Below the pieces are notes generated by a model. It was not told where the DNA came from. It made no database searches and saw only the letters and a list, made by a program, of their open reading frames with translations. The position numbers were made by a program, and so were the translations under genes. A stretch of DNA of 50,327 nt, from the NCBI GenBank assembly GCA_036511855.1, contig DATCBN010000088.1:1-50327 (forward strand). The letters run 5' to 3'. Shown one piece after another: positions 1 through 50,327 of the stretch; position 1 is the stretch's first letter, and each line of letters begins with the position of its first letter. This DNA is from Candidatus Eremiobacteraceae bacterium (GTDB lineage Bacteria; Vulcanimicrobiota; Vulcanimicrobiia; Eremiobacterales; Eremiobacteraceae).

Positions 1-194
1 CCGTCGTCCACGCCTGAATTCCAAAGCTCGCGCGGTGCGAAATCCGGCGCCTGCGCGTACCACAGACTTCGCACGCCGCGCTCGTCCAAAACGTATGCGA
101 TGCTGTGGCCCTTTTGGCCGGAGACGAGCGCCAACGGCATCGGGAAACTCAATACTTGGCTAAGCGAGAACAACACGCTTAAGAGTAGGTACAT
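1..194 (-). CDS. S9-type (prolyl oligopeptidase-like) secreted peptidase, N-terminal fragment
   Basis: Reading the minus strand from an ATG at 192-194 gives 64 uninterrupted codons that run off the left edge, so only the N-terminus is present. A GGAGGG ribosome site lies 8 nt upstream of the ATG. The first ~20 residues (MYLLLSVLFSLSQVLSFPMP) are a hydrophobic signal peptide. After it comes SIAYVLDERGVRSLWYAQAP followed by DFAPREL, the first propeller-blade pattern typical of S9 family/PD40 exported peptidases (compare the usual 'iAWVxnerGvrNiWvAeaPdf'). The serine hydrolase domain would lie outside the window, so catalytic activity cannot be judged. The family call rests on this short pattern alone; a TolB-like PD40 protein is the main alternative. 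Confidence 0.6.
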   Translation of the reverse strand, partial: MYLLLSVLFSLSQVLSFPMPLALVSGQKGHSIAYVLDERGVRSLWYAQAPDFAPRELWNSGVDD

Positions 195-275
195 ATTGCA
201 GACCCTCCGTCGGGACGTGCGTTTCGCTACGGTTTTCGGCTTGCCCTACGGAAAAAATGGTGGTGTAGGGCCACT

Positions 276-332
276 GTACTAGGGCAAGCATCGCTTGCCC
301 GAAAAACGGGTGAGCGCTGCTCACCCTAGTAC
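276..332. repeat. Bipartite palindromic element, full copy 1
   Basis: Two adjacent hairpins with 8-bp perfect stems: GGGCAAGC-ATC-GCTTGCCC (282-300) and GGGTGAGC-GCT-GCTCACCC (308-326), joined by a 7-nt A-rich linker. The unit is bounded by GTACTAGGG at the left and its reverse complement at the right (ends 332). The same two stems in opposite order occur at 15191-15244 and 27989-28042. The element sits between divergent genes (peptidase start at 194, cyclase start at 493). A further inverted repeat GCCCTAC/GTAGGGC flanks it at 243-271. The rest of 195-492 holds a G9 run (362-370) and the presumed cyclase promoter; no gene is visible there. Confidence 0.85.
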
Positions 333-492
333 GGGTTGCCTACCCTCCCACAGAATCGCGAGGGGGGGGGTAATATCTGCTACGAGGACACGGTTCCTGT
401 GAATGCTACGCGCCGACCCTTAATGACCGAAACATAATAGTATAGATAAAGCGCTCGCGCGATCGTAAGTCTTACAACGAGCGGGAGAATCA

Positions 493-2883
493 ATGTCCCC
501 GAATACGAAGAATATCTCCAATTCCGGGTCGCCTGCCCGACTCGCACTGTTCAGCGCCACAGCCCGCTTGCTGGCAAAAGATCTGTCGCTCGATGATATG
601 TTCAAACAAGCCGCATCGCTATTGGACGACGCCTTCGATACGGCATCGATCGAGATCTCGCTCTCCGGCGGCGCGCCGCGAAGATTCCACTACGGCGTCA
701 AAGCCGAATTCGAACTAGGCGCGACCGTAAGTCTGCCACTTCAATTTCACGAAAGCGACATAGGCACGCTCCGTATCGTACGAAAAACCGTGCAGGCATT
801 CTCAGCCGCAGAAATCGAGTGCCTCGAGACGTTCGCGCTATCCATTGCGGCTCGCCTAAACGAGGCGACGATCACCTCTGAGAAAGATCACTATGCGTCG
901 CTCGCGGGCATCGACCCGCTGACCGGAATCCCGAGTCGCCGAGAGTTCAACGCGCGGTTCGAAGCGGAGTGGTCACGCGGGGTGCGACAAGGCGGCTTGC
1001 TTTCGGCGATGATGATCGACGTAGATTTCTTCAAACAGTATAACGATCACCACGGGCATATCGCAGGCGACGCTTGCCTGCATATGATCGCGCAGATATT
1101 GACGCAGTGCACCGCGCGACCTGGCGACACGGTCGCGCGCTACGGTGGCGAGGAGTTCGCCATCATATTGCCTCAGACAGACAATGCCGGAGCGGTCGCG
1201 CTCGCCGAAAAGATGCGGTCTGCCGTAGCAGCGCAAAGGATCGCTCATGACGGTGCGGTGCTTGAAGTGGTCACGGTGAGCATCGGCGTGGCGACACAGA
1301 CCCCGCTGCAATCAACCACTTCGTCGGAATTGCTCGAAATAGCAGACATCGCGCTCTACTCGGCAAAGCAGGCGGGTCGCAATACGGTTGTCGGCGATCG
1401 CTATCGAACGGACGCGGCTCAAACAGGCAAGCCCCCGATCCAATCGAATCTACCCCCGAAGCTCACGAGTTTCTTCGGCAGAGCCGCGGAACTCGACGCC
1501 ATCGAATACCTTTCCGCTCAGACACGGTCGATTACGATCACCGGCATCGCCGGAATCGGCAAGACGCGCGTGGCGCTGCAAACCGCCAACAAGGACTTGC
1601 ACAAATATCCCGACGGCGTGTGGTTCATCGACCTTGCGAGAATCACGGACGCCGCTCTGGTCGTCGGCAGCGTCATGTATGTGCTCGGACTCAGCGAAGA
1701 ACAAGGAAAGCAGCCGGTGGCGACGCTGGTCGAACGCATCGGCAGCCGGCGGATGCTTATTGTGCTCGACAACTGCCAACGTTTGATCGAGGAATGCGCA
1801 GCGTTGACCGAGTCACTTCTGCGCAAATGTCCAAATGTCTCAGTCATCGCCACCTGCAGGAAACCCCTCGGCATCGCGGGCGAGATCGCGTACAGAATCC
1901 CGGCATTGGCGTTTCACGATGCGGCGGATCTTTTCGTCGCACGCGCGACGGCGATCAACCCCGATTGCGATTTCAAGGCCGAAGACCGGGGATTGGTCGA
2001 ACGCATCGTGGCTCGGCTTGCGGGCGTTCCCATGGCCATCGAATTGGCCGCAGCCCGCATCAAAGTGATGACGTTCAACGAGCTCGAGACTCGGCTATTG
2101 GAACGCTTTCCGGTGCTGCTCCCGGGCGGCGACATCGCCTCATCGCGCGAACATATCTTGCCGGCATTGGTCGATTGGAGTTACATCATCCTCGACGACG
2201 AAGAGAAGCGCTTGCTGCGCCGGCTCGCAGTGTTTCCCGGCGACTTCACGATCGATGCATCCGCGCACGTCTGCATCGAGCGAGAAGACGAACGACGCGC
2301 GGAGCTTGAAGTTCTTTCACGTCTCGTGGACAAGGCTTTCTTGCTCGACGAGAAGCGCGGCGATTCTCGATACGACATGTTCGAAACGGTTCGCGACTAT
2401 TGCCGTCGGATGATGAAAGAGCGCAACGAAATAAGCGATTTGCAGAATCGTCACGCGAATTACTATCTTGAACTAGCGACGCGTATCGAACTCAACCGGA
2501 ACGACTCGTCAACCGCGAACTGGAAAAAAGACGTGGAGACGGAGCTACATAATTTCCGCTCGGCGCTTGAGTGGTCCGTTCTTGGCGACGGAGATCTCGT
2601 CGTCGGCACGTCGCTCGCCGTCGAACTAGCGACGTGGTGGGCCGAAACAAGCCATTTCAGTGAAGGACGTTATTGGCTCGACCACATCATCTGGCGGACG
2701 AACGACGGGAAGATGGCCACCGATCTGCACACGCGACTCTTCGCTGCGGCAGGCCTTATCGGCAGCCGCCAGGCGGGCGCCTCGACAAACGGCCATCCAC
2801 TGAACGGCCATCCAATGAACGGCAATGCGCTAAACGGCCATGCGGCAATCGATCACGCGACTGAACCGCAAGGCGCAACATAG
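493..2883 (+). CDS. Diguanylate cyclase (GGDEF) fused to NB-ARC-type STAND ATPase
   Basis: 796 residues. Residues 1-130 look like a degenerate GAF-type sensor. Residues ~135-303 are a GGDEF domain with an intact active-site loop GGEEF (218-222) and the RxxD inhibitory site RPGD exactly five residues before it (209-212), so c-di-GMP synthesis with product feedback is expected. Residues ~325-575 are an NB-ARC/AP-ATPase module: FFGR entry motif, Walker A GIAGIGKT (351-358), Walker B MLIVLDN (421-427), then a winged-helix region. The C-terminus has only the start of the helical repeats usual in such ATPases and ends in a low-complexity tail with repeats of NGHP/NGHA type. No signal peptide or membrane segment is seen; it is cytoplasmic. 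The start is supported by GGGAGA 5 nt before the ATG. The usual partner of this ATPase is an adenylate cyclase or a DNA-binding domain, so the cyclase fusion is the odd point. Confidence 0.85.
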   Translation: MSPNTKNISNSGSPARLALFSATARLLAKDLSLDDMFKQAASLLDDAFDTASIEISLSGGAPRRFHYGVKAEFELGATVSLPLQFHESDIGTLRIVRKTVQAFSAAEIECLETFALSIAARLNEATITSEKDHYASLAGIDPLTGIPSRREFNARFEAEWSRGVRQGGLLSAMMIDVDFFKQYNDHHGHIAGDACLHMIAQILTQCTARPGDTVARYGGEEFAIILPQTDNAGAVALAEKMRSAVAAQRIAHDGAVLEVVTVSIGVATQTPLQSTTSSELLEIADIALYSAKQAGRNTVVGDRYRTDAAQTGKPPIQSNLPPKLTSFFGRAAELDAIEYLSAQTRSITITGIAGIGKTRVALQTANKDLHKYPDGVWFIDLARITDAALVVGSVMYVLGLSEEQGKQPVATLVERIGSRRMLIVLDNCQRLIEECAALTESLLRKCPNVSVIATCRKPLGIAGEIAYRIPALAFHDAADLFVARATAINPDCDFKAEDRGLVERIVARLAGVPMAIELAAARIKVMTFNELETRLLERFPVLLPGGDIASSREHILPALVDWSYIILDDEEKRLLRRLAVFPGDFTIDASAHVCIEREDERRAELEVLSRLVDKAFLLDEKRGDSRYDMFETVRDYCRRMMKERNEISDLQNRHANYYLELATRIELNRNDSSTANWKKDVETELHNFRSALEWSVLGDGDLVVGTSLAVELATWWAETSHFSEGRYWLDHIIWRTNDGKMATDLHTRLFAAAGLIGSRQAGASTNGHPLNGHPMNGNALNGHAAIDHATEPQGAT

Positions 2884-2998
2884 GCCACGGATCCTGTTTC
2901 CAAGGGAACGGTCGGTGACGCGAATTTTAGCCCACTCTCATCTGCCAGCGATATCCGTTGCTGTGGGACGGGTATAAGTACGGTGGGAGATTATGATA

Positions 2999-3436
2999 AT
3001 GATGAAACGCTTCACCGCAGCGGTCGCCGCGACCGCACTCGTCGCGATTTCGGGGGCCATCACAATGCCGGCCGCGGCATCCGCCAGCTCCGCGACGCAA
3101 ATGTCTTATACCACTACCCTGATGCAGGTCGAGCCGATTTCGGCGCCGGGCGAATTTGACGGAAAACTGAAACTCACCGTCTCATCGGCGGGCCTTGTCA
3201 GCGGTTACTATATCCCGGCCGATTCTGGACAGATCATGTCGGTTGTCGGTGGCGTTGCCGACAGCAAGTACTGGATGGACATCGGCGGCACAGCGCCGTT
3301 GCATATCATCGCCTCGCTCGGCAAGGACGGATCGCTAGTCGGCACAGCCACGCCGAGTCCGTTCTCCCGCAGCCAGCGCTACGAGGCAGCGGCGGAGACG
3401 TACTCGTTCGTCGCAAAACCGCAACCGGCGACATAA
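2999..3436 (+). CDS. Small secreted protein of unknown function
   Basis: About 145 residues. ATG codons lie at 2993, 2999 and 3002. GGGAGA at 2985-2990 is only 2 nt from the first but 8 nt from 2999, so 2999 is preferred. Residues ~1-30 form a signal peptide (MMKRF, hydrophobic AAVAATALVAISGAI, AxA-like cleavage near AAASA). The mature part has no Cys and alternates hydrophobic and polar residues in a way that suggests a small beta-sandwich. No family was recognised. It is the first of three consecutive genes for exported proteins on this strand, 46 bp before the next one, so it may share a transcript and a periplasmic or extracellular role with the metalloprotease downstream. Confidence 0.75.
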   Translation: MMKRFTAAVAATALVAISGAITMPAAASASSATQMSYTTTLMQVEPISAPGEFDGKLKLTVSSAGLVSGYYIPADSGQIMSVVGGVADSKYWMDIGGTAPLHIIASLGKDGSLVGTATPSPFSRSQRYEAAAETYSFVAKPQPAT

Positions 3437-3482
3437 CCGCCGCAAAGGTCGCGTAGAATGACCATGCGAACCCCAGCGCCTG

Positions 3483-4211
3483 ATGAAGGCCAAGCTGGGG
3501 TTCGCTTTAGTTTGGGGGCTCACTGCGGCCGCTCTTGCGATGCAAGTTCCCGCCGACGCCCAGCCATTTGCTGCGGTATCCGATGCAACGCCGGCCCCGA
3601 CGGCGACGCCGAAAACCTTGGGCCATCAAACGGTTAGCGCGTTCTGCACCGCCTTCGTCACGCGATACAATGACGCCGAAACAACATTGCTAGGCGACGA
3701 CAGACTACTTGACGACGCGATCGCGGCCGAGACCGACTTCGAGAACGATTTCTTCAGGCTCGACGGCGAATCTCGCCGGTGGAATCACCGCCTCGCGATG
3801 ATCGCGGCGCTGACCCAGATCATTCACACAATACCGAAAACGCAAGCCGCGGTGAACGATCTCCGCGCGCAAGCAGCGGCCAGCGTCGACGCCGAACGCC
3901 GGGCCGCATTATCTGAAGGAGCGTCCGAACTCCAATCGTCGGTGGACCACCAGCGCATTGTGGCCAATGAGTTGACCGACGCCGTCGATTCGATGCTTGA
4001 CGTGCACACGGGCGACGATGCAGTTTCCGCCCATCATGGTGGTGATTTGCCGCCGGTGCGGGCCGCCGGTGCGTATTACGGATCGGCGCTCGAGGTCGTC
4101 ATGCACATGCCGCGCGACCGCCAGCTCGCGGCGGATGCCGAATCAAACGCTGCGATGGCCGTCACCGCAGTCGTGAGGAGCTGCGCGCTGGAGTCTAGGA
4201 GCGTGCAATGA
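3483..4211 (+). CDS. Secreted alpha-helical protein coupled to a metalloprotease gene
   Basis: 242 residues with an N-terminal signal peptide (MKAK, then a hydrophobic run to about residue 26, ADAQP cleavage region) and a short Thr/Pro/Ala-rich linker (TPAPTATPKT). The mature part is helical, with a long Ala/Glu/Asp-rich central stretch that could form coiled coils, and two Cys (FCTAF and SCALE) that could pair outside the cytoplasm. No family was recognised. Its TGA overlaps the ATG of the metalloprotease gene (ATGA, 4208-4211), so the two are translationally coupled. From the coupling and shared export one can infer a partner role such as chaperone, prodomain in trans or inhibitor; the sequence alone does not show which. 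Confidence 0.75.
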   Translation: MKAKLGFALVWGLTAAALAMQVPADAQPFAAVSDATPAPTATPKTLGHQTVSAFCTAFVTRYNDAETTLLGDDRLLDDAIAAETDFENDFFRLDGESRRWNHRLAMIAALTQIIHTIPKTQAAVNDLRAQAAASVDAERRAALSEGASELQSSVDHQRIVANELTDAVDSMLDVHTGDDAVSAHHGGDLPPVRAAGAYYGSALEVVMHMPRDRQLAADAESNAAMAVTAVVRSCALESRSVQ

Positions 4212-6796
4212 AGAGCATCGCGTCAATCGTCGCGTTCGCAGCAATTTTAGGTCTTGCCATTCCAGCCAATGCCGAAGGTCAGAGCTCGCTCGGCGAGTAC
4301 GACTCGTTCACCCAATCGGCGCAAGCGCAGCACGGGCTGTTCACCGTTTGGCGCAAGGACGATCACGTCTACCTCGAGCTGACGCCGGCGCAGCTCGATC
4401 ATGATTTCATCGAGACCATCGTACCGGGCACCGGCGCGGGCGGCTGGTTCATCGTGTGGGGCAACACCGATCATCTGCCGGCGATGCTCGTGCGCTTCGA
4501 GCGCATCGGCGACAAGGTGGCGATCACGTGGCCCAACACCAGCTTCGCCGCCCAAAACGGGTCGCCGGCGGCGCTGGCCATCGCACGAAACTTCCCGCAG
4601 TCTGTCGAGGGCGTGGGCCAAATCACCGCGACCGACGCCAAGACGGGCGACGTCATCTTCGATGCGTCGCCGCTGCTTCAAGACGAATTGGATTTCAACA
4701 ACATCATCAACCCGTCGTTGAACGTCGCGGACACGCCGAAGGAATATCGCCTCGATGACAGCCGCACGTTCTTCGGGCCGACCAAGTCGTTCCCCAACAA
4801 CGTGCTGATCGAAGCCGATCAGACTTGGGCGACGTCGGCGGCCCACGTGCTCGACACCGCGCCGGACGCGCGCAGCGTGCAGATCCGCGTCGAGTATAAT
4901 TTTGCCGAGCCGCCCGGCGACGTGGACTACACGCCCCGCTACGCAGACGATCGCGTGGGCATATACGATGACATCTATCTGCAGTTCGACCGCGACCAGC
5001 AGCAAGAGCGCCAGTTGCGCTACCTCATCCGCTGGAACATGCAGCCGTCCGATCCGTCCAAGCGGATCTCGCCGGCCAAGCATCCCATGATCATGTACAT
5101 CAGCAACACTATTCCCGTGCGCTATCGCGCTTCCATCAAAGGCGCCGTCCTCGCGTGGAACGCCGCGTTCGAGCGCATCGGCATCAGCGACGCGCTGCAA
5201 GTGCGCGATCAACCGAGCGACCCGAATTGGGATCCCGACGACATCCGCTACAATGTCATCCGCTGGGTCCCCGAATGGCAGCCGTCGTTCGGCGCGGATT
5301 CGCAAACCTTGTACGATCCGCGCACCGGACAAGAGTTTCGCACGGGCATTCTCTTGAGCGCCGATTCTGTGGGCTTAGCGAATTGGATCGACAACATAGA
5401 TCCCGTGGGTCACGGCGGCGCCGGCCAGAGTCCGGCGTCTGAAGAAGATGCATTCGTCCAGCAGGACCGCGCATTCGGCGCGGCGGCGCTGGAGGTGATG
5501 AATCCACTGTGGGGCGACCGCCTTCCAGACTGGTACGTCGACGATGCGATGCGCTCGACCGTGCTGCACGAGATGGGGCACAACATGGGCATGCAGCACA
5601 ACTTCATCGGCTCGGAAGCGTACACGGCCAAGGATCTGCAAAGCCTCGACTTCACGCGACGTTATGGCACGACGTCTTCCGTCATGGAATACGCCCCGCT
5701 CAACATCTGGCCGAAGGGCTACGGTCAAGGGATGTACTTCGCCGACGCGCTCGGCCCATACGATTACTACGCCATACGATTCGGATACGCGCCCATTCCC
5801 GGCGCCACCACGCCCGACGCCGAATGGCCAACTCTCGAACGTTGGGCGCAAGGCTGGTCGGACCCGAAGTACCGCTATGCGTCGGACGAGGACGTCTCAT
5901 GGGGCGACGGACACGCCGCGGATCCGCGCGCGCAGACCGGCGATCTCACCAACGACTCGTTGAGCTGGTGCGCGGTGCGCTTCGGACTCGTCCACTCGCT
6001 GGTCAGCACGCTCGACAGCCGGCTCCCGCGTACGGGGCAGCCGTATCAGTTCGAGCGCAACGCATTCCAAGCGTTTTTCCGCCAAGATGCCGCGCTCGCG
6101 CGCATCGGCGAGAACTTCATCGGCGGCCAGTACCTTTCGCGCGCGCACCGCGGTGACCCGGGCGCCGCCGCGCCCATCGTGCCCGTGCCGCGCGCCGAGC
6201 AAGAACGCGCGCTCGCGCTCCTCGACCGGTTTGTGTTCTCACCCGACGCCTGGAACTACTCGCCTGTGCTGCTCAGCCACCTTGGCTATTCCGAATGGTC
6301 GGGATACGGCTATGTAGGCTGGACGGGCTACGGCAACTTGCCGTTTTGGGCATACAACCCGCCGGCCCAACACGACGTCTCCATCGTCGAAGCGATCGGC
6401 GGCCTTCAACAGAACACGATCGATGCGATGTTCAAGCCGGCCGTGCTTTCGCGGATCGAGCGTAATCCGCTCGAATCGCCCAGCGGTCCGACGCTCACGC
6501 TTGCCGATCTTTTCGACCATCTGCAGGCCACCGTGTACGGCGATCTTTCGAAGGGTTCGTTGCGCGATATCCCATTGCTGCAGCGGAACCTGCAGGAGCG
6601 TTATGCGCAAACGTTGGCCACCGTCGCCACGGCGCCCGCAGAGGGGACGCCGTTCGAGGCGCAAGCGTTGGCGCGCGAGCACCTTGCCGCGCTCGGCCAC
6701 AACGTGGATTTAAGTCTTCGCGGGACCAGCCTCGACGCGGCCACGCGAGCGCATCTTGACGCGTTGCGCGCGCGGGTCGCTAAAGCGCTTAAGTAG
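4208..6796 (+). CDS. Secreted zinc metalloprotease, DUF5117/DUF4953 type
   Basis: 862 residues with a signal peptide (MKSIASIVAFAAILGLAIPANA). The catalytic zinc motif is HEMGHNMGMQHN at about residues 454-465: HExxH plus a GxxH-like third ligand, followed by SVMEY about 30 residues on, the Met-turn arrangement of metzincin-like peptidases. The preceding half matches the layout of the DUF5117 family (beta-rich domain, then VRYNVIRWVPEW just before the catalytic domain). Length is typical for the family. AGGAG lies 7 nt before the ATG, which overlaps the upstream stop. The protein is probably periplasmic or extracellular. Substrate is unknown. The metalloprotease assignment is firm because of the motif; the precise family name is from memory of similar proteins. 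Confidence 0.9.
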   Translation: MKSIASIVAFAAILGLAIPANAEGQSSLGEYDSFTQSAQAQHGLFTVWRKDDHVYLELTPAQLDHDFIETIVPGTGAGGWFIVWGNTDHLPAMLVRFERIGDKVAITWPNTSFAAQNGSPAALAIARNFPQSVEGVGQITATDAKTGDVIFDASPLLQDELDFNNIINPSLNVADTPKEYRLDDSRTFFGPTKSFPNNVLIEADQTWATSAAHVLDTAPDARSVQIRVEYNFAEPPGDVDYTPRYADDRVGIYDDIYLQFDRDQQQERQLRYLIRWNMQPSDPSKRISPAKHPMIMYISNTIPVRYRASIKGAVLAWNAAFERIGISDALQVRDQPSDPNWDPDDIRYNVIRWVPEWQPSFGADSQTLYDPRTGQEFRTGILLSADSVGLANWIDNIDPVGHGGAGQSPASEEDAFVQQDRAFGAAALEVMNPLWGDRLPDWYVDDAMRSTVLHEMGHNMGMQHNFIGSEAYTAKDLQSLDFTRRYGTTSSVMEYAPLNIWPKGYGQGMYFADALGPYDYYAIRFGYAPIPGATTPDAEWPTLERWAQGWSDPKYRYASDEDVSWGDGHAADPRAQTGDLTNDSLSWCAVRFGLVHSLVSTLDSRLPRTGQPYQFERNAFQAFFRQDAALARIGENFIGGQYLSRAHRGDPGAAAPIVPVPRAEQERALALLDRFVFSPDAWNYSPVLLSHLGYSEWSGYGYVGWTGYGNLPFWAYNPPAQHDVSIVEAIGGLQQNTIDAMFKPAVLSRIERNPLESPSGPTLTLADLFDHLQATVYGDLSKGSLRDIPLLQRNLQERYAQTLATVATAPAEGTPFEAQALAREHLAALGHNVDLSLRGTSLDAATRAHLDALRARVAKALK

Positions 6797-6823
6797 GAAT
6801 CTCGGCTCGTAGGAGGGTGAGCT

Positions 6824-6931
6824 GTACTGGGGCAAGCATCGCTTGCCCGTTCCAAAAAAAATCTGGGCAAGCGATGCTTGCCCTAGTACGCGCGAAGAAA
6901 AAAAAGGGGCAAGGGATGCTTGCCCTAGTAC
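6824..6931. repeat. Cluster of three half-palindromic elements
   Basis: Three copies of the GGGCAAGC...GCTTGCCC hairpin: 6830-6848 (loop ATC, preceded by GTACTG), 6865-6883 (loop GAT, followed by TAGTAC) and 6907-6925 (one mismatch, GGGCAAGG, followed by TAGTAC). They are separated by A-rich stretches of 16 and 23 nt. A different inverted repeat, GCCGAC/GTCGGC, follows at 6933-6951. The cluster fills the gap between the convergent metalloprotease and pbpC genes, so it could also act as a bidirectional transcription terminator, although there is no U-tract placed as in a standard intrinsic terminator. GTAGGAGGGTGAGC precedes both this cluster (6810) and the one at 15172. Confidence 0.85.
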
Positions 6932-6953
6932 AGCCGACCATAAAAGTCGGCCC

Positions 6954-9287
6954 CTACGTGGATCGGCCCGGCAACGAGAATCCGGTGGGCAGCGGCTGAG
7001 CGACGGTGCGCCGCACATAGATGTGGACTTGGTCGGCTGCTGAGCCATCGGATGCCTCCACCGTCCACGCGCCGTCGCGCAACTTCCAGATCGCGCGCAA
7101 CCCATTTGCGGTCAGCGCTGCGATTGGTTTGCCGTTCACGCGCCACCGCACATACGAATTCGGCGCCGCCGCAGCCTGCAATTCGAGCGCTTGCGCATCG
7201 CCGATCTCGACGCCCGCGTTGGTGGCGTGCAGCACGAACTCGTCGCCTTCCCGGGGAAACACGATCCGCACGCGCGGAATATGCATGGCCACCGGCTTCG
7301 ATGCGATCGTCGCGGCGGTACCGATCGAACGAGCCGGCGGCATGGCCGTGCGGAAATATCCCGTTAGATCCTGGGGATAAAGATACTCCGAGACGACCGC
7401 CGGACAATTAGGGCCCGGAACGTTGCCGGTCGTCGCGCAGATCGGTTCTCGCACGAGCGTCGCCGGAAGCGCGAACGGCGCCGGATCGCGGCTCTCGTGC
7501 AGATGCAGCATGATGCGGTTCCACAACGGCGCAGCGCCCACAACACCCGAAACGCGCCGCATTGGGCGGCCGTCGAAGTTGCCGGCCCAAACGCCGACGG
7601 TGTAATCGGTGGTGTAGCCCACGGTCCACGTGTCGCGGTAGTCCGACGATGTTCCGGTCTTGACGGCCGCCGGAAATGGCGGCGCGAGCATGGAGTCGAC
7701 ACCGAACGACGCGGCGCGAGCGTGCGGATCGGCCAGCATGTCGGTGATGAGTTGCCAGGCGGCCGGATCGCCGATCTGACGGCCGGCGGCGACGGCGCTT
7801 CCATGAGGGCTCGCATCTCCAGCGCCGGCTAGCAGCACTCGCAGCGGAATCTCGTCGCCCGAGCGCGCCGCAGTGAGATACGCGTGCGTCAGCTCCCACA
7901 GGCTCACCTCGCCCGAGCCCAACGTGAGACCAAGGCCATAAAATTCCGCCGGCTTGTCCAAGTGGACAAACCCGAGCGCGCGCAGCCGGTCGAGAAACGT
8001 TCCCACACCGGTGAGCGACAGAACACGCACGGCCGGAACGTTGAGCGAATCCGCAAGAGCCACGCGCACCCGCACGGGACCCAGATACGTCTCGGAGTAG
8101 TCGCTGGGACTGTAGAGCTGCCCGCCGGGAATAGCGTAGTACGCTTGCGTGTCTTGGAGTATCGTGTTCGGCCGGATGACGTGACTTTCGAGCGCATCTT
8201 GATAGAGGAACGGCTTCAACGTCGAACCGGGTTGGCGCAGACTTTGCACGCCGTCGTTGCGGCCGAGCGCGAGATCGTCGAAGTAGTCGGCCGAGCCGGC
8301 GTACGCGAGGACGTCGCCCGTCCGATTGTCCACCACCAGCACGGCCGCTTGGCTGACATCGTGGCCGGCAAGTCCGGCTAACGTCTGGCGTATCTGCGTC
8401 TCGACGAACTCCTGCAGCGGACGATCGAGCGTAGTTCGGGCGCGCGTGGTCCCAGGCGGCAGCGTCCCCGCCGTATAGAAGAGGAAATGCGCGCCGGCGA
8501 CGATGCCTTCATCGCGCGGCTGCAACGCCACCGATTCGTCGCCCGCGGTGTTTTCTTGCGCGGTCGTGATGTAGCCATCGGCTACCATCCGCGCCAGCAC
8601 GTATCGCTGACGGCTTCGCAGCGCGGACAGATGGCCGTACGGATTCAAGCCGGTCGGATCGTTCGGAAGCGCCGCGAGCAGACTTGCTTGTGCAAGGTCG
8701 AGCTTTGCCGCGGGAATGCCGAAGTACGTCCGCGAGGCCGCTTCGACGCCATAGATGTTGCCGCCCATGGGCAACCGGTTGACATATGCCTCGAGGATCT
8801 GCTCGCGATCCATGCCGGCGGCGATGCGCCAAGCACCCCATACCTCGAGCAGCTTGCCGGAGATGCCAATATGGCCGGCCGACAACATCCGCGCGAGCTG
8901 CATTGGGATCGTCGACGCGCCGCTCACCACCCGGCGCGTTTCGATCATCTGCCAGGTCGCGCGTGCGACCGCGGCCGCATCGACGGGCCCATGATGGTAG
9001 TAGCGGCCATCCTCGGCGGCGATGATCGCGTGCAAAAAATAAGGCGACACTTGCGCGAGCGACACGAACGCGGTATGCTCTTGGTCGCGCGATAACAACG
9101 TGCCGAGCGGCAAACCATTGCGATCGGAAAAATCTATGGCCGCCGACGTCGCATGAAGGTCGGCGGCGCGGATGGGTGCCAGGTAGGCCGAGAGCCGGAT
9201 CGCGATGCACGCGAACACGGCCGCAGCCACCGCCCGCCAAAGCGGGCTGAGGGGCCGCGAGGTGAGACCGACGAGGAATGTGCGCAC
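6954..9287 (-). CDS. pbpC: Penicillin-binding protein 1C, bifunctional
   Basis: 777 residues. It polymerises and cross-links peptidoglycan in the periplasm. There is one N-terminal membrane anchor (~residues 14-38). The GT51 transglycosylase domain shows EDGRYYHHGPVD around residue 92 (catalytic Glu), GASTIPMQLARML (123-135) and ILEAYVNRLPMGGNIYGVE. The transpeptidase domain has all three active-site motifs: STLK (355-358), SLN (414-416) and KTGTS (543-547). The last ~100 residues match the C-terminal domain special to PBP1C. The start is GTG at 9285-9287. It is divergent from the alpha-2-macroglobulin gene with 28 to 64 bp between them, a pairing known in many Gram-negative bacteria where the two are usually in one operon. 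Confidence 0.93.
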   Translation of the reverse strand: MRTFLVGLTSRPLSPLWRAVAAAVFACIAIRLSAYLAPIRAADLHATSAAIDFSDRNGLPLGTLLSRDQEHTAFVSLAQVSPYFLHAIIAAEDGRYYHHGPVDAAAVARATWQMIETRRVVSGASTIPMQLARMLSAGHIGISGKLLEVWGAWRIAAGMDREQILEAYVNRLPMGGNIYGVEAASRTYFGIPAAKLDLAQASLLAALPNDPTGLNPYGHLSALRSRQRYVLARMVADGYITTAQENTAGDESVALQPRDEGIVAGAHFLFYTAGTLPPGTTRARTTLDRPLQEFVETQIRQTLAGLAGHDVSQAAVLVVDNRTGDVLAYAGSADYFDDLALGRNDGVQSLRQPGSTLKPFLYQDALESHVIRPNTILQDTQAYYAIPGGQLYSPSDYSETYLGPVRVRVALADSLNVPAVRVLSLTGVGTFLDRLRALGFVHLDKPAEFYGLGLTLGSGEVSLWELTHAYLTAARSGDEIPLRVLLAGAGDASPHGSAVAAGRQIGDPAAWQLITDMLADPHARAASFGVDSMLAPPFPAAVKTGTSSDYRDTWTVGYTTDYTVGVWAGNFDGRPMRRVSGVVGAAPLWNRIMLHLHESRDPAPFALPATLVREPICATTGNVPGPNCPAVVSEYLYPQDLTGYFRTAMPPARSIGTAATIASKPVAMHIPRVRIVFPREGDEFVLHATNAGVEIGDAQALELQAAAAPNSYVRWRVNGKPIAALTANGLRAIWKLRDGAWTVEASDGSAADQVHIYVRRTVAQPLPTGFSLPGRST

Positions 9288-9315
9288 GGGCTAAAGCATT
9301 TCTTGGAGCGCGCGT

Positions 9316-12300
9316 TTGACGCAATGCATTCGCAGGGACGGATGGCCAGTCATGCCGAGCAACGGTGCCACAGCCCGCGGGGCGAGATTTTTCGCCTGCA
9401 CGATATTCCTATTGGGTCTTGGCGCGTTAGGGGCCGGATGCGCGCATAAAGAAGCGCCGCTGCCTGCCGTGGCGCCCGTGCCTGCACCCACTCTGCAGTC
9501 CTGGATCGCCGAGATAAGTCCGCAAGGCGAGGCCGATCCGCTTTCGCAGATACGCATCATCTTCAAACAGCCGGTCATTCCGGTCGAAAGCATCGAGAGT
9601 CCCGACGCGCAAACCGAGCTCGCGAGGTTTTCCTTGCTGCCGTCGCTGCCCGGACATTTCCGCTTCCTCACGCCGCGCATGGTGGGTTTCCAAGCCGACG
9701 CTGCGATACCCGTGGCGACGCGAGTTCAAGTCAGGATCGCAGCCGGTCTCACCGACGTCAAGGGCGACCGGCTCGACCGCGACCTGACCTGGACATTTCA
9801 AACCGAATCGGTCACCCTGACCGGCTTGCCGGGCACGGACGAAAACGGCGCGTTGATGGAAAATCCCGATCCGGGCGTCATCCGGCCGCGCTTGGTGGTC
9901 CGCGCGAATACCGAACTCGACATCGCGTCGCTGCGGTCGCATACGTCGCTCGCGCCCGAACGGGGCGGCGCCACCGCGTCCGTCGATGTCGAGCGCGACA
10001 CGTCGTCGCCGCCGCCGTGGCAATGCGATGCGTGCGACGGCGACAACGCAAGCTCGGGCTTCGACCCTTCGAAGGCCGACTGGGCCTACACCATCACGCC
10101 GACAGCCGACTTGGCGAAGGGGACCCGCTACGCGTTGGTGTTCTCTCCGGGCATAAACCCGACGCACGGCAATCTGCCAAGCACGGACAAATTCGCCGGC
10201 CGGGTCGTCACGTTCGCGCCGTTAGCGCTACAGAAGCACGAATTGACCGGTCAGCCCGGCCCCGACGGACCCTCCGGCCGGTTCGTCAACGGCGTGCTCC
10301 AGCTTGCGTTCAACAACGGCATCGACGCGGCGTCGGCAGGCACGAACATCACGATTTCGCCGGCCTCCTCGGATGCATCGCACCTGCTCGATGTGTACGA
10401 TGGCGACAACACGGCGACGCTCAATCCGCTCGTTCTCGCTCCGGACACCGCCTACACCGTCACCATCGGCGCGGGTTTGAAAGATCAATTCGGTCAGACG
10501 CTCGGGGCGGCGCAGACGGTCGCCTATAGCACCGGCGATTTGGCCGGCGATATCTGGGCAGCCGAGGGCCTGCACGTCTTTCCGCTGGACACCGGTCTGC
10601 GAATCGATGTCGCGACGGTCAACCTTCCCAAAAAACGATACAGCGCGGCGTATCGCGTGTTGACGCCGGCCGATCTCGTATGGCTCGATCCGCAGGATAC
10701 CGATATCTCGCGCATCTTGCCCGATTCGAAGGCATGGACGAACTATCCGGTGACGGCGCCGAAGAACCAACTCGTCACCACTGCGGTGCCGATCGCCGAC
10801 AAGCTCGGCGGCCCCACCGGCCTGCTGGCCTACGGTATCCAAGCGGACACAAACCAGTACGGAGCCGACAGCCCGAAGGCGTGGCGCACTCGCCAACTCT
10901 TCGGTGTGGTGGAGTTGACAAACCTCGGCGTCTTCGCACAGTGGTACCCGTCATCGGGCCTGGTTCGAGTCAGCCGCCTCTCCGACGGCGCACCGGTCGG
11001 CGGCGCAACGATCGAAGTTTATCCGTCGCGCGTTTCCTACGACCCTACGCCGGCCGGCGCGACCGCGCCATGCGCGACCGCGATGACCGACTCCACAGGG
11101 ACGGCGCACTTCGGTTCTGCAGACGTGAAGCCGTGCATGACGTTCTCGCAGTCACCGGATCAGGCGCCGGACTTGCTCACGGTCGTGAAGACGTCCGCCG
11201 ATTGGGCGTACGTCCGCACGTCGTCGTGGGATGGCTCGTACGGCTATGGTCTCTACGGCGGCTGGGACGGGGGAGGCGTGCCGCAATCGTGCGGGTCCGT
11301 TTACTCCGACCGGCAACTCTATCAACCCGGCGAAACCGTTCGTTTGAGCGGCGCGGCGTTTGCGTTGAGCGGCGGCAAGATCCAGCGCGAAAGCGGCGTG
11401 CGATTCCGCGTGACCCTCGACGATCCGAACGGAAATCACACGCTCGCCGGCACGACCGCCGCCGATGCGTTCGGCGCCTTCACGTTGTCGATTCCACTTG
11501 CCATGAATCAGGCTCTCGGCTACTACAGCGTGACCGCCAAAGGCGATGACGGGGTCGTGATCAACGGCGACTTCCGCGTGGCGCAGTTCCGCGCTCCTAA
11601 CTTCAAAGTCGCGCTGACGTTGGACAAGCAGTACGCGCCCGCCGGCGGCACGGTCAGCGCAACGGCCAGCAGCACGTACCTCTTCGGCTCACCGGTCGAA
11701 GGCGGCTCGGCGCAATACTACGTGACGCGTTCGCAGGCCGACCTCAATCCAAAAGGTTGGGATACATATCAGTTCGGTCCAAGGTGGTTCTGGCCCGACC
11801 AGGCGCCCGACGCGACAAGCGATGTGCTCCAGAGCGCTCAGACGATCGACGCAAAGGGCGCAAGCGCGCTGACGATCCCGGTCGCGGCCGACCTTCCGTA
11901 TCCGATGTCGTACCGCGTCGACATGCAGACGACCGACGTCTCACATCTGTCGGTGAGCGACTCGAAATCGTTCACGGCGTTGCCGTCGCTCGACCTGATC
12001 GGCCTGCACAACGATTGGGTGGCCACGGCTGGCAAGCCGTTCGCCGAAAGCGTGATCGTCACCGATCCCGACGGAAAGCCGCAATCCGGCAATCGCGTGC
12101 ATCTCGAACTGCAGTCCATGAAATACATATGGGCGGGTCAGATCGTGGAAGGCGGAGAGGCGCCGCAGGACCGTGTGCTCTACACCACGGTCGCGCAAGA
12201 CGACATCACGTCCACCAGTTCGGCCGTCGCCGTGTCGTTCACGCCGAAATCGTCAGGAGAATATCGCATCCGCGCGAACTTCCCCGGCGCGAGCAATGCA

Positions 12301-15141
12301 GCGACTGAATCAGACGACATCATCTACGCGACCGGCGACGAGCCGTACGCGTGGGGCAGCGACAATCCGGCCGGCATCCAGGTGAAGCTCGACAAACCGA
12401 ACTACAAAATCGGCGACCTCGCAACAGCCCTGATCGAATCTCCCTATCCGGCCGCCGAACTCTACTTCGCCGTGATCCGCCACGACGTGATCTCGTCGCA
12501 GATCTTGCAGGTGAAGGGCAGCGCGCCGCGCGTGCAGTTCCGCGTCGCGCCGGACATGGTGCCGAATGCAGCGGTAGAGGCGGTGCTCGTGCGTCGTGGG
12601 CGGCCGCTCGGTCAGTTGGCGTCGGGCACGTTGGACAGCCTTGCGCGCGCCGGATTCGCGCCGTTCAACACCGATCTGGGTTCGCACTATCTCAAAGTGG
12701 GAGTCCGTCCGGCACACGCCACCATCGAGCCCGGCCAAATGCAGACGATTCGCCTTTCCTTGCACGACGCAAATGGCAGACCAGCGGCCGGAGAGTTCGC
12801 CGTGATGGTCGTCAACGAGGCCGTGCTGCAATTGACCGGTTACCGGCCGCCGGATCTTGTGAAGACCGTTTTTGCCGATCAGCCGATATCAACGCGGTTT
12901 TCAGACAACCGGCCCAACGTCGTGCTGAGCAAGCAAAAGCTTGCGGGCGAAAAAGGTTGGGGTTACGGCGGCGGGTTTGGCGCCGGCGCTGCGGGAACGC
13001 GCGTCCGCACAAATTTCCAGCCGATCGCGTATTACAACGGCGCTGTGCGCGCGGATTCGTCGGGGAATGCGGTCGTCTCGTTCGCGCTTCCCGATGACCT
13101 GACGACTTGGCGCGTGATGGCGGTCGCCATCGGTCCACCCGGCGCGCCCGGTGCGCCCGATCCGCTCACGTTCGGCAGCGCCGACGCCACCTTCATCGCG
13201 AACAAACCGCTCGTCACCAACGCGCTGCTGCCGCAATTCGCCCGGCCGGGCGATGAGTTTCTCGGCGGCGTGACGGTTACCAATTCCACGGGCGCGCCGG
13301 CGCAAGTCGCGATCACGGGCCTCTTGGCTGGCCCGCTCGCATTCACGAGTACGTCGGCCCAAACCAACCGAGTGCAATCGACCGAAACGGCGGCCGTCGG
13401 CACGAGCGCCTTCCGGTTCGACATGAAGATCACGGGCGATGGAAGCGCCACCGTGCGATTCGATTCAGGCATGGCGGGCCTCACCGATGCGTTCGCATTG
13501 CCGCTCGACGTCGTTACGCGCAGCGTCCTCGAGTCCACAGTCGACACCGGCTCCACGCAGACCACCGCCACCGTGCCGATAAACGTCGGTCCGGACGTGA
13601 CGCACGACGCCGGCGGGTTGCAGCTCACTGTGGCTAGTTCGCTCGTGCCGTTCGTCGCCGGGCCGGCGGCCCGGATGATCGACGATTACCCGTTGCCGTT
13701 CGCCGAAACCGCCGGAAGCAGATTGCGTGCAGCGGCCGATATCGCGATCATCAACAAGCGCTTCGCCAGCCCGCTGACCGGCGTCGACGTCGCGGCCACA
13801 TCCGGCCTTGCGATGCAACAACTCGCGGCGCTGCAGCTTAGCAACGGCGGGCTGGCCCCATGGCCCGGCGCGACGAAGGCGGCGCCGCTCGACAGCGCGT
13901 ACGCGGCGCTCGCACTCGCCCGCGCTCGAGAAGCCGGCCTAAAAGTCGATGACGTGGTATGGCGCCGGCTCAGCGACTACCTCGCAGTGAACCTTGCGAA
14001 TCCTTTCGACGACACGTGTACATCGGATCTGTGCGCCGCCGAAGTGCGCCTCGCCGATCTGCAAGCTCTTGCCGCGCTCGGAGAACGGCGCACCGACTTC
14101 TTGCAGGAGATATTCGATAAACGCGACCGGCTCTGCGACGTCACGCGCGTGGAGCTGGCGAGGTATCTCTCGCAAACGCCGGGTTGGGAGTCGCAAGCCA
14201 AGCAGATGAGTGACGCGATCGAGCGCAACGTCTACATCACAGGCCGCGGCGCGGCGGTGAGCCTGCCCGGCTCGTGGCAATGGTATAACTCGGAGACCAC
14301 CGCGCAGGCGCAGGCTTTGCGTTTGTTCGTCGCGCGGGCAGGCTCGACAGATATCGCCGACAACATGCTCAAGACTTTGCTCGGCATGCGCCGCAATGGA
14401 ACGTGGGGCGATTCTTACGACAATGCCGAAGCACTGGACGCGATCGTAGACTACGGCGTCGCGCAAGGACCGGCGCCGGCGTTCAACGCGATGATCACGC
14501 TCGCGCGAGCGCCGATCATGGCCGAACGGTTCGCCGGCTATGTCGACCCGGAGCGAAGCAAGTTCGTACCGATGACGGGTTTGGCGCGTGGGCGCAGCGA
14601 CCTCGCTCTTTCTAAAGAGGGAACGGGGACGCTGCACTACGTCGTCTCTTACCAATACCAGCCGGTCAACGGCGAGCCCGGTGCGATAAACGGCTTGCGC
14701 GTACTGCGCGAGATCCGCCCGGCCAACAAAGAGCAGGTGCTCGCCACGATCGGCGTCGGCTACTCAGGTCAGCCGATCGAACTGCCGGCGGGCAACGTGT
14801 TCGACATAGGTTTGCAGATCATCACCGATCACTTCGTGGATCACGTGGTCATCGACGACCCGCTCCCCGCTGGTTTCGAGGCGGTCGACACCTCGTTCGC
14901 CACCTCCACGCCGTACTTTCAAACCACGAGCGCGTGGCAGATCGACTTCCAGACGATTGCGCGCGACCGCGTGACGGCGTTCGCGTCCGAGCTTTCGCCC
15001 GGCGTGTATTCGATGCACTACCTCGTGCGGACGGTCACGCCCGGTACGTATGTCTGGCCGGGAGCGGAAGCGCAGCTGCAGTACGCGCCGGAGGAGTTCG
15101 GCAGAACAGCGTCCTCAACGGTAAAAGTGACCCAGCCATGA
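9316..15141 (+). CDS. Bacterial alpha-2-macroglobulin lipoprotein lacking the thioester
   Basis: Up to 1941 residues. A TTG start (9316, GGAG 7 nt upstream) or an ATG at 9352 are possible; the latter puts the lipobox LGAGC at residues 26-30 behind a short n-region and looks better. Order of parts: lipoprotein signal, repeated MG-type beta-sandwich domains (many DxxGxx and YxPGETVRLSG-type elements), the YQPGETV macroglobulin signature near 11324, the bait/A2M family domain, a helical thioester-domain (~13680-14560), and a C-terminal receptor-like domain. Bacterial versions trap proteases in the periplasm and protect the envelope, often with PBP1C, which is the divergent neighbour. At the thioester position (residues ~1458-1470) the sequence is YPLPFAETAGSRL where the family has YPxGCxEQTTSRL, so the Cys and Gln are both missing. 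That resembles the thioester-less YfaS/MagD class and implies non-covalent trapping. Confidence 0.92.
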   Translation: MTQCIRRDGWPVMPSNGATARGARFFACTIFLLGLGALGAGCAHKEAPLPAVAPVPAPTLQSWIAEISPQGEADPLSQIRIIFKQPVIPVESIESPDAQTELARFSLLPSLPGHFRFLTPRMVGFQADAAIPVATRVQVRIAAGLTDVKGDRLDRDLTWTFQTESVTLTGLPGTDENGALMENPDPGVIRPRLVVRANTELDIASLRSHTSLAPERGGATASVDVERDTSSPPPWQCDACDGDNASSGFDPSKADWAYTITPTADLAKGTRYALVFSPGINPTHGNLPSTDKFAGRVVTFAPLALQKHELTGQPGPDGPSGRFVNGVLQLAFNNGIDAASAGTNITISPASSDASHLLDVYDGDNTATLNPLVLAPDTAYTVTIGAGLKDQFGQTLGAAQTVAYSTGDLAGDIWAAEGLHVFPLDTGLRIDVATVNLPKKRYSAAYRVLTPADLVWLDPQDTDISRILPDSKAWTNYPVTAPKNQLVTTAVPIADKLGGPTGLLAYGIQADTNQYGADSPKAWRTRQLFGVVELTNLGVFAQWYPSSGLVRVSRLSDGAPVGGATIEVYPSRVSYDPTPAGATAPCATAMTDSTGTAHFGSADVKPCMTFSQSPDQAPDLLTVVKTSADWAYVRTSSWDGSYGYGLYGGWDGGGVPQSCGSVYSDRQLYQPGETVRLSGAAFALSGGKIQRESGVRFRVTLDDPNGNHTLAGTTAADAFGAFTLSIPLAMNQALGYYSVTAKGDDGVVINGDFRVAQFRAPNFKVALTLDKQYAPAGGTVSATASSTYLFGSPVEGGSAQYYVTRSQADLNPKGWDTYQFGPRWFWPDQAPDATSDVLQSAQTIDAKGASALTIPVAADLPYPMSYRVDMQTTDVSHLSVSDSKSFTALPSLDLIGLHNDWVATAGKPFAESVIVTDPDGKPQSGNRVHLELQSMKYIWAGQIVEGGEAPQDRVLYTTVAQDDITSTSSAVAVSFTPKSSGEYRIRANFPGASNAATESDDIIYATGDEPYAWGSDNPAGIQVKLDKPNYKIGDLATALIESPYPAAELYFAVIRHDVISSQILQVKGSAPRVQFRVAPDMVPNAAVEAVLVRRGRPLGQLASGTLDSLARAGFAPFNTDLGSHYLKVGVRPAHATIEPGQMQTIRLSLHDANGRPAAGEFAVMVVNEAVLQLTGYRPPDLVKTVFADQPISTRFSDNRPNVVLSKQKLAGEKGWGYGGGFGAGAAGTRVRTNFQPIAYYNGAVRADSSGNAVVSFALPDDLTTWRVMAVAIGPPGAPGAPDPLTFGSADATFIANKPLVTNALLPQFARPGDEFLGGVTVTNSTGAPAQVAITGLLAGPLAFTSTSAQTNRVQSTETAAVGTSAFRFDMKITGDGSATVRFDSGMAGLTDAFALPLDVVTRSVLESTVDTGSTQTTATVPINVGPDVTHDAGGLQLTVASSLVPFVAGPAARMIDDYPLPFAETAGSRLRAAADIAIINKRFASPLTGVDVAATSGLAMQQLAALQLSNGGLAPWPGATKAAPLDSAYAALALARAREAGLKVDDVVWRRLSDYLAVNLANPFDDTCTSDLCAAEVRLADLQALAALGERRTDFLQEIFDKRDRLCDVTRVELARYLSQTPGWESQAKQMSDAIERNVYITGRGAAVSLPGSWQWYNSETTAQAQALRLFVARAGSTDIADNMLKTLLGMRRNGTWGDSYDNAEALDAIVDYGVAQGPAPAFNAMITLARAPIMAERFAGYVDPERSKFVPMTGLARGRSDLALSKEGTGTLHYVVSYQYQPVNGEPGAINGLRVLREIRPANKEQVLATIGVGYSGQPIELPAGNVFDIGLQIITDHFVDHVVIDDPLPAGFEAVDTSFATSTPYFQTTSAWQIDFQTIARDRVTAFASELSPGVYSMHYLVRTVTPGTYVWPGAEAQLQYAPEEFGRTASSTVKVTQP

Positions 15142-15190
15142 TCGCGCGCGGCCCTACAGCCCACGTCGCATGTAGGAGGGTGAGCACACC

Positions 15191-15285
15191 GTACTAGGGT
15201 GAGCAACGCTCACCCATTTGGGCAAGCGATGCTTGCCCTAGTACGGACGTAGAAAAAACGGGGCAAGCGATGCTTGCCCTAGTAC
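15191..15285. repeat. Bipartite palindromic element, full copy 2, plus an extra half copy
   Basis: Full unit at 15191-15244: GTACTA, hairpin GGGTGAGC-AAC-GCTCACCC (15197-15215), linker ATTT, hairpin GGGCAAGC-GAT-GCTTGCCC (15220-15238), TAGTAC. A second GGGCAAGC-GAT-GCTTGCCC hairpin follows at 15261-15279, again ending in TAGTAC. The order of the two hairpin types is the same as in the copy at 27989-28042 and the reverse of that at 276-332. The element lies between the alpha-2-macroglobulin stop and the acetyltransferase start, and the 201-bp gap holds nothing else recognisable. Confidence 0.88.
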
Positions 15286-15342
15286 AGTTGCCCTCGTACA
15301 GAGATGAAGGTCGGCCTCGCATGCTGCGCGTAGGTCTACCGT

Positions 15343-15972
15343 ATGGCCGGAGAAGGGTTACCAGCTACGCGGACGTGGTGGCACGCGCTGCCCGGTGCGA
15401 CGCACCTGCGCGCGTTTGTGAGGCTTATGCGGCAGGGCGCTCGCGACGTCGCCATGCGCGATCGGCTGCCGAACGCCACGATAGGCGAGGGAGTCATCAT
15501 CCGCGGCATCGAGCGCTTCACCTCGGGCAAGAACCTCATCCTCGATCATCGCGCGTACATCAATTGCCGGGGCGGCGCTTGGAACAAACGCGCCGGTTTT
15601 GTGACCATCGGCGACCATAGCGAAATCGGCCCGTTTTGCGCGCTCTGGGGAGCCGGCGGCATCACGATCGGCAACAACGTCCACCTCGGCTCGCACGTGA
15701 GCATCAGCGCGCACGAAGGCCGTCAGGTGAAACCAGAAGATCTCGATGTGATGAAGCCGCTGGATTTTGATTTCGCGCCGGTCGTGATCGAGGATCACGT
15801 GCTGGTCTGCTCGGGGACGTCGATTGCGCCCGGAGTGCGGATCGGCCATCACTCCATCATCGGATGCGGATCGGCCGTCGTGAAAGATGTACCGCCGTAT
15901 GCGGTGGCGGCGGGGTCTCCGGCGCGCGTGATACGCTTTAGCGTACCCCAGGCGCCGGATGCGGTTTCCTGA
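15343..15972 (+). CDS. Hexapeptide-repeat (left-handed beta-helix) acetyltransferase
   Basis: 209 residues. From about residue 48 the sequence shows hexapeptide turns such as IGEGVIIRGI, TIGDHSEIGP, GITIGNNVHLGSHVSI and the closing GxxSVVxxxVPPYAVAAGxPARVI pattern (VVKDVPPYAVAAGSPARVI). The catalytic His is likely in SAHEG or GHHS. These features place it among CysE/LacA/NodL/WbbJ-type O-acetyltransferases, which use acetyl-CoA on sugars or other small acceptors. The N-terminal ~45 residues are basic and not part of the helix. No clear ribosome site precedes the ATG, so the start could be slightly off. Isolated on its strand, so the acceptor cannot be inferred. Confidence 0.85.
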   Translation: MAGEGLPATRTWWHALPGATHLRAFVRLMRQGARDVAMRDRLPNATIGEGVIIRGIERFTSGKNLILDHRAYINCRGGAWNKRAGFVTIGDHSEIGPFCALWGAGGITIGNNVHLGSHVSISAHEGRQVKPEDLDVMKPLDFDFAPVVIEDHVLVCSGTSIAPGVRIGHHSIIGCGSAVVKDVPPYAVAAGSPARVIRFSVPQAPDAVS

Positions 15973-15979
15973 TTAGGGT

Positions 15980-16711
15980 TTACGGATAGTCGGGCGGGAA
16001 CAGATACGTGGGCGGCGGACCGTCGAGCGGTATGCCTTCTTCAATCGTGATCTGCATGTACGGAGCCAGTTGGATAAGTCTCGGATTGCCGATGTACGTC
16101 TGCCCATTGACGATGACCGTCTGCGGGCCGACGTAGCCGGCGACATTGCTCGTGGTGAGCGGCTCACCCCACATGTCGAACACGTTGCCGAGCTTGAACG
16201 ATCCCTGACCGACTCGTGGTTCCATGTGGACCATGCCGGTGTCGTCGTGCGTGTGCAAGAAGTACAGGCAAGTCTGGTGGTAGATGAAGACGTTGTGATC
16301 CGGTTGGAACATGCCGATGCCGCGCGGTATCGCGATCTGCTGGCCATCGACGAAGAGGCTCAGATGGATGTGGTGATGGCCGGGGCCGCCCACGGTCTTC
16401 AGGCAATTCAAGGTGCCGTCGATCGTCTGGCCCTGTCCGCCCGTGGCGGTGTCGCCTTCGGGGAATGTGGGCGTGCCGATCGTGGTGCCGATGAACATCT
16501 GGATAGGCGGAGGCGTATCGCTCGGGTTCGCGGTGGGCGCAACCGCGATGGAACCTACTTCGGGATCGATGGGCGGCTGGTTGGCCCCCGTGGCGGCCGG
16601 AGCCGACGCGGATTGCCCGCTGCAAGCGGCGAGACCTAATGCTAACGCCGCCGGTGCGGCCCAGGCCAACACGGCGAACGCCGAATGCTTGCGGAACGAT
16701 TGCTTCATCAT
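15980..16711 (-). CDS. His-rich lipoprotein with paired HxH and HTHDD motifs
   Basis: About 243 residues from an ATG at 16709-16711 that follows GAGG by 6 nt (an upstream in-frame TTG at 16723 is less likely). The signal ends in LAACS (lipobox), so the mature protein should be a lipid-anchored envelope protein. The mature part carries GGPGHHHIHLSLFVDG and, ~45 residues on, CLYFLHTHDDTGMVHMEP: seven His, two Asp and a Cys in two clusters that could together form a metal site. Similar CLYxLHTHDxxGxIH pairs occur in uncharacterised secreted proteins of soil bacteria. Function is not established; metal binding is an inference. It is convergent with the acetyltransferase, the two stops being 7 nt apart. 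Confidence 0.82.
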   Translation of the reverse strand: MMKQSFRKHSAFAVLAWAAPAALALGLAACSGQSASAPAATGANQPPIDPEVGSIAVAPTANPSDTPPPIQMFIGTTIGTPTFPEGDTATGGQGQTIDGTLNCLKTVGGPGHHHIHLSLFVDGQQIAIPRGIGMFQPDHNVFIYHQTCLYFLHTHDDTGMVHMEPRVGQGSFKLGNVFDMWGEPLTTSNVAGYVGPQTVIVNGQTYIGNPRLIQLAPYMQITIEEGIPLDGPPPTYLFPPDYP

Positions 16712-16864
16712 GCGTAACCTCAAGAATTGAGTTGTGGATCGTGTACGGAACTATGCACAGCTATCCTACCGTCTGCATGCCGATCCAGCCTCGGTCTTAA
16801 AGTCCCTAATTCGCCTGGTAGGAGACCTAGCACGTCGCCGCACGATTGGCCGCTTTAGCCGTAT

Positions 16865-16901
16865 GTCGCAAGCCCCGTGAAAGTCGATATAATGTGTAGA
16901 G
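16865..16901 (+). promoter_or_regulatory. Consensus -10 giving a probable leaderless transcript
   Basis: A perfect TATAAT at 16888-16893 ends 8 nt before the ATG at 16902. A start of transcription 6-7 nt after the -10 box would fall on or within two bases of the ATG, and no ribosome site is present. The -35 position 17 nt upstream reads GTCGCA (3 of 6 matches to TTGACA). This arrangement is the usual one for leaderless mRNAs in actinobacteria and Deinococcus. Inference from sequence only. Confidence 0.5.
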
Positions 16902-17495
16902 ATGATCTATCACTTCTGTAATGCGGCCTTTGGCGAGACCTTTCGCGTTTTGGCCGCCGATTTCGGACAGCGTCACGGCTTGCCCATCACGACCGTGATG
17001 TCCCGGCCGCCTGGCCGTCAGGGAAGACTCGCCGATCCGGTGGTCGTGGCGGACGTCAACGCGCCGGATTTCTTGGCGGGAATTGCGCCGGCCGATAGAG
17101 CCATCGTCACCGGATTCAGTCAGATCTTCTCGCAAGCGGCGATCGACAGATTTGCGTCAATCGTCAATATCCATGCGTCTTTGCTGCCGTTCTACCGCGG
17201 ACCCACGCCTACATATTGGTGCATCGCAAACCACGAACGCACCACCGGATACACATTGCACGGGATCACGAAAAAGATTGATTCTGGGCCGATCTTATAT
17301 CAGGGAATCGTGCCGGTGGATGGCATACGAAATCCTATGACGCTTAGTTCTCGAATTAGTGCCGCAGCAGGCGACACGTTTGTCCGGTATCTCGATCACT
17401 TGCGAACGGGATCACCGTGGGAGATCAGGATCGTCGATGCCGTCGCCGCATATACGACGCACGTCAACTACCGGTCATTTCCCCCAGAGCATTAG
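16902..17495 (+). CDS. Free-standing formyltransferase (formyl_trans_N)
   Basis: 197 residues, consisting only of the N10-formyl-tetrahydrofolate-dependent catalytic domain. The catalytic triad is in place: Asn89 and His91 in IVNIHASLLPFYRG, and Asp127 in KKIDSGPIL. This is the Fmt/ArnA-type signature rather than the HPSLLPxFxG of PurN. The protein is far too short for methionyl-tRNA formyltransferase (about 310 residues) as it lacks the C-terminal tRNA-binding domain. A sugar N-formyltransferase or a formylating enzyme of a small-molecule pathway is more likely. Its stop overlaps the stop of the convergent regulator gene by 4 nt. The substrate cannot be told from the context. Confidence 0.85.
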   Translation: MIYHFCNAAFGETFRVLAADFGQRHGLPITTVMSRPPGRQGRLADPVVVADVNAPDFLAGIAPADRAIVTGFSQIFSQAAIDRFASIVNIHASLLPFYRGPTPTYWCIANHERTTGYTLHGITKKIDSGPILYQGIVPVDGIRNPMTLSSRISAAAGDTFVRYLDHLRTGSPWEIRIVDAVAAYTTHVNYRSFPPEH

Positions 17496-17947
17496 TGCGG
17501 CAGCCAGGCCTCGGGCTTGGCGAGCAATCGCTTGATCTGACCGGGCAGCGTCCCCGAGACGACGTCGGCGATTGTGACCGACTCCAAGACGATGCGAAGC
17601 GACGCGCGCACTGCGATCCAGACATCGCGCAGCGGCTCGGACAGGCCTTTGTAGCCGACGCTCTCAGGCCTCACGCCGCGGACGTTGGCGAGCGGACCTT
17701 CGACCACCCGGATGACGTCGGCCAACGTGATGTCGTCGGCAGATTTCGCGAGGCCGTAGCCGCCCTCGAATCCGCGCTGCGACCGGACCAGGCCGCCGTG
17801 CTTGAGATCCAACAGGATGTTCTCTAGCAATTTGAGGGGGATGGCCTGCGCATTGGCGATTCGTTCACCTTTCACCAAATTGGGCTCCCCTGCGGCGAGT
17901 TCGACCATCGCTCGCAGGGCATAGTCAACCCGGGCGGTGATGTGCAT
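17492..17947 (-). CDS. Rrf2-family transcriptional regulator of the sulfate operon
   Basis: 151 residues from the ATG at 17945-17947; the N-terminus MHITARVDYALRAMVEL is the standard Rrf2 start (a TTG at 17977 would add 10 residues). The winged-helix DNA-binding region (IPLKLLENILLDLKHGGLV then SQRGFEGGYGLA, wing) is intact. There is no Cys in the protein, so it cannot bind an Fe-S cluster as IscR or NsrR do. That fits the CymR branch, which senses sulfur status through protein or small-molecule partners. It is the last gene after sbp-cysT-cysW-cysA with a gap of only tens of bases, so it is probably co-transcribed and autoregulated, acting at the inverted repeats in front of sbp. Confidence 0.87.
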   Translation of the reverse strand: MHITARVDYALRAMVELAAGEPNLVKGERIANAQAIPLKLLENILLDLKHGGLVRSQRGFEGGYGLAKSADDITLADVIRVVEGPLANVRGVRPESVGYKGLSEPLRDVWIAVRASLRIVLESVTIADVVSGTLPGQIKRLLAKPEAWLPH

Positions 17948-17983
17948 GGCGCTTGATTTTTCCGAATGAACGTTCAATTCCCA

Positions 17984-18976
17984 CTAGCCGGTGTTGCCGA
18001 ACAACATGCGCGTGCGCGATACGGGCGCAAAACGTTTTTCGCGGCTCGGCCGGACGTAGACGATCTGACCTTGCGTCAAGTCGAGTTGCTCGACATCGTC
18101 GCGCGTGATCTGAGCCCAGATATGCCGTCCGTCGGCGAGCATGAGATCGACGCGTACCTCGAAGCCGAGATGGATGATGCGCTGGACCATGGCTTCGTAC
18201 GACGAACTCGTGGGCTCGACGCGTACGTCGACGTCGTGCGGCCGGACAAACGCGTCGTCGAATGCGGTCATCGGACCGATGAACGACATGACGAATGGAT
18301 TGGCGGGTTGTTCGTACAGTTCGCGCGGCGTGCCGACTTGTTCGATGCGGCCGCGATGGACGAGAACGATGCGGTCGGCGATTTCCATGGCTTCGGCCTG
18401 ATCGTGCGTGACGAAGACCGTTGTGACGTGGATCTCGTCGTGCAGGCCGCGCAGCCACGCGCGAAGTTCCGCGCGGACGTTCGAGTCGAGGGCGCCGAAC
18501 GGTTCGTCGAGCAGCAGCACGCTCGGCTTGATGCAAAGCGCGCGCGCCAAAGCCATGCGCTGGCGCTGGCCACCGGAGAGCTGGCTAGGGTACCGCGATC
18601 CGAGCCCGTCGAGTTGGACGAGCTTCAACAATTGGTCGACGCGCGCGCGGATCTCGCTCGCCGGCCGCTTGCGGATGCTCATGCCGAAGGCGATATTGTC
18701 CCACACGGTCATGTGTTTGAACGCCGCGTAATGCTGGAAGACGAATCCGACGCCGCGATCCTGCACGGGGACATCGAGCGAGTTGACGCCTTCGATCTCC
18801 ACTTCGCCCGAATCGGGGCGTTCCAAGCCGGCGATCACCCGGAGCAGCGTGGACTTGCCGCCGCCGCTCGGACCGACGAGCGCCGTCAGCGAGCCGCCGG
18901 GAATTTCGACCGACACGTCGTCGAGAGCAGCGAACTTGTCGAAGCGCTTGCTGACTCCCCGGAGCACGATGCTCAT
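17984..18976 (-). CDS. cysA: Sulfate/thiosulfate ABC transporter, ATP-binding subunit
   Basis: 330 residues. Walker [12 protein letters not shown] (~36), signature [15 protein letters not shown] and Walker [13 protein letters not shown] are complete, with the H-loop in VFVTHDQ. After ~235 residues comes a TOBE-type regulatory domain ([19 protein letters not shown]). It energises sulfate import at the inner face of the cytoplasmic membrane together with CysT and CysW. It starts 2 nt after the cysW stop. The domain layout and the neighbours make the assignment to sulfate rather than another anion secure. Confidence 0.94.
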
Positions 18977-18978
18977 GA

Positions 18979-19767
18979 TCAGGCCTCCTTGCGCGCGAGC
19001 GCATTCATTGAGAAAAGTGTTGCGAACGCGAGTAGCGCAAGCACGACCGACGCCACGTACGCGCCGGTGAGGTCGAACGCTTCAAATCGGTCGTCGACGT
19101 AGAGCGTGAGCGTCTGTGTGACGCCTGCCAGGTGTCCGGCGACGACGCTCACCGCGCCGAACTCGCCGAGCGCACGCGCGGTGGTGAGCACCACACCGTA
19201 TGTGACGCCCCAACGGATCGACGGAAGCGTGACGCGCCAAAACGCTTGCCATGGCGATGCGCCGAGCGTGCGTGCCGCTTGTTCTTGATCTTCGCCCGTT
19301 TCACGCAGCACGGGCACGACTTCGCGCACCACGAACGGCAGTGAGACGAAAACGGTGGCGAGCACCATGCCGGGCAATGCGAAGATCACCCGTATGTCGT
19401 GGGCGAGGAGCCAAGGGCCGAACCAGCCCTGGCGGCCATAGACGAGCACGAGAGCGAGACCCACGACGACGGGCGATACGGCAAAAGGCAGATCCACAAG
19501 CACGTCGAGGATGCGCGCGAACCGCATCTTCGATCGGACGAGCAGCAGCGCGCACAACACGCCGAAGACCGTGTTCATCGGAACGGCTATACCCGCGATC
19601 AATAGCGTGAGCCATAGCGCGTGCAACGCGTCGGGCTGTGTGACCGCTTGCCAAGCAGCAAAAACGCCATGCTCGAAACTGCGATAGAAGATCATGCCGA
19701 CCGGCAGGGCCAGGATGGCCGCCAGATAGGCGAACGCCGTGTAGCGCAGCGCGAGCTTAGCCACCAT
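18979..19767 (-). CDS. cysW: Sulfate ABC transporter permease CysW
   Basis: 262 residues from the ATG at 19765-19767 ([12 protein letters not shown]); a longer in-frame reading to 19815 lies inside cysT and is unlikely. About six membrane segments are visible. The EAA-loop pattern that docks to CysA is in [21 protein letters not shown]. The C-terminal part [27 protein letters not shown] is a hallmark of the CysW/CysT family. The start overlaps the cysT stop by 11 nt, so the two permease genes are translationally coupled. It forms the channel with CysT. Confidence 0.93.
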
Positions 19768-20590
19768 GACGCAAACCCCGGCGCTGCAGCGCGTTGAGCG
19801 CGAGCAGCACGGCACAGGACAGCGCCAAGAGGACGACCGACACCGTGGCGGCGCCGGCGATGTCGCCGCTCTCGATCTGTCCGAAGACGTGAACCGCTGC
19901 GACCTCTGTCTTGAATGGAATGTTTCCGGAGATGAGGACGACCGATCCGAATTCGCCGATGGAGCGAGCGAAGCCGAGCGCGACGCCGGAGATCAGCGCC
20001 GGCAAAATGGTCGGAAAGATGATGCGCGCGTACGTCTGCAGGATGCCGGCGCCTAGCGACGCGGCGGCCTCTTCCATCTCTCGGTCCAGCTCCATGAGCA
20101 CCGGCTGCACCGAGCGCACGACGAATGGCAGCGTGACGAAAAGCAATGCGAGAAAGACGGCGGCCTGCGTGTAGGCGACGTTGATGTGGACCGGGCTATG
20201 CGGTCCGTACAAGGCTACAAGCGTAAGTCCGGCGACGATCGTCGGGAGCGCGAACGGCAAGTCGATGAGCGCGTTGAGGAAAGGTTTGCCCCAGAAATCG
20301 TCGCGCACGAGCACCCACGCGATCAGCGTACCGGCGACCGCATTCACAACGGCCACACCGAGCGATGCGATGAGGCTCAAGCGCAGACTCGCGAGCGCGT
20401 CCGCGGCGAAGACTTCGCTCCAAAACGACCCGCCGGTGAACGCGCGCGCTGCCACCGCAGCGAGCGGCAGCAGTACGATCACGCTCAAAAACGTCGTGAC
20501 GATTCCGGCGGGCAACAACGAATCGCTGCGTGCGGCCTTGTTCCGGACCGCCACCCGCTCGACTTGAATGGCCGCCGCGCTAGTGGCCAC
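19757..20590 (-). CDS. cysT: Sulfate ABC transporter permease CysT (CysU)
   Basis: 277 residues with about six membrane segments. The family patterns are clear: LINALIDLPFALPTIVAGL-like stretch (NALIDLPFALPTIVAGL), the EAA loop MEEAAASLGAGILQTYARIIFP, and GFARSIGEFGSVVLISGNIP. The N-terminal ~22 residues are cytoplasmic and basic. It overlaps the end of sbp by 11 nt and the start of cysW by 11 nt. It is the partner permease of CysW in sulfate uptake. Confidence 0.94.
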   Translation of the reverse strand: MATSAAAIQVERVAVRNKAARSDSLLPAGIVTTFLSVIVLLPLAAVAARAFTGGSFWSEVFAADALASLRLSLIASLGVAVVNAVAGTLIAWVLVRDDFWGKPFLNALIDLPFALPTIVAGLTLVALYGPHSPVHINVAYTQAAVFLALLFVTLPFVVRSVQPVLMELDREMEEAAASLGAGILQTYARIIFPTILPALISGVALGFARSIGEFGSVVLISGNIPFKTEVAAVHVFGQIESGDIAGAATVSVVLLALSCAVLLALNALQRRGLRHGG

Positions 20591-21587
20591 CGGCGATGCC
20601 TAGCGCTCGTTCGATTTGCGCGACCTGGCCGTTCTGCGGATCGAAAAACTTCGTCTGCACGGCTTGCCATCCGCCCAAGTAGTTGATGTCGAATAACGTG
20701 TGCGGCTGCGGGAAGCGCACCTTCGTGGGCACGTTCTTTAAGACCGGCCGGTAGCCGTGAGCGGCGAAGATCGCCTGCGCCTGCGGGGTGCGCAGGAAGT
20801 CGACAAAGGCGCGCGCTTGCTGCGGGTGCTGCGATCCCGTTACCACCGCGATCGGATTCTCGATCAAGATGGTTTGATCGGGCACGACGAAGTCGACATC
20901 GGAGCCGTTGCTCTGCGCGAGGATGGCTTCGTTCTCATAGGCGAGCATGACGTCGCCCTTGCCGGACGTGAAAGTCTGAAGCGAGTCGCGGCCGCTCTTG
21001 TCCTGCACCGAGATATGATCGAAGAGTTTGCTCAAATAGGCGATGGCGTAGTTGGGAGACGAGCCACGTTTGAGCATGGCGCCGTAGGCCGCCATGATGT
21101 TCCAGCGCGCGCCGCCGGACGTGAACGGATTGGGTGTGATCACATCGACGCCCGGCTTGATGAGGTCGGCCCAGGCCCGTATGTTCTTCGGATTCCCCTT
21201 GCGCACGACGAAGACCACCACCGAGTCGGTGACCATGCCGTGATACTTGTCTTTGTTCCAGTCGGCCGAGACCAGGCCGGCGGTGACGAGCTTGGTGATG
21301 TCCGGCTCGAGCGAAAATGCGACCACGTCCGCGGGCAAGCCGGCTGCGACGGCCCGGCTTTGCTCGCCGGATGCGCCGAACGATTGCGAAAAGGTGACGT
21401 TTTGGCCGGCTGGCGTGGCTTGGAACGCCTTGACGAGATCAGCGTAGGCTTCGCGCGGCGTCGAGTAGGCGATGAGGTTCAGCTGAACCGATCCGTCCGC
21501 CGAAGCGGGACGCGGCTGCAACGCGAGGGCGGCCGACGTAGCGATAAGTGCGGCCGCAACGGTTGCACGGCGGGCGAATAACGTCAT
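20580..21587 (-). CDS. sbp: Sulfate-binding protein
   Basis: 335 residues with a signal peptide (MTLFARRATVAAALIATSAALALQPRPASA). The mature protein shows the sulfate/thiosulfate-binding pattern: LNLIAYSTPREAYADLVKAF at the start, QSFGASGEQSRAV (anion-binding loop), LVSADWNKDKYHGMVTDSVVVFVVRKGNPK and TPNPFTSGGARWNIMAAYGA. It delivers sulfate to CysTWA in the periplasm. GGAGA stands 6 nt before the ATG. It is first in the operon, and the region upstream carries two inverted repeats and a TATACT box. Confidence 0.94.
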   Translation of the reverse strand: MTLFARRATVAAALIATSAALALQPRPASADGSVQLNLIAYSTPREAYADLVKAFQATPAGQNVTFSQSFGASGEQSRAVAAGLPADVVAFSLEPDITKLVTAGLVSADWNKDKYHGMVTDSVVVFVVRKGNPKNIRAWADLIKPGVDVITPNPFTSGGARWNIMAAYGAMLKRGSSPNYAIAYLSKLFDHISVQDKSGRDSLQTFTSGKGDVMLAYENEAILAQSNGSDVDFVVPDQTILIENPIAVVTGSQHPQQARAFVDFLRTPQAQAIFAAHGYRPVLKNVPTKVRFPQPHTLFDINYLGGWQAVQTKFFDPQNGQVAQIERALGIAGGH

Positions 21588-21608
21588 GAGAATCTCCGTG
21601 TACCCAAG

Positions 21609-21655
21609 TAAGTCTATTAACTTAGTATAGAATGACCTAAATCGGTGTTTAGGTC
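21609..21655 (-). promoter_or_regulatory. Predicted operator/promoter of the sulfate operon
   Basis: Two inverted repeats precede sbp. IR1 at 21634-21655 is perfect: GACCTAAA-6 nt-TTTAGGTC. IR2 at 21609-21624 is TAAGT-CTATTA-ACTTA. Between them, on the minus strand, TATACT (21624-21629) is a good -10 box, so IR1 covers the -35 region and IR2 the start of transcription. The region is much more AT-rich than its surroundings. Binding by the co-encoded Rrf2 regulator is the natural inference; no direct evidence. Confidence 0.6.
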
Positions 21656-21692
21656 AAGATGCCCATGCGTCCCTATCGAGGGGAGCTTAGGA

Positions 21693-23579
21693 CTAGCTAA
21701 GCGGTCCCGCGGGGGTGCGAAGGCGGCGCAGATCGCCGTCGCGCTGCGTCAGACCGATGCCGTCGAAGTACTCCATGAGCGGAAGCGCGTACTTGCGCGA
21801 AGTGCCGAAGGCGTCACGAACGCGCGCCATCGTCGCGCGTCCGTCGGCGTGCAGCAGACTGACCAACACGTCGCGCGCGCGCCCGATCTGCGTGCGCCGG
21901 TAGACATCTTCGCCGACGCGGACGAGCGCGCCGGTCGCGAAAAGCATGGTCATGGCATCGGAAGCGCCGTCGACGGTAGAGGTCGCGATGGCCGAGTGCA
22001 AAGCTTCATATGCACACGGCACGAGCGGATTCGCGTCGCCGGTCAAGAGTGCGCGCTCGATCAGCGCTCGTTGCTCGGGCTCGAGCTCCGGAACAAAATC
22101 GGGCAGATGCCAATAACGCGTGCGGAGTGCGACGCGGCCGTCTGCTTGCCAGGCGGCAAGTAAGCGCGCCGCCACCGGGTCGGTCAACGAAAGCACGGCG
22201 GCGACCTCGGCGGTGGTGCAGCCCGCAGTCCACGGCATCGTCTCGTGACGCCTGCGCAGCGTGACCGACGCGACGGCGAACGCCGCGTCGGTCACGCTCG
22301 TGGCGAGATACTCTTTTGGTTTTGCCAGCGCGATCGCCATGCCGTGCTCGAGCAACTGCACGAGCGCCGGCTCGACATCGTGCACGACGACGTTGGCAGC
22401 GGAGGCGATCTTGACCGCTGCGAGCGGCACGAGACCAGCGGCCTCGAGCGCGTGAAGCGACGCCGATGCGACGGCCGACAATTCGCGCGCGGCCGGCGCT
22501 CTCGTCGAATTCCGTTCCGCCGCGTGACGCGTGACGGCCCCACCTAAAAGATCTTTCGGCGACATCCGGCGCAAGACGAGACGGCTGCCGGGATAGAATG
22601 CCACCGGCGAGTTGAGTGCGAGAACAGCGGGCGTCGCGTTTGCGTCGCTTGGCGCCCGTTTCTCAAATATGAGCAAACCCGGAATCTCAGCCGATCCGAT
22701 GTGGGCGCGGACGGGAGTGCGACGGCGCAGCATCGGCAACGCCGCGGGAAGCGGCGTGAATTCGACTTCCAGCGTGCGCGTGGGTTCGAACTCGGCGGGC
22801 GCGGTGAGCGTTTCACCCCGTGCGATGGACGCGACGTCGATGCCCGGCAAATTGAGCGCCACGCGCGCGCCGCCGGAAGCTTCAGCTACGGTCCGGCCAA
22901 ACGTTTGGATCTTCCGGATGCGGACGTCGACGCCGCTCGGCTGCAGCCTCAGCCGGTCGCCGGTGCGGATCGTGCCTTGCATGAGCGTGCCCGTCACAAT
23001 CGTGCCTTGACCGGGCAGCGCGAAGACTCGATCGATCGGAAGATAGGCGGGCGCTTCGGGCGCACGCGGCGGCAGTGCGAGGAGTTCGTCGTGAATGGCG
23101 GCGCGCAGTTCTGCGATGCCTTCGCCGGTGACGTTGGAGACCGCAAGGGCGGGCGCGTTCTCGGCGATCGTCGACCGGCATGCGTCGCGCGTGAGCGCGA
23201 GCGCGGTCGCGACGCCTGCCGCGTCGGTCGCGTCGGATTTGGTCAACACCACAATCGCGCGCCGCACGTTGAGGAAACTCAAGATCTGCAGATGCTCGAA
23301 CGTCTGCGGTCTCGGTCCTTCGGTGGCAGCCACGACGAGCAATAGCAGTTCCATGCCCGCCGCGCCGGCCAGCATGTTGTGGAGGAAGCGTTCGTGGCCG
23401 GGTACGTCGATAATGCCGGCTTCGATGCCATCGTCATATCTCAGCGGCGCAAAACCAAGGTCGAGGGTCATGCCGCGCTCGCGCTCTTCGAGCAAGCGGT
23501 CGGGATTGTGGCCGGTCAGCGATATCACGAGCGCGCTCTTGCCGTGATCCACATGTCCGGCGGTGCCGATTATGTGCAA
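21693..23579 (-). CDS. selB: Selenocysteine-specific elongation factor SelB
   Basis: About 628 residues if translation starts at the TTG 23577-23579, giving (M)HIIGTAGHVDHGKSALV, the normal SelB N-terminus; a reading 37 codons longer lies entirely within selA and looks like out-of-frame sequence. GTPase motifs: G1 GHVDHGKS, G2 region RGMTLDLGFA, G3 DVPGHE, G4 TKSD. The EF-Tu-like domains 2-3 follow (LPGQGTIVTGTLMQGTIRTGD) and then the winged-helix repeats that bind the SECIS hairpin in selenoprotein mRNA. It delivers Sec-tRNA(Sec) to UGA codons. The TTG overlaps the end of selA by 10 nt. No selC, selD or selenoprotein gene was seen in the window. Confidence 0.92.
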   Translation of the reverse strand: MHIIGTAGHVDHGKSALVISLTGHNPDRLLEERERGMTLDLGFAPLRYDDGIEAGIIDVPGHERFLHNMLAGAAGMELLLLVVAATEGPRPQTFEHLQILSFLNVRRAIVVLTKSDATDAAGVATALALTRDACRSTIAENAPALAVSNVTGEGIAELRAAIHDELLALPPRAPEAPAYLPIDRVFALPGQGTIVTGTLMQGTIRTGDRLRLQPSGVDVRIRKIQTFGRTVAEASGGARVALNLPGIDVASIARGETLTAPAEFEPTRTLEVEFTPLPAALPMLRRRTPVRAHIGSAEIPGLLIFEKRAPSDANATPAVLALNSPVAFYPGSRLVLRRMSPKDLLGGAVTRHAAERNSTRAPAARELSAVASASLHALEAAGLVPLAAVKIASAANVVVHDVEPALVQLLEHGMAIALAKPKEYLATSVTDAAFAVASVTLRRRHETMPWTAGCTTAEVAAVLSLTDPVAARLLAAWQADGRVALRTRYWHLPDFVPELEPEQRALIERALLTGDANPLVPCAYEALHSAIATSTVDGASDAMTMLFATGALVRVGEDVYRRTQIGRARDVLVSLLHADGRATMARVRDAFGTSRKYALPLMEYFDGIGLTQRDGDLRRLRTPAGPLS

Positions 23580-24946
23580 GCCATAAACGCGGCACAAAGA
23601 TCCGCGTCTTCGTCCTCGCGCACCGTCCGGAGATCGACGATGAATTCGTCGTCTTGGACGCGTCCGATGACCGGCGGACGATGCGCGCACATGCGAGCGG
23701 CGATCGCGTCCGGCGCGTTCTCGCCCGACGCGACGGCGATGCCCGCTGATGCTATCTCAGTGGTGGGCATGGTGCCGCCGCCGGTCGTGGATGTGGTCCG
23801 TACCGGACGGAAGCGCGGCGGGTCGCTGTCTGCATTGAGCGCCGTGCAAAGCGATGCGGCTCGGTCGAACAAATCGTCGCTGCTCAAGATCAACATCGCT
23901 ACGAGCGGCAACTCGCGCAACCGCTCGGGTTCGAGGTAGAGGGCGAGCGTGGCGGAGAGTGCGGCGATCGTGGTCTTGTCGGTGCGCAAGGCGCGCAATA
24001 ACGGATTGGCGCGCACGCGGGCGATCAGATCCGCGCGGCCGCAGATGATGCCGCACTGGGGCCCACCGAGCAGTTTGTCGCCTGAGACGGCCACCAGATC
24101 GAGTCCCGCCGCGATCTCTTGTGCGACCGTGGGTTCGTGCGGCAATCCAAACGGCGCGAAGTCGACGAGCGCACCCGAACCAAGATCTTCGAACGACAGG
24201 ACGTCGAGTTCTTTTGCGAGTACCGCCAGCGCTTGCGCGCTGACTTCCGCGGTGAATCCCTGAACGCGATAGTTGCTCGGATGCGTGCGCATGAACATGG
24301 CGGTGTCCGCCGACCAGTGTTCGCGGTAGTCACTTGCGTACGTCTTGTTCGTCGTACCGACTTCGATCAGCTTCGCGCCGGTCTTGCGCAGCACGTCGGG
24401 CAGCCGAAAGCCGCCGCCGATCTCAACGAGCTGTCCGCGGCTCACGACGACTTCGCGACCGTTCGCAAACGTGTCGAGCACCAACACGACCGCGGCCGCG
24501 CAATTGTTCACCACGAGCGACGCCTGGGCGCCGGTCAATTCGCGCAGTTGCGCGGCTACTCGCTCGTAGCGGCTCCCACGCTTGCCCGTCGCCAGATCGT
24601 ACTCGAGGTTCGTATATCCCGCGCCCAGCTCGCTGATCGCCGCGAGCGCTGCGGCTGCGAGCGGCGCACGCCCAAAATTCGTGTGCAGGATGACGCCGGT
24701 GCCGTTGATGACGCGGAGCAAGCCCGCGGTCTCGCTTGTCGCGAGCCGGCCGAGGATGCGGAGTTTGAGCGCGGCGTCGTCCGGCGGGACCGCCACCGCA
24801 TGCGCCGCATCGCGAGCTTCGTCGAGCACGTGCTGCACGGCAGCGCGCACGGCGGCCCGGCCGAGCACGGCGTTGAACGCCGCAAGATCGGGGTCGGCGG
24901 TGAAGCGATGAACGGCGGGGATGGCCCGCCGGAGGCTGCCGTCCAT
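23570..24946 (-). CDS. selA: L-seryl-tRNA(Sec) selenium transferase
   Basis: 458 residues, the usual length for bacterial SelA. It converts Ser-tRNA(Sec) to Sec-tRNA(Sec) with selenophosphate. The PLP lysine is Lys291 in AVSGDKLLGGPQCGIICG. Other family blocks: INGTGVILHTNFGRAPL (~80-96), YTNLEYDLATGKRGSR, NNCAAAVVL, SRGQLVEIGGGFRLPDV. It lies directly before selB, which overlaps it, so a selAB operon is clear. Thioredoxin lies 58 bp upstream on the same strand. Confidence 0.94.
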   Translation of the reverse strand: MDGSLRRAIPAVHRFTADPDLAAFNAVLGRAAVRAAVQHVLDEARDAAHAVAVPPDDAALKLRILGRLATSETAGLLRVINGTGVILHTNFGRAPLAAAALAAISELGAGYTNLEYDLATGKRGSRYERVAAQLRELTGAQASLVVNNCAAAVVLVLDTFANGREVVVSRGQLVEIGGGFRLPDVLRKTGAKLIEVGTTNKTYASDYREHWSADTAMFMRTHPSNYRVQGFTAEVSAQALAVLAKELDVLSFEDLGSGALVDFAPFGLPHEPTVAQEIAAGLDLVAVSGDKLLGGPQCGIICGRADLIARVRANPLLRALRTDKTTIAALSATLALYLEPERLRELPLVAMLILSSDDLFDRAASLCTALNADSDPPRFRPVRTTSTTGGGTMPTTEIASAGIAVASGENAPDAIAARMCAHRPPVIGRVQDDEFIVDLRTVREDEDADLCAAFMACT

Positions 24947-25004
24947 GGGATCGCCCTAGTCGAAACGGCGGCCTAGCGCTTGCGGCGACTAAGCGGCCGT
25001 GGAG

Positions 25005-25340
25005 TTACGCGACCGGTTTGAGATGTTTCTCGACGGTCATGACGATTTGTCTCTCGGGCACGTAACCGACGATGCGATCGACCGGCTCGCCGCCTTTGAA
25101 AAGGATGAGGCTCGGGATGCTCGACACTTCGTACTTGCCCGCGATGCTCGGCGATTCGTCGGTGTTGAGTTTGACGACTTTCAACCGGCCCTTCATGTCT
25201 TTCGCGACCTTGTCGACGATCGGTCCAACCATCTTGCACGGGCCGCACCATGGCGCCCAAAAATCCACGAGAACGGGCGTGGCAGATTGTAGGACTTGGA
25301 CATTGAAGTCGGCTTCGCCGACGTTCACGGCATCACTCAC
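25005..25340 (-). CDS. trxA: Thioredoxin
   Basis: 111 residues, a single thioredoxin fold with the canonical WCGPC at residues 31-35, the cis-Pro in VSSIPSLILFKGG, and the buried Asp in VDFWAP. It reduces protein disulfides in the cytoplasm. The start is GTG at 25338-25340, with GGAG about 6 nt before it. It is followed by selA, a sensible partner since selenium metabolism depends on thiol reductants, but the 58-bp gap leaves co-transcription open. Confidence 0.95.
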   Translation of the reverse strand: MSDAVNVGEADFNVQVLQSATPVLVDFWAPWCGPCKMVGPIVDKVAKDMKGRLKVVKLNTDESPSIAGKYEVSSIPSLILFKGGEPVDRIVGYVPERQIVMTVEKHLKPVA

Positions 25341-25428
25341 GGGGGACTCCTTCGGATATTCGCTGGTTCAACAAGTTGAGCCGGTGTTATTCGTGCCGGC
25401 GCGGTGACGCGCCTTTCGGGCGGCGACC

Positions 25429-25453
25429 GTACTAGGGCGAGCATCGCTTACCC
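25429..25453. repeat. Degenerate half copy of the palindromic element
   Basis: GTACTA followed by GGGCGAGC-ATC-GCTTACCC (25435-25453). Two positions differ from the GGGCAAGC/GCTTGCCC stem, and the paired positions are A-to-G on the left and G-to-A on the right, leaving one mismatched pair in each arm. It lies between trxA and the end of the pyrophosphorylase gene. The rest of this 120-bp gap shows nothing else. Confidence 0.7.
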
Positions 25454-25460
25454 AAACATG

Positions 25461-27956
25461 TCACGCATCGACGAGCGTCTTGATGCGGCCGACGTAGTCG
25501 TCCGCAAGCTTTTCCGCGGCTTCGTCATCGGCCGCTTCGGCCACCACCGTGAATAGCGGATCCGAGGGATCGGGAAGCACGAGCACCCAGTCGCCGTCCC
25601 CGACGATTTTCACGCCGTCGAGGAGATCGAGCCTCTGGTCGCGGGCTTGCGAGATGAGTTCGCGCATGATCACGCCCTTGCGTTCCCACGGGCACGTCAC
25701 TTTTCTCCGCACGAGGTGAAGCGGCGGCACCGTCGCGATCAATTCCGATGCCTTGCGGCCCGTGCGCGCGAGCATTTCCAATATCTTCGCGCTCGCGTAG
25801 ATCGCATCGAACGCGGGCGAAAACTCAGGAAAGATCAAGCCTTCGCGGGCGCCGCCCGCAAACGTGGGCGCCGCGGGACTCGCGCAAAGTTCCATCATGG
25901 ACCTGCGGTCGGCTTTCGTGCGAACGATCCGGCCGCCACTCTTGAGCGCGACCGCATCCAGCCGCGACGACGCGGTGACCGGAACCGCGACCACCGCTCC
26001 GGGCGTGCCGCCGAACACAAGCTCGGCGACGAGCGCCAACAACAGATCATTTTCGGCGATGCGGCCGGTATCGTCGACGATACTGACGTTTTCCGCGCCG
26101 GGTTCCACCAAGATGCCGATATCGGCGCCAAGCGTGGGGACGATGGTGGACAACTGGTGGAGATACTTCTCGCGCTCTTCGCCGAAGCGGCGCACCTTCG
26201 CGTCGTCGAGGTAGGCGTTGAGCGCGACCATCTCGATGTTGAGCTTGCCGAGCAAGTGCGGCAGCGTCGTGGCGGCGTTGCCGTAGGCATAGTCGACGAT
26301 GATTTTGAAACGGCGGTCGCGGATCTGCCCGACGTCTAGCGATTTCAAGAAGCCGGCGTTGTACCGGTCGAGCGCCCGCTCGGGAAACGAGAGATAGCCG
26401 ACGTCGTCCATGGACGTGCGGCGGAAATCGCCGCGGAAGAAGAGGTTCTCGATCTTGCGCTCGGCGTTCTTGTCGAGATTGGTGCCGCCCGCGCCGAAAA
26501 GCTCGATCAAGAAGAAGTTCGGATCGTCCGGATGGATGCGGACGTGCATGCCCCCGTCGCCTTCGCTGCGTACTTCGTAGCGCGCGAGCGGAATGGGCGA
26601 TGTCCTCAGGTCGTGCACGTCGCAACCCACCGACATCAGGCCGGAAATGAGGCAGCGGTTGATCATGCGGGTGGCGTGGTGGGTGTCGCGGCTCGTCATG
26701 ACCACCGCATGCGGATCGAAGAACGAACCGAAAGCCTGGCCCAGCTTGAGCGCGAATTCTGGCGTGATCTCGATGTTCGCGATGCCCTTCACGCCCTCGC
26801 CGCCGAACAGCGATCCCGGCCACTTCGTTCCCCAGACGAGCGACATAGAGACGACACTGCCCGCCGAGACGAACTTCTCAGGCCACAATTTGATGTGCGG
26901 ACGCACTTGCGCGCCCGCATCGAGGGTGCAACGCGCGCCAATGACCACGCCCTCGCCCACCGACACGTCGTCCTTGATGATGACGTGCTCGGCGACCGTG
27001 CAGGCTGTGAGCTTGCTACGCTTGCCGACGTAGGCGTCGTTCCAAACCACCGCGCTGACGAGCTGCGCTTGCGATTCGATGATGCATCCGTCGCCGACGC
27101 ACGAGTACGACTCGATCACCGCACCAGCGCGCACGTCGGCGTTCTTGCCGATCACGACAGGTCCGGTGATGACCGCGCCGGCGGCGACGGACGCGCCGGC
27201 GCCGATGTACACGCCGCGCGAGCGCTCTCTGCCGGGCAGTTCGAGACGGCATCGCCCCGCGAGCGCGTCATAGTTGGCTTCGCGATACTGCTGCAAGTTT
27301 CCGATGTCGGTCCAGTAATCGCCGGTCACGAATCCGTGCACGGGGCGGCCGCGTTCGAGCAGCTCCGGAAAGACGTTCTTTGAGAAATCATAGATGCGGC
27401 CGCGCTCCATGAGCGCGAATATCTCGGGTTCGAGGATGTAGATGCCGGTGTTGATCGTGTCCGAGAAGACCTCGGACCAGGTGGGCTTCTCGAGAAAACG
27501 TTGCACGAGGCCGCCGTCATCGAGGATGACCACGCCGAACTCGAGTGGATTTTCCACTCGCTTGAGCACGATGGTGGCCGCCGCGTTCTTGGCTCTATGC
27601 GCCGCGAGCACCGCAGTGAGGTCGATATCGGTGAGTGCGTCGCCGGACATGACGATGAACGTGTCGTCGAGACGCTCTTCGGCCATCTTGACCGCGCCGG
27701 CGGTGCCGAGCGGCGTATCTTCCACGACGTACGACATCGTCACACCGAAGTCGGTCCCATCGCCGAAGTACGCCTCGACTTCGTCCGCCAAGTAATGGAC
27801 CGTGGCCACGATTTCGGTGACACCGTGACGCTTCAGCAGGTCGACGATGTGTTCCATGACCGGTTTGTTGGCGACGGGCGCGAGCGGCTTTGGCCGGCTT
27901 TGCGTGAGCGGGCGCAGGCGCGAACCCTCGCCTCCCGCCATCACGACAGCTTTCAT
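25461..27956 (-). CDS. GDP-mannose pyrophosphorylase-like / inactive phosphomannomutase fusion
   Basis: 831 residues in three parts. Residues 1-~235: nucleotidyltransferase with [15 protein letters not shown] (binding loop) and the Asp metal site in [10 protein letters not shown], the mannose-1-phosphate guanylyltransferase type. ~250-370: left-handed beta-helix of hexapeptide turns. ~375-831: phosphomannomutase fold, but the phosphoserine loop (normally TASHNP) reads [14 protein letters not shown] around residue 466-480, and the metal loop (normally DGDxDR) is replaced near [13 protein letters not shown] (~613-625). The second half is therefore probably not a working mutase. Similar full-length fusions of about 830 residues are annotated in Streptomyces and cyanobacteria. 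Role: nucleotide-sugar supply for envelope polysaccharide. Regulation of the first domain by the third is an inference. Confidence 0.88.
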
Positions 27957-27988
27957 GCCGGCTCCCTAATTTTCGTACCGCGCAATTC

Positions 27989-28042
27989 GTACTAGGGTGA
28001 GCAACGCTCACCCAAATGGGCAAGCGATGCTTGCCCTAGTAC
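27989..28042. repeat. Bipartite palindromic element, full copy 3
   Basis: GTACTA, hairpin GGGTGAGC-AAC-GCTCACCC (27995-28013), linker AAAT, hairpin GGGCAAGC-GAT-GCTTGCCC (28018-28036), TAGTAC. It is identical to the copy at 15191-15244 except in the linker (AAAT against ATTT). It sits in the 100-bp gap between gyrA and the downstream pyrophosphorylase gene, both on the minus strand, so it is likely transcribed and could fold as two stacked hairpins in the mRNA. Confidence 0.88.
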
Positions 28043-28056
28043 TAATCTGAATTTGT

Positions 28057-30609
28057 TTAACTAGAAACGATCTTCTCCGCGCTTTCCTCGTGTTTGCCGA
28101 TGTTCGTGGCCGCGATCAATTCGATTCCCTCATCGACCTTTTTGACTCGTACGCCCTGCGCAGAGCGGCCGGTTTCGCGGATCTCAAACACTCGAACCCT
28201 GATGACGACGCCCGAACTATCGACGCACATGATCTCATCGTCCGGCTTGACCAGCATCTGTTCGATGATCTCGCCGTTCTTCTCGGTTTTGTTGAACGTC
28301 TTTATTCCCTTGCCGCCCCGGTTGGTCTTGCGGTAGAGATCGATGTCGGTGCGCTTGCCGTAGCCTTTGCTCGTGAGCACGAGGACCTCGCGGCGTTCCG
28401 CCGTCACCACGTCGAGCGCTTGCACGCGATCCTTCGCGCCGAGCCTGACCGCGCGGACGCCGCGGACGGCGCGGCCCATGGGGCGCACGGTCTTCTCTTC
28501 GAAACGGATGGCGTACCCGCCGGTGGTGGCCAGCACGAGCTCCGCTTTGCCGTCGGTCTGCACCACGTGCAGCAGTTCGTCGCCATCCATCAGGTTTATC
28601 GCGATGAGGCCGTTGCGCCGGACGTTTTGGAAGTCGCCAAGTTTCGTCTTCTTAATGTAGCCTTTTTTCGTGGCCATGACGAGATAGCCGTCGGCATCGT
28701 TGCGCTTCACCGGCAACACCGCGGTGACCGTCTCGCCCGGCGGCAGCGTGAGCAGATTGATGAGCGCGGTGCCGCGGGCTTGGCGCGACGCATCGGGGAT
28801 CTGATACGCCGGCAGGCGATAGACGCGCCCGCGATTGGTGAAGAACATGATCTGCTGATGTGTGGTGGCCGCGAAGAGGTGGCGCGGAACATCTTCCTTT
28901 TTCAGATTGACGCCGGTGATGCCCTTGCCGCCGCGATTTTGCGCGCGGAACGTGTCCACATTCTGGCGTTTGACATAGCCGACATCGGTGACGGTGATGA
29001 CGACATCGGTATCCGGGATGAGATCCTCGATCTCGAATTCGCCTTCGGCTTCCACGATTTGCGTGCGGCGCTTGTCGCCGAACTTCTTTTTGATCGCGAG
29101 CGTTTCGTCTTTGACGATCGCGTACACCCGACGCTCGCTTCGTAAGATCTCTTCCAGGTTTGCGATGGTCTTGAGAAGCTGGAGGTATTCGTCTTCGATT
29201 TTCTGCCGCTCGAGTGCGACGAGGCGCTGGAGGCGCAGATCGAGGATGGCGTTGGCTTGGATCTCCGACAGCTCGAACGTCTTCATGAGGCCCGATCGCG
29301 CGTCTTCGGTGGTCTGCGATGCGCGGATGAGCTTGATGATGGCGTCGATGTGGTCGAGCGCTATGCGATAGCCCTCGAGGATGTGCGCCCGTTCCTTGGC
29401 CTTACGCAATTCGTACTGCGAACGCCGCGTGATCACGATCTTACGATGTGCGACGAACGCGTCGAGCATCTGCCGCAGTGAAAGCGTGCGCGGCGCGCCA
29501 TCCACGAGCGCGACATTGTTCACGCCGAAGCTCGTTTGCAGCGGCGTGTGTTTGTAGAGCTGGTTCATCAACAACTGCGGTTGCGCGTCGCGTTTGAGTT
29601 CGATGACGATGCGCATGCCTTTGCGATCGCTCTCGTCGCGCAGGTCGGAGATGCCAGACACTTTTTTGTCGGTTACAAGTTGGGCCATGGTCTCGATGAG
29701 GCGGGCCTTGTTCACCTGGAACGGAATCTCGGTGATGACGATGGCCTGTCTGCCGCCGCGCAATTCTTCGAACTCGTGCTTGCCGCGCATGATGATGGAG
29801 CCGCGGCCGGTGAGGTAGCTCTGACGGATGCCCTCGCGCCCGAGGATGAGGCCCGCGGTGGGGAAATCGGGGCCGGTCACGATCTTGAGGACGGCTTCGT
29901 CGGCGATCTCGCGGTCGTCGATGATGGCGACCAGCGCATCGCAGATCTCGGTGAGGTTGTGAGGCGGGATGTTGGTGGCCATGCCCACCGCGATGCCCGA
30001 CGATCCATTCACGAGAAGATTCGGCACGCGCCCCGGCAGCAGCGACGGCTCGCGCGTGGAGGCATCGTAGTTGGGGACGAAATCGACGGTCTCTTTGTCG
30101 ATGTCGGCCAACATCTCGAGCGCAAACGGCGTGATGCGCGCTTCGGTGTAGCGCATGGCGGCAGGCGGATCGCCGTCGACCGAGCCGAAGTTGCCGTGGC
30201 CGTCGATGAGCGGGTAGCGGAGACTGAAATTCTGCGCCATGCGTACGAGAGCGTCGTAAACCGAGACGTCACCGTGCGGATGGTAGTTCTTAAGCACTTC
30301 GCCGACCGTGCCGGCGCATTTGCGATGCGGTTTATCGGGGTTGAGCCCGAGCTGCGACATGGCGAACAGGATCCGCCTATGTACGGGCTTGAGGCCATCG
30401 CGGACGTCGGGAAGCGCGCGCGCCACGATCACGCTCATGGCGTAATCTAGGTACGACCGGCGCATCTCGTCTTCGACGTTGACGCCGATGATCCGGTCCG
30501 ACGGCGTTGAGTGGCGGTATTCGTCCAAGCTGATTTCAGGCTTGATTTTCTTGCCGCGACCCTCGCGGGATTGGTCGTCGTCTTTGGGCGTCAAAGCAGT
30601 ACCGGCCAC
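28057..30609 (-). CDS. gyrA: DNA gyrase subunit A
   Basis: 850 residues. It breaks and rejoins DNA to introduce negative supercoils with GyrB. The active-site tyrosine is Tyr154 in [10 protein letters not shown]. The N-terminal region has the family blocks [30 protein letters not shown] (within ~52-81). The C-terminal domain is a beta-pinwheel with repeated YxVKxxxVP-like blades and the GyrA-box, here QNRGGKG with Asn in place of the usual Arg/Lys, which marks GyrA rather than ParC. In the quinolone region [10 protein letters not shown] (110-119), the position equivalent to E. coli Ser83 is Val115, while Asp87 is kept (Asp119). gyrB is not in the window. Confidence 0.96.
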
Positions 30610-30753
30610 CTCAAGAACGTAGCACGCCGAGCGAAGCTCGGCGAAATGCTCTATTGCAGATTGGTTCTTTTTTCGGCCTTGTTATCCCCGCTTTTTCGCC
30701 GCTGTCGAGGGTCGTGGAAGGAAGCGTCATAGGACCACGGTAAGCGCGAGTCG

Positions 30754-31191
30754 GTGAAGATTCAGGACCTGGCCGACGAAGCGCAGACGCGGGAGCTTGG
30801 CGCCGAATTGGCGCGCTCGTGCCCGCCGGGCTCGGTCGTGCTCCTGCGCGGCCCGCTTGGCGCGGGCAAGACCACGCTCGCGGATGGATTTATCGTGGCA
30901 CTCGGCGGCTCGCGGGCGACGAGCCCCACTTTCACCCTCGCGCATCGCCATGACGGCGCGCGGATGCCGCTTTGGCATCTCGATCTTTACCGTCTCGACG
31001 ACCCTGAAGACGTCGACGACCTCGACCTCGAGCAATATCTTCCTTCAGACGGCATCGCGGTTGTGGAGTGGCCGGAGCGGGCGGGTGATGTGTGGCCCGA
31101 AGACCGGATCGACGTCACATTGAGCGTCGTCGGCGATGCGCGGCGCGCGACGATCGCGGCATACGGCCGCTGCGCGACGGCCATTGCGTGA
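30754..31191 (+). CDS. tsaE: tRNA t6A biosynthesis ATPase TsaE
   Basis: 145 residues starting at a GTG. Walker A GPLGAGKT at residues 33-40, and the family block SPTFTLAHRH follows, then LWHLDLYRLDDPEDVDDLDLEQYL with the Walker B-like Asp/Glu, and VVEWPERA. It works with TsaB, TsaD and TsaC to form N6-threonylcarbamoyladenosine on tRNAs that read ANN codons. It is divergent from gyrA across a 144-bp gap in which no clear promoter stands out, and it opens a run of five coupled genes. Confidence 0.95.
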   Translation: MKIQDLADEAQTRELGAELARSCPPGSVVLLRGPLGAGKTTLADGFIVALGGSRATSPTFTLAHRHDGARMPLWHLDLYRLDDPEDVDDLDLEQYLPSDGIAVVEWPERAGDVWPEDRIDVTLSVVGDARRATIAAYGRCATAIA

Positions 31192-31850
31192 CGCCGGAAA
31201 AGGTCACGCTCGGCATCGATACCGCCGGCGGCGTCGCCGCCGCTGCGCTCACATCCGACGCGCATGGAGTTTCGACGACTGACAGTCAGGCGCTCGAGGG
31301 ATTGTTGCCGTGCGTGCGCCGCGCACTGGCGTCCATCGATCGCGAGCTTTCCGCGGTGAGCGCGATCGCGGTCTGCATCGGGCCCGGGTCGTTCACCGGA
31401 TTGCGCATCGGCGTCGCGTTTGCCAAAAGTTTAGCGCAGGCGCTCGGCGTCGCGGCCGTCGGGATCTCGTCGTTCGACATCGTGACCTCAGTACGCGCTG
31501 CGATCGAAGGCGCGCCACCTCGCGTCGCGGTCGTCCAAGGAAAGCGCGGATTCTACTACGCTAGGATTGCCACGCCAATCGACACCCCGCCGATCGCCGT
31601 CGCCGGAGACCGCGGCGTTCTCATAGATGCTGCGCGTGAGGCGCTGGGCACTCAGGCGGGCGAATCGGAACTCGCCGGTGCGCTCGCAGCAGTCGATTGC
31701 GGCCCGGACGTGCGGGCGGTCGCCGCGGCAAGGCTCGGCCGCGCCGCGCTCGACGCCGGCGCGAGCGGCGACTGGCGCTGCCTCGCGATCGAATACGGGC
31801 AGCGCCCAAACGCGGTGGTGAATTGGGAGCTACGTCACGGCCCGGCGTAG
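31188..31850 (+). CDS. tsaB: tRNA t6A biosynthesis protein TsaB
   Basis: 220 residues from a GTG (31188-31190) that overlaps the tsaE stop as GTGA, the expected coupling. The N-terminus VTLGIDTAGGVAAAAL is the ASKHA nucleotide-fold start, and the family hallmark is IGPGSFTGLRIGVAFAKSLAQALG, here complete. TsaB is the non-catalytic dimerisation partner of TsaD in the t6A complex. TsaD is not in the window. Confidence 0.94.
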   Translation: MTPEKVTLGIDTAGGVAAAALTSDAHGVSTTDSQALEGLLPCVRRALASIDRELSAVSAIAVCIGPGSFTGLRIGVAFAKSLAQALGVAAVGISSFDIVTSVRAAIEGAPPRVAVVQGKRGFYYARIATPIDTPPIAVAGDRGVLIDAAREALGTQAGESELAGALAAVDCGPDVRAVAAARLGRAALDAGASGDWRCLAIEYGQRPNAVVNWELRHGPA

Positions 31851-31880
31851 AGGGGCGTCGCTTTGCGTCCCGCGAAATCC

Positions 31881-32402
31881 ATGACCATCGTGAAGTCGCC
31901 GCCCCGGGATTTGAGCATCGAGCCCATGAGTGTCGATGACATACCCACCGTCCTCAACGTCGAGGCGCTCTGCTTTCCCACGCCTTGGCCGCGCAACGCC
32001 TTTCAAAACGAGCTCACCGACAATCGGCTCGCACACTACTTCGTGGGGCGGGCCGACGAGGGAATCGTCGCCTACGGCGGCCTTTGGGTGATTCTTGAAG
32101 ACGCCCACATCACGACGATCGCCGTGCATCCGTCGCACCAGCGTCGCGGTTTTGGCGAGCGCCTACTCGTCGCGCTGCTCGAAGAGTCGATCGGGCGCGG
32201 CGCGTGCTGGGTGACGCTCGAAGTCCGCGAGTCGAATCAGGGCGCCCAGAACCTCTATAAGAAGTATGGCTTCACCGTTGTGAACACGCGGCGTGGCTAC
32301 TACTCGGATAACGACGAGAACGCGCTGGTCATGTGGGCGGGCAATCTCAAGGGCGAGATCTTCCGCAATCGCCTCGCAGCCCTGAAAGCGGGCTTGGGCT
32401 GA
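31881..32402 (+). CDS. rimI: Ribosomal-protein alanine N-acetyltransferase (RimI)
   Basis: About 173 residues from the ATG at 31881; a TTG at 31863 and an ATG at 31926 are alternatives, none with a strong ribosome site. GNAT fold with the acetyl-CoA loop in HPSHQRRGFGERLLVALLE and the RimI-type blocks CFPTPWPRNAFQNEL and EVRESNQGAQNLYKKYGFTVV with RRGYYSDN. It acetylates the N-terminus of ribosomal protein S18 in E. coli; in this cluster, next to tsaE-tsaB, it is the standard neighbour. It starts 30 bp after tsaB. Confidence 0.9.
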   Translation: MTIVKSPPRDLSIEPMSVDDIPTVLNVEALCFPTPWPRNAFQNELTDNRLAHYFVGRADEGIVAYGGLWVILEDAHITTIAVHPSHQRRGFGERLLVALLEESIGRGACWVTLEVRESNQGAQNLYKKYGFTVVNTRRGYYSDNDENALVMWAGNLKGEIFRNRLAALKAGLG

Positions 32403-32437
32403 CGCGTTCCGAATTCACTTCGTTCGATTTCCTGTCG

Positions 32438-32998
32438 ATGTGCCGGGCGATGCGCGATCGCGTACCGCGAGATCGTTATCGTCATTGCTTGAGCGTGGCG
32501 CGATCGGCCGAGAAGTTGGCCGGCCGGCACGGCGCGTCCGCATTGAAGGCGCGGGTCGCCGGGGTGCTGCACGATGTCGCGCGGGCGTGGAGCAACGCCG
32601 ATCTGCTGGGATATGCGGTCGCGCACGGGATGCGCGTGAGCGAACCGGAGCGTGCCCATCCCGTTCTCTTGCACGCACAGATCGGCGCCGATATCGCGCA
32701 GCATGAATTCGGCATTGAAGATACGGAGATTCTCGGCGCGATCAAGCGGCATACGGTCGCCGTTCCGGGCATGAGCCGCTTGGAGATGATCGTGTACGAG
32801 GCTGATACGTTCGAACCTGGCCGGACCTTTCCGGGCCGCGCGATGCTCGAAGCCGCCGCCCAGAACTCGCTCGATGTGGGCCTGCTCGCCTGCGTCGCAT
32901 CGTCGTTGGACCACCTGAAGTCGCGCCGGATACCGCCGTCGCCGGAAACACTCGCTCTCTACGATGAATTGGTGAACATGTATGGCCGTACGTCCTAA
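32438..32998 (+). CDS. yqeK: HD-domain Ap4A hydrolase YqeK
   Basis: About 186 residues from ATG 32438 (MCRAMRDRVPRDRYRHCLSV); the start is chosen because YqeK proteins begin ~15 residues before the RYxHxxxV block. Metal-binding His and HD residues are in RYRHCLSVA, AGVLHDVAR and IKRHT, with VYEADTFEPGR near the end of the domain. The family cleaves diadenosine tetraphosphate symmetrically to two ADP. Its end overlaps rsfS by 17 bp, the same order (yqeK-rsfS) seen across Firmicutes and many other phyla. Confidence 0.9.
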   Translation: MCRAMRDRVPRDRYRHCLSVARSAEKLAGRHGASALKARVAGVLHDVARAWSNADLLGYAVAHGMRVSEPERAHPVLLHAQIGADIAQHEFGIEDTEILGAIKRHTVAVPGMSRLEMIVYEADTFEPGRTFPGRAMLEAAAQNSLDVGLLACVASSLDHLKSRRIPPSPETLALYDELVNMYGRTS

Positions 32999-33440
32999 GA
33001 AGAAGCCGCTGACGCGCATCACGACCCGGCAGCGCGAATCGCTCGCGCCTGCCCGCGATGGGATCGCTTCGGTGCGCGAACCGGTGGGCTCTTTGACGGA
33101 GGCGCAGGTGAAGCGTCTTGCCGAAGCCTGCCGTAAGGCTGCGGCCGATAAAAAGGCGGACGATATCGTCGTGATCGATATCCGCAAGAAGGCGTCGTTT
33201 GCCGATTTCTTCGTGTTGGCGACCGGCCGGTCCATCATCCAGGCTCGCGCCGTGGCCGATGCGGTGGTCGAGGCGAGCGAGACGACGTTCGGGGCTCCGG
33301 TCCGCACCGAAGGTTACAAAGACGGCGCCTGGATCTTGGTCGATTACGGCGCGGTCATCGTTCACGTGTTCACGCCGCAGGCGCGCGACTTTTACAATCT
33401 GGAGCGGCTGTGGGGCAAACCCGCCGCGACGAGGAAATAA
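32982..33440 (+). CDS. rsfS: Ribosomal silencing factor RsfS
   Basis: 152 residues. After a basic N-terminal tail of ~35 residues comes the RsfS domain with DIVVIDIRKKASFADFFVLA, GRSIIQARAVADAVVE, EGYKDGAWILVDYGAVIVHVF and DFYNLERLWG, all typical. It binds protein L14 of the 50S subunit and blocks subunit joining when nutrients are short. It overlaps yqeK and is followed after 5 bp by a small membrane-protein gene. Confidence 0.94.
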   Translation: MAVRPKKKPLTRITTRQRESLAPARDGIASVREPVGSLTEAQVKRLAEACRKAAADKKADDIVVIDIRKKASFADFFVLATGRSIIQARAVADAVVEASETTFGAPVRTEGYKDGAWILVDYGAVIVHVFTPQARDFYNLERLWGKPAATRK

Positions 33441-33445
33441 CTGTC

Positions 33446-33610
33446 ATGTGGATGATCAAGAATCCCAAGACCCGCGGCCGGTTCGCACGCGTATTCACCA
33501 CCATATTTTTGGCGATTTTCGTGCTTGCCGTTGCCGGCGGATTTATCGTGATGGTAATCCAGAAGCCCGGAGCGCCCACGCCGGGCCCCATCGCGTCGTC
33601 CACGCCATAG
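33446..33610 (+). CDS. Small single-span membrane protein
   Basis: 54 residues from the ATG at 33446 (MWMIKNPKTRGRFARVF), a basic N-terminus, one clear membrane segment (TIFLAIFVLAVAGGFIVMVI) and a short Pro/Gly-rich tail. It follows rsfS by 5 bp, so it is probably the last gene of the translation cluster. No family was recognised. The amphipathic layout with positive residues before the segment predicts N-in topology. A spurious reading frame cannot be excluded at this size, but the hydrophobic segment and the spacing argue for a real gene. Confidence 0.5.
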   Translation: MWMIKNPKTRGRFARVFTTIFLAIFVLAVAGGFIVMVIQKPGAPTPGPIASSTP

Positions 33611-33698
33611 TGCAACATTCGGCCCGCGCCGCAGTAGAAGCAAAGAGAGCGCGGATCGCGGGCCCGTCACCAACGTCTGCGCTCTCCCGCGTTCATCT

Positions 33699-34868
33699 CT
33701 ACTTCAGCAATTCCTCGGCGATGATCATGCGCTGGATTTCGTTCGTCCCTTCGTAGATGGCAAGGATGCGCGCGTCTCGATAGGCTCGTTCGATGCCGGT
33801 CTCTTTCATGAAGCCCATTCCGCCGTGGATCTGGAGCACGCGATCGACGACCCGAATGGCCATGTCCGAACAATACCGCTTCACCATCGCTGCCTCAAGC
33901 GAAAACCGCTCGCCGCGATCTGCCTTCCACGCGCCGTTGTAGACCATGTTGCGCGCGGCGTAGATCTCGGTCGCGATATCGGCGATCATGAATTGTACGG
34001 CTTGCTGTTTGGCGATGGGCTTGCCGAACTGCACGCGCTCTTTCGCATGTGCGATCGCTTTTTCGAGCAAGATCTGCGAACCGCCTACGCATCCCGCGCC
34101 GAGCGAAAGCCGGCCCATGTCGAGCGTCTTCATCGCGGTGACGAAACCCATGCCGACTTTGCCGATGACGTGATCGGCCGGAACCTTGGCGTCTTGGAAG
34201 ATGAGTTCGCAGGTGTGGCTGCCGTACAGCCCCATCTTCGCATCTTTCTTGCCGCGCGTGACGCCGGCTTGATTGAGATCGACCCAGAACGCAGTGATGC
34301 CGCCGCGCGCGCCGAGGCTCTTGTCGGTGACCGCGAAAACCGTTGCGAAGTCGGCGATATCGCCGCTGGTGATGAAGTGTTTGACGCCGTTGAGGATGTA
34401 GACGTCGCCGTCCTTTCGCGCCGCGGTTTGGATGTTCGCCGCGTCGGAGCCGGCTGCAGGTTCGGAGAGCGCGAAACAGCCGAGCTTTTCGCCAGCGCAC
34501 AAAACCGGCATATATTTTTCTTTGAGCGCCTTGTCGCCGTCGAGATACAGCGCCATGACGCCGATGCTGCAGTGCGCCCCGATAAGATTGGAAAACGCAG
34601 AGTTCGCGCGGCCTAGCTCTTCGAGCGCGACGCAATAGCCGAGCTCTCCCAAACCGGCACCGCCGAATTCTTCGGAGAACGGCAAGCCGAAAAGGCCCAT
34701 CTCTTTCATCTTGTCGATGGCGAGTTTTGGTATCTCGTCGTGTTCTTCAAGATGGTTGGTGAGCGGCCACAGCTCCTTTTCGACAAATTCCCGGATGGAG
34801 CTCTTGAGTAGCTTGAGATCTCCCGGCAATTCGAAGTTGAGACCTTGATCGGTGGTTGCGACAGCCAT
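33699..34868 (-). CDS. Acyl-CoA dehydrogenase
   Basis: 389 residues from the ATG at 34866-34868, with AGGAG 7 nt before it (an in-frame start at 34922 lacks this). FAD-dependent alpha,beta-dehydrogenation of acyl-CoA. Family blocks: GCFALSEPAAGSDAANIQT (FAD/substrate loop), GVKHFITSGDIADFATVFAV, RVQFGKPIAKQQAVQFMIADI, and the C-terminal YRDARILAIYEGTNEIQRMII in which the Glu of YEGT is the catalytic base of short/medium-chain enzymes. It is divergent from the PaaK-like ligase across 179 bp, suggesting a shared acyl-CoA route. No ETF genes are nearby. Confidence 0.94.
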   Translation of the reverse strand: MAVATTDQGLNFELPGDLKLLKSSIREFVEKELWPLTNHLEEHDEIPKLAIDKMKEMGLFGLPFSEEFGGAGLGELGYCVALEELGRANSAFSNLIGAHCSIGVMALYLDGDKALKEKYMPVLCAGEKLGCFALSEPAAGSDAANIQTAARKDGDVYILNGVKHFITSGDIADFATVFAVTDKSLGARGGITAFWVDLNQAGVTRGKKDAKMGLYGSHTCELIFQDAKVPADHVIGKVGMGFVTAMKTLDMGRLSLGAGCVGGSQILLEKAIAHAKERVQFGKPIAKQQAVQFMIADIATEIYAARNMVYNGAWKADRGERFSLEAAMVKRYCSDMAIRVVDRVLQIHGGMGFMKETGIERAYRDARILAIYEGTNEIQRMIIAEELLK

Positions 34869-35047
34869 TGCGCTCTCCTGATCGATTGCGATTTCGCGCG
34901 TCATATTATTACTAGCAATCATAATCGTGACGATGTGACGGTTATCGTATCGCGGGCAGAAGCGGGTGTCAAGCGCTTGCCCGCGCAGGGTCGGCTGCCG
35001 GCAATGACGTACGGCTTATTGAGCAGAGAAAGCGACGGTGAACGGCC

Positions 35048-36562
35048 TTGGCCACCGACGTCCGCAATTATCCTAAGTGGATTCCTAAGCGGCCGTGGCG
35101 CGACTGGCTGCCGGAGCGCAATGCGCGACTCCATCGCTTTGTCAACGAGCAGCTTTATCCATACAGCGCATTCTATCGCCGGCTGTTCGACGAGAATAAG
35201 ATCGACCCGCATTCGATCCGGACGATCGACGATCTGCGCCGGCTTCCGTTCACCACAAAACGCGACATCGCTCCGACGGTCGACAACGCCACGCGGCACT
35301 TGGACCTCGTGCTGCACCCCGATCTCGCGAAGCTTCGTCAGTTCGCGCCCAAGACTAAGCTGATCGATCTCTTGTGGACGAAGATGATGGCCGGCGATGC
35401 TGCGGCCGAGCGCAAAGTCTTGCTGGAATACGGTCCGGTGCACGTCATCTTCACCACCGGGCGCACGTCGTTGCCCACGCAATTCGTGTACGCGCCACCG
35501 GATTTCGATCGGCTGCATATCGTCGGCAAACGAATCGCCGACGTCGCGGGCATCGGGCCCGTCGCGCGCTCGCTGAATGTGTTCCCGTTCGCACCGCACC
35601 TCGCGTTCTGGCAAGTGTTCGCCGTAGGCCAAGCAAATGCGACGCTCGCGGTCCACACCGGCGGCGGCAAAGTGCTGGGGACCGCCGGAAACATTATGGC
35701 ATTGCAACGCATGCAGCCCGACACGCTCATCGGCATTCCCGGATATGTCTACCACATGCTTCGCCAGGCGCAAACCGACGGCGTTCGTTTGGAGAATATG
35801 AAGCGCATCTGCTTGGGCGGAGAGCGCGTGCCGATTCCGCTCAAACATCGTCTGGGCGATTTGTGCCGCGAGATGGGCCGGCCGGATGTGGTGGTGCAGA
35901 GCGTGTGGGGTTTCACCGAGTCGCGCCACTGTTGGTCGGAATGCACGCCGCCCGATTACGATTCGACATATGGATTCCACACGTATCCGGACTTCGACGT
36001 GTTTGAATGTATCGATCCCGACACCTGCGACCCAGTAGGTCCCGGCGAACGCGGTGAGATCGTGTACACGACTCTATCAGGGCGCGGCTCGTGCGTGATG
36101 CGGTTTCGCACGGGTGACATCGCTGAAGGTGGGATCGTGTACGATCCGTGTCCGGGCTGCGGGCGCATCGTTCCTCGAGTTTCCACCAATCTGTCGCGGC
36201 GATCGGAGATCGCGGAATTTCAGTTCACAAAGATTCGCGGTACGCTGGTGGATTTGAATGGGTTCTTACCGTCGATGGCGTCGGTTGCCGACGTCATTGA
36301 GTGGCAGCTGATCGTGCGCAAGGCAAATGACGATCCGGACGATCTCGACGTGATCGATTTGCATATCGCGGTTCGCGACGGTTGCGATGTAGAGGCGCTG
36401 AAACACACGCTGCAGATAAAGCTTTTCGCCGACACTGAAGTAACGCCGAATGCAATCGAAGTCTTGCCGCTCGACCGCCTGGAATCGGACTTAGGGTTGG
36501 ACACGCAGATGAAGGAACTGCGCATAAGGGACTTGCGGGCTCAGGCCAAACCGATTTCTTAG
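35048..36562 (+). CDS. PaaK-like AMP-forming acyl/aryl-CoA ligase
   Basis: 504 residues from a TTG start. ANL-superfamily features: VIFTTGRTSLPTQF at the phosphate-loop position (the usual second Ser/Thr is Arg here), VQSVWGFTESRH for the YGxTE motif, and FRTGDIAEGG for the RTGD motif. The C-terminal region has DPCPGCGRIVPRVS, the Cys-containing element seen in phenylacetate-CoA ligases, and ends with KELRIRDLRAQAKPIS. It should adenylate a carboxylic acid and form the CoA thioester. The acid is unknown; the divergent acyl-CoA dehydrogenase suggests a substrate that is then oxidised. A relic of the C-terminus of a related gene lies at 38253-38300. Confidence 0.85.
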   Translation: MATDVRNYPKWIPKRPWRDWLPERNARLHRFVNEQLYPYSAFYRRLFDENKIDPHSIRTIDDLRRLPFTTKRDIAPTVDNATRHLDLVLHPDLAKLRQFAPKTKLIDLLWTKMMAGDAAAERKVLLEYGPVHVIFTTGRTSLPTQFVYAPPDFDRLHIVGKRIADVAGIGPVARSLNVFPFAPHLAFWQVFAVGQANATLAVHTGGGKVLGTAGNIMALQRMQPDTLIGIPGYVYHMLRQAQTDGVRLENMKRICLGGERVPIPLKHRLGDLCREMGRPDVVVQSVWGFTESRHCWSECTPPDYDSTYGFHTYPDFDVFECIDPDTCDPVGPGERGEIVYTTLSGRGSCVMRFRTGDIAEGGIVYDPCPGCGRIVPRVSTNLSRRSEIAEFQFTKIRGTLVDLNGFLPSMASVADVIEWQLIVRKANDDPDDLDVIDLHIAVRDGCDVEALKHTLQIKLFADTEVTPNAIEVLPLDRLESDLGLDTQMKELRIRDLRAQAKPIS

Positions 36563-36773
36563 ACGCCCGTTTTCGTCTTGATTCCAACAGAGTGGACATC
36601 CGACCGTGCGCCCGAGCTGGAATTACGAGCGTGCAGGCGCAGTCCCAACCGGGAGTGTATAAGCCGCATGCCCATGCGATAAACGACTTCATAACCGTCG
36701 CGCAGGAGCTCATGACATAGGCTGACTGCTCGACAGGGTTAACGCCCCAAGTTATCCGCCGATAGATAAGGTG

Positions 36774-37604
36774 ATGGCTAGACTGAAGGGGAGCGACCCG
36801 AAACGTCCGATTTTTCTTATCGCGTGGTTGGTCGCCTGCGTGGCCGTAGCCGGCTGTGGTCAAGACGCGCCGGGTAAGCCAGAATATCGCACTAGCTATC
36901 CATCGTCGCTACCGTCGTCCGTCGCGGCCGAGCTCGTTGCGCAAGCGCCAACAATAGGGAAGACTTCCTTCGGCCGAGGCGTTGACGTGAGTATCTTCCT
37001 GCCATCGTGGCTGTTTAGTGGGGCGCGCGTCGTCGACGGGACTCTCTACGTGATGTACTACACACAACAGTCGGCCAATCAGCAGATTGCGAGCGTATCG
37101 CGCGGCGTGCTACACCCCGTCTTGCTTTCTCACGAATATATGGCGATGACGTTCGAGAACGACAATCGCTTGATCTCTGCGGTGCGCGAGGGTAACGTAA
37201 GGGACTGGTACCGGCTCCGGGGCGGTAACGCGATCGCGGTTCCAAGACCTGATTCGCCGGTTTATGGGATTCCGCATCACGTGCTCGCCGATGGGGATTC
37301 GTGCTCCGACGGCATGATTGGAACCGGCAGTGCGCTCGACGACCTTCTGGCGCACCATCGGGTCAGCATCCTATCGGACGCGGCGATGTCTCACGCGACC
37401 AACGGTTCGCTCGCGAAAGCCGTCGGAGTCTATTGCGATCACTTCCATGGCAAGAACTATGCGACGATAGACAGCCCGGGTGTCATCTTTCGGCTCGATG
37501 GACAGGTTGCGTCGCTCATCTCGACCGGTTGGATCGAAGCGGCGAGCGATCGGCTCCTCTTGATCCAATCCAACACGATGTTCATCGAGGCTGAGGTTCA
37601 CTAG
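36774..37604 (+). CDS. Lipoprotein of unknown function
   Basis: About 276 residues from the ATG at 36774 (a GTG one codon earlier is possible). Signal with lipobox VAGCG (Cys near residue 29), so it should be anchored in the envelope. The mature part is mixed, with repeated short beta-type stretches (GVDVSIFLPSWLF, RVVDGTLYVMYY, GVIFRLDGQVASL) that hint at a small propeller-like or beta-rich fold, and three further Cys. No family recognised. It is preceded by a 208-bp gap with no gene. Confidence 0.75.
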   Translation: MARLKGSDPKRPIFLIAWLVACVAVAGCGQDAPGKPEYRTSYPSSLPSSVAAELVAQAPTIGKTSFGRGVDVSIFLPSWLFSGARVVDGTLYVMYYTQQSANQQIASVSRGVLHPVLLSHEYMAMTFENDNRLISAVREGNVRDWYRLRGGNAIAVPRPDSPVYGIPHHVLADGDSCSDGMIGTGSALDDLLAHHRVSILSDAAMSHATNGSLAKAVGVYCDHFHGKNYATIDSPGVIFRLDGQVASLISTGWIEAASDRLLLIQSNTMFIEAEVH

Positions 37605-37680
37605 CACTGCAATTCGTTGGATGAAGTAGGTTATTTGAGAGAACACGAAAATCGATCGGATCATAAGTAAGGAGTTGCAA

Positions 37681-38112
37681 TTGTCGGCGATCATACAACC
37701 TATCCCGCAGACGAACGACGTTTCGCTGGTTCGTCTGTACGTCTTACGGGCCTTGTACTTGTTTATCGTGGTCGGCCTCGGCACACAAATTTGGCCCGAC
37801 ATCTTGAATCCTGGAAGACGATGGGATTTACTGGAGGGCATCGTCTCGTGTGTGCTCGCCGCCTTTTGGTTTCTGTGCCTGCTCGGACTGCGCTATCCAC
37901 TCAAGATGCTCCCCGTACTCTTTTGGGAGTTGATCTGGAAGACGCTTTGGCTCGGCATTGTCGCGTTGCCGCAGTGGTTGGCGGGGCATATCGACGAGTC
38001 GATCGTGCCCAACCTATACGCCTGCTCGCTCGTCGTGCTTGTGTACATCGCCATGCCGTGGACTTATGTCTACGCGCGCTACCTGAAAGCGCCCGGCGAT
38101 CGCTGGCGGTGA
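37681..38112 (+). CDS. Four-span inner-membrane protein of unknown function
   Basis: About 143 residues. The preferred start is TTG 37681, six bases after AAGGAG; a TTG at 37675 is too close to that site. Four hydrophobic segments are seen (YVLRALYLFIVVGLG, GIVSCVLAAFWFLCLLGL, WKTLWLGIVALPQWLAG, LYACSLVVLVYIAMPWTYV). The pattern of RWDLLEG between segments 1 and 2 and of MLPVLFWELIWKTLWL recalls a family of small uncharacterised membrane proteins common in environmental bacteria. No function is known to me. Confidence 0.78.
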   Translation: MSAIIQPIPQTNDVSLVRLYVLRALYLFIVVGLGTQIWPDILNPGRRWDLLEGIVSCVLAAFWFLCLLGLRYPLKMLPVLFWELIWKTLWLGIVALPQWLAGHIDESIVPNLYACSLVVLVYIAMPWTYVYARYLKAPGDRWR

Positions 38113-38252
38113 CGGCGCGGCAAGTCACCACTACGGGTGATTCAACATGGCAAAACGCGATACGCTGTGAGAATATACCGTCGAGCGCGATCACTCACAA
38201 ATGACGCACGGTGACACGAAGTGGTACATCCAGAAACAACGGTGCGAGCACG

Positions 38253-38300
38253 GTGAAGGAGTTGCAGATTCGGGATCTGCGGAGCCAGGCGAAGGCTTGA
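38253..38300 (+). pseudogene. C-terminal relic of a second PaaK-like ligase gene
   Basis: The 15 codons before a TGA read VKELQIRDLRSQAKA, against MKELRIRDLRAQAK near the end of the intact ligase (36510-36551). Most differences between the two DNA stretches are at third positions or are otherwise silent, so this copy diverged as a coding gene before it lost the rest of itself. Upstream residues in frame (NNGAST) only weakly resemble the ligase, and no further similarity is visible. It is the remainder of a paralogue or a displaced orthologue, cut off by a deletion or insertion. Confidence 0.6.
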
Positions 38301-38980
38301 GAAACCGGTCTAGTGCACGTTTGTTAAGAGCGCGAGATCGAAGCTGATGAGCATGACATCGAACGCGAAGAGCGCGAGTTCGGTGCGCCTCGTGTGATTG
38401 GGCGGGAGCGACATGACAGCCCTCCCATAACCCGCGCTGTTCTGCGCACAATTAATGCGTTGCTCGTTACCTCGGATAGCTTCTGCTCGATGGTGCGAGA
38501 GCATCCGTCGGTCGGGTTCGAAAGAGCGTAGCCCCATTGCGGGATAGTCGTCGTGGATTGTTCTTTGGACTTGCAGCATACAATTGGTATATCGGTAAAC
38601 GATCGCTGACGATGCGTCGGCCGAACCGATTGTGATACACCGCCACCGTGATGTGAAGGACCTGGACGGCGTAGTAGAAGTACCTATGACGAGCCCGTGA
38701 AGATGTTGCGAAGCCACTGCGTGACGTGCCTAACACAAGAGTTCTCGATCCGACGCTCGTCTCGTCGTGAGGCAAAGAGATCGCCGATGGCGGCGTCCGA
38801 GCGCGCCGTTCCAACGAGTTCGCGCTCGCTCTCGAGAGCGATGGCTAGCTACTCGCGAACACCGGTGCGAAAAGCGCTCCAACATCCGCACATGGTGGTC
38901 AATACCTAATCGAAGCATAGGTGTGCACGCGCCCAACGTCACATCTAGCGTCACCCCAGTTTTCTGGCTCGTAATCGCTC
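38301..38980. other. Gene-poor stretch, probably decayed sequence
   Basis: Almost 700 bp (870 bp counting from 38113) without a convincing gene. On the minus strand two overlapping open frames (38310-38717 and 38467-38814) are open for over 100 codons, but neither has a ribosome site, a signal peptide or a recognisable motif, and their composition is unlike the genes around. They could be the frameshifted remains of one gene. The base composition is lower in GC than in the core regions. No repeat or RNA gene was seen. Confidence 0.45.
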
Positions 38981-39988
38981 ATGACGGGGAGTTACGCTTT
39001 GCGTCGTCAATCTGCCAGTGTTTACGCCACGATTGTTGTCGCGTTTATCTCGGTCGGCTCCGGTTGCTCAAGTGCCTCGAATCCGATTCTGGCTCCTCAT
39101 TCTACTGCGGCCGGCATCGGAAAGATACGGCATTCCGTCGGGAGCGAGAGCTGGACCACCAAGGCACCCATGCCGACGGCGCGCCTTGCCTTGGCAGCGG
39201 CCGTCGTCGTCGGCACGCTTTATGCTGTTGGCGGATCAGACACGAACAACGAAATCGTGAACACATTTGAGGCCTACGATCCAGAGACGGATACGTGGAC
39301 TACCAAATCACCGATGCCGAAAGCGCGCGTTTATCTGGCCGCATGTGCCATCAGCAGAATTCTCTATGCGGCCGGAGGTGCGGATAAGAGAGGCGCTTCG
39401 GACGCTCTTTTTGCATATGACCCTGTGACGGATGCCTGGACGAAAAAAGCGGACATGCGACATAAGGTCTCCGGCCTGGCGGTTGGCGTCGTTCACGGCG
39501 AACTCTATGCCGTCGGCGGCAACAACGGGAACCAAGTCTTCAAAACGGTCGAGGCGTACGACACCGCGGCGAATACTTGGACTACCGAGAATCCAATGCC
39601 GACCGCGCGTTGGGGTTTAGCCGTGGGTGTCGTTAACGGTATTTTATATGCCGTCGGCGGATTGGGAAGCAGAGGTCCGCTGAATACGGTTGAGGCATAC
39701 GATGCCGCGACGAACCGCTGGACGTCCAGAGCCGCTATGCCCACGGCGCGCTTTGGGCTAACGGTAAGCGTCACGAATGGCAAGCTCTATGCCATCGGCG
39801 GTGAAGGGGTCGGGAACTATTTGGATACGGTAGAGGCATACGATCCCGCGACAAACACTTGGACCGCCAAGGCTGCCATGCCGACGGCGCGATTCGCGCT
39901 CGCCTCAGGCGTCCACAATGGCACAATCTATGCAGTCGGCGGCTATAGCGGCGACGTCCTGAATACGGTTGAAGCTTTCAGGCCGTAG
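38981..39988 (+). CDS. Kelch-repeat beta-propeller lipoprotein
   Basis: 335 residues. Signal with lipobox VGSGC (Cys near residue 29). The mature part is six Kelch repeats of ~46-49 residues, each running W-TxKxxMPTAR-xLAxxVxxGxLYAvGG-xNTVEAYDPATNT. The first and last strands (SWTTKAP at the start, NTVEAFRP at the end) can close a six-bladed propeller. Kelch proteins bind other proteins or sugars; N-acetylneuraminate epimerase and galactose oxidase also have this fold, but no catalytic residues for these are seen. The repeats are very alike, suggesting recent internal duplication. No ribosome site is obvious before the ATG. Confidence 0.88.
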   Translation: MTGSYALRRQSASVYATIVVAFISVGSGCSSASNPILAPHSTAAGIGKIRHSVGSESWTTKAPMPTARLALAAAVVVGTLYAVGGSDTNNEIVNTFEAYDPETDTWTTKSPMPKARVYLAACAISRILYAAGGADKRGASDALFAYDPVTDAWTKKADMRHKVSGLAVGVVHGELYAVGGNNGNQVFKTVEAYDTAANTWTTENPMPTARWGLAVGVVNGILYAVGGLGSRGPLNTVEAYDAATNRWTSRAAMPTARFGLTVSVTNGKLYAIGGEGVGNYLDTVEAYDPATNTWTAKAAMPTARFALASGVHNGTIYAVGGYSGDVLNTVEAFRP

Positions 39989-40219
39989 TTATGACCGATC
40001 GAATTACCACCGCCGCATTCTTGGGTCCTATGACCGAAAGCAATCAAATAGTACAGTCCTCCAAGGTTCATAATGTCCGCGACGCGCACGCACGTGCGAT
40101 AATAAAAATCTCGTTAAATCGGCCGCATCGAACCCGGGATGCATCGGGCCACGCAACGTGGAAAAGACCGCGCACCGAAAAATAACTTCTCACAAGACAA
40201 CAAACCGGAGGATATTCCG

Positions 40220-40492
40220 ATGCCGCGATACTTAGTCGAGCGCAGTTTTCCGAATGGGTTAGAAATCCCAATGTCCAATGAAGGTGCGACGGCGTGCTTA
40301 AATGTCGTCAAGAACAATCTTCATGAGGGCGTCTCTTGGGTTCACTCATACGTCTCGACCGACAAGAAAAAGACGTACTGCATCTACGACGGGCCGGACG
40401 AGAAGGCGATCCGGATCGCGGCAGAGTCGAACGGGCTGCCGGTTGACACCGTCAGCGAGGTGAAAGTACTCGATCCGTATTTCTACCACTAG
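40220..40492 (+). CDS. DUF4242-family small protein
   Basis: 90 residues from the ATG at 40220, 7-8 nt after GGAGG (an in-frame ATG at 40139 would add an unlikely 27-residue basic extension). MPRYLVERSF at the start, VSWVHSYVSTDKKKTYCIYDGPDEKAIRIAAESNGLPVDTVSEV in the body: the pattern of DUF4242, a ferredoxin-like fold for which a nickel-binding role has been proposed. No signal peptide; it is cytoplasmic. It precedes the 1-Cys peroxiredoxin gene by 23 bp, probably in one transcript, which hints at an oxidative or metal-stress role. Confidence 0.85.
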   Translation: MPRYLVERSFPNGLEIPMSNEGATACLNVVKNNLHEGVSWVHSYVSTDKKKTYCIYDGPDEKAIRIAAESNGLPVDTVSEVKVLDPYFYH

Positions 40493-40515
40493 GCATTACT
40501 TGACGGAGATTCGCA

Positions 40516-41178
40516 ATGGCACTCACGATTGGCAGCACGGCCCCCGACTTTGAAGCCGAGACCACCGAAGGCAAGATCCACTTCCACGATTGGATCGGCG
40601 ACGGCTGGGCGGTGCTGTTCTCGCATCCAAAGGATTTCACGCCTGTCTGCACCACCGAGCTCGGCTACATGGCGAAAATAAAGCCCGAGTTCGACAAGCG
40701 CAATACCAAGATCATCGGCTTGAGCGTCGACCCCATCGACGATCACGCGCGATGGTCCGCTGATATCAAAGAGACACAAGGATATGCGCCCAACTATCCG
40801 ATGATCGGCGACACCGATCTCGCGATCGCGAAGGCTTGGGGAATGCTGCCTGCGGAAACGTCAGGCGACGCATCGAAGCGCACGGCGGCCGACAACTACA
40901 CAGTGCGAAACGTGTACATCATCGGTCCGGACAAGAAGATCAAGCTGATCCTCGTCTATCCGATGACGACCGGCCGCAACTTCGACGAAGTGCTCCGCGT
41001 GCTCGATTCACTTCAGCTCACCGCGAAGCATAAGGTTGCAACGCCGGTCAATTGGAAGAACGGCGAGAACGTGATCATCGCCGGTTCGGTCTCGAACGAG
41101 GAAGCGAAGCAGACGTATCCGCAAGGCTGGGAATCGCCGAAGCCCTATATTCGCATCGTGCCGCAACCGGGGAAATAG
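40516..41178 (+). CDS. 1-Cys peroxiredoxin (Prx6 type)
   Basis: 220 residues. The peroxidatic Cys45 is in HPKDFTPVCTTELG. It is the only Cys in the protein, so there is no resolving Cys and an outside thiol is needed for recycling. The C-terminal extension (KVATPVNWKNGENVIIAGSV, PKPYIRIVPQPGK) is typical of the Prx6/AhpC-1Cys group. It reduces hydrogen peroxide and organic peroxides. GGAG lies 8 nt before the ATG. Confidence 0.94.
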   Translation: MALTIGSTAPDFEAETTEGKIHFHDWIGDGWAVLFSHPKDFTPVCTTELGYMAKIKPEFDKRNTKIIGLSVDPIDDHARWSADIKETQGYAPNYPMIGDTDLAIAKAWGMLPAETSGDASKRTAADNYTVRNVYIIGPDKKIKLILVYPMTTGRNFDEVLRVLDSLQLTAKHKVATPVNWKNGENVIIAGSVSNEEAKQTYPQGWESPKPYIRIVPQPGK

Positions 41179-41260
41179 CGAGCGTCTGCCAGGGGCGGTA
41201 AAAGTGCCACTCGACTGCCATCGCACAAGACTTAGATAGAGCGGTCGCTAACTGCGCGAT

Positions 41261-42043
41261 ATGCGCAATGTGATTCGACCTCTGTCGGGTGTTCTGATCG
41301 CAATCGCGATCACGGCGACAATGGACGCGACGGGCCTGACTGTATTCAGCGCCCTTCCGCTCTTTCCACTGATGGCGCTGTTTTGGTACTTGGAGCGGCT
41401 GCCCCGCACCAAAGTGGGGTTCGTCTGGGGACGATGGGCCGACTACGGTCTGGCTGTCATTTTCCCATTGATCGTGCTGAGTATAGCGGCGGCGATCGCC
41501 GTGATGGCCGGTCAAACGCATACCGCAAGCACCGATTGGGGAAAGGCCGTCCTCAATGTGTCGATAAACGCAGCAGGCACGATACCAGTCGCCATTTTAA
41601 CGGAGGAAGGTTTTTTTCGCGGATGGCTGTGGGCGTCACTCGAACGCTCCGGTTTGAAAATATTGAACATCGTCGTGTGGACAAGCGTGGCATTTGCGCT
41701 GTGGCACATTTCCGAAGTCACGTTGGCCAAGGGCTACACATTGCCACCCACTCAAATTCCGATCTTCATCGCGAATGCTGCCGTCTTGGGCGCCATTTGG
41801 GGACTCCTACGTGCTATTTCCGGCTCGGTGATCGTGACAAGCGTGAGCCATGGCCTTTGGAACGGCGGCGCATATGCTTTATTCGGCGTTGGAACACGAG
41901 TCGGGGCTCTCGGAATCGCGGACAAGGCGACCTACGGCGTTGAGGTCGGAATCGTGGGCTTAGTGCTGAACGTCTTGTTTGCCGTCGCGCTTTGGCGGTG
42001 GTGGATGCTGCAAAATCAATCGAGCCCGAACCCCGCTCCATAG
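41261..42043 (+). CDS. CPBP-family intramembrane metalloprotease
   Basis: 260 residues, about seven hydrophobic segments. The three CPBP/Abi motifs are present in order: EEGFFRGWLW (EExxxR), FALWHISE (FxxxH) and SHGLWNGG (HxxxN/B). These residues form the metal site of Rce1-like proteases inside the membrane. Known members process prenylated proteins, peptide pheromones or bacteriocin precursors, or act in immunity; nothing here shows the substrate. It stands alone, 82 bp after the peroxiredoxin gene. Confidence 0.88.
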   Translation: MRNVIRPLSGVLIAIAITATMDATGLTVFSALPLFPLMALFWYLERLPRTKVGFVWGRWADYGLAVIFPLIVLSIAAAIAVMAGQTHTASTDWGKAVLNVSINAAGTIPVAILTEEGFFRGWLWASLERSGLKILNIVVWTSVAFALWHISEVTLAKGYTLPPTQIPIFIANAAVLGAIWGLLRAISGSVIVTSVSHGLWNGGAYALFGVGTRVGALGIADKATYGVEVGIVGLVLNVLFAVALWRWWMLQNQSSPNPAP

Positions 42044-42244
42044 TCGGTAGACCCGAGAGGCGTGCAAGGCCACTGGACGGTTCAGTACACGCCCGGGCTC
42101 TAAGCTATTTTTCCGTGCAAGACTCCCAACGTCCATTTCGGACGGATGACGGACGCATGGATGATAGACTCCGTTGCGTGTCGGCCCTCGAGACCATTTG
42201 GTATCGTAAATTATGCCGCACATCTTTAACGTGAGGAGAATCCA

Positions 42245-43417
42245 ATGCAGTTCAAATCCATTCGTCCGGTTCTCATGGCGGCGGTAGTCGTCGCGGGTTC
42301 TGGCATTCTCGCGGGCGGACTTGCTCTCGGGCCGGCACACGCGGCTGGCAATCAATCGCAAGTCAACCCGATGTCCGTCACCAACTGCAACAGCGGTAAC
42401 CCCTGCAAGACGTTCAGCAACTCAGGCATCGGCGCCGGCGTCAAGGGCAGCAACACGAACAGTTCGCCGTTCAGCTCCGGCGTCATCGGATCTTCGACCA
42501 AGAATGGTAACGGTGTATCGGGCTTTGGCGTCAACGGCTTTGGCGTCAACGGCGTTTCGTCTAGCTCGACCGGCGTCTCCGGCAGCAGTTCGTCGGCATG
42601 GGGCACCTTCGGCTACAGCACCAATGGCATCGGCGCTGAAGGTCAGAGCGTGAACAACATCGGCGTGGAAGCATTTTCCAGCGGACCGTCCGAGGGGCTC
42701 CTCGCAGCCAGCGGCAGCGGCGACGCGATCGTTGCCATCTCCGAAAGTTCTGCTACGGCTGTGGCTGCACTTGGCGGCACGGGAGACGCGATCGACGCCA
42801 CCACGTTCGGCGGCATCGGCATTTATGCGAATAACGGCAACGGCAACGGCGGAGACATCAGAGGCACGTACATCGGATCCATGGGTCGCGCTCCGGCGGG
42901 AACCGGCGGATTCCCGCTCGTGGCGACCGACCTGAACGGCAACGACCTGATGTTCGTGAACGGCAACGGCGATCTGTTCTACCACGGCGGTCTCAGCAAT
43001 TTCTCCAAGACGCGTGATGGGAAAATCGCGGTAGGCTTCGGCACGACGACGACTTCGCCCACGGTCGAAGACAACGGCACGGCACGGCTCGTCGGCGGCG
43101 TGGCCACCGTCCAGCTCGACCCGACGTTCGCCAACTCGATCGACATGAGCAAAGCGTATCAAGTCATGCTCACGCCCGATGGCGACACGAAAGGCCTGTA
43201 CATCGCAAGCAAGAGCCCGACCGGGTTCGTCGTGCGTGAAACGCAAGCCGGAAACGGAACGCTCAACTTCGACTATCACATCTACGCGCCGGCACTCGGA
43301 CAAGCAGGGAAGCGGATGGCCGAGATGACGACCACGCAAGCGCAAGCGTTCATGCCACACGCACAAGCGTTCACTCGCCCGGTTCCCAAGGTGAACATCT
43401 CAGTGCGCCCTCACTAG
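42245..43417 (+). CDS. Secreted Gly/Ser/Asn repeat protein with a C-terminal beta module
   Basis: 390 residues with a signal peptide (MQFKSIRPVLMAAVVVAGSGILAGGLALGPAHA). Residues ~55-180 carry imperfect repeats of the type GVxGxS/GVNGFGVNGVSSSSTGVSG, which suggest a beta-solenoid or trimeric fibre. After a Gly/Asn-rich linker (NNGNGNGGDIRG) the C-terminal ~130 residues (SPTVEDNGTARLVGGVATVQLDPTFANSIDMSK...GLYIASKSPTGFVVRETQAGNGTLNFDYHIYAP) form a module that I recall from other large secreted proteins of environmental bacteria. It has no name that I can give with certainty. GAGGAG stands 7 nt before the ATG, and a strong intrinsic terminator follows, so it is a single, probably well expressed, gene. 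Function: surface or matrix structure is an inference. Confidence 0.8.
   Translation: MQFKSIRPVLMAAVVVAGSGILAGGLALGPAHAAGNQSQVNPMSVTNCNSGNPCKTFSNSGIGAGVKGSNTNSSPFSSGVIGSSTKNGNGVSGFGVNGFGVNGVSSSSTGVSGSSSSAWGTFGYSTNGIGAEGQSVNNIGVEAFSSGPSEGLLAASGSGDAIVAISESSATAVAALGGTGDAIDATTFGGIGIYANNGNGNGGDIRGTYIGSMGRAPAGTGGFPLVATDLNGNDLMFVNGNGDLFYHGGLSNFSKTRDGKIAVGFGTTTTSPTVEDNGTARLVGGVATVQLDPTFANSIDMSKAYQVMLTPDGDTKGLYIASKSPTGFVVRETQAGNGTLNFDYHIYAPALGQAGKRMAEMTTTQAQAFMPHAQAFTRPVPKVNISVRPH
42521..42550 (+). repeat. Two tandem copies of a 15-bp coding repeat
   Basis: GGCTTTGGCGTCAAC occurs twice in a row, coding GFGVN-GFGVN in the secreted repeat protein. The exact DNA identity points to a recent duplication and a place where repeat number could vary. 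Confidence 0.8.
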
Positions 43418-43437
43418 CGCCGCGCTAGACTACATAA

Positions 43438-43469
43438 ACGGGGCTGCCGCAAGGCGGCCTCGTTTTCTT
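43438..43469 (+). terminator. Intrinsic terminator after the secreted repeat protein
   Basis: An 11-bp stem (ACGGGGCTGCC and GGCGGCCTCGT, two G-T wobbles) with the loop GCAA, a GNRA tetraloop, followed by TTTTCTT. It begins 20 bp after the stop at 43417. This is the clearest intrinsic terminator in the window. Confidence 0.85.
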
Positions 43470-43514
43470 CGTTGTTGCGAACAGAGGCTCGAAAATGGTC
43501 GCGGAGAAGACGAC

Positions 43515-44312
43515 GTGGTGCACAACTTAAGACGGAGATACATCCTCGCGAGTCTCGCCTTCGCCGGAATTTTGGCCGGCCCAACGGTTGCGAGCGCCGA
43601 TTGCGCTGTCACCGTGTCGAGCTTGTTTGCGCTCGGATCCGATTCCGCGAAGTCCACGACTGTGTACGGTTTCAATATTTCGAGGAGCGACGGTAAAGCA
43701 ATTGATGCGCGGATCGCAGCGCTTGCGTCGGACGGCAGTCAATTGCAGCAGTTCGAAGTTCAAGGCGCCATCCCAACTGTAAAAGCGAAACCGAACGAAT
43801 GGGCGGGTTTAGCATTTTCAATAGACGGCGGATCGCTTTCATCAATTGAAGTCACTGCAGAGTCCGAGCCGGGCAGTGACGAAGTCCGCCCATGTTCGGC
43901 GGCTGCGGTAGGTATCCAAAGGGATATCGCACCGGCGAGAGGAGCAACTCCGGCCGGCCACGGCGACTTGGGCGCGCTCGAACTAAGCGGGTCACTGGTA
44001 CCTGCATTAAACGCGGTCGCCGCGGTGGATGTTGTTTTCACGCGAGTCACAACAATGACTGCGCTGGCCTATCCGTCCAATGCAGTCAACGCCGGACGTC
44101 AAGGTCAGACGATCGTAGGAGTTACGATCGACATCGATGGACGTGTAAGAGATGCCGAAGTGCTGACGTCGTCGGGCGTGAAAACGCTCGACGATGCTGC
44201 AATTGCTGCAGCCCGAAGTTCCATTTACAGCGTGGCAACAATGAACGGTTTGCCGGTCGTCAGCCACTTTTCTGCTACGTATGAGTTCCGGATCGATAAC
44301 AACCGCAGATAA
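43515..44312 (+). CDS. Exported protein with a TonB C-terminal domain
   Basis: 265 residues from a GTG start with a signal peptide (basic n-region, YILASLAFAGILAGPTVASA). The last ~85 residues are a TonB_C-like domain: GRQGQTIVGVTIDIDGRVRDAEVLTSSGVKTLDDAAIAAARSSIYSVATMNGLPVVSHFSATYEFRI. The usual N-terminal membrane anchor and Pro-rich spacer of true TonB are missing, and the middle region is of unknown fold. It is not a working energy transducer by itself; many secreted proteins in this kind of organism use the domain for other contacts. No TonB-dependent receptor is in the window. Confidence 0.78.
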   Translation: MVHNLRRRYILASLAFAGILAGPTVASADCAVTVSSLFALGSDSAKSTTVYGFNISRSDGKAIDARIAALASDGSQLQQFEVQGAIPTVKAKPNEWAGLAFSIDGGSLSSIEVTAESEPGSDEVRPCSAAAVGIQRDIAPARGATPAGHGDLGALELSGSLVPALNAVAAVDVVFTRVTTMTALAYPSNAVNAGRQGQTIVGVTIDIDGRVRDAEVLTSSGVKTLDDAAIAAARSSIYSVATMNGLPVVSHFSATYEFRIDNNRR

Positions 44313-44542
44313 AGTCTGGGCTAGTTCGCTTGATGCGCTGACGATTTGTCTACGTGACTGATACAATGTCCGCAAAATGCGGCACATGGTCGCTCAGCCC
44401 GGAGTCGATCCACTCGCTGCGGGAACCGATCCCAACCGTCATCCGGTTATCAACAAATTTTTTAGGCACGAGTCCTCGCGAGTCATCCCGTAGCGCAGCT
44501 GCGCTCGGCGGAGAACGCGGCGGTCGCCGCTAAGTTACCGTC

Positions 44543-45037
44543 GTGCCTAAGAAACGCAAGATCAAGAAAGAGCCGCCGCGATGGAAATGGATCGACGGCT
44601 GGCGCGCCGCAGCAGGCTCCGCTCTGTGCGTTGAGGGGATTTTAGCGGGCGGCAACCGGCCGTGCATGCCGTCGTTAGACACAGACAAATTGATCGGTCT
44701 CCTGCTTTCGATGAACGCCGTCGGGATCGCCGAGCTTTACGGTCTCTTCGCGGCAGTACCGGCATTCATCGTCGCGGCGAGTCCTATGTCGCTCGGTATA
44801 GATCCAAAGAACCGCAACACAGTGATCATCGTGCTTGCCGTCTTGACGCTCTCGTTTCAACTCTTCGTCAGTCTTATGGTTTGGCTTCCGCTGTTGGGCG
44901 TCGTGATCGGCTTGCTCATTAGGTGGTACCCATGGGTACGGCAACGCTGGTTGCTGTCGGCGCTCTTCGCAGCCGCCGCGTTCGGAGTCATACAATTTTC
45001 GGGACTCCAGTACGGTCACATCCATTGCGGGCCGTGA
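44543..45037 (+). CDS. Hypothetical membrane protein
   Basis: 164 residues from a GTG. A very basic N-terminus (PKKRKIKKEPPRWKW), then three or four hydrophobic segments (LYGLFAAVPAFIVAA, TVIIVLAVLTLSFQLFVSLM, WLPLLGVVIGLLI, LLSALFAAAAFGVI) and two Cys near the ends. No family recognised. It is preceded by a 230-bp gap in which no gene is visible and followed by the convergent DoxX gene 54 bp on. The start codon is uncertain. Confidence 0.6.
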   Translation: MPKKRKIKKEPPRWKWIDGWRAAAGSALCVEGILAGGNRPCMPSLDTDKLIGLLLSMNAVGIAELYGLFAAVPAFIVAASPMSLGIDPKNRNTVIIVLAVLTLSFQLFVSLMVWLPLLGVVIGLLIRWYPWVRQRWLLSALFAAAAFGVIQFSGLQYGHIHCGP

Positions 45038-45091
45038 GCACCTGAATCGGACGCTTCGGCGAAACGAACGAACGGCGGTCTCGTCGGATTT

Positions 45092-45559
45092 TCAGACGCG
45101 ATCGCGTGCGGCGCCGCCCCGGACCGTCGCACCGATCACGATGCCTGCGCTGATGAGCACGAGATTCTTTATGATGTACTGTCCTACGAGGGTCGGCACG
45201 AACGGAATGGATTCAAAGGTCTGCGACGGGAAGAAAAACAATGGGAGCAGCGTTCCCAACATCTGCGCGAAAAGCAAGAACAATGTGACGCGTTTGGCGA
45301 CGCCGGCGATCAACCCGAGACCTATCAGACATTCCCACGTCGCCAAAATTGGAAGACTCACGTGCGGTCCGATGTGGCCGAAGGTCAGCACGAGAATTGT
45401 ATCGCTTGCCATTTTCTCGGCCGGGCTTTGATTTGGGAAATATTTCAAGACGCCGAACCAGAAAAAGACGATGCCAAGACTTAGCCGCAAAACGGTGATG
45501 CCGTTAGCGGCCATCCATTTGACGATCGCGCGGTCTATTTTGTCGAATGTGGCACTCAT
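45092..45559 (-). CDS. DoxX-family membrane protein
   Basis: 155 residues from the ATG at 45557-45559. Four hydrophobic segments, the DoxX pattern ITVLRLSLGIVFFWFGVLKY, ATWECLIGLGLIAGVAKRVTLFLLFAQMLG and YIIKNLVLISAGIVIGA. DoxX proteins are linked to respiratory or thiol-oxidation functions in some bacteria, but the family as a whole is poorly defined. A longer reading to 45607 is in frame but passes through the promoter. Confidence 0.82.
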   Translation of the reverse strand: MSATFDKIDRAIVKWMAANGITVLRLSLGIVFFWFGVLKYFPNQSPAEKMASDTILVLTFGHIGPHVSLPILATWECLIGLGLIAGVAKRVTLFLLFAQMLGTLLPLFFFPSQTFESIPFVPTLVGQYIIKNLVLISAGIVIGATVRGGAARDRV

Positions 45560-45565
45560 GCAAAC

Positions 45566-45571
45566 AGTATA
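45566..45571 (-). promoter_or_regulatory. -10 box of a probable leaderless doxX transcript
   Basis: TATACT on the minus strand ends 6 nt before the ATG at 45559, so transcription should start at or next to the ATG. There is no ribosome site. No good -35 was found. It is the second such arrangement in the window, after the formyltransferase at 16902. Confidence 0.45.
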
Positions 45572-45601
45572 CCCCGAAAACGGAGACATGCCGGGGCGGT
45601 G

Positions 45602-45879
45602 AAGCAAAAGTTTTCGACGAAAAGGTCATGGAGGCATTCGCTCCGCGCCGGCGTGTGCCGGTCAAGCCACCGTCAACCGTCACGCCTATCGCACCACTTT
45701 CGTGGACATGGGCGGATCGAGATCACCCTGGAACTTGATACGGAAGTTCGCACGGTCGACGTGCCGGCCGATCTCGCAAAAGTTCTAGGCAAACGTCGAT
45801 AGGATTCAAGCGGCGAAACAAATCGAGACGCGCGTGCGCCGTATAGAACAAGTCATCGGCAAGGTTCAAGAACGTGCGG
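45602..45879 (+). pseudogene. Decayed DUF1905/YdeI-family gene
   Basis: Pieces of the family appear in order but in different frames. KVMEAFAPRRRVPVK (45620s-45660s); then, after a one-base loss, TVNRHAYRTTFVDMGG; then, in another frame and after an internal deletion of perhaps 20 codons, IEITLELDTEVRTVDVPADLAKVL (45715-45790); then a stop, a second deletion, and AAKQIETRVRRIEQVIGKVQER (45810-45875), which matches the C-terminal helix of YdeI proteins (EAKRxETRxRRI). At least two frameshifts and two deletions make it non-functional. YdeI is linked to resistance to membrane-active peptides. Its end runs up to the stop of the convergent phosphoesterase gene. Confidence 0.75.
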
Positions 45880-46812
45880 CTAGCGCGCCGGCCCGGCGGG
45901 CTGCCTCCAAACATCCTCGATCGGCGCCACATTAGCCGAGTATCCTAAATACGGCAAACCGTAAAAATCTTCGACGGTTCGGAGCACCCGGTAGTCGTCT
46001 ACCGGTTCGTCGTAGACGCCCGGCTTCACGTCCGCACCGATGAAGATCAGCGGAATGCTGTTGCCCATCAGCGTGTCGCTCTCGTCCCAGGCGATAATGA
46101 CCAATGAATTGTGCGATTGCACCCAATCGATGAGCGGCGCGACGTTTCGACGGAGCCACGCGTCACCGGCCGCGATGCTGCCGGTGTGCATGTCGTGGGC
46201 GAGATTGGGGATGACGAATGCGACCGTCGGCAATCGATTCAGACTCGGCAACGCAGCAAATGCAAGGTTGTCTGCCGCCGGCACATCGCTGAAATTGACC
46301 CAGGGCGAATGCTTGCGGGCGTATCCTTCGTTCAGCTCACCGCTGAAGCAGCCGGCAAATCCCGGATGCGGCAGATCTTCGGAATATCCGGCAAACGAGA
46401 ACCCGGCGGCTATCAGCGCGCCTCCGAGCGAGGGTTGCGATGGCGGGAGGTCCTTCTCCGGACAAGAATCCGCGTCGGCGTTTGTCCGGCCCGTGAACAA
46501 CGCGATATAGTTCGGCTGACTTGGATGGGCGACGCCCGTCGCTTTCGCGAACAAGGCGGCTGATTTCGCCAGTCCATTGAGATACGGAGCCTTGCTGCTG
46601 CCGATGATCGTCGTGTCGGCTTTGTTCTCCTCGATGACGAAGATGACGTGCGCCGGCCGGGGGAGCGTCGCGCGAGGTACGCTCGATCCGACCGGAATCA
46701 GCGGGGGTAGTTCGGTCGGCTGCGTGTGACTGCCATAGTAGTTCGCGAGCGCGAGCCAGCAGACGATCACAGTCGCCACCGAGATCGCCGCGATGGTCCA
46801 CCGTCGCTTCAC
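45880..46812 (-). CDS. Membrane-anchored phosphoesterase (AcpA/SapM-like, PF04185 type)
   Basis: 310 residues from a GTG at 46810-46812 that overlaps the upstream yqeG stop as GTGA. One N-terminal membrane segment (WTIAAISVATVIVCWLALANYY) anchors a periplasmic or extracellular domain. HVIFVIEENKADTTIIG (~residue 55), HPSQPNYIALFTG, and the late HDMHTGSIAAGDAWL and IIAWDESDTL blocks are those of the alkaline-phosphatase-like acid phosphatase/phospholipase C group; the metal ligands Glu/Asn and the Asp/His of the later blocks are present. Members dephosphorylate phosphoinositides or other phosphates or cut phospholipids. The lipid-kinase neighbour favours a lipid substrate. Confidence 0.85.
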   Translation of the reverse strand: MKRRWTIAAISVATVIVCWLALANYYGSHTQPTELPPLIPVGSSVPRATLPRPAHVIFVIEENKADTTIIGSSKAPYLNGLAKSAALFAKATGVAHPSQPNYIALFTGRTNADADSCPEKDLPPSQPSLGGALIAAGFSFAGYSEDLPHPGFAGCFSGELNEGYARKHSPWVNFSDVPAADNLAFAALPSLNRLPTVAFVIPNLAHDMHTGSIAAGDAWLRRNVAPLIDWVQSHNSLVIIAWDESDTLMGNSIPLIFIGADVKPGVYDEPVDDYRVLRTVEDFYGLPYLGYSANVAPIEDVWRQPAGPAR

Positions 46813-47327
46813 TGAGGCCGCTTGATGGTCTGCCGGAGCATATAACGTTCCATCGCGCGGATCGGCCACATCGCACGATGCTCGTGAGGAACGATAGGCT
46901 CGGTCAGGATCGCGCGGATGCCGAGCAGTTTTGCAGCGAGGACGTCGGCGAACAGTTGATCGCCGATGACCACGGTCTCTTTTCGCCGGACGCGTAACTG
47001 CCTGACCGCGCGGATGACGCCGAACGGAAGCGGCTTGAGCGCAGTGTGCACGAACGTGATGATGCCAAGAAGCGTGGCCACGCTCTTGACCCACGCGCGC
47101 ACGTTATTTGATACGATCGCGATCGCGAAGCCGCGATCGAGCGCCTCGCGTACCCAGGCGGCCACTTCGGGCGCCGGTTCGAGCAGTTTCCAGCCGATGA
47201 GCGTATTGTCGAGGTCGATGACGATTCCGCGAATACCTTCGGCGCTCAGCTCCTCTAGCGATATCGAACTGACGTTGCGCACGATGCGAAACGGTCTCAT
47301 CATCTGGCGCGGATTTCGGAATCTCAT
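46809..47327 (-). CDS. YqeG-type HAD IIIA phosphatase
   Basis: 172 residues from ATG 47325-47327, which overlaps the stop of the lipid kinase gene as ATGA. HAD motif I is IDLDNTLIG (Asp38 nucleophile, Asp40), motif II in AIVSNN, motif III Lys in LKPLP, motif IV in VIGDQLFADVLAA. The YqeG/Gep4 group includes yeast Gep4, which removes phosphate from phosphatidylglycerophosphate. That activity would fit the lipid kinase upstream and the phosphoesterase downstream. The substrate is an inference from family and context. A longer in-frame reading lies inside the kinase gene and is ignored. Confidence 0.88.
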   Translation of the reverse strand: MRFRNPRQMMRPFRIVRNVSSISLEELSAEGIRGIVIDLDNTLIGWKLLEPAPEVAAWVREALDRGFAIAIVSNNVRAWVKSVATLLGIITFVHTALKPLPFGVIRAVRQLRVRRKETVVIGDQLFADVLAAKLLGIRAILTEPIVPHEHRAMWPIRAMERYMLRQTIKRPQ

Positions 47328-48289
47328 ACCGGAGCGTCGACCGGCGGAACTTCGACCGGCGGAGCCGGCACGAAGACTGCGACCGCGCGGGGAACGACTT
47401 CGAAGACAGCGGGTGTGGCGGTGACGATCTCTCCGTCGGCTTCGATACGCTTCGGCCTGTGCGTTCGTACTTCGAATCGCTTGCCGTGCGTGGTATGGAC
47501 GCTTCGCGCCTCGTCGTAGCGGCGCTGCAGCAACGCCCTGAACGCGTCGAAATACGTCCATCCATGTTCGAATCCCACGCTGTAAAAGTCAAGCAGGCGG
47601 TCGTCGATCTCGGCTTCGTCGCTTGCGACAAATCCGCCGAAGTTGCGGCTGTTTCCCAGCGTGAGCTGGAGGGTCTTGACATCGAATTCATCGCCGCCGT
47701 CCACCCGCACGTGCGCGCGGAACCGGTGCATCCTGAAAAGCAAAACGACCGCATTGTACAAGAGCGCCAGTATGCCAAAGCGAGCCTTCGCTTCGCTGGT
47801 CAACGCGCGGCAGAGCGCCACGCTCAGTCCAACGCTCGCTTCATTGAAGAAGTAGGCGTCGTTGACGCGCCCCACATCGATGCGGCGCGAATGCCCTTGG
47901 GCGATCACGTCGCACGCCTCATCCAGGTCATTGGGAATGCCAAGAGTCTTTGCCAGATCGTTCGCCGTGCCGAGCGGCAGCAATCCAAGCGGGAGATCGG
48001 TGCCGACGAGACCCTGAAGAGCCCCGTTGAGCGTGCCGTCACCGCCGCCGACGATAACGCAGTCGACGTCATCGCGGTGTTCGCGAATGGCGTTTGCGAT
48101 GGCCGACCTGCTTCGAATGACCGACCTGACGACGTCGATATCGCGGCTTCGAAGCGCTTCGAGCACGCGCTGGACGTTCGGCGCGACGCTGCGCGCCTTT
48201 GCGTTGAGGAATACTAAGGCGCGGCGCCTAGCCACCGGCGTCTTAGGAAGAGCCTCGCCAGCATGTCCCAAATCCTGCGTGGTCTGCAC
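47324..48289 (-). CDS. Diacylglycerol kinase-like lipid kinase
   Basis: 321 residues from a GTG. Nucleotide-binding GGGDGT is at residues 81-86, followed by LGLLPLGTANDLAKTLGIP, the standard YegS/DgkB/BmrU pattern, and RRIDVGRVNDAYFFNEASVGLS. The C-terminal half is the beta-sandwich of the same fold. It should phosphorylate diacylglycerol, sphingoid or phosphatidylglycerol-type lipids with ATP. The last residues are rich in Pro/Val (PAPPVEVPPVDAPV). It is the first gene of a three-gene operon in which each stop overlaps the next start by 4 nt. Confidence 0.92.
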   Translation of the reverse strand: MQTTQDLGHAGEALPKTPVARRRALVFLNAKARSVAPNVQRVLEALRSRDIDVVRSVIRSRSAIANAIREHRDDVDCVIVGGGDGTLNGALQGLVGTDLPLGLLPLGTANDLAKTLGIPNDLDEACDVIAQGHSRRIDVGRVNDAYFFNEASVGLSVALCRALTSEAKARFGILALLYNAVVLLFRMHRFRAHVRVDGGDEFDVKTLQLTLGNSRNFGGFVASDEAEIDDRLLDFYSVGFEHGWTYFDAFRALLQRRYDEARSVHTTHGKRFEVRTHRPKRIEADGEIVTATPAVFEVVPRAVAVFVPAPPVEVPPVDAPV

Positions 48290-48346
48290 GCCATGCTTGT
48301 TCCCAATCGAGGGGGTGAGTAACCGCGAGGCGCTCGTCGCGGGTGG

Positions 48347-49351
48347 TTAGTGGCTCATCGCGTTAGAAATCAAGACCGCCCATTTCGCCGGATGCGCCGG
48401 CCCGCCGGGCAGAGCGTTGAAGTATTCCCAAGCGAATACGCCGCCGAAATCCGGATACTTCGCGACGAGCTGTTTCACCGTGCTCTTGACCGTGATGATC
48501 GGAAGATAGCCGGATCCATCCGACGGATTGGCAATCGTGCCCGCGACAGCGAGATCGGCAGGGTAACCATGAGCGACCACTTTGTCGTAGTCGGTCGTGG
48601 AGACAAGCGAGCCGAATCCGCTGTAGAACTGCGCGTCGAACCACGCGATGTCCGCGCCTTCCGGGCTATGGTAGAGTTGATCGTAATTGAAGCCCGAAAG
48701 ATTCGCGCCGCCGGATAACGCCGACGACACCGGCGCCAGCGTGATGAGGAATTTCTTGCCGAAGTCGGTGTGCAGCCTCCCGATCAATTTTCGGATGTCA
48801 AAGAGCGAGACCGACTCTTCGACATCTAGATCGATGCCGTTCAACTTGTATTGCACGATCGTCTGTTTCAGGATCGGATAGAATATCTTCCATTGTCCGA
48901 ACAGGTCCTTGTACGAGCCCTGCGCCGCGCCGCCGAGCATCATCCGCGCGGTCACGCCGTAGCCTTGAAGGGTGGCTACTTCCGGCCACATGACGTCGAA
49001 GATCGGATCGCCGGGTGGATTGTCGTTCAGATGGATGTAGGGAGCCCCTTGGTTGTCGTAGCCGAGATGAAAGGCGGCGACGATCAAATCGGTGACGTAC
49101 GGTTTGTTGTTGGCGGGGTTCAGCTTCGTCCAGATCGGCGACAAGGAGAGGTAGTTTCCCTGACTATATTGCGTCTGATAGTAGTAGATGACGCGTTTCG
49201 ACGCTACCACAGACGGCGGGACGAGCATCGCAGGCCGCGATTGCGCTGCCGAACGCTCGTGAACTGCCGGAGTCGTGGCGCTCGAGCACCCGCCGGCGGA
49301 AATAGCGCAAAGTAGCGCCGCTGAAATAGCGATGCGATTCGATGATCTCAT
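48347..49351 (-). CDS. GH18-like glycosidase lipoprotein
   Basis: 334 residues from the ATG at 49349-49351, which follows GGAGG by 10 nt (a long in-frame extension to 49630 lies inside the next gene). Lipobox ISAGGC, so it is anchored in the envelope. The glycoside hydrolase 18 signature is NGIDLDVEE (171-179): Asp174, Asp176 and Glu178 as in DGxDxDxE, the first Asp being Asn. YxQTQY at the start and AWFDAQFYSGFG and GVFAWEYFNA later are the usual barrel strands. It should cut chitin, peptidoglycan-related or N-acetylglucosamine-containing glycans with substrate assistance. Confidence 0.87.
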   Translation of the reverse strand: MRSSNRIAISAALLCAISAGGCSSATTPAVHERSAAQSRPAMLVPPSVVASKRVIYYYQTQYSQGNYLSLSPIWTKLNPANNKPYVTDLIVAAFHLGYDNQGAPYIHLNDNPPGDPIFDVMWPEVATLQGYGVTARMMLGGAAQGSYKDLFGQWKIFYPILKQTIVQYKLNGIDLDVEESVSLFDIRKLIGRLHTDFGKKFLITLAPVSSALSGGANLSGFNYDQLYHSPEGADIAWFDAQFYSGFGSLVSTTDYDKVVAHGYPADLAVAGTIANPSDGSGYLPIITVKSTVKQLVAKYPDFGGVFAWEYFNALPGGPAHPAKWAVLISNAMSH

Positions 49352-49391
49352 CGGTGTTGAACCTCCGTCGTGGACGACTAGGCGGCGGTTA

Positions 49392-50327
49392 TTACGCAGG
49401 CCCGGCGGCAGTTCCCACTCGTGCTGAGTCCAACGTGCTGTCGTGCGCGGTCCGGCGCGAGAGCTCGTCGGCAAGGTCTTTGACCTGTTGCCGCAACTCT
49501 GGCACTGCGGTGGACTCGTACAGCATTCCGCGGCGCAACGATCCGATGGCGTAAATTCGGGGCGAGGCGCATCCGTCTTTGCCGACGACCGCGCCGGCGC
49601 CGTCGACATCGATCCCGAGTCCCAGCGCATCGGGCCGGATCGCGTCCCCGGCGATGAGATTGCGCCACAACGGATCGTTGGAGCGGGCGTAATCGCCGCG
49701 GGGACCGGTGCAGTTCACAACGAGATCGGCACTGACGATGACCGCGTCACCTTCCACGCGACGCACGAAGCTTGCGACCGCACGCCCCGCGCTTTCCGAG
49801 AGCGAAGTGAGGCGGCCGGCACGCACGTCGAGTAAGCCAGACGCCTGCATGCGTTTGATCGCTGCGTCGACCGCGGGGGCAGCGCGGTGGCGGTGGATTT
49901 CCCAGAGCGGACGCGCGTGCCGGAGAAAACGCTTTTTGGCATTTGGCGAGAGCTCTCGCCAGACGCGCTGCGTATGCGGCCGAAGCGCATCGAAGACCGA
50001 TCGCCAGTCGCTTCCCTTCGCTTCAGCGTGCCGCACGTGCATGCGCACGGAGCGGCTGATGTCGACGATGGATTCCCGACCGGTGAGCGCGCCGAAATCA
50101 CCGTCGTACGGCGGAGCCGCACGGTGCACTTGCGGCAGGCGCCCGCGCCGCGAGAGCATCGTCACCTGCGCGTGCGGATTGCGCGCCTGGATCGTCAGCG
50201 CGACGTCGATCGCCGTGAGCCCCGAGCCGACAAGCAACACCTTGCGCACCGCATCGATCTTTTCGACAAGCGCACGGCCCCACGGATCGCGGACATAGAC
50301 CGGCGAGCGCAGGAACGAAGGGCTCGC
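49392..50327 (-). CDS. FAD/NAD(P)-binding protein (YdhS-like), N-terminus cut off
   Basis: The frame is open from the right edge (50327) to the TGA or TAG at 49392, at least 311 codons, so the start lies outside the window; a GTG at 50249 inside it is not the real start. The second dinucleotide motif is KVLLVGSGLTAIDVALT, preceded by SPVYVRDPWGRA, and later SRRGRLPQVH, VVNCTGPRGDY and IYAIGSLRRGMLYE. This layout is the FAD-NAD(P)-binding family of E. coli YdhS. It probably acts as a flavin oxidoreductase. Substrate is unknown. The C-terminal tail is Ala/Thr-rich. Confidence 0.85.
   Translation of the reverse strand, partial: ASPSFLRSPVYVRDPWGRALVEKIDAVRKVLLVGSGLTAIDVALTIQARNPHAQVTMLSRRGRLPQVHRAAPPYDGDFGALTGRESIVDISRSVRMHVRHAEAKGSDWRSVFDALRPHTQRVWRELSPNAKKRFLRHARPLWEIHRHRAAPAVDAAIKRMQASGLLDVRAGRLTSLSESAGRAVASFVRRVEGDAVIVSADLVVNCTGPRGDYARSNDPLWRNLIAGDAIRPDALGLGIDVDGAGAVVGKDGCASPRIYAIGSLRRGMLYESTAVPELRQQVKDLADELSRRTAHDSTLDSARVGTAAGPA

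Follow-up and report, generated by a model that had tools for sequence, protein, structure and literature searches.

STAND switches and diguanylate cyclases

STAND-type ATP-driven switches serve plant and animal immunity as well as antibiotic regulation, usually though not universally with the help of sensor repeats such as TPRs, WD40 repeats or LRRs. Diguanylate cyclases, in turn, depend on two GGDEF domains coming face to face for catalysis. In proteins of known function, control of the GGDEF domain usually comes from the N-terminus, where a GAF domain plus helix is the usual dimerising input, and a gate on the C-terminal side is less usual.

Among solved structures, the STAND core closest to that of the protein described here belongs to AfsR, a Streptomyces regulator of SARP-NOD-TPR architecture (PDB 8k60, 8jke). 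In AfsR, the NOD and the TPRs inhibit the effector; ATP binding, not hydrolysis, relieves this inhibition, and the oligomeric state of the protein is unaltered by ATP (PMC10936776). In MalT, the switch from ADP to ATP leads to multimers (PMC4381067), and in PH0952 and MalT the contacts between the NOD and the TPR sensor form a second layer of autoinhibition (PMC6468293). Our literature search found no publication describing a GGDEF-STAND protein, the nearest statement being that GGDEF sometimes substitutes for the cNMP cyclase in NTPase-linked vWA-MoxR-VMAP conflict systems (PMC7159879). These are multi-gene systems with other components (VMAP, vWA), whereas the fusion described below has neither conserved neighbours nor a PADLOC match.

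A GAF-GGDEF-STAND fusion in a single open reading frame

The window analysed here, i.e., the whole 50,327-base stretch of DNA, carries a single ATG-initiated ORF that encodes a 796-aa protein; third-position GC is highest along the whole frame and coding bias is even (Table 1). An earlier note, made from the sequence of this DNA, had described the product as a GGDEF diguanylate cyclase joined to an NB-ARC-type STAND ATPase. The joining itself is borne out: PF00990 matches the GGDEF domain with an E-value of 1.1e-47, and a profile of the STAND core retrieves AfsR first (E 1e-20 over 342 positions, 2-343), followed by Apaf-1 and plant NLRs. In line with this, Foldseek searches with a structure predicted for residues 318-796 from a thin alignment of five rows (mean pLDDT 74) retrieve Apaf-1, CED-4, plant NLRs, MalT and PH0952. 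Profile and fold identify a STAND core, and some relatives pass the Pfam cut-off for NB-ARC, with TPRs then following; in the window protein, however, NB-ARC just fails over the P-loop region (21.7 vs a cut-off of 23.5 bits), while AAA_22 just passes (27.2 vs 27 bits). No NCBIfam equivalog scored above its cut-off for the whole protein, the sole match being the domain model TIGR00254.

As a STAND protein, the window copy thus has a P-loop NBD with Walker A and Walker B motifs, followed according to profile and Foldseek, at moderate model confidence, by the helical domain and winged helix that complete the NOD. C-terminal sensor repeats are absent from this copy and present in its relatives, so that its STAND membership rests on the NOD.

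The domain list of the earlier note was correct for GGDEF and STAND but missed what precedes GGDEF, namely a weakly matching GAF-like domain at the N-terminus and a long helix. GAF_2 matches residues 43-120 with an E-value of 0.0026, and the same match is significant in some relatives (E 1.2e-12 in L131). For residues 1-317, AlphaFold2 (thin alignment of 23 rows, mean pLDDT 84) predicts an alpha/beta N-terminal domain, an unbroken helix and a GGDEF fold. According to both Pfam and this model, the N-terminus is GAF-GGDEF, and Pfam gives no class III cyclase match. The protein is probably cytoplasmic.

The nearest solved structure of the GGDEF domain is WspR, both by sequence and by fold (best PDB matches). 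With WspR and GAF-GGDEF cyclases, the window protein shares the GGDEF domain, the GGEEF motif, the I-site and an N-terminal helix input, but WspR has no STAND module, and in the window protein the GGDEF domain is internal instead of lying at the C-terminus. The diguanylate cyclase A-site residues are all present (D176, N184, D193, GGEEF, K292 and R296), the RPGD and GGEEF motifs stand at the canonical spacing of 5 residues, and Walker A and Walker B are intact; for GGEEF, RPGD and the two Walker motifs this agrees with the earlier note. AfsR and the window protein are alike in placing an effector at the N-terminus and the NOD after it; they differ in that AfsR combines a DNA-binding SARP effector with TPRs, whereas the window protein combines a GAF domain and a GGDEF enzyme without TPRs. 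Lacking the N-terminal SARP by which AfsR is recognised, the protein would be AfsR-like in its working, but is not an AfsR.

Table 1. Features of the GAF-GGDEF-STAND fusion gene, in window positions
Feature	Position	Strand	Evidence
GAF-GGDEF-STAND fusion ORF, 796 aa	493..2883	+	Open frame, third-position GC
GAF-like domain, residues 14-126, N-terminal	532..870	+	Pfam GAF_2, predicted alpha/beta fold
Long helix between GAF and GGDEF, residues 105-138	805..906	+	AlphaFold2 model
GGDEF diguanylate cyclase domain, WspR-type, residues 139-297	907..1383	+	PF00990
I-site RPGD, residues 209-212	1117..1128	+	RxxD in 41/42 fusions
Active-site GGEEF, residues 218-222	1144..1158	+	GG[DE]EF in 41/42 fusions
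Variable linker closing with (N)NLPP motif	1393..1458	+	Alignment; median identity 19%
STAND nucleotide-binding domain, residues 327-525	1471..2067	+	AAA_22/NB-ARC, AfsR profile, Foldseek Apaf-1
Walker A GIAGIGKT, residues 351-358	1543..1566	+	G....GK[ST] in 42/42 fusions
Walker B LIVLDNC, residues 422-428	1756..1776	+	Asp426 in 42/42 fusions
STAND helical and winged-helix part, residues 526-665	2068..2487	+	AfsR/Apaf-1 profile alignment, model
Helical arm-like stub, residues 666-757	2488..2763	+	219-318 further residues in relatives
15-bp tandem repeat, NGHP/NGNA-type tail	2788..2841	+	Tandem Repeats Finder, 3.6 copies

Recurrence and conservation of the fusion

A junction query comprising GGDEF and NBD (window 898-1872) was searched in 149 genomes of the same phylum. 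In about 50 top matches beyond the window, both domains lie in one frame, collinear and at nearly equal spacing; these proteins are mostly 37-47% identical to the window protein, and their frames mostly span 1,000-1,100 aa. Of the 99 genomes of a sister family in the same class (f3), at least 34, from 16 of the 38 genera, carry the fusion. It is absent from the other 13 of the 14 genomes searched from the window's own family, and among the matches listed, none from the remaining families of the phylum spanned both domains. That the collinear fused frame recurs so widely in f3 argues that the join is under selection.

Recurrence also bears on whether gene prediction or assembly has welded a free GGDEF gene to a STAND gene. 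The gene does begin at base 493 of its contig, which the window covers in full, and thus close to the end, and other genomes of the family lack the fusion. However, such a chimera would hardly produce about 50 collinear fusions at nearly equal spacing in other genomes, nor does it fit the even coding bias across the frame or the position of the window's GGDEF and STAND domains, each of which is nearest to those of other fusions in its tree (see below). We regard an artefact of this kind as highly improbable, chimeric assembly and chance being ruled out by the collinear fusions together with both domain trees.

Beyond the phylum, a search for the collinear fusion returned none in 1,335 genomes (396, 297, 244 and 398 in four other phyla, sampled around records with the names Microthrixaceae, Acidobacteriaceae, Synechococcales and Pseudomonas), a count that applies to thresholds of 1e-36 to 1e-44 with the best 5-9 candidates per genome scored, and to an arrangement close to that of the query, as reversed or very distant combinations of GGDEF and ATPase would be missed. 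One such combination exists in the phylum sampled around the Synechococcales record: two kinase-AAA_16-GAF-PAS-GGDEF proteins (L235 and L236; 1,819-1,851 aa) likewise carry an AAA_16/STAND-type P-loop ATPase and a GGDEF domain in one chain, but they have a Ser/Thr kinase head, and their ATPase lies more than 1,100 residues upstream of a C-terminal GGDEF domain, so that they are not collinear with the window protein. A scan of genome contigs turned up mostly free GGDEF proteins, along with a single STAND protein from Microthrixaceae that had no GGDEF match. Viral contigs contained no fusion, with class III cyclase-STANDs at three places on one contig only, and a plasmid-borne copy was rejected, as the top plasmid match (Deinococcus deserti) consists of separate GGDEF and LuxR-type genes. 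The suspicion that the GGDEF version is unusual therefore stands as far as these four phyla are concerned, but it is no one-off. The GGDEF-STAND fusion is a real and little-described kind of signalling protein, built on a STAND switch that is itself already known.

To compare the fusions, the window protein was aligned with 41 fusion proteins recovered from 40 loci. Walker A and the Walker B Asp are kept in all 42, as are Lys292, Arg296 and the GGDEF residues for metal and substrate; GG[DE]EF and the RxxD I-site are each kept in 41 of 42. Median identity to the window protein is 48% for GGDEF and 37% for the NBD, falling to 24% in the GAF domain, 19% in the linker and 22% in the arm, which vary freely. 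This pattern of motif conservation indicates that both machines are maintained intact together. A conserved operon partner did not emerge when the neighbours of the 40 fusion loci were clustered, the families found being common mainly to close relatives; the fusion protein thus appears to act alone. PADLOC gave no match for the window protein and a generic TPR model alone in one relative.

Several individual fusions depart from the common plan. L165:3484-7830 (+) encodes a 1,448-aa protein with a PDZ domain before GAF-GGDEF-STAND-TPR, whose RxxD I-site is absent in the alignment. L146 holds a tandem pair of full-length GGDEF-STAND genes (4190-7411 and 7522-10743, +) separated by about 110 bases. 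In L152:1638-4841 (+), GGKEF replaces GG[DE]EF while the remaining motifs are retained, making this protein a possible I-site receptor form.

Alternative heads on a common STAND core

The STAND core of the window protein is present eight times in its genome, with four class III cyclase heads, two XRE helix-turn-helix heads, one membrane-GAF head (L030) and one GGDEF head; in other genomes, the same core also carries SARP heads. GGDEF can hence be seen as one head in a series of swaps that includes class III cyclase, XRE, SARP and membrane-GAF. In the alignment, the (N)NLPP motif starts the STAND core irrespective of the N-terminal head. The membrane-GAF type, found at L030:327-3203 (-) in the window genome and at L217:565-3417 (-) in a second genome (G073), combines membrane segments with a GAF-like head and has no known catalytic head.

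Class III cyclases on this ATPase had been said to be common, and they do account for 37 of the 90 rows of our STAND tree, with many examples in the window's family. These cyclase-STAND-TPR proteins resemble the window protein in a 35-40% identical STAND core, an enzyme head at the N-terminus and an NNLP-type junction; they differ in that their head is of the cAMP/cGMP type instead of a diguanylate cyclase, and in being mostly full length with TPRs.

In the tree of 90 STAND cores, the window protein groups with the f3 fusion L152 (SH-aLRT 92), and in a tree of 147 GGDEF domains it lies nearest the fusion GGDEFs, with 53% identity to L158. Common descent with the f3 fusions, plus transfer or repeated loss to account for the patchy spread, fits these sequence relationships best. 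The AU test speaks mildly against one clade for all GGDEF-STANDs (p = 0.027), albeit on a quickly built tree in which branches are long, so that heads may have been swapped repeatedly; we regard such repeated swapping as likely.

A predicted nucleotide-gated c-di-GMP synthase

We predict, with slightly better than even confidence, that the window protein is a nucleotide-gated c-di-GMP synthase whose GGDEF dimer receives two inputs. Catalytic activity, nucleotide gating, the sign of this gating and the effect of TPR loss are what we infer, as follows. One input would be the N-terminal GAF domain with its helix; since the GGDEF domain already has this one, the STAND module would constitute a second input, an AfsR/Apaf-1-type switch acting from the C-terminal side. 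With ADP bound, the closed core would separate the GGDEF domains or hold them in the wrong orientation. With ATP bound (and, in full-length relatives, an inducer on the TPRs), the core would open, two GGDEF domains could meet and c-di-GMP would be made, with the product feeding back at the I-site. The earlier note had proposed, correctly in outline, that the ATPase, as a ligand-triggered oligomerisation switch, could turn on c-di-GMP synthesis. Because AfsR does not change its oligomeric state with ATP, it is not assured that opening of the STAND module leads to GGDEF dimerisation, and the switch may just as well act by lifting inhibition as by enforcing dimerisation, although MalT does multimerise. 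The variety of effector heads on the STAND core is what would be expected of a general gate. As the window genome has 23 GGDEF, 9 EAL and 6 PilZ matches, this organism can both turn over and sense c-di-GMP.

The roles might also be reversed, such that the GGDEF domain serves mainly as a sensor of GTP or c-di-GMP via its I-site and thereby controls a STAND hub that works with another partner. STAND proteins usually bear an effector at one end, leaving the N-terminal end available for a sensor here; moreover, the I-site is conserved as strictly as the active site, and is retained in the GGKEF variant L152. However, a pure sensor has no need for the metal, substrate and catalytic-loop residues kept by every one of the aligned fusions, no conserved neighbour gene offers itself as the partner, and the paralogues place effectors (class III cyclase, XRE and SARP) at the very N-terminal position that the GGDEF domain occupies. 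We therefore consider reversed roles improbable and retain gated synthesis as the working model.

If gated synthesis is correct, it would extend the range of STAND switch outputs to c-di-GMP production. The fusion family also illustrates how one switch core swaps heads within single genomes. GGDEF-STANDs further allow a direct test of whether opening of the NOD joins catalytic domains or releases inhibition, as their product is easily measured, and nature provides a ready-made deletion series in the full-length, arm-only and NBD-only proteins.

The missing TPR sensor

The sensing repeats had been suspected to be cut short, ending in an NGHP-type tail, and both points are borne out. Past the column of window residue 757, the 41 relatives continue for another 219-318 residues, which carry TPRs where tested with Pfam. 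The window protein instead ends about 40 residues further on, after its 15-bp-repeat tail, and alone among the 42 has no TPR tail. No TPR remnant was found downstream of the ORF in any frame. Frameshifted TPRs were rejected on the basis of a tblastn comparison of the relatives' C-terminal 330 aa with window 2601-4300, which gave no convincing match past the STAND core.

For the gated-synthase model, loss of the TPRs would remove the contact between NOD and sensor and thus one layer of autoinhibition, so that the window copy would be expected to obey nucleotide state and/or GAF input in place of a TPR ligand. With the TPR sensor gone, regulated switching may also have been lost altogether. The missing tail may reflect decay, and the C-terminal repeat could be a degenerating end. 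Carried further, the window copy would be a decayed or constitutive remnant, i.e., an ungated diguanylate cyclase with the STAND module as a passive dimerising or solubilising appendage, and the full-length relatives would be the true switches. Its lack of a TPR tail among the aligned fusions, its isolation as the sole fusion in a family of which 14 genomes were searched, and the 15-bp repeat expansion at its end are all consistent with such a fate.

Yet all catalytic and nucleotide-binding motifs of the window protein are intact, and TPR-less forms recur. Three class III cyclase-STANDs without TPRs, from three genera (L025, 682 aa; L042, 692 aa; L046, 620 aa), stop within a few residues of one point, with a common -LYS ending, nearly where the window protein ends, making up a conserved short form; one of these proteins is in the window genome itself. 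In addition, two GGDEF-NBD proteins of 512-522 aa from f3, L238:1594-3129 (+) and L239:1579-3144 (-), end directly after the NBD with GGEEF and Walker A intact. Such recurrence suggests that selection maintains TPR-less forms, in the class III cyclase line at any rate, and that the truncation in the window may be a working form. We therefore think it rather unlikely that the window copy is a remnant, and continue to favour a gated synthase. A more far-reaching prediction, namely that these proteins are recurrent, undescribed STAND-gated diguanylate cyclases of one lineage, with c-di-GMP under the direct control of an immune-receptor-type ATPase switch, and that their TPR-less members (the window copy, L238 and L239) set c-di-GMP according to ATP/ADP and not to a ligand, is doubtful as a whole.

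Other features of the window

Short REP-like palindromes occur at window 282-300, 308-326, 6830-6883, 15197-15279, 25435-25453 and 27995-28036. Their motifs, GGGCAAGCATCGCTTGCCC and GGGTGAGCG(C/T)TGCTCACCC, have 14 and 7 matches, respectively, vs about 0 expected, and the palindromes are paired at several seemingly intergenic places. No tRNA genes were found within the window. A gene for a SelB-type elongation factor (GTP_EFTU plus SelB winged helix; window 21696-23690, -), which adjoins a 458-aa frame (window 23570-24946), suggests that the organism uses selenocysteine. A penicillin-binding protein 1C-like gene (window 6957-9287, -) adjoins a bacterial alpha-2-macroglobulin gene (9316-15138, +), a pairing known from other bacteria. 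Finally, window 38981-39985 (+) encodes a Kelch-repeat protein containing a 141-bp DNA tandem repeat.
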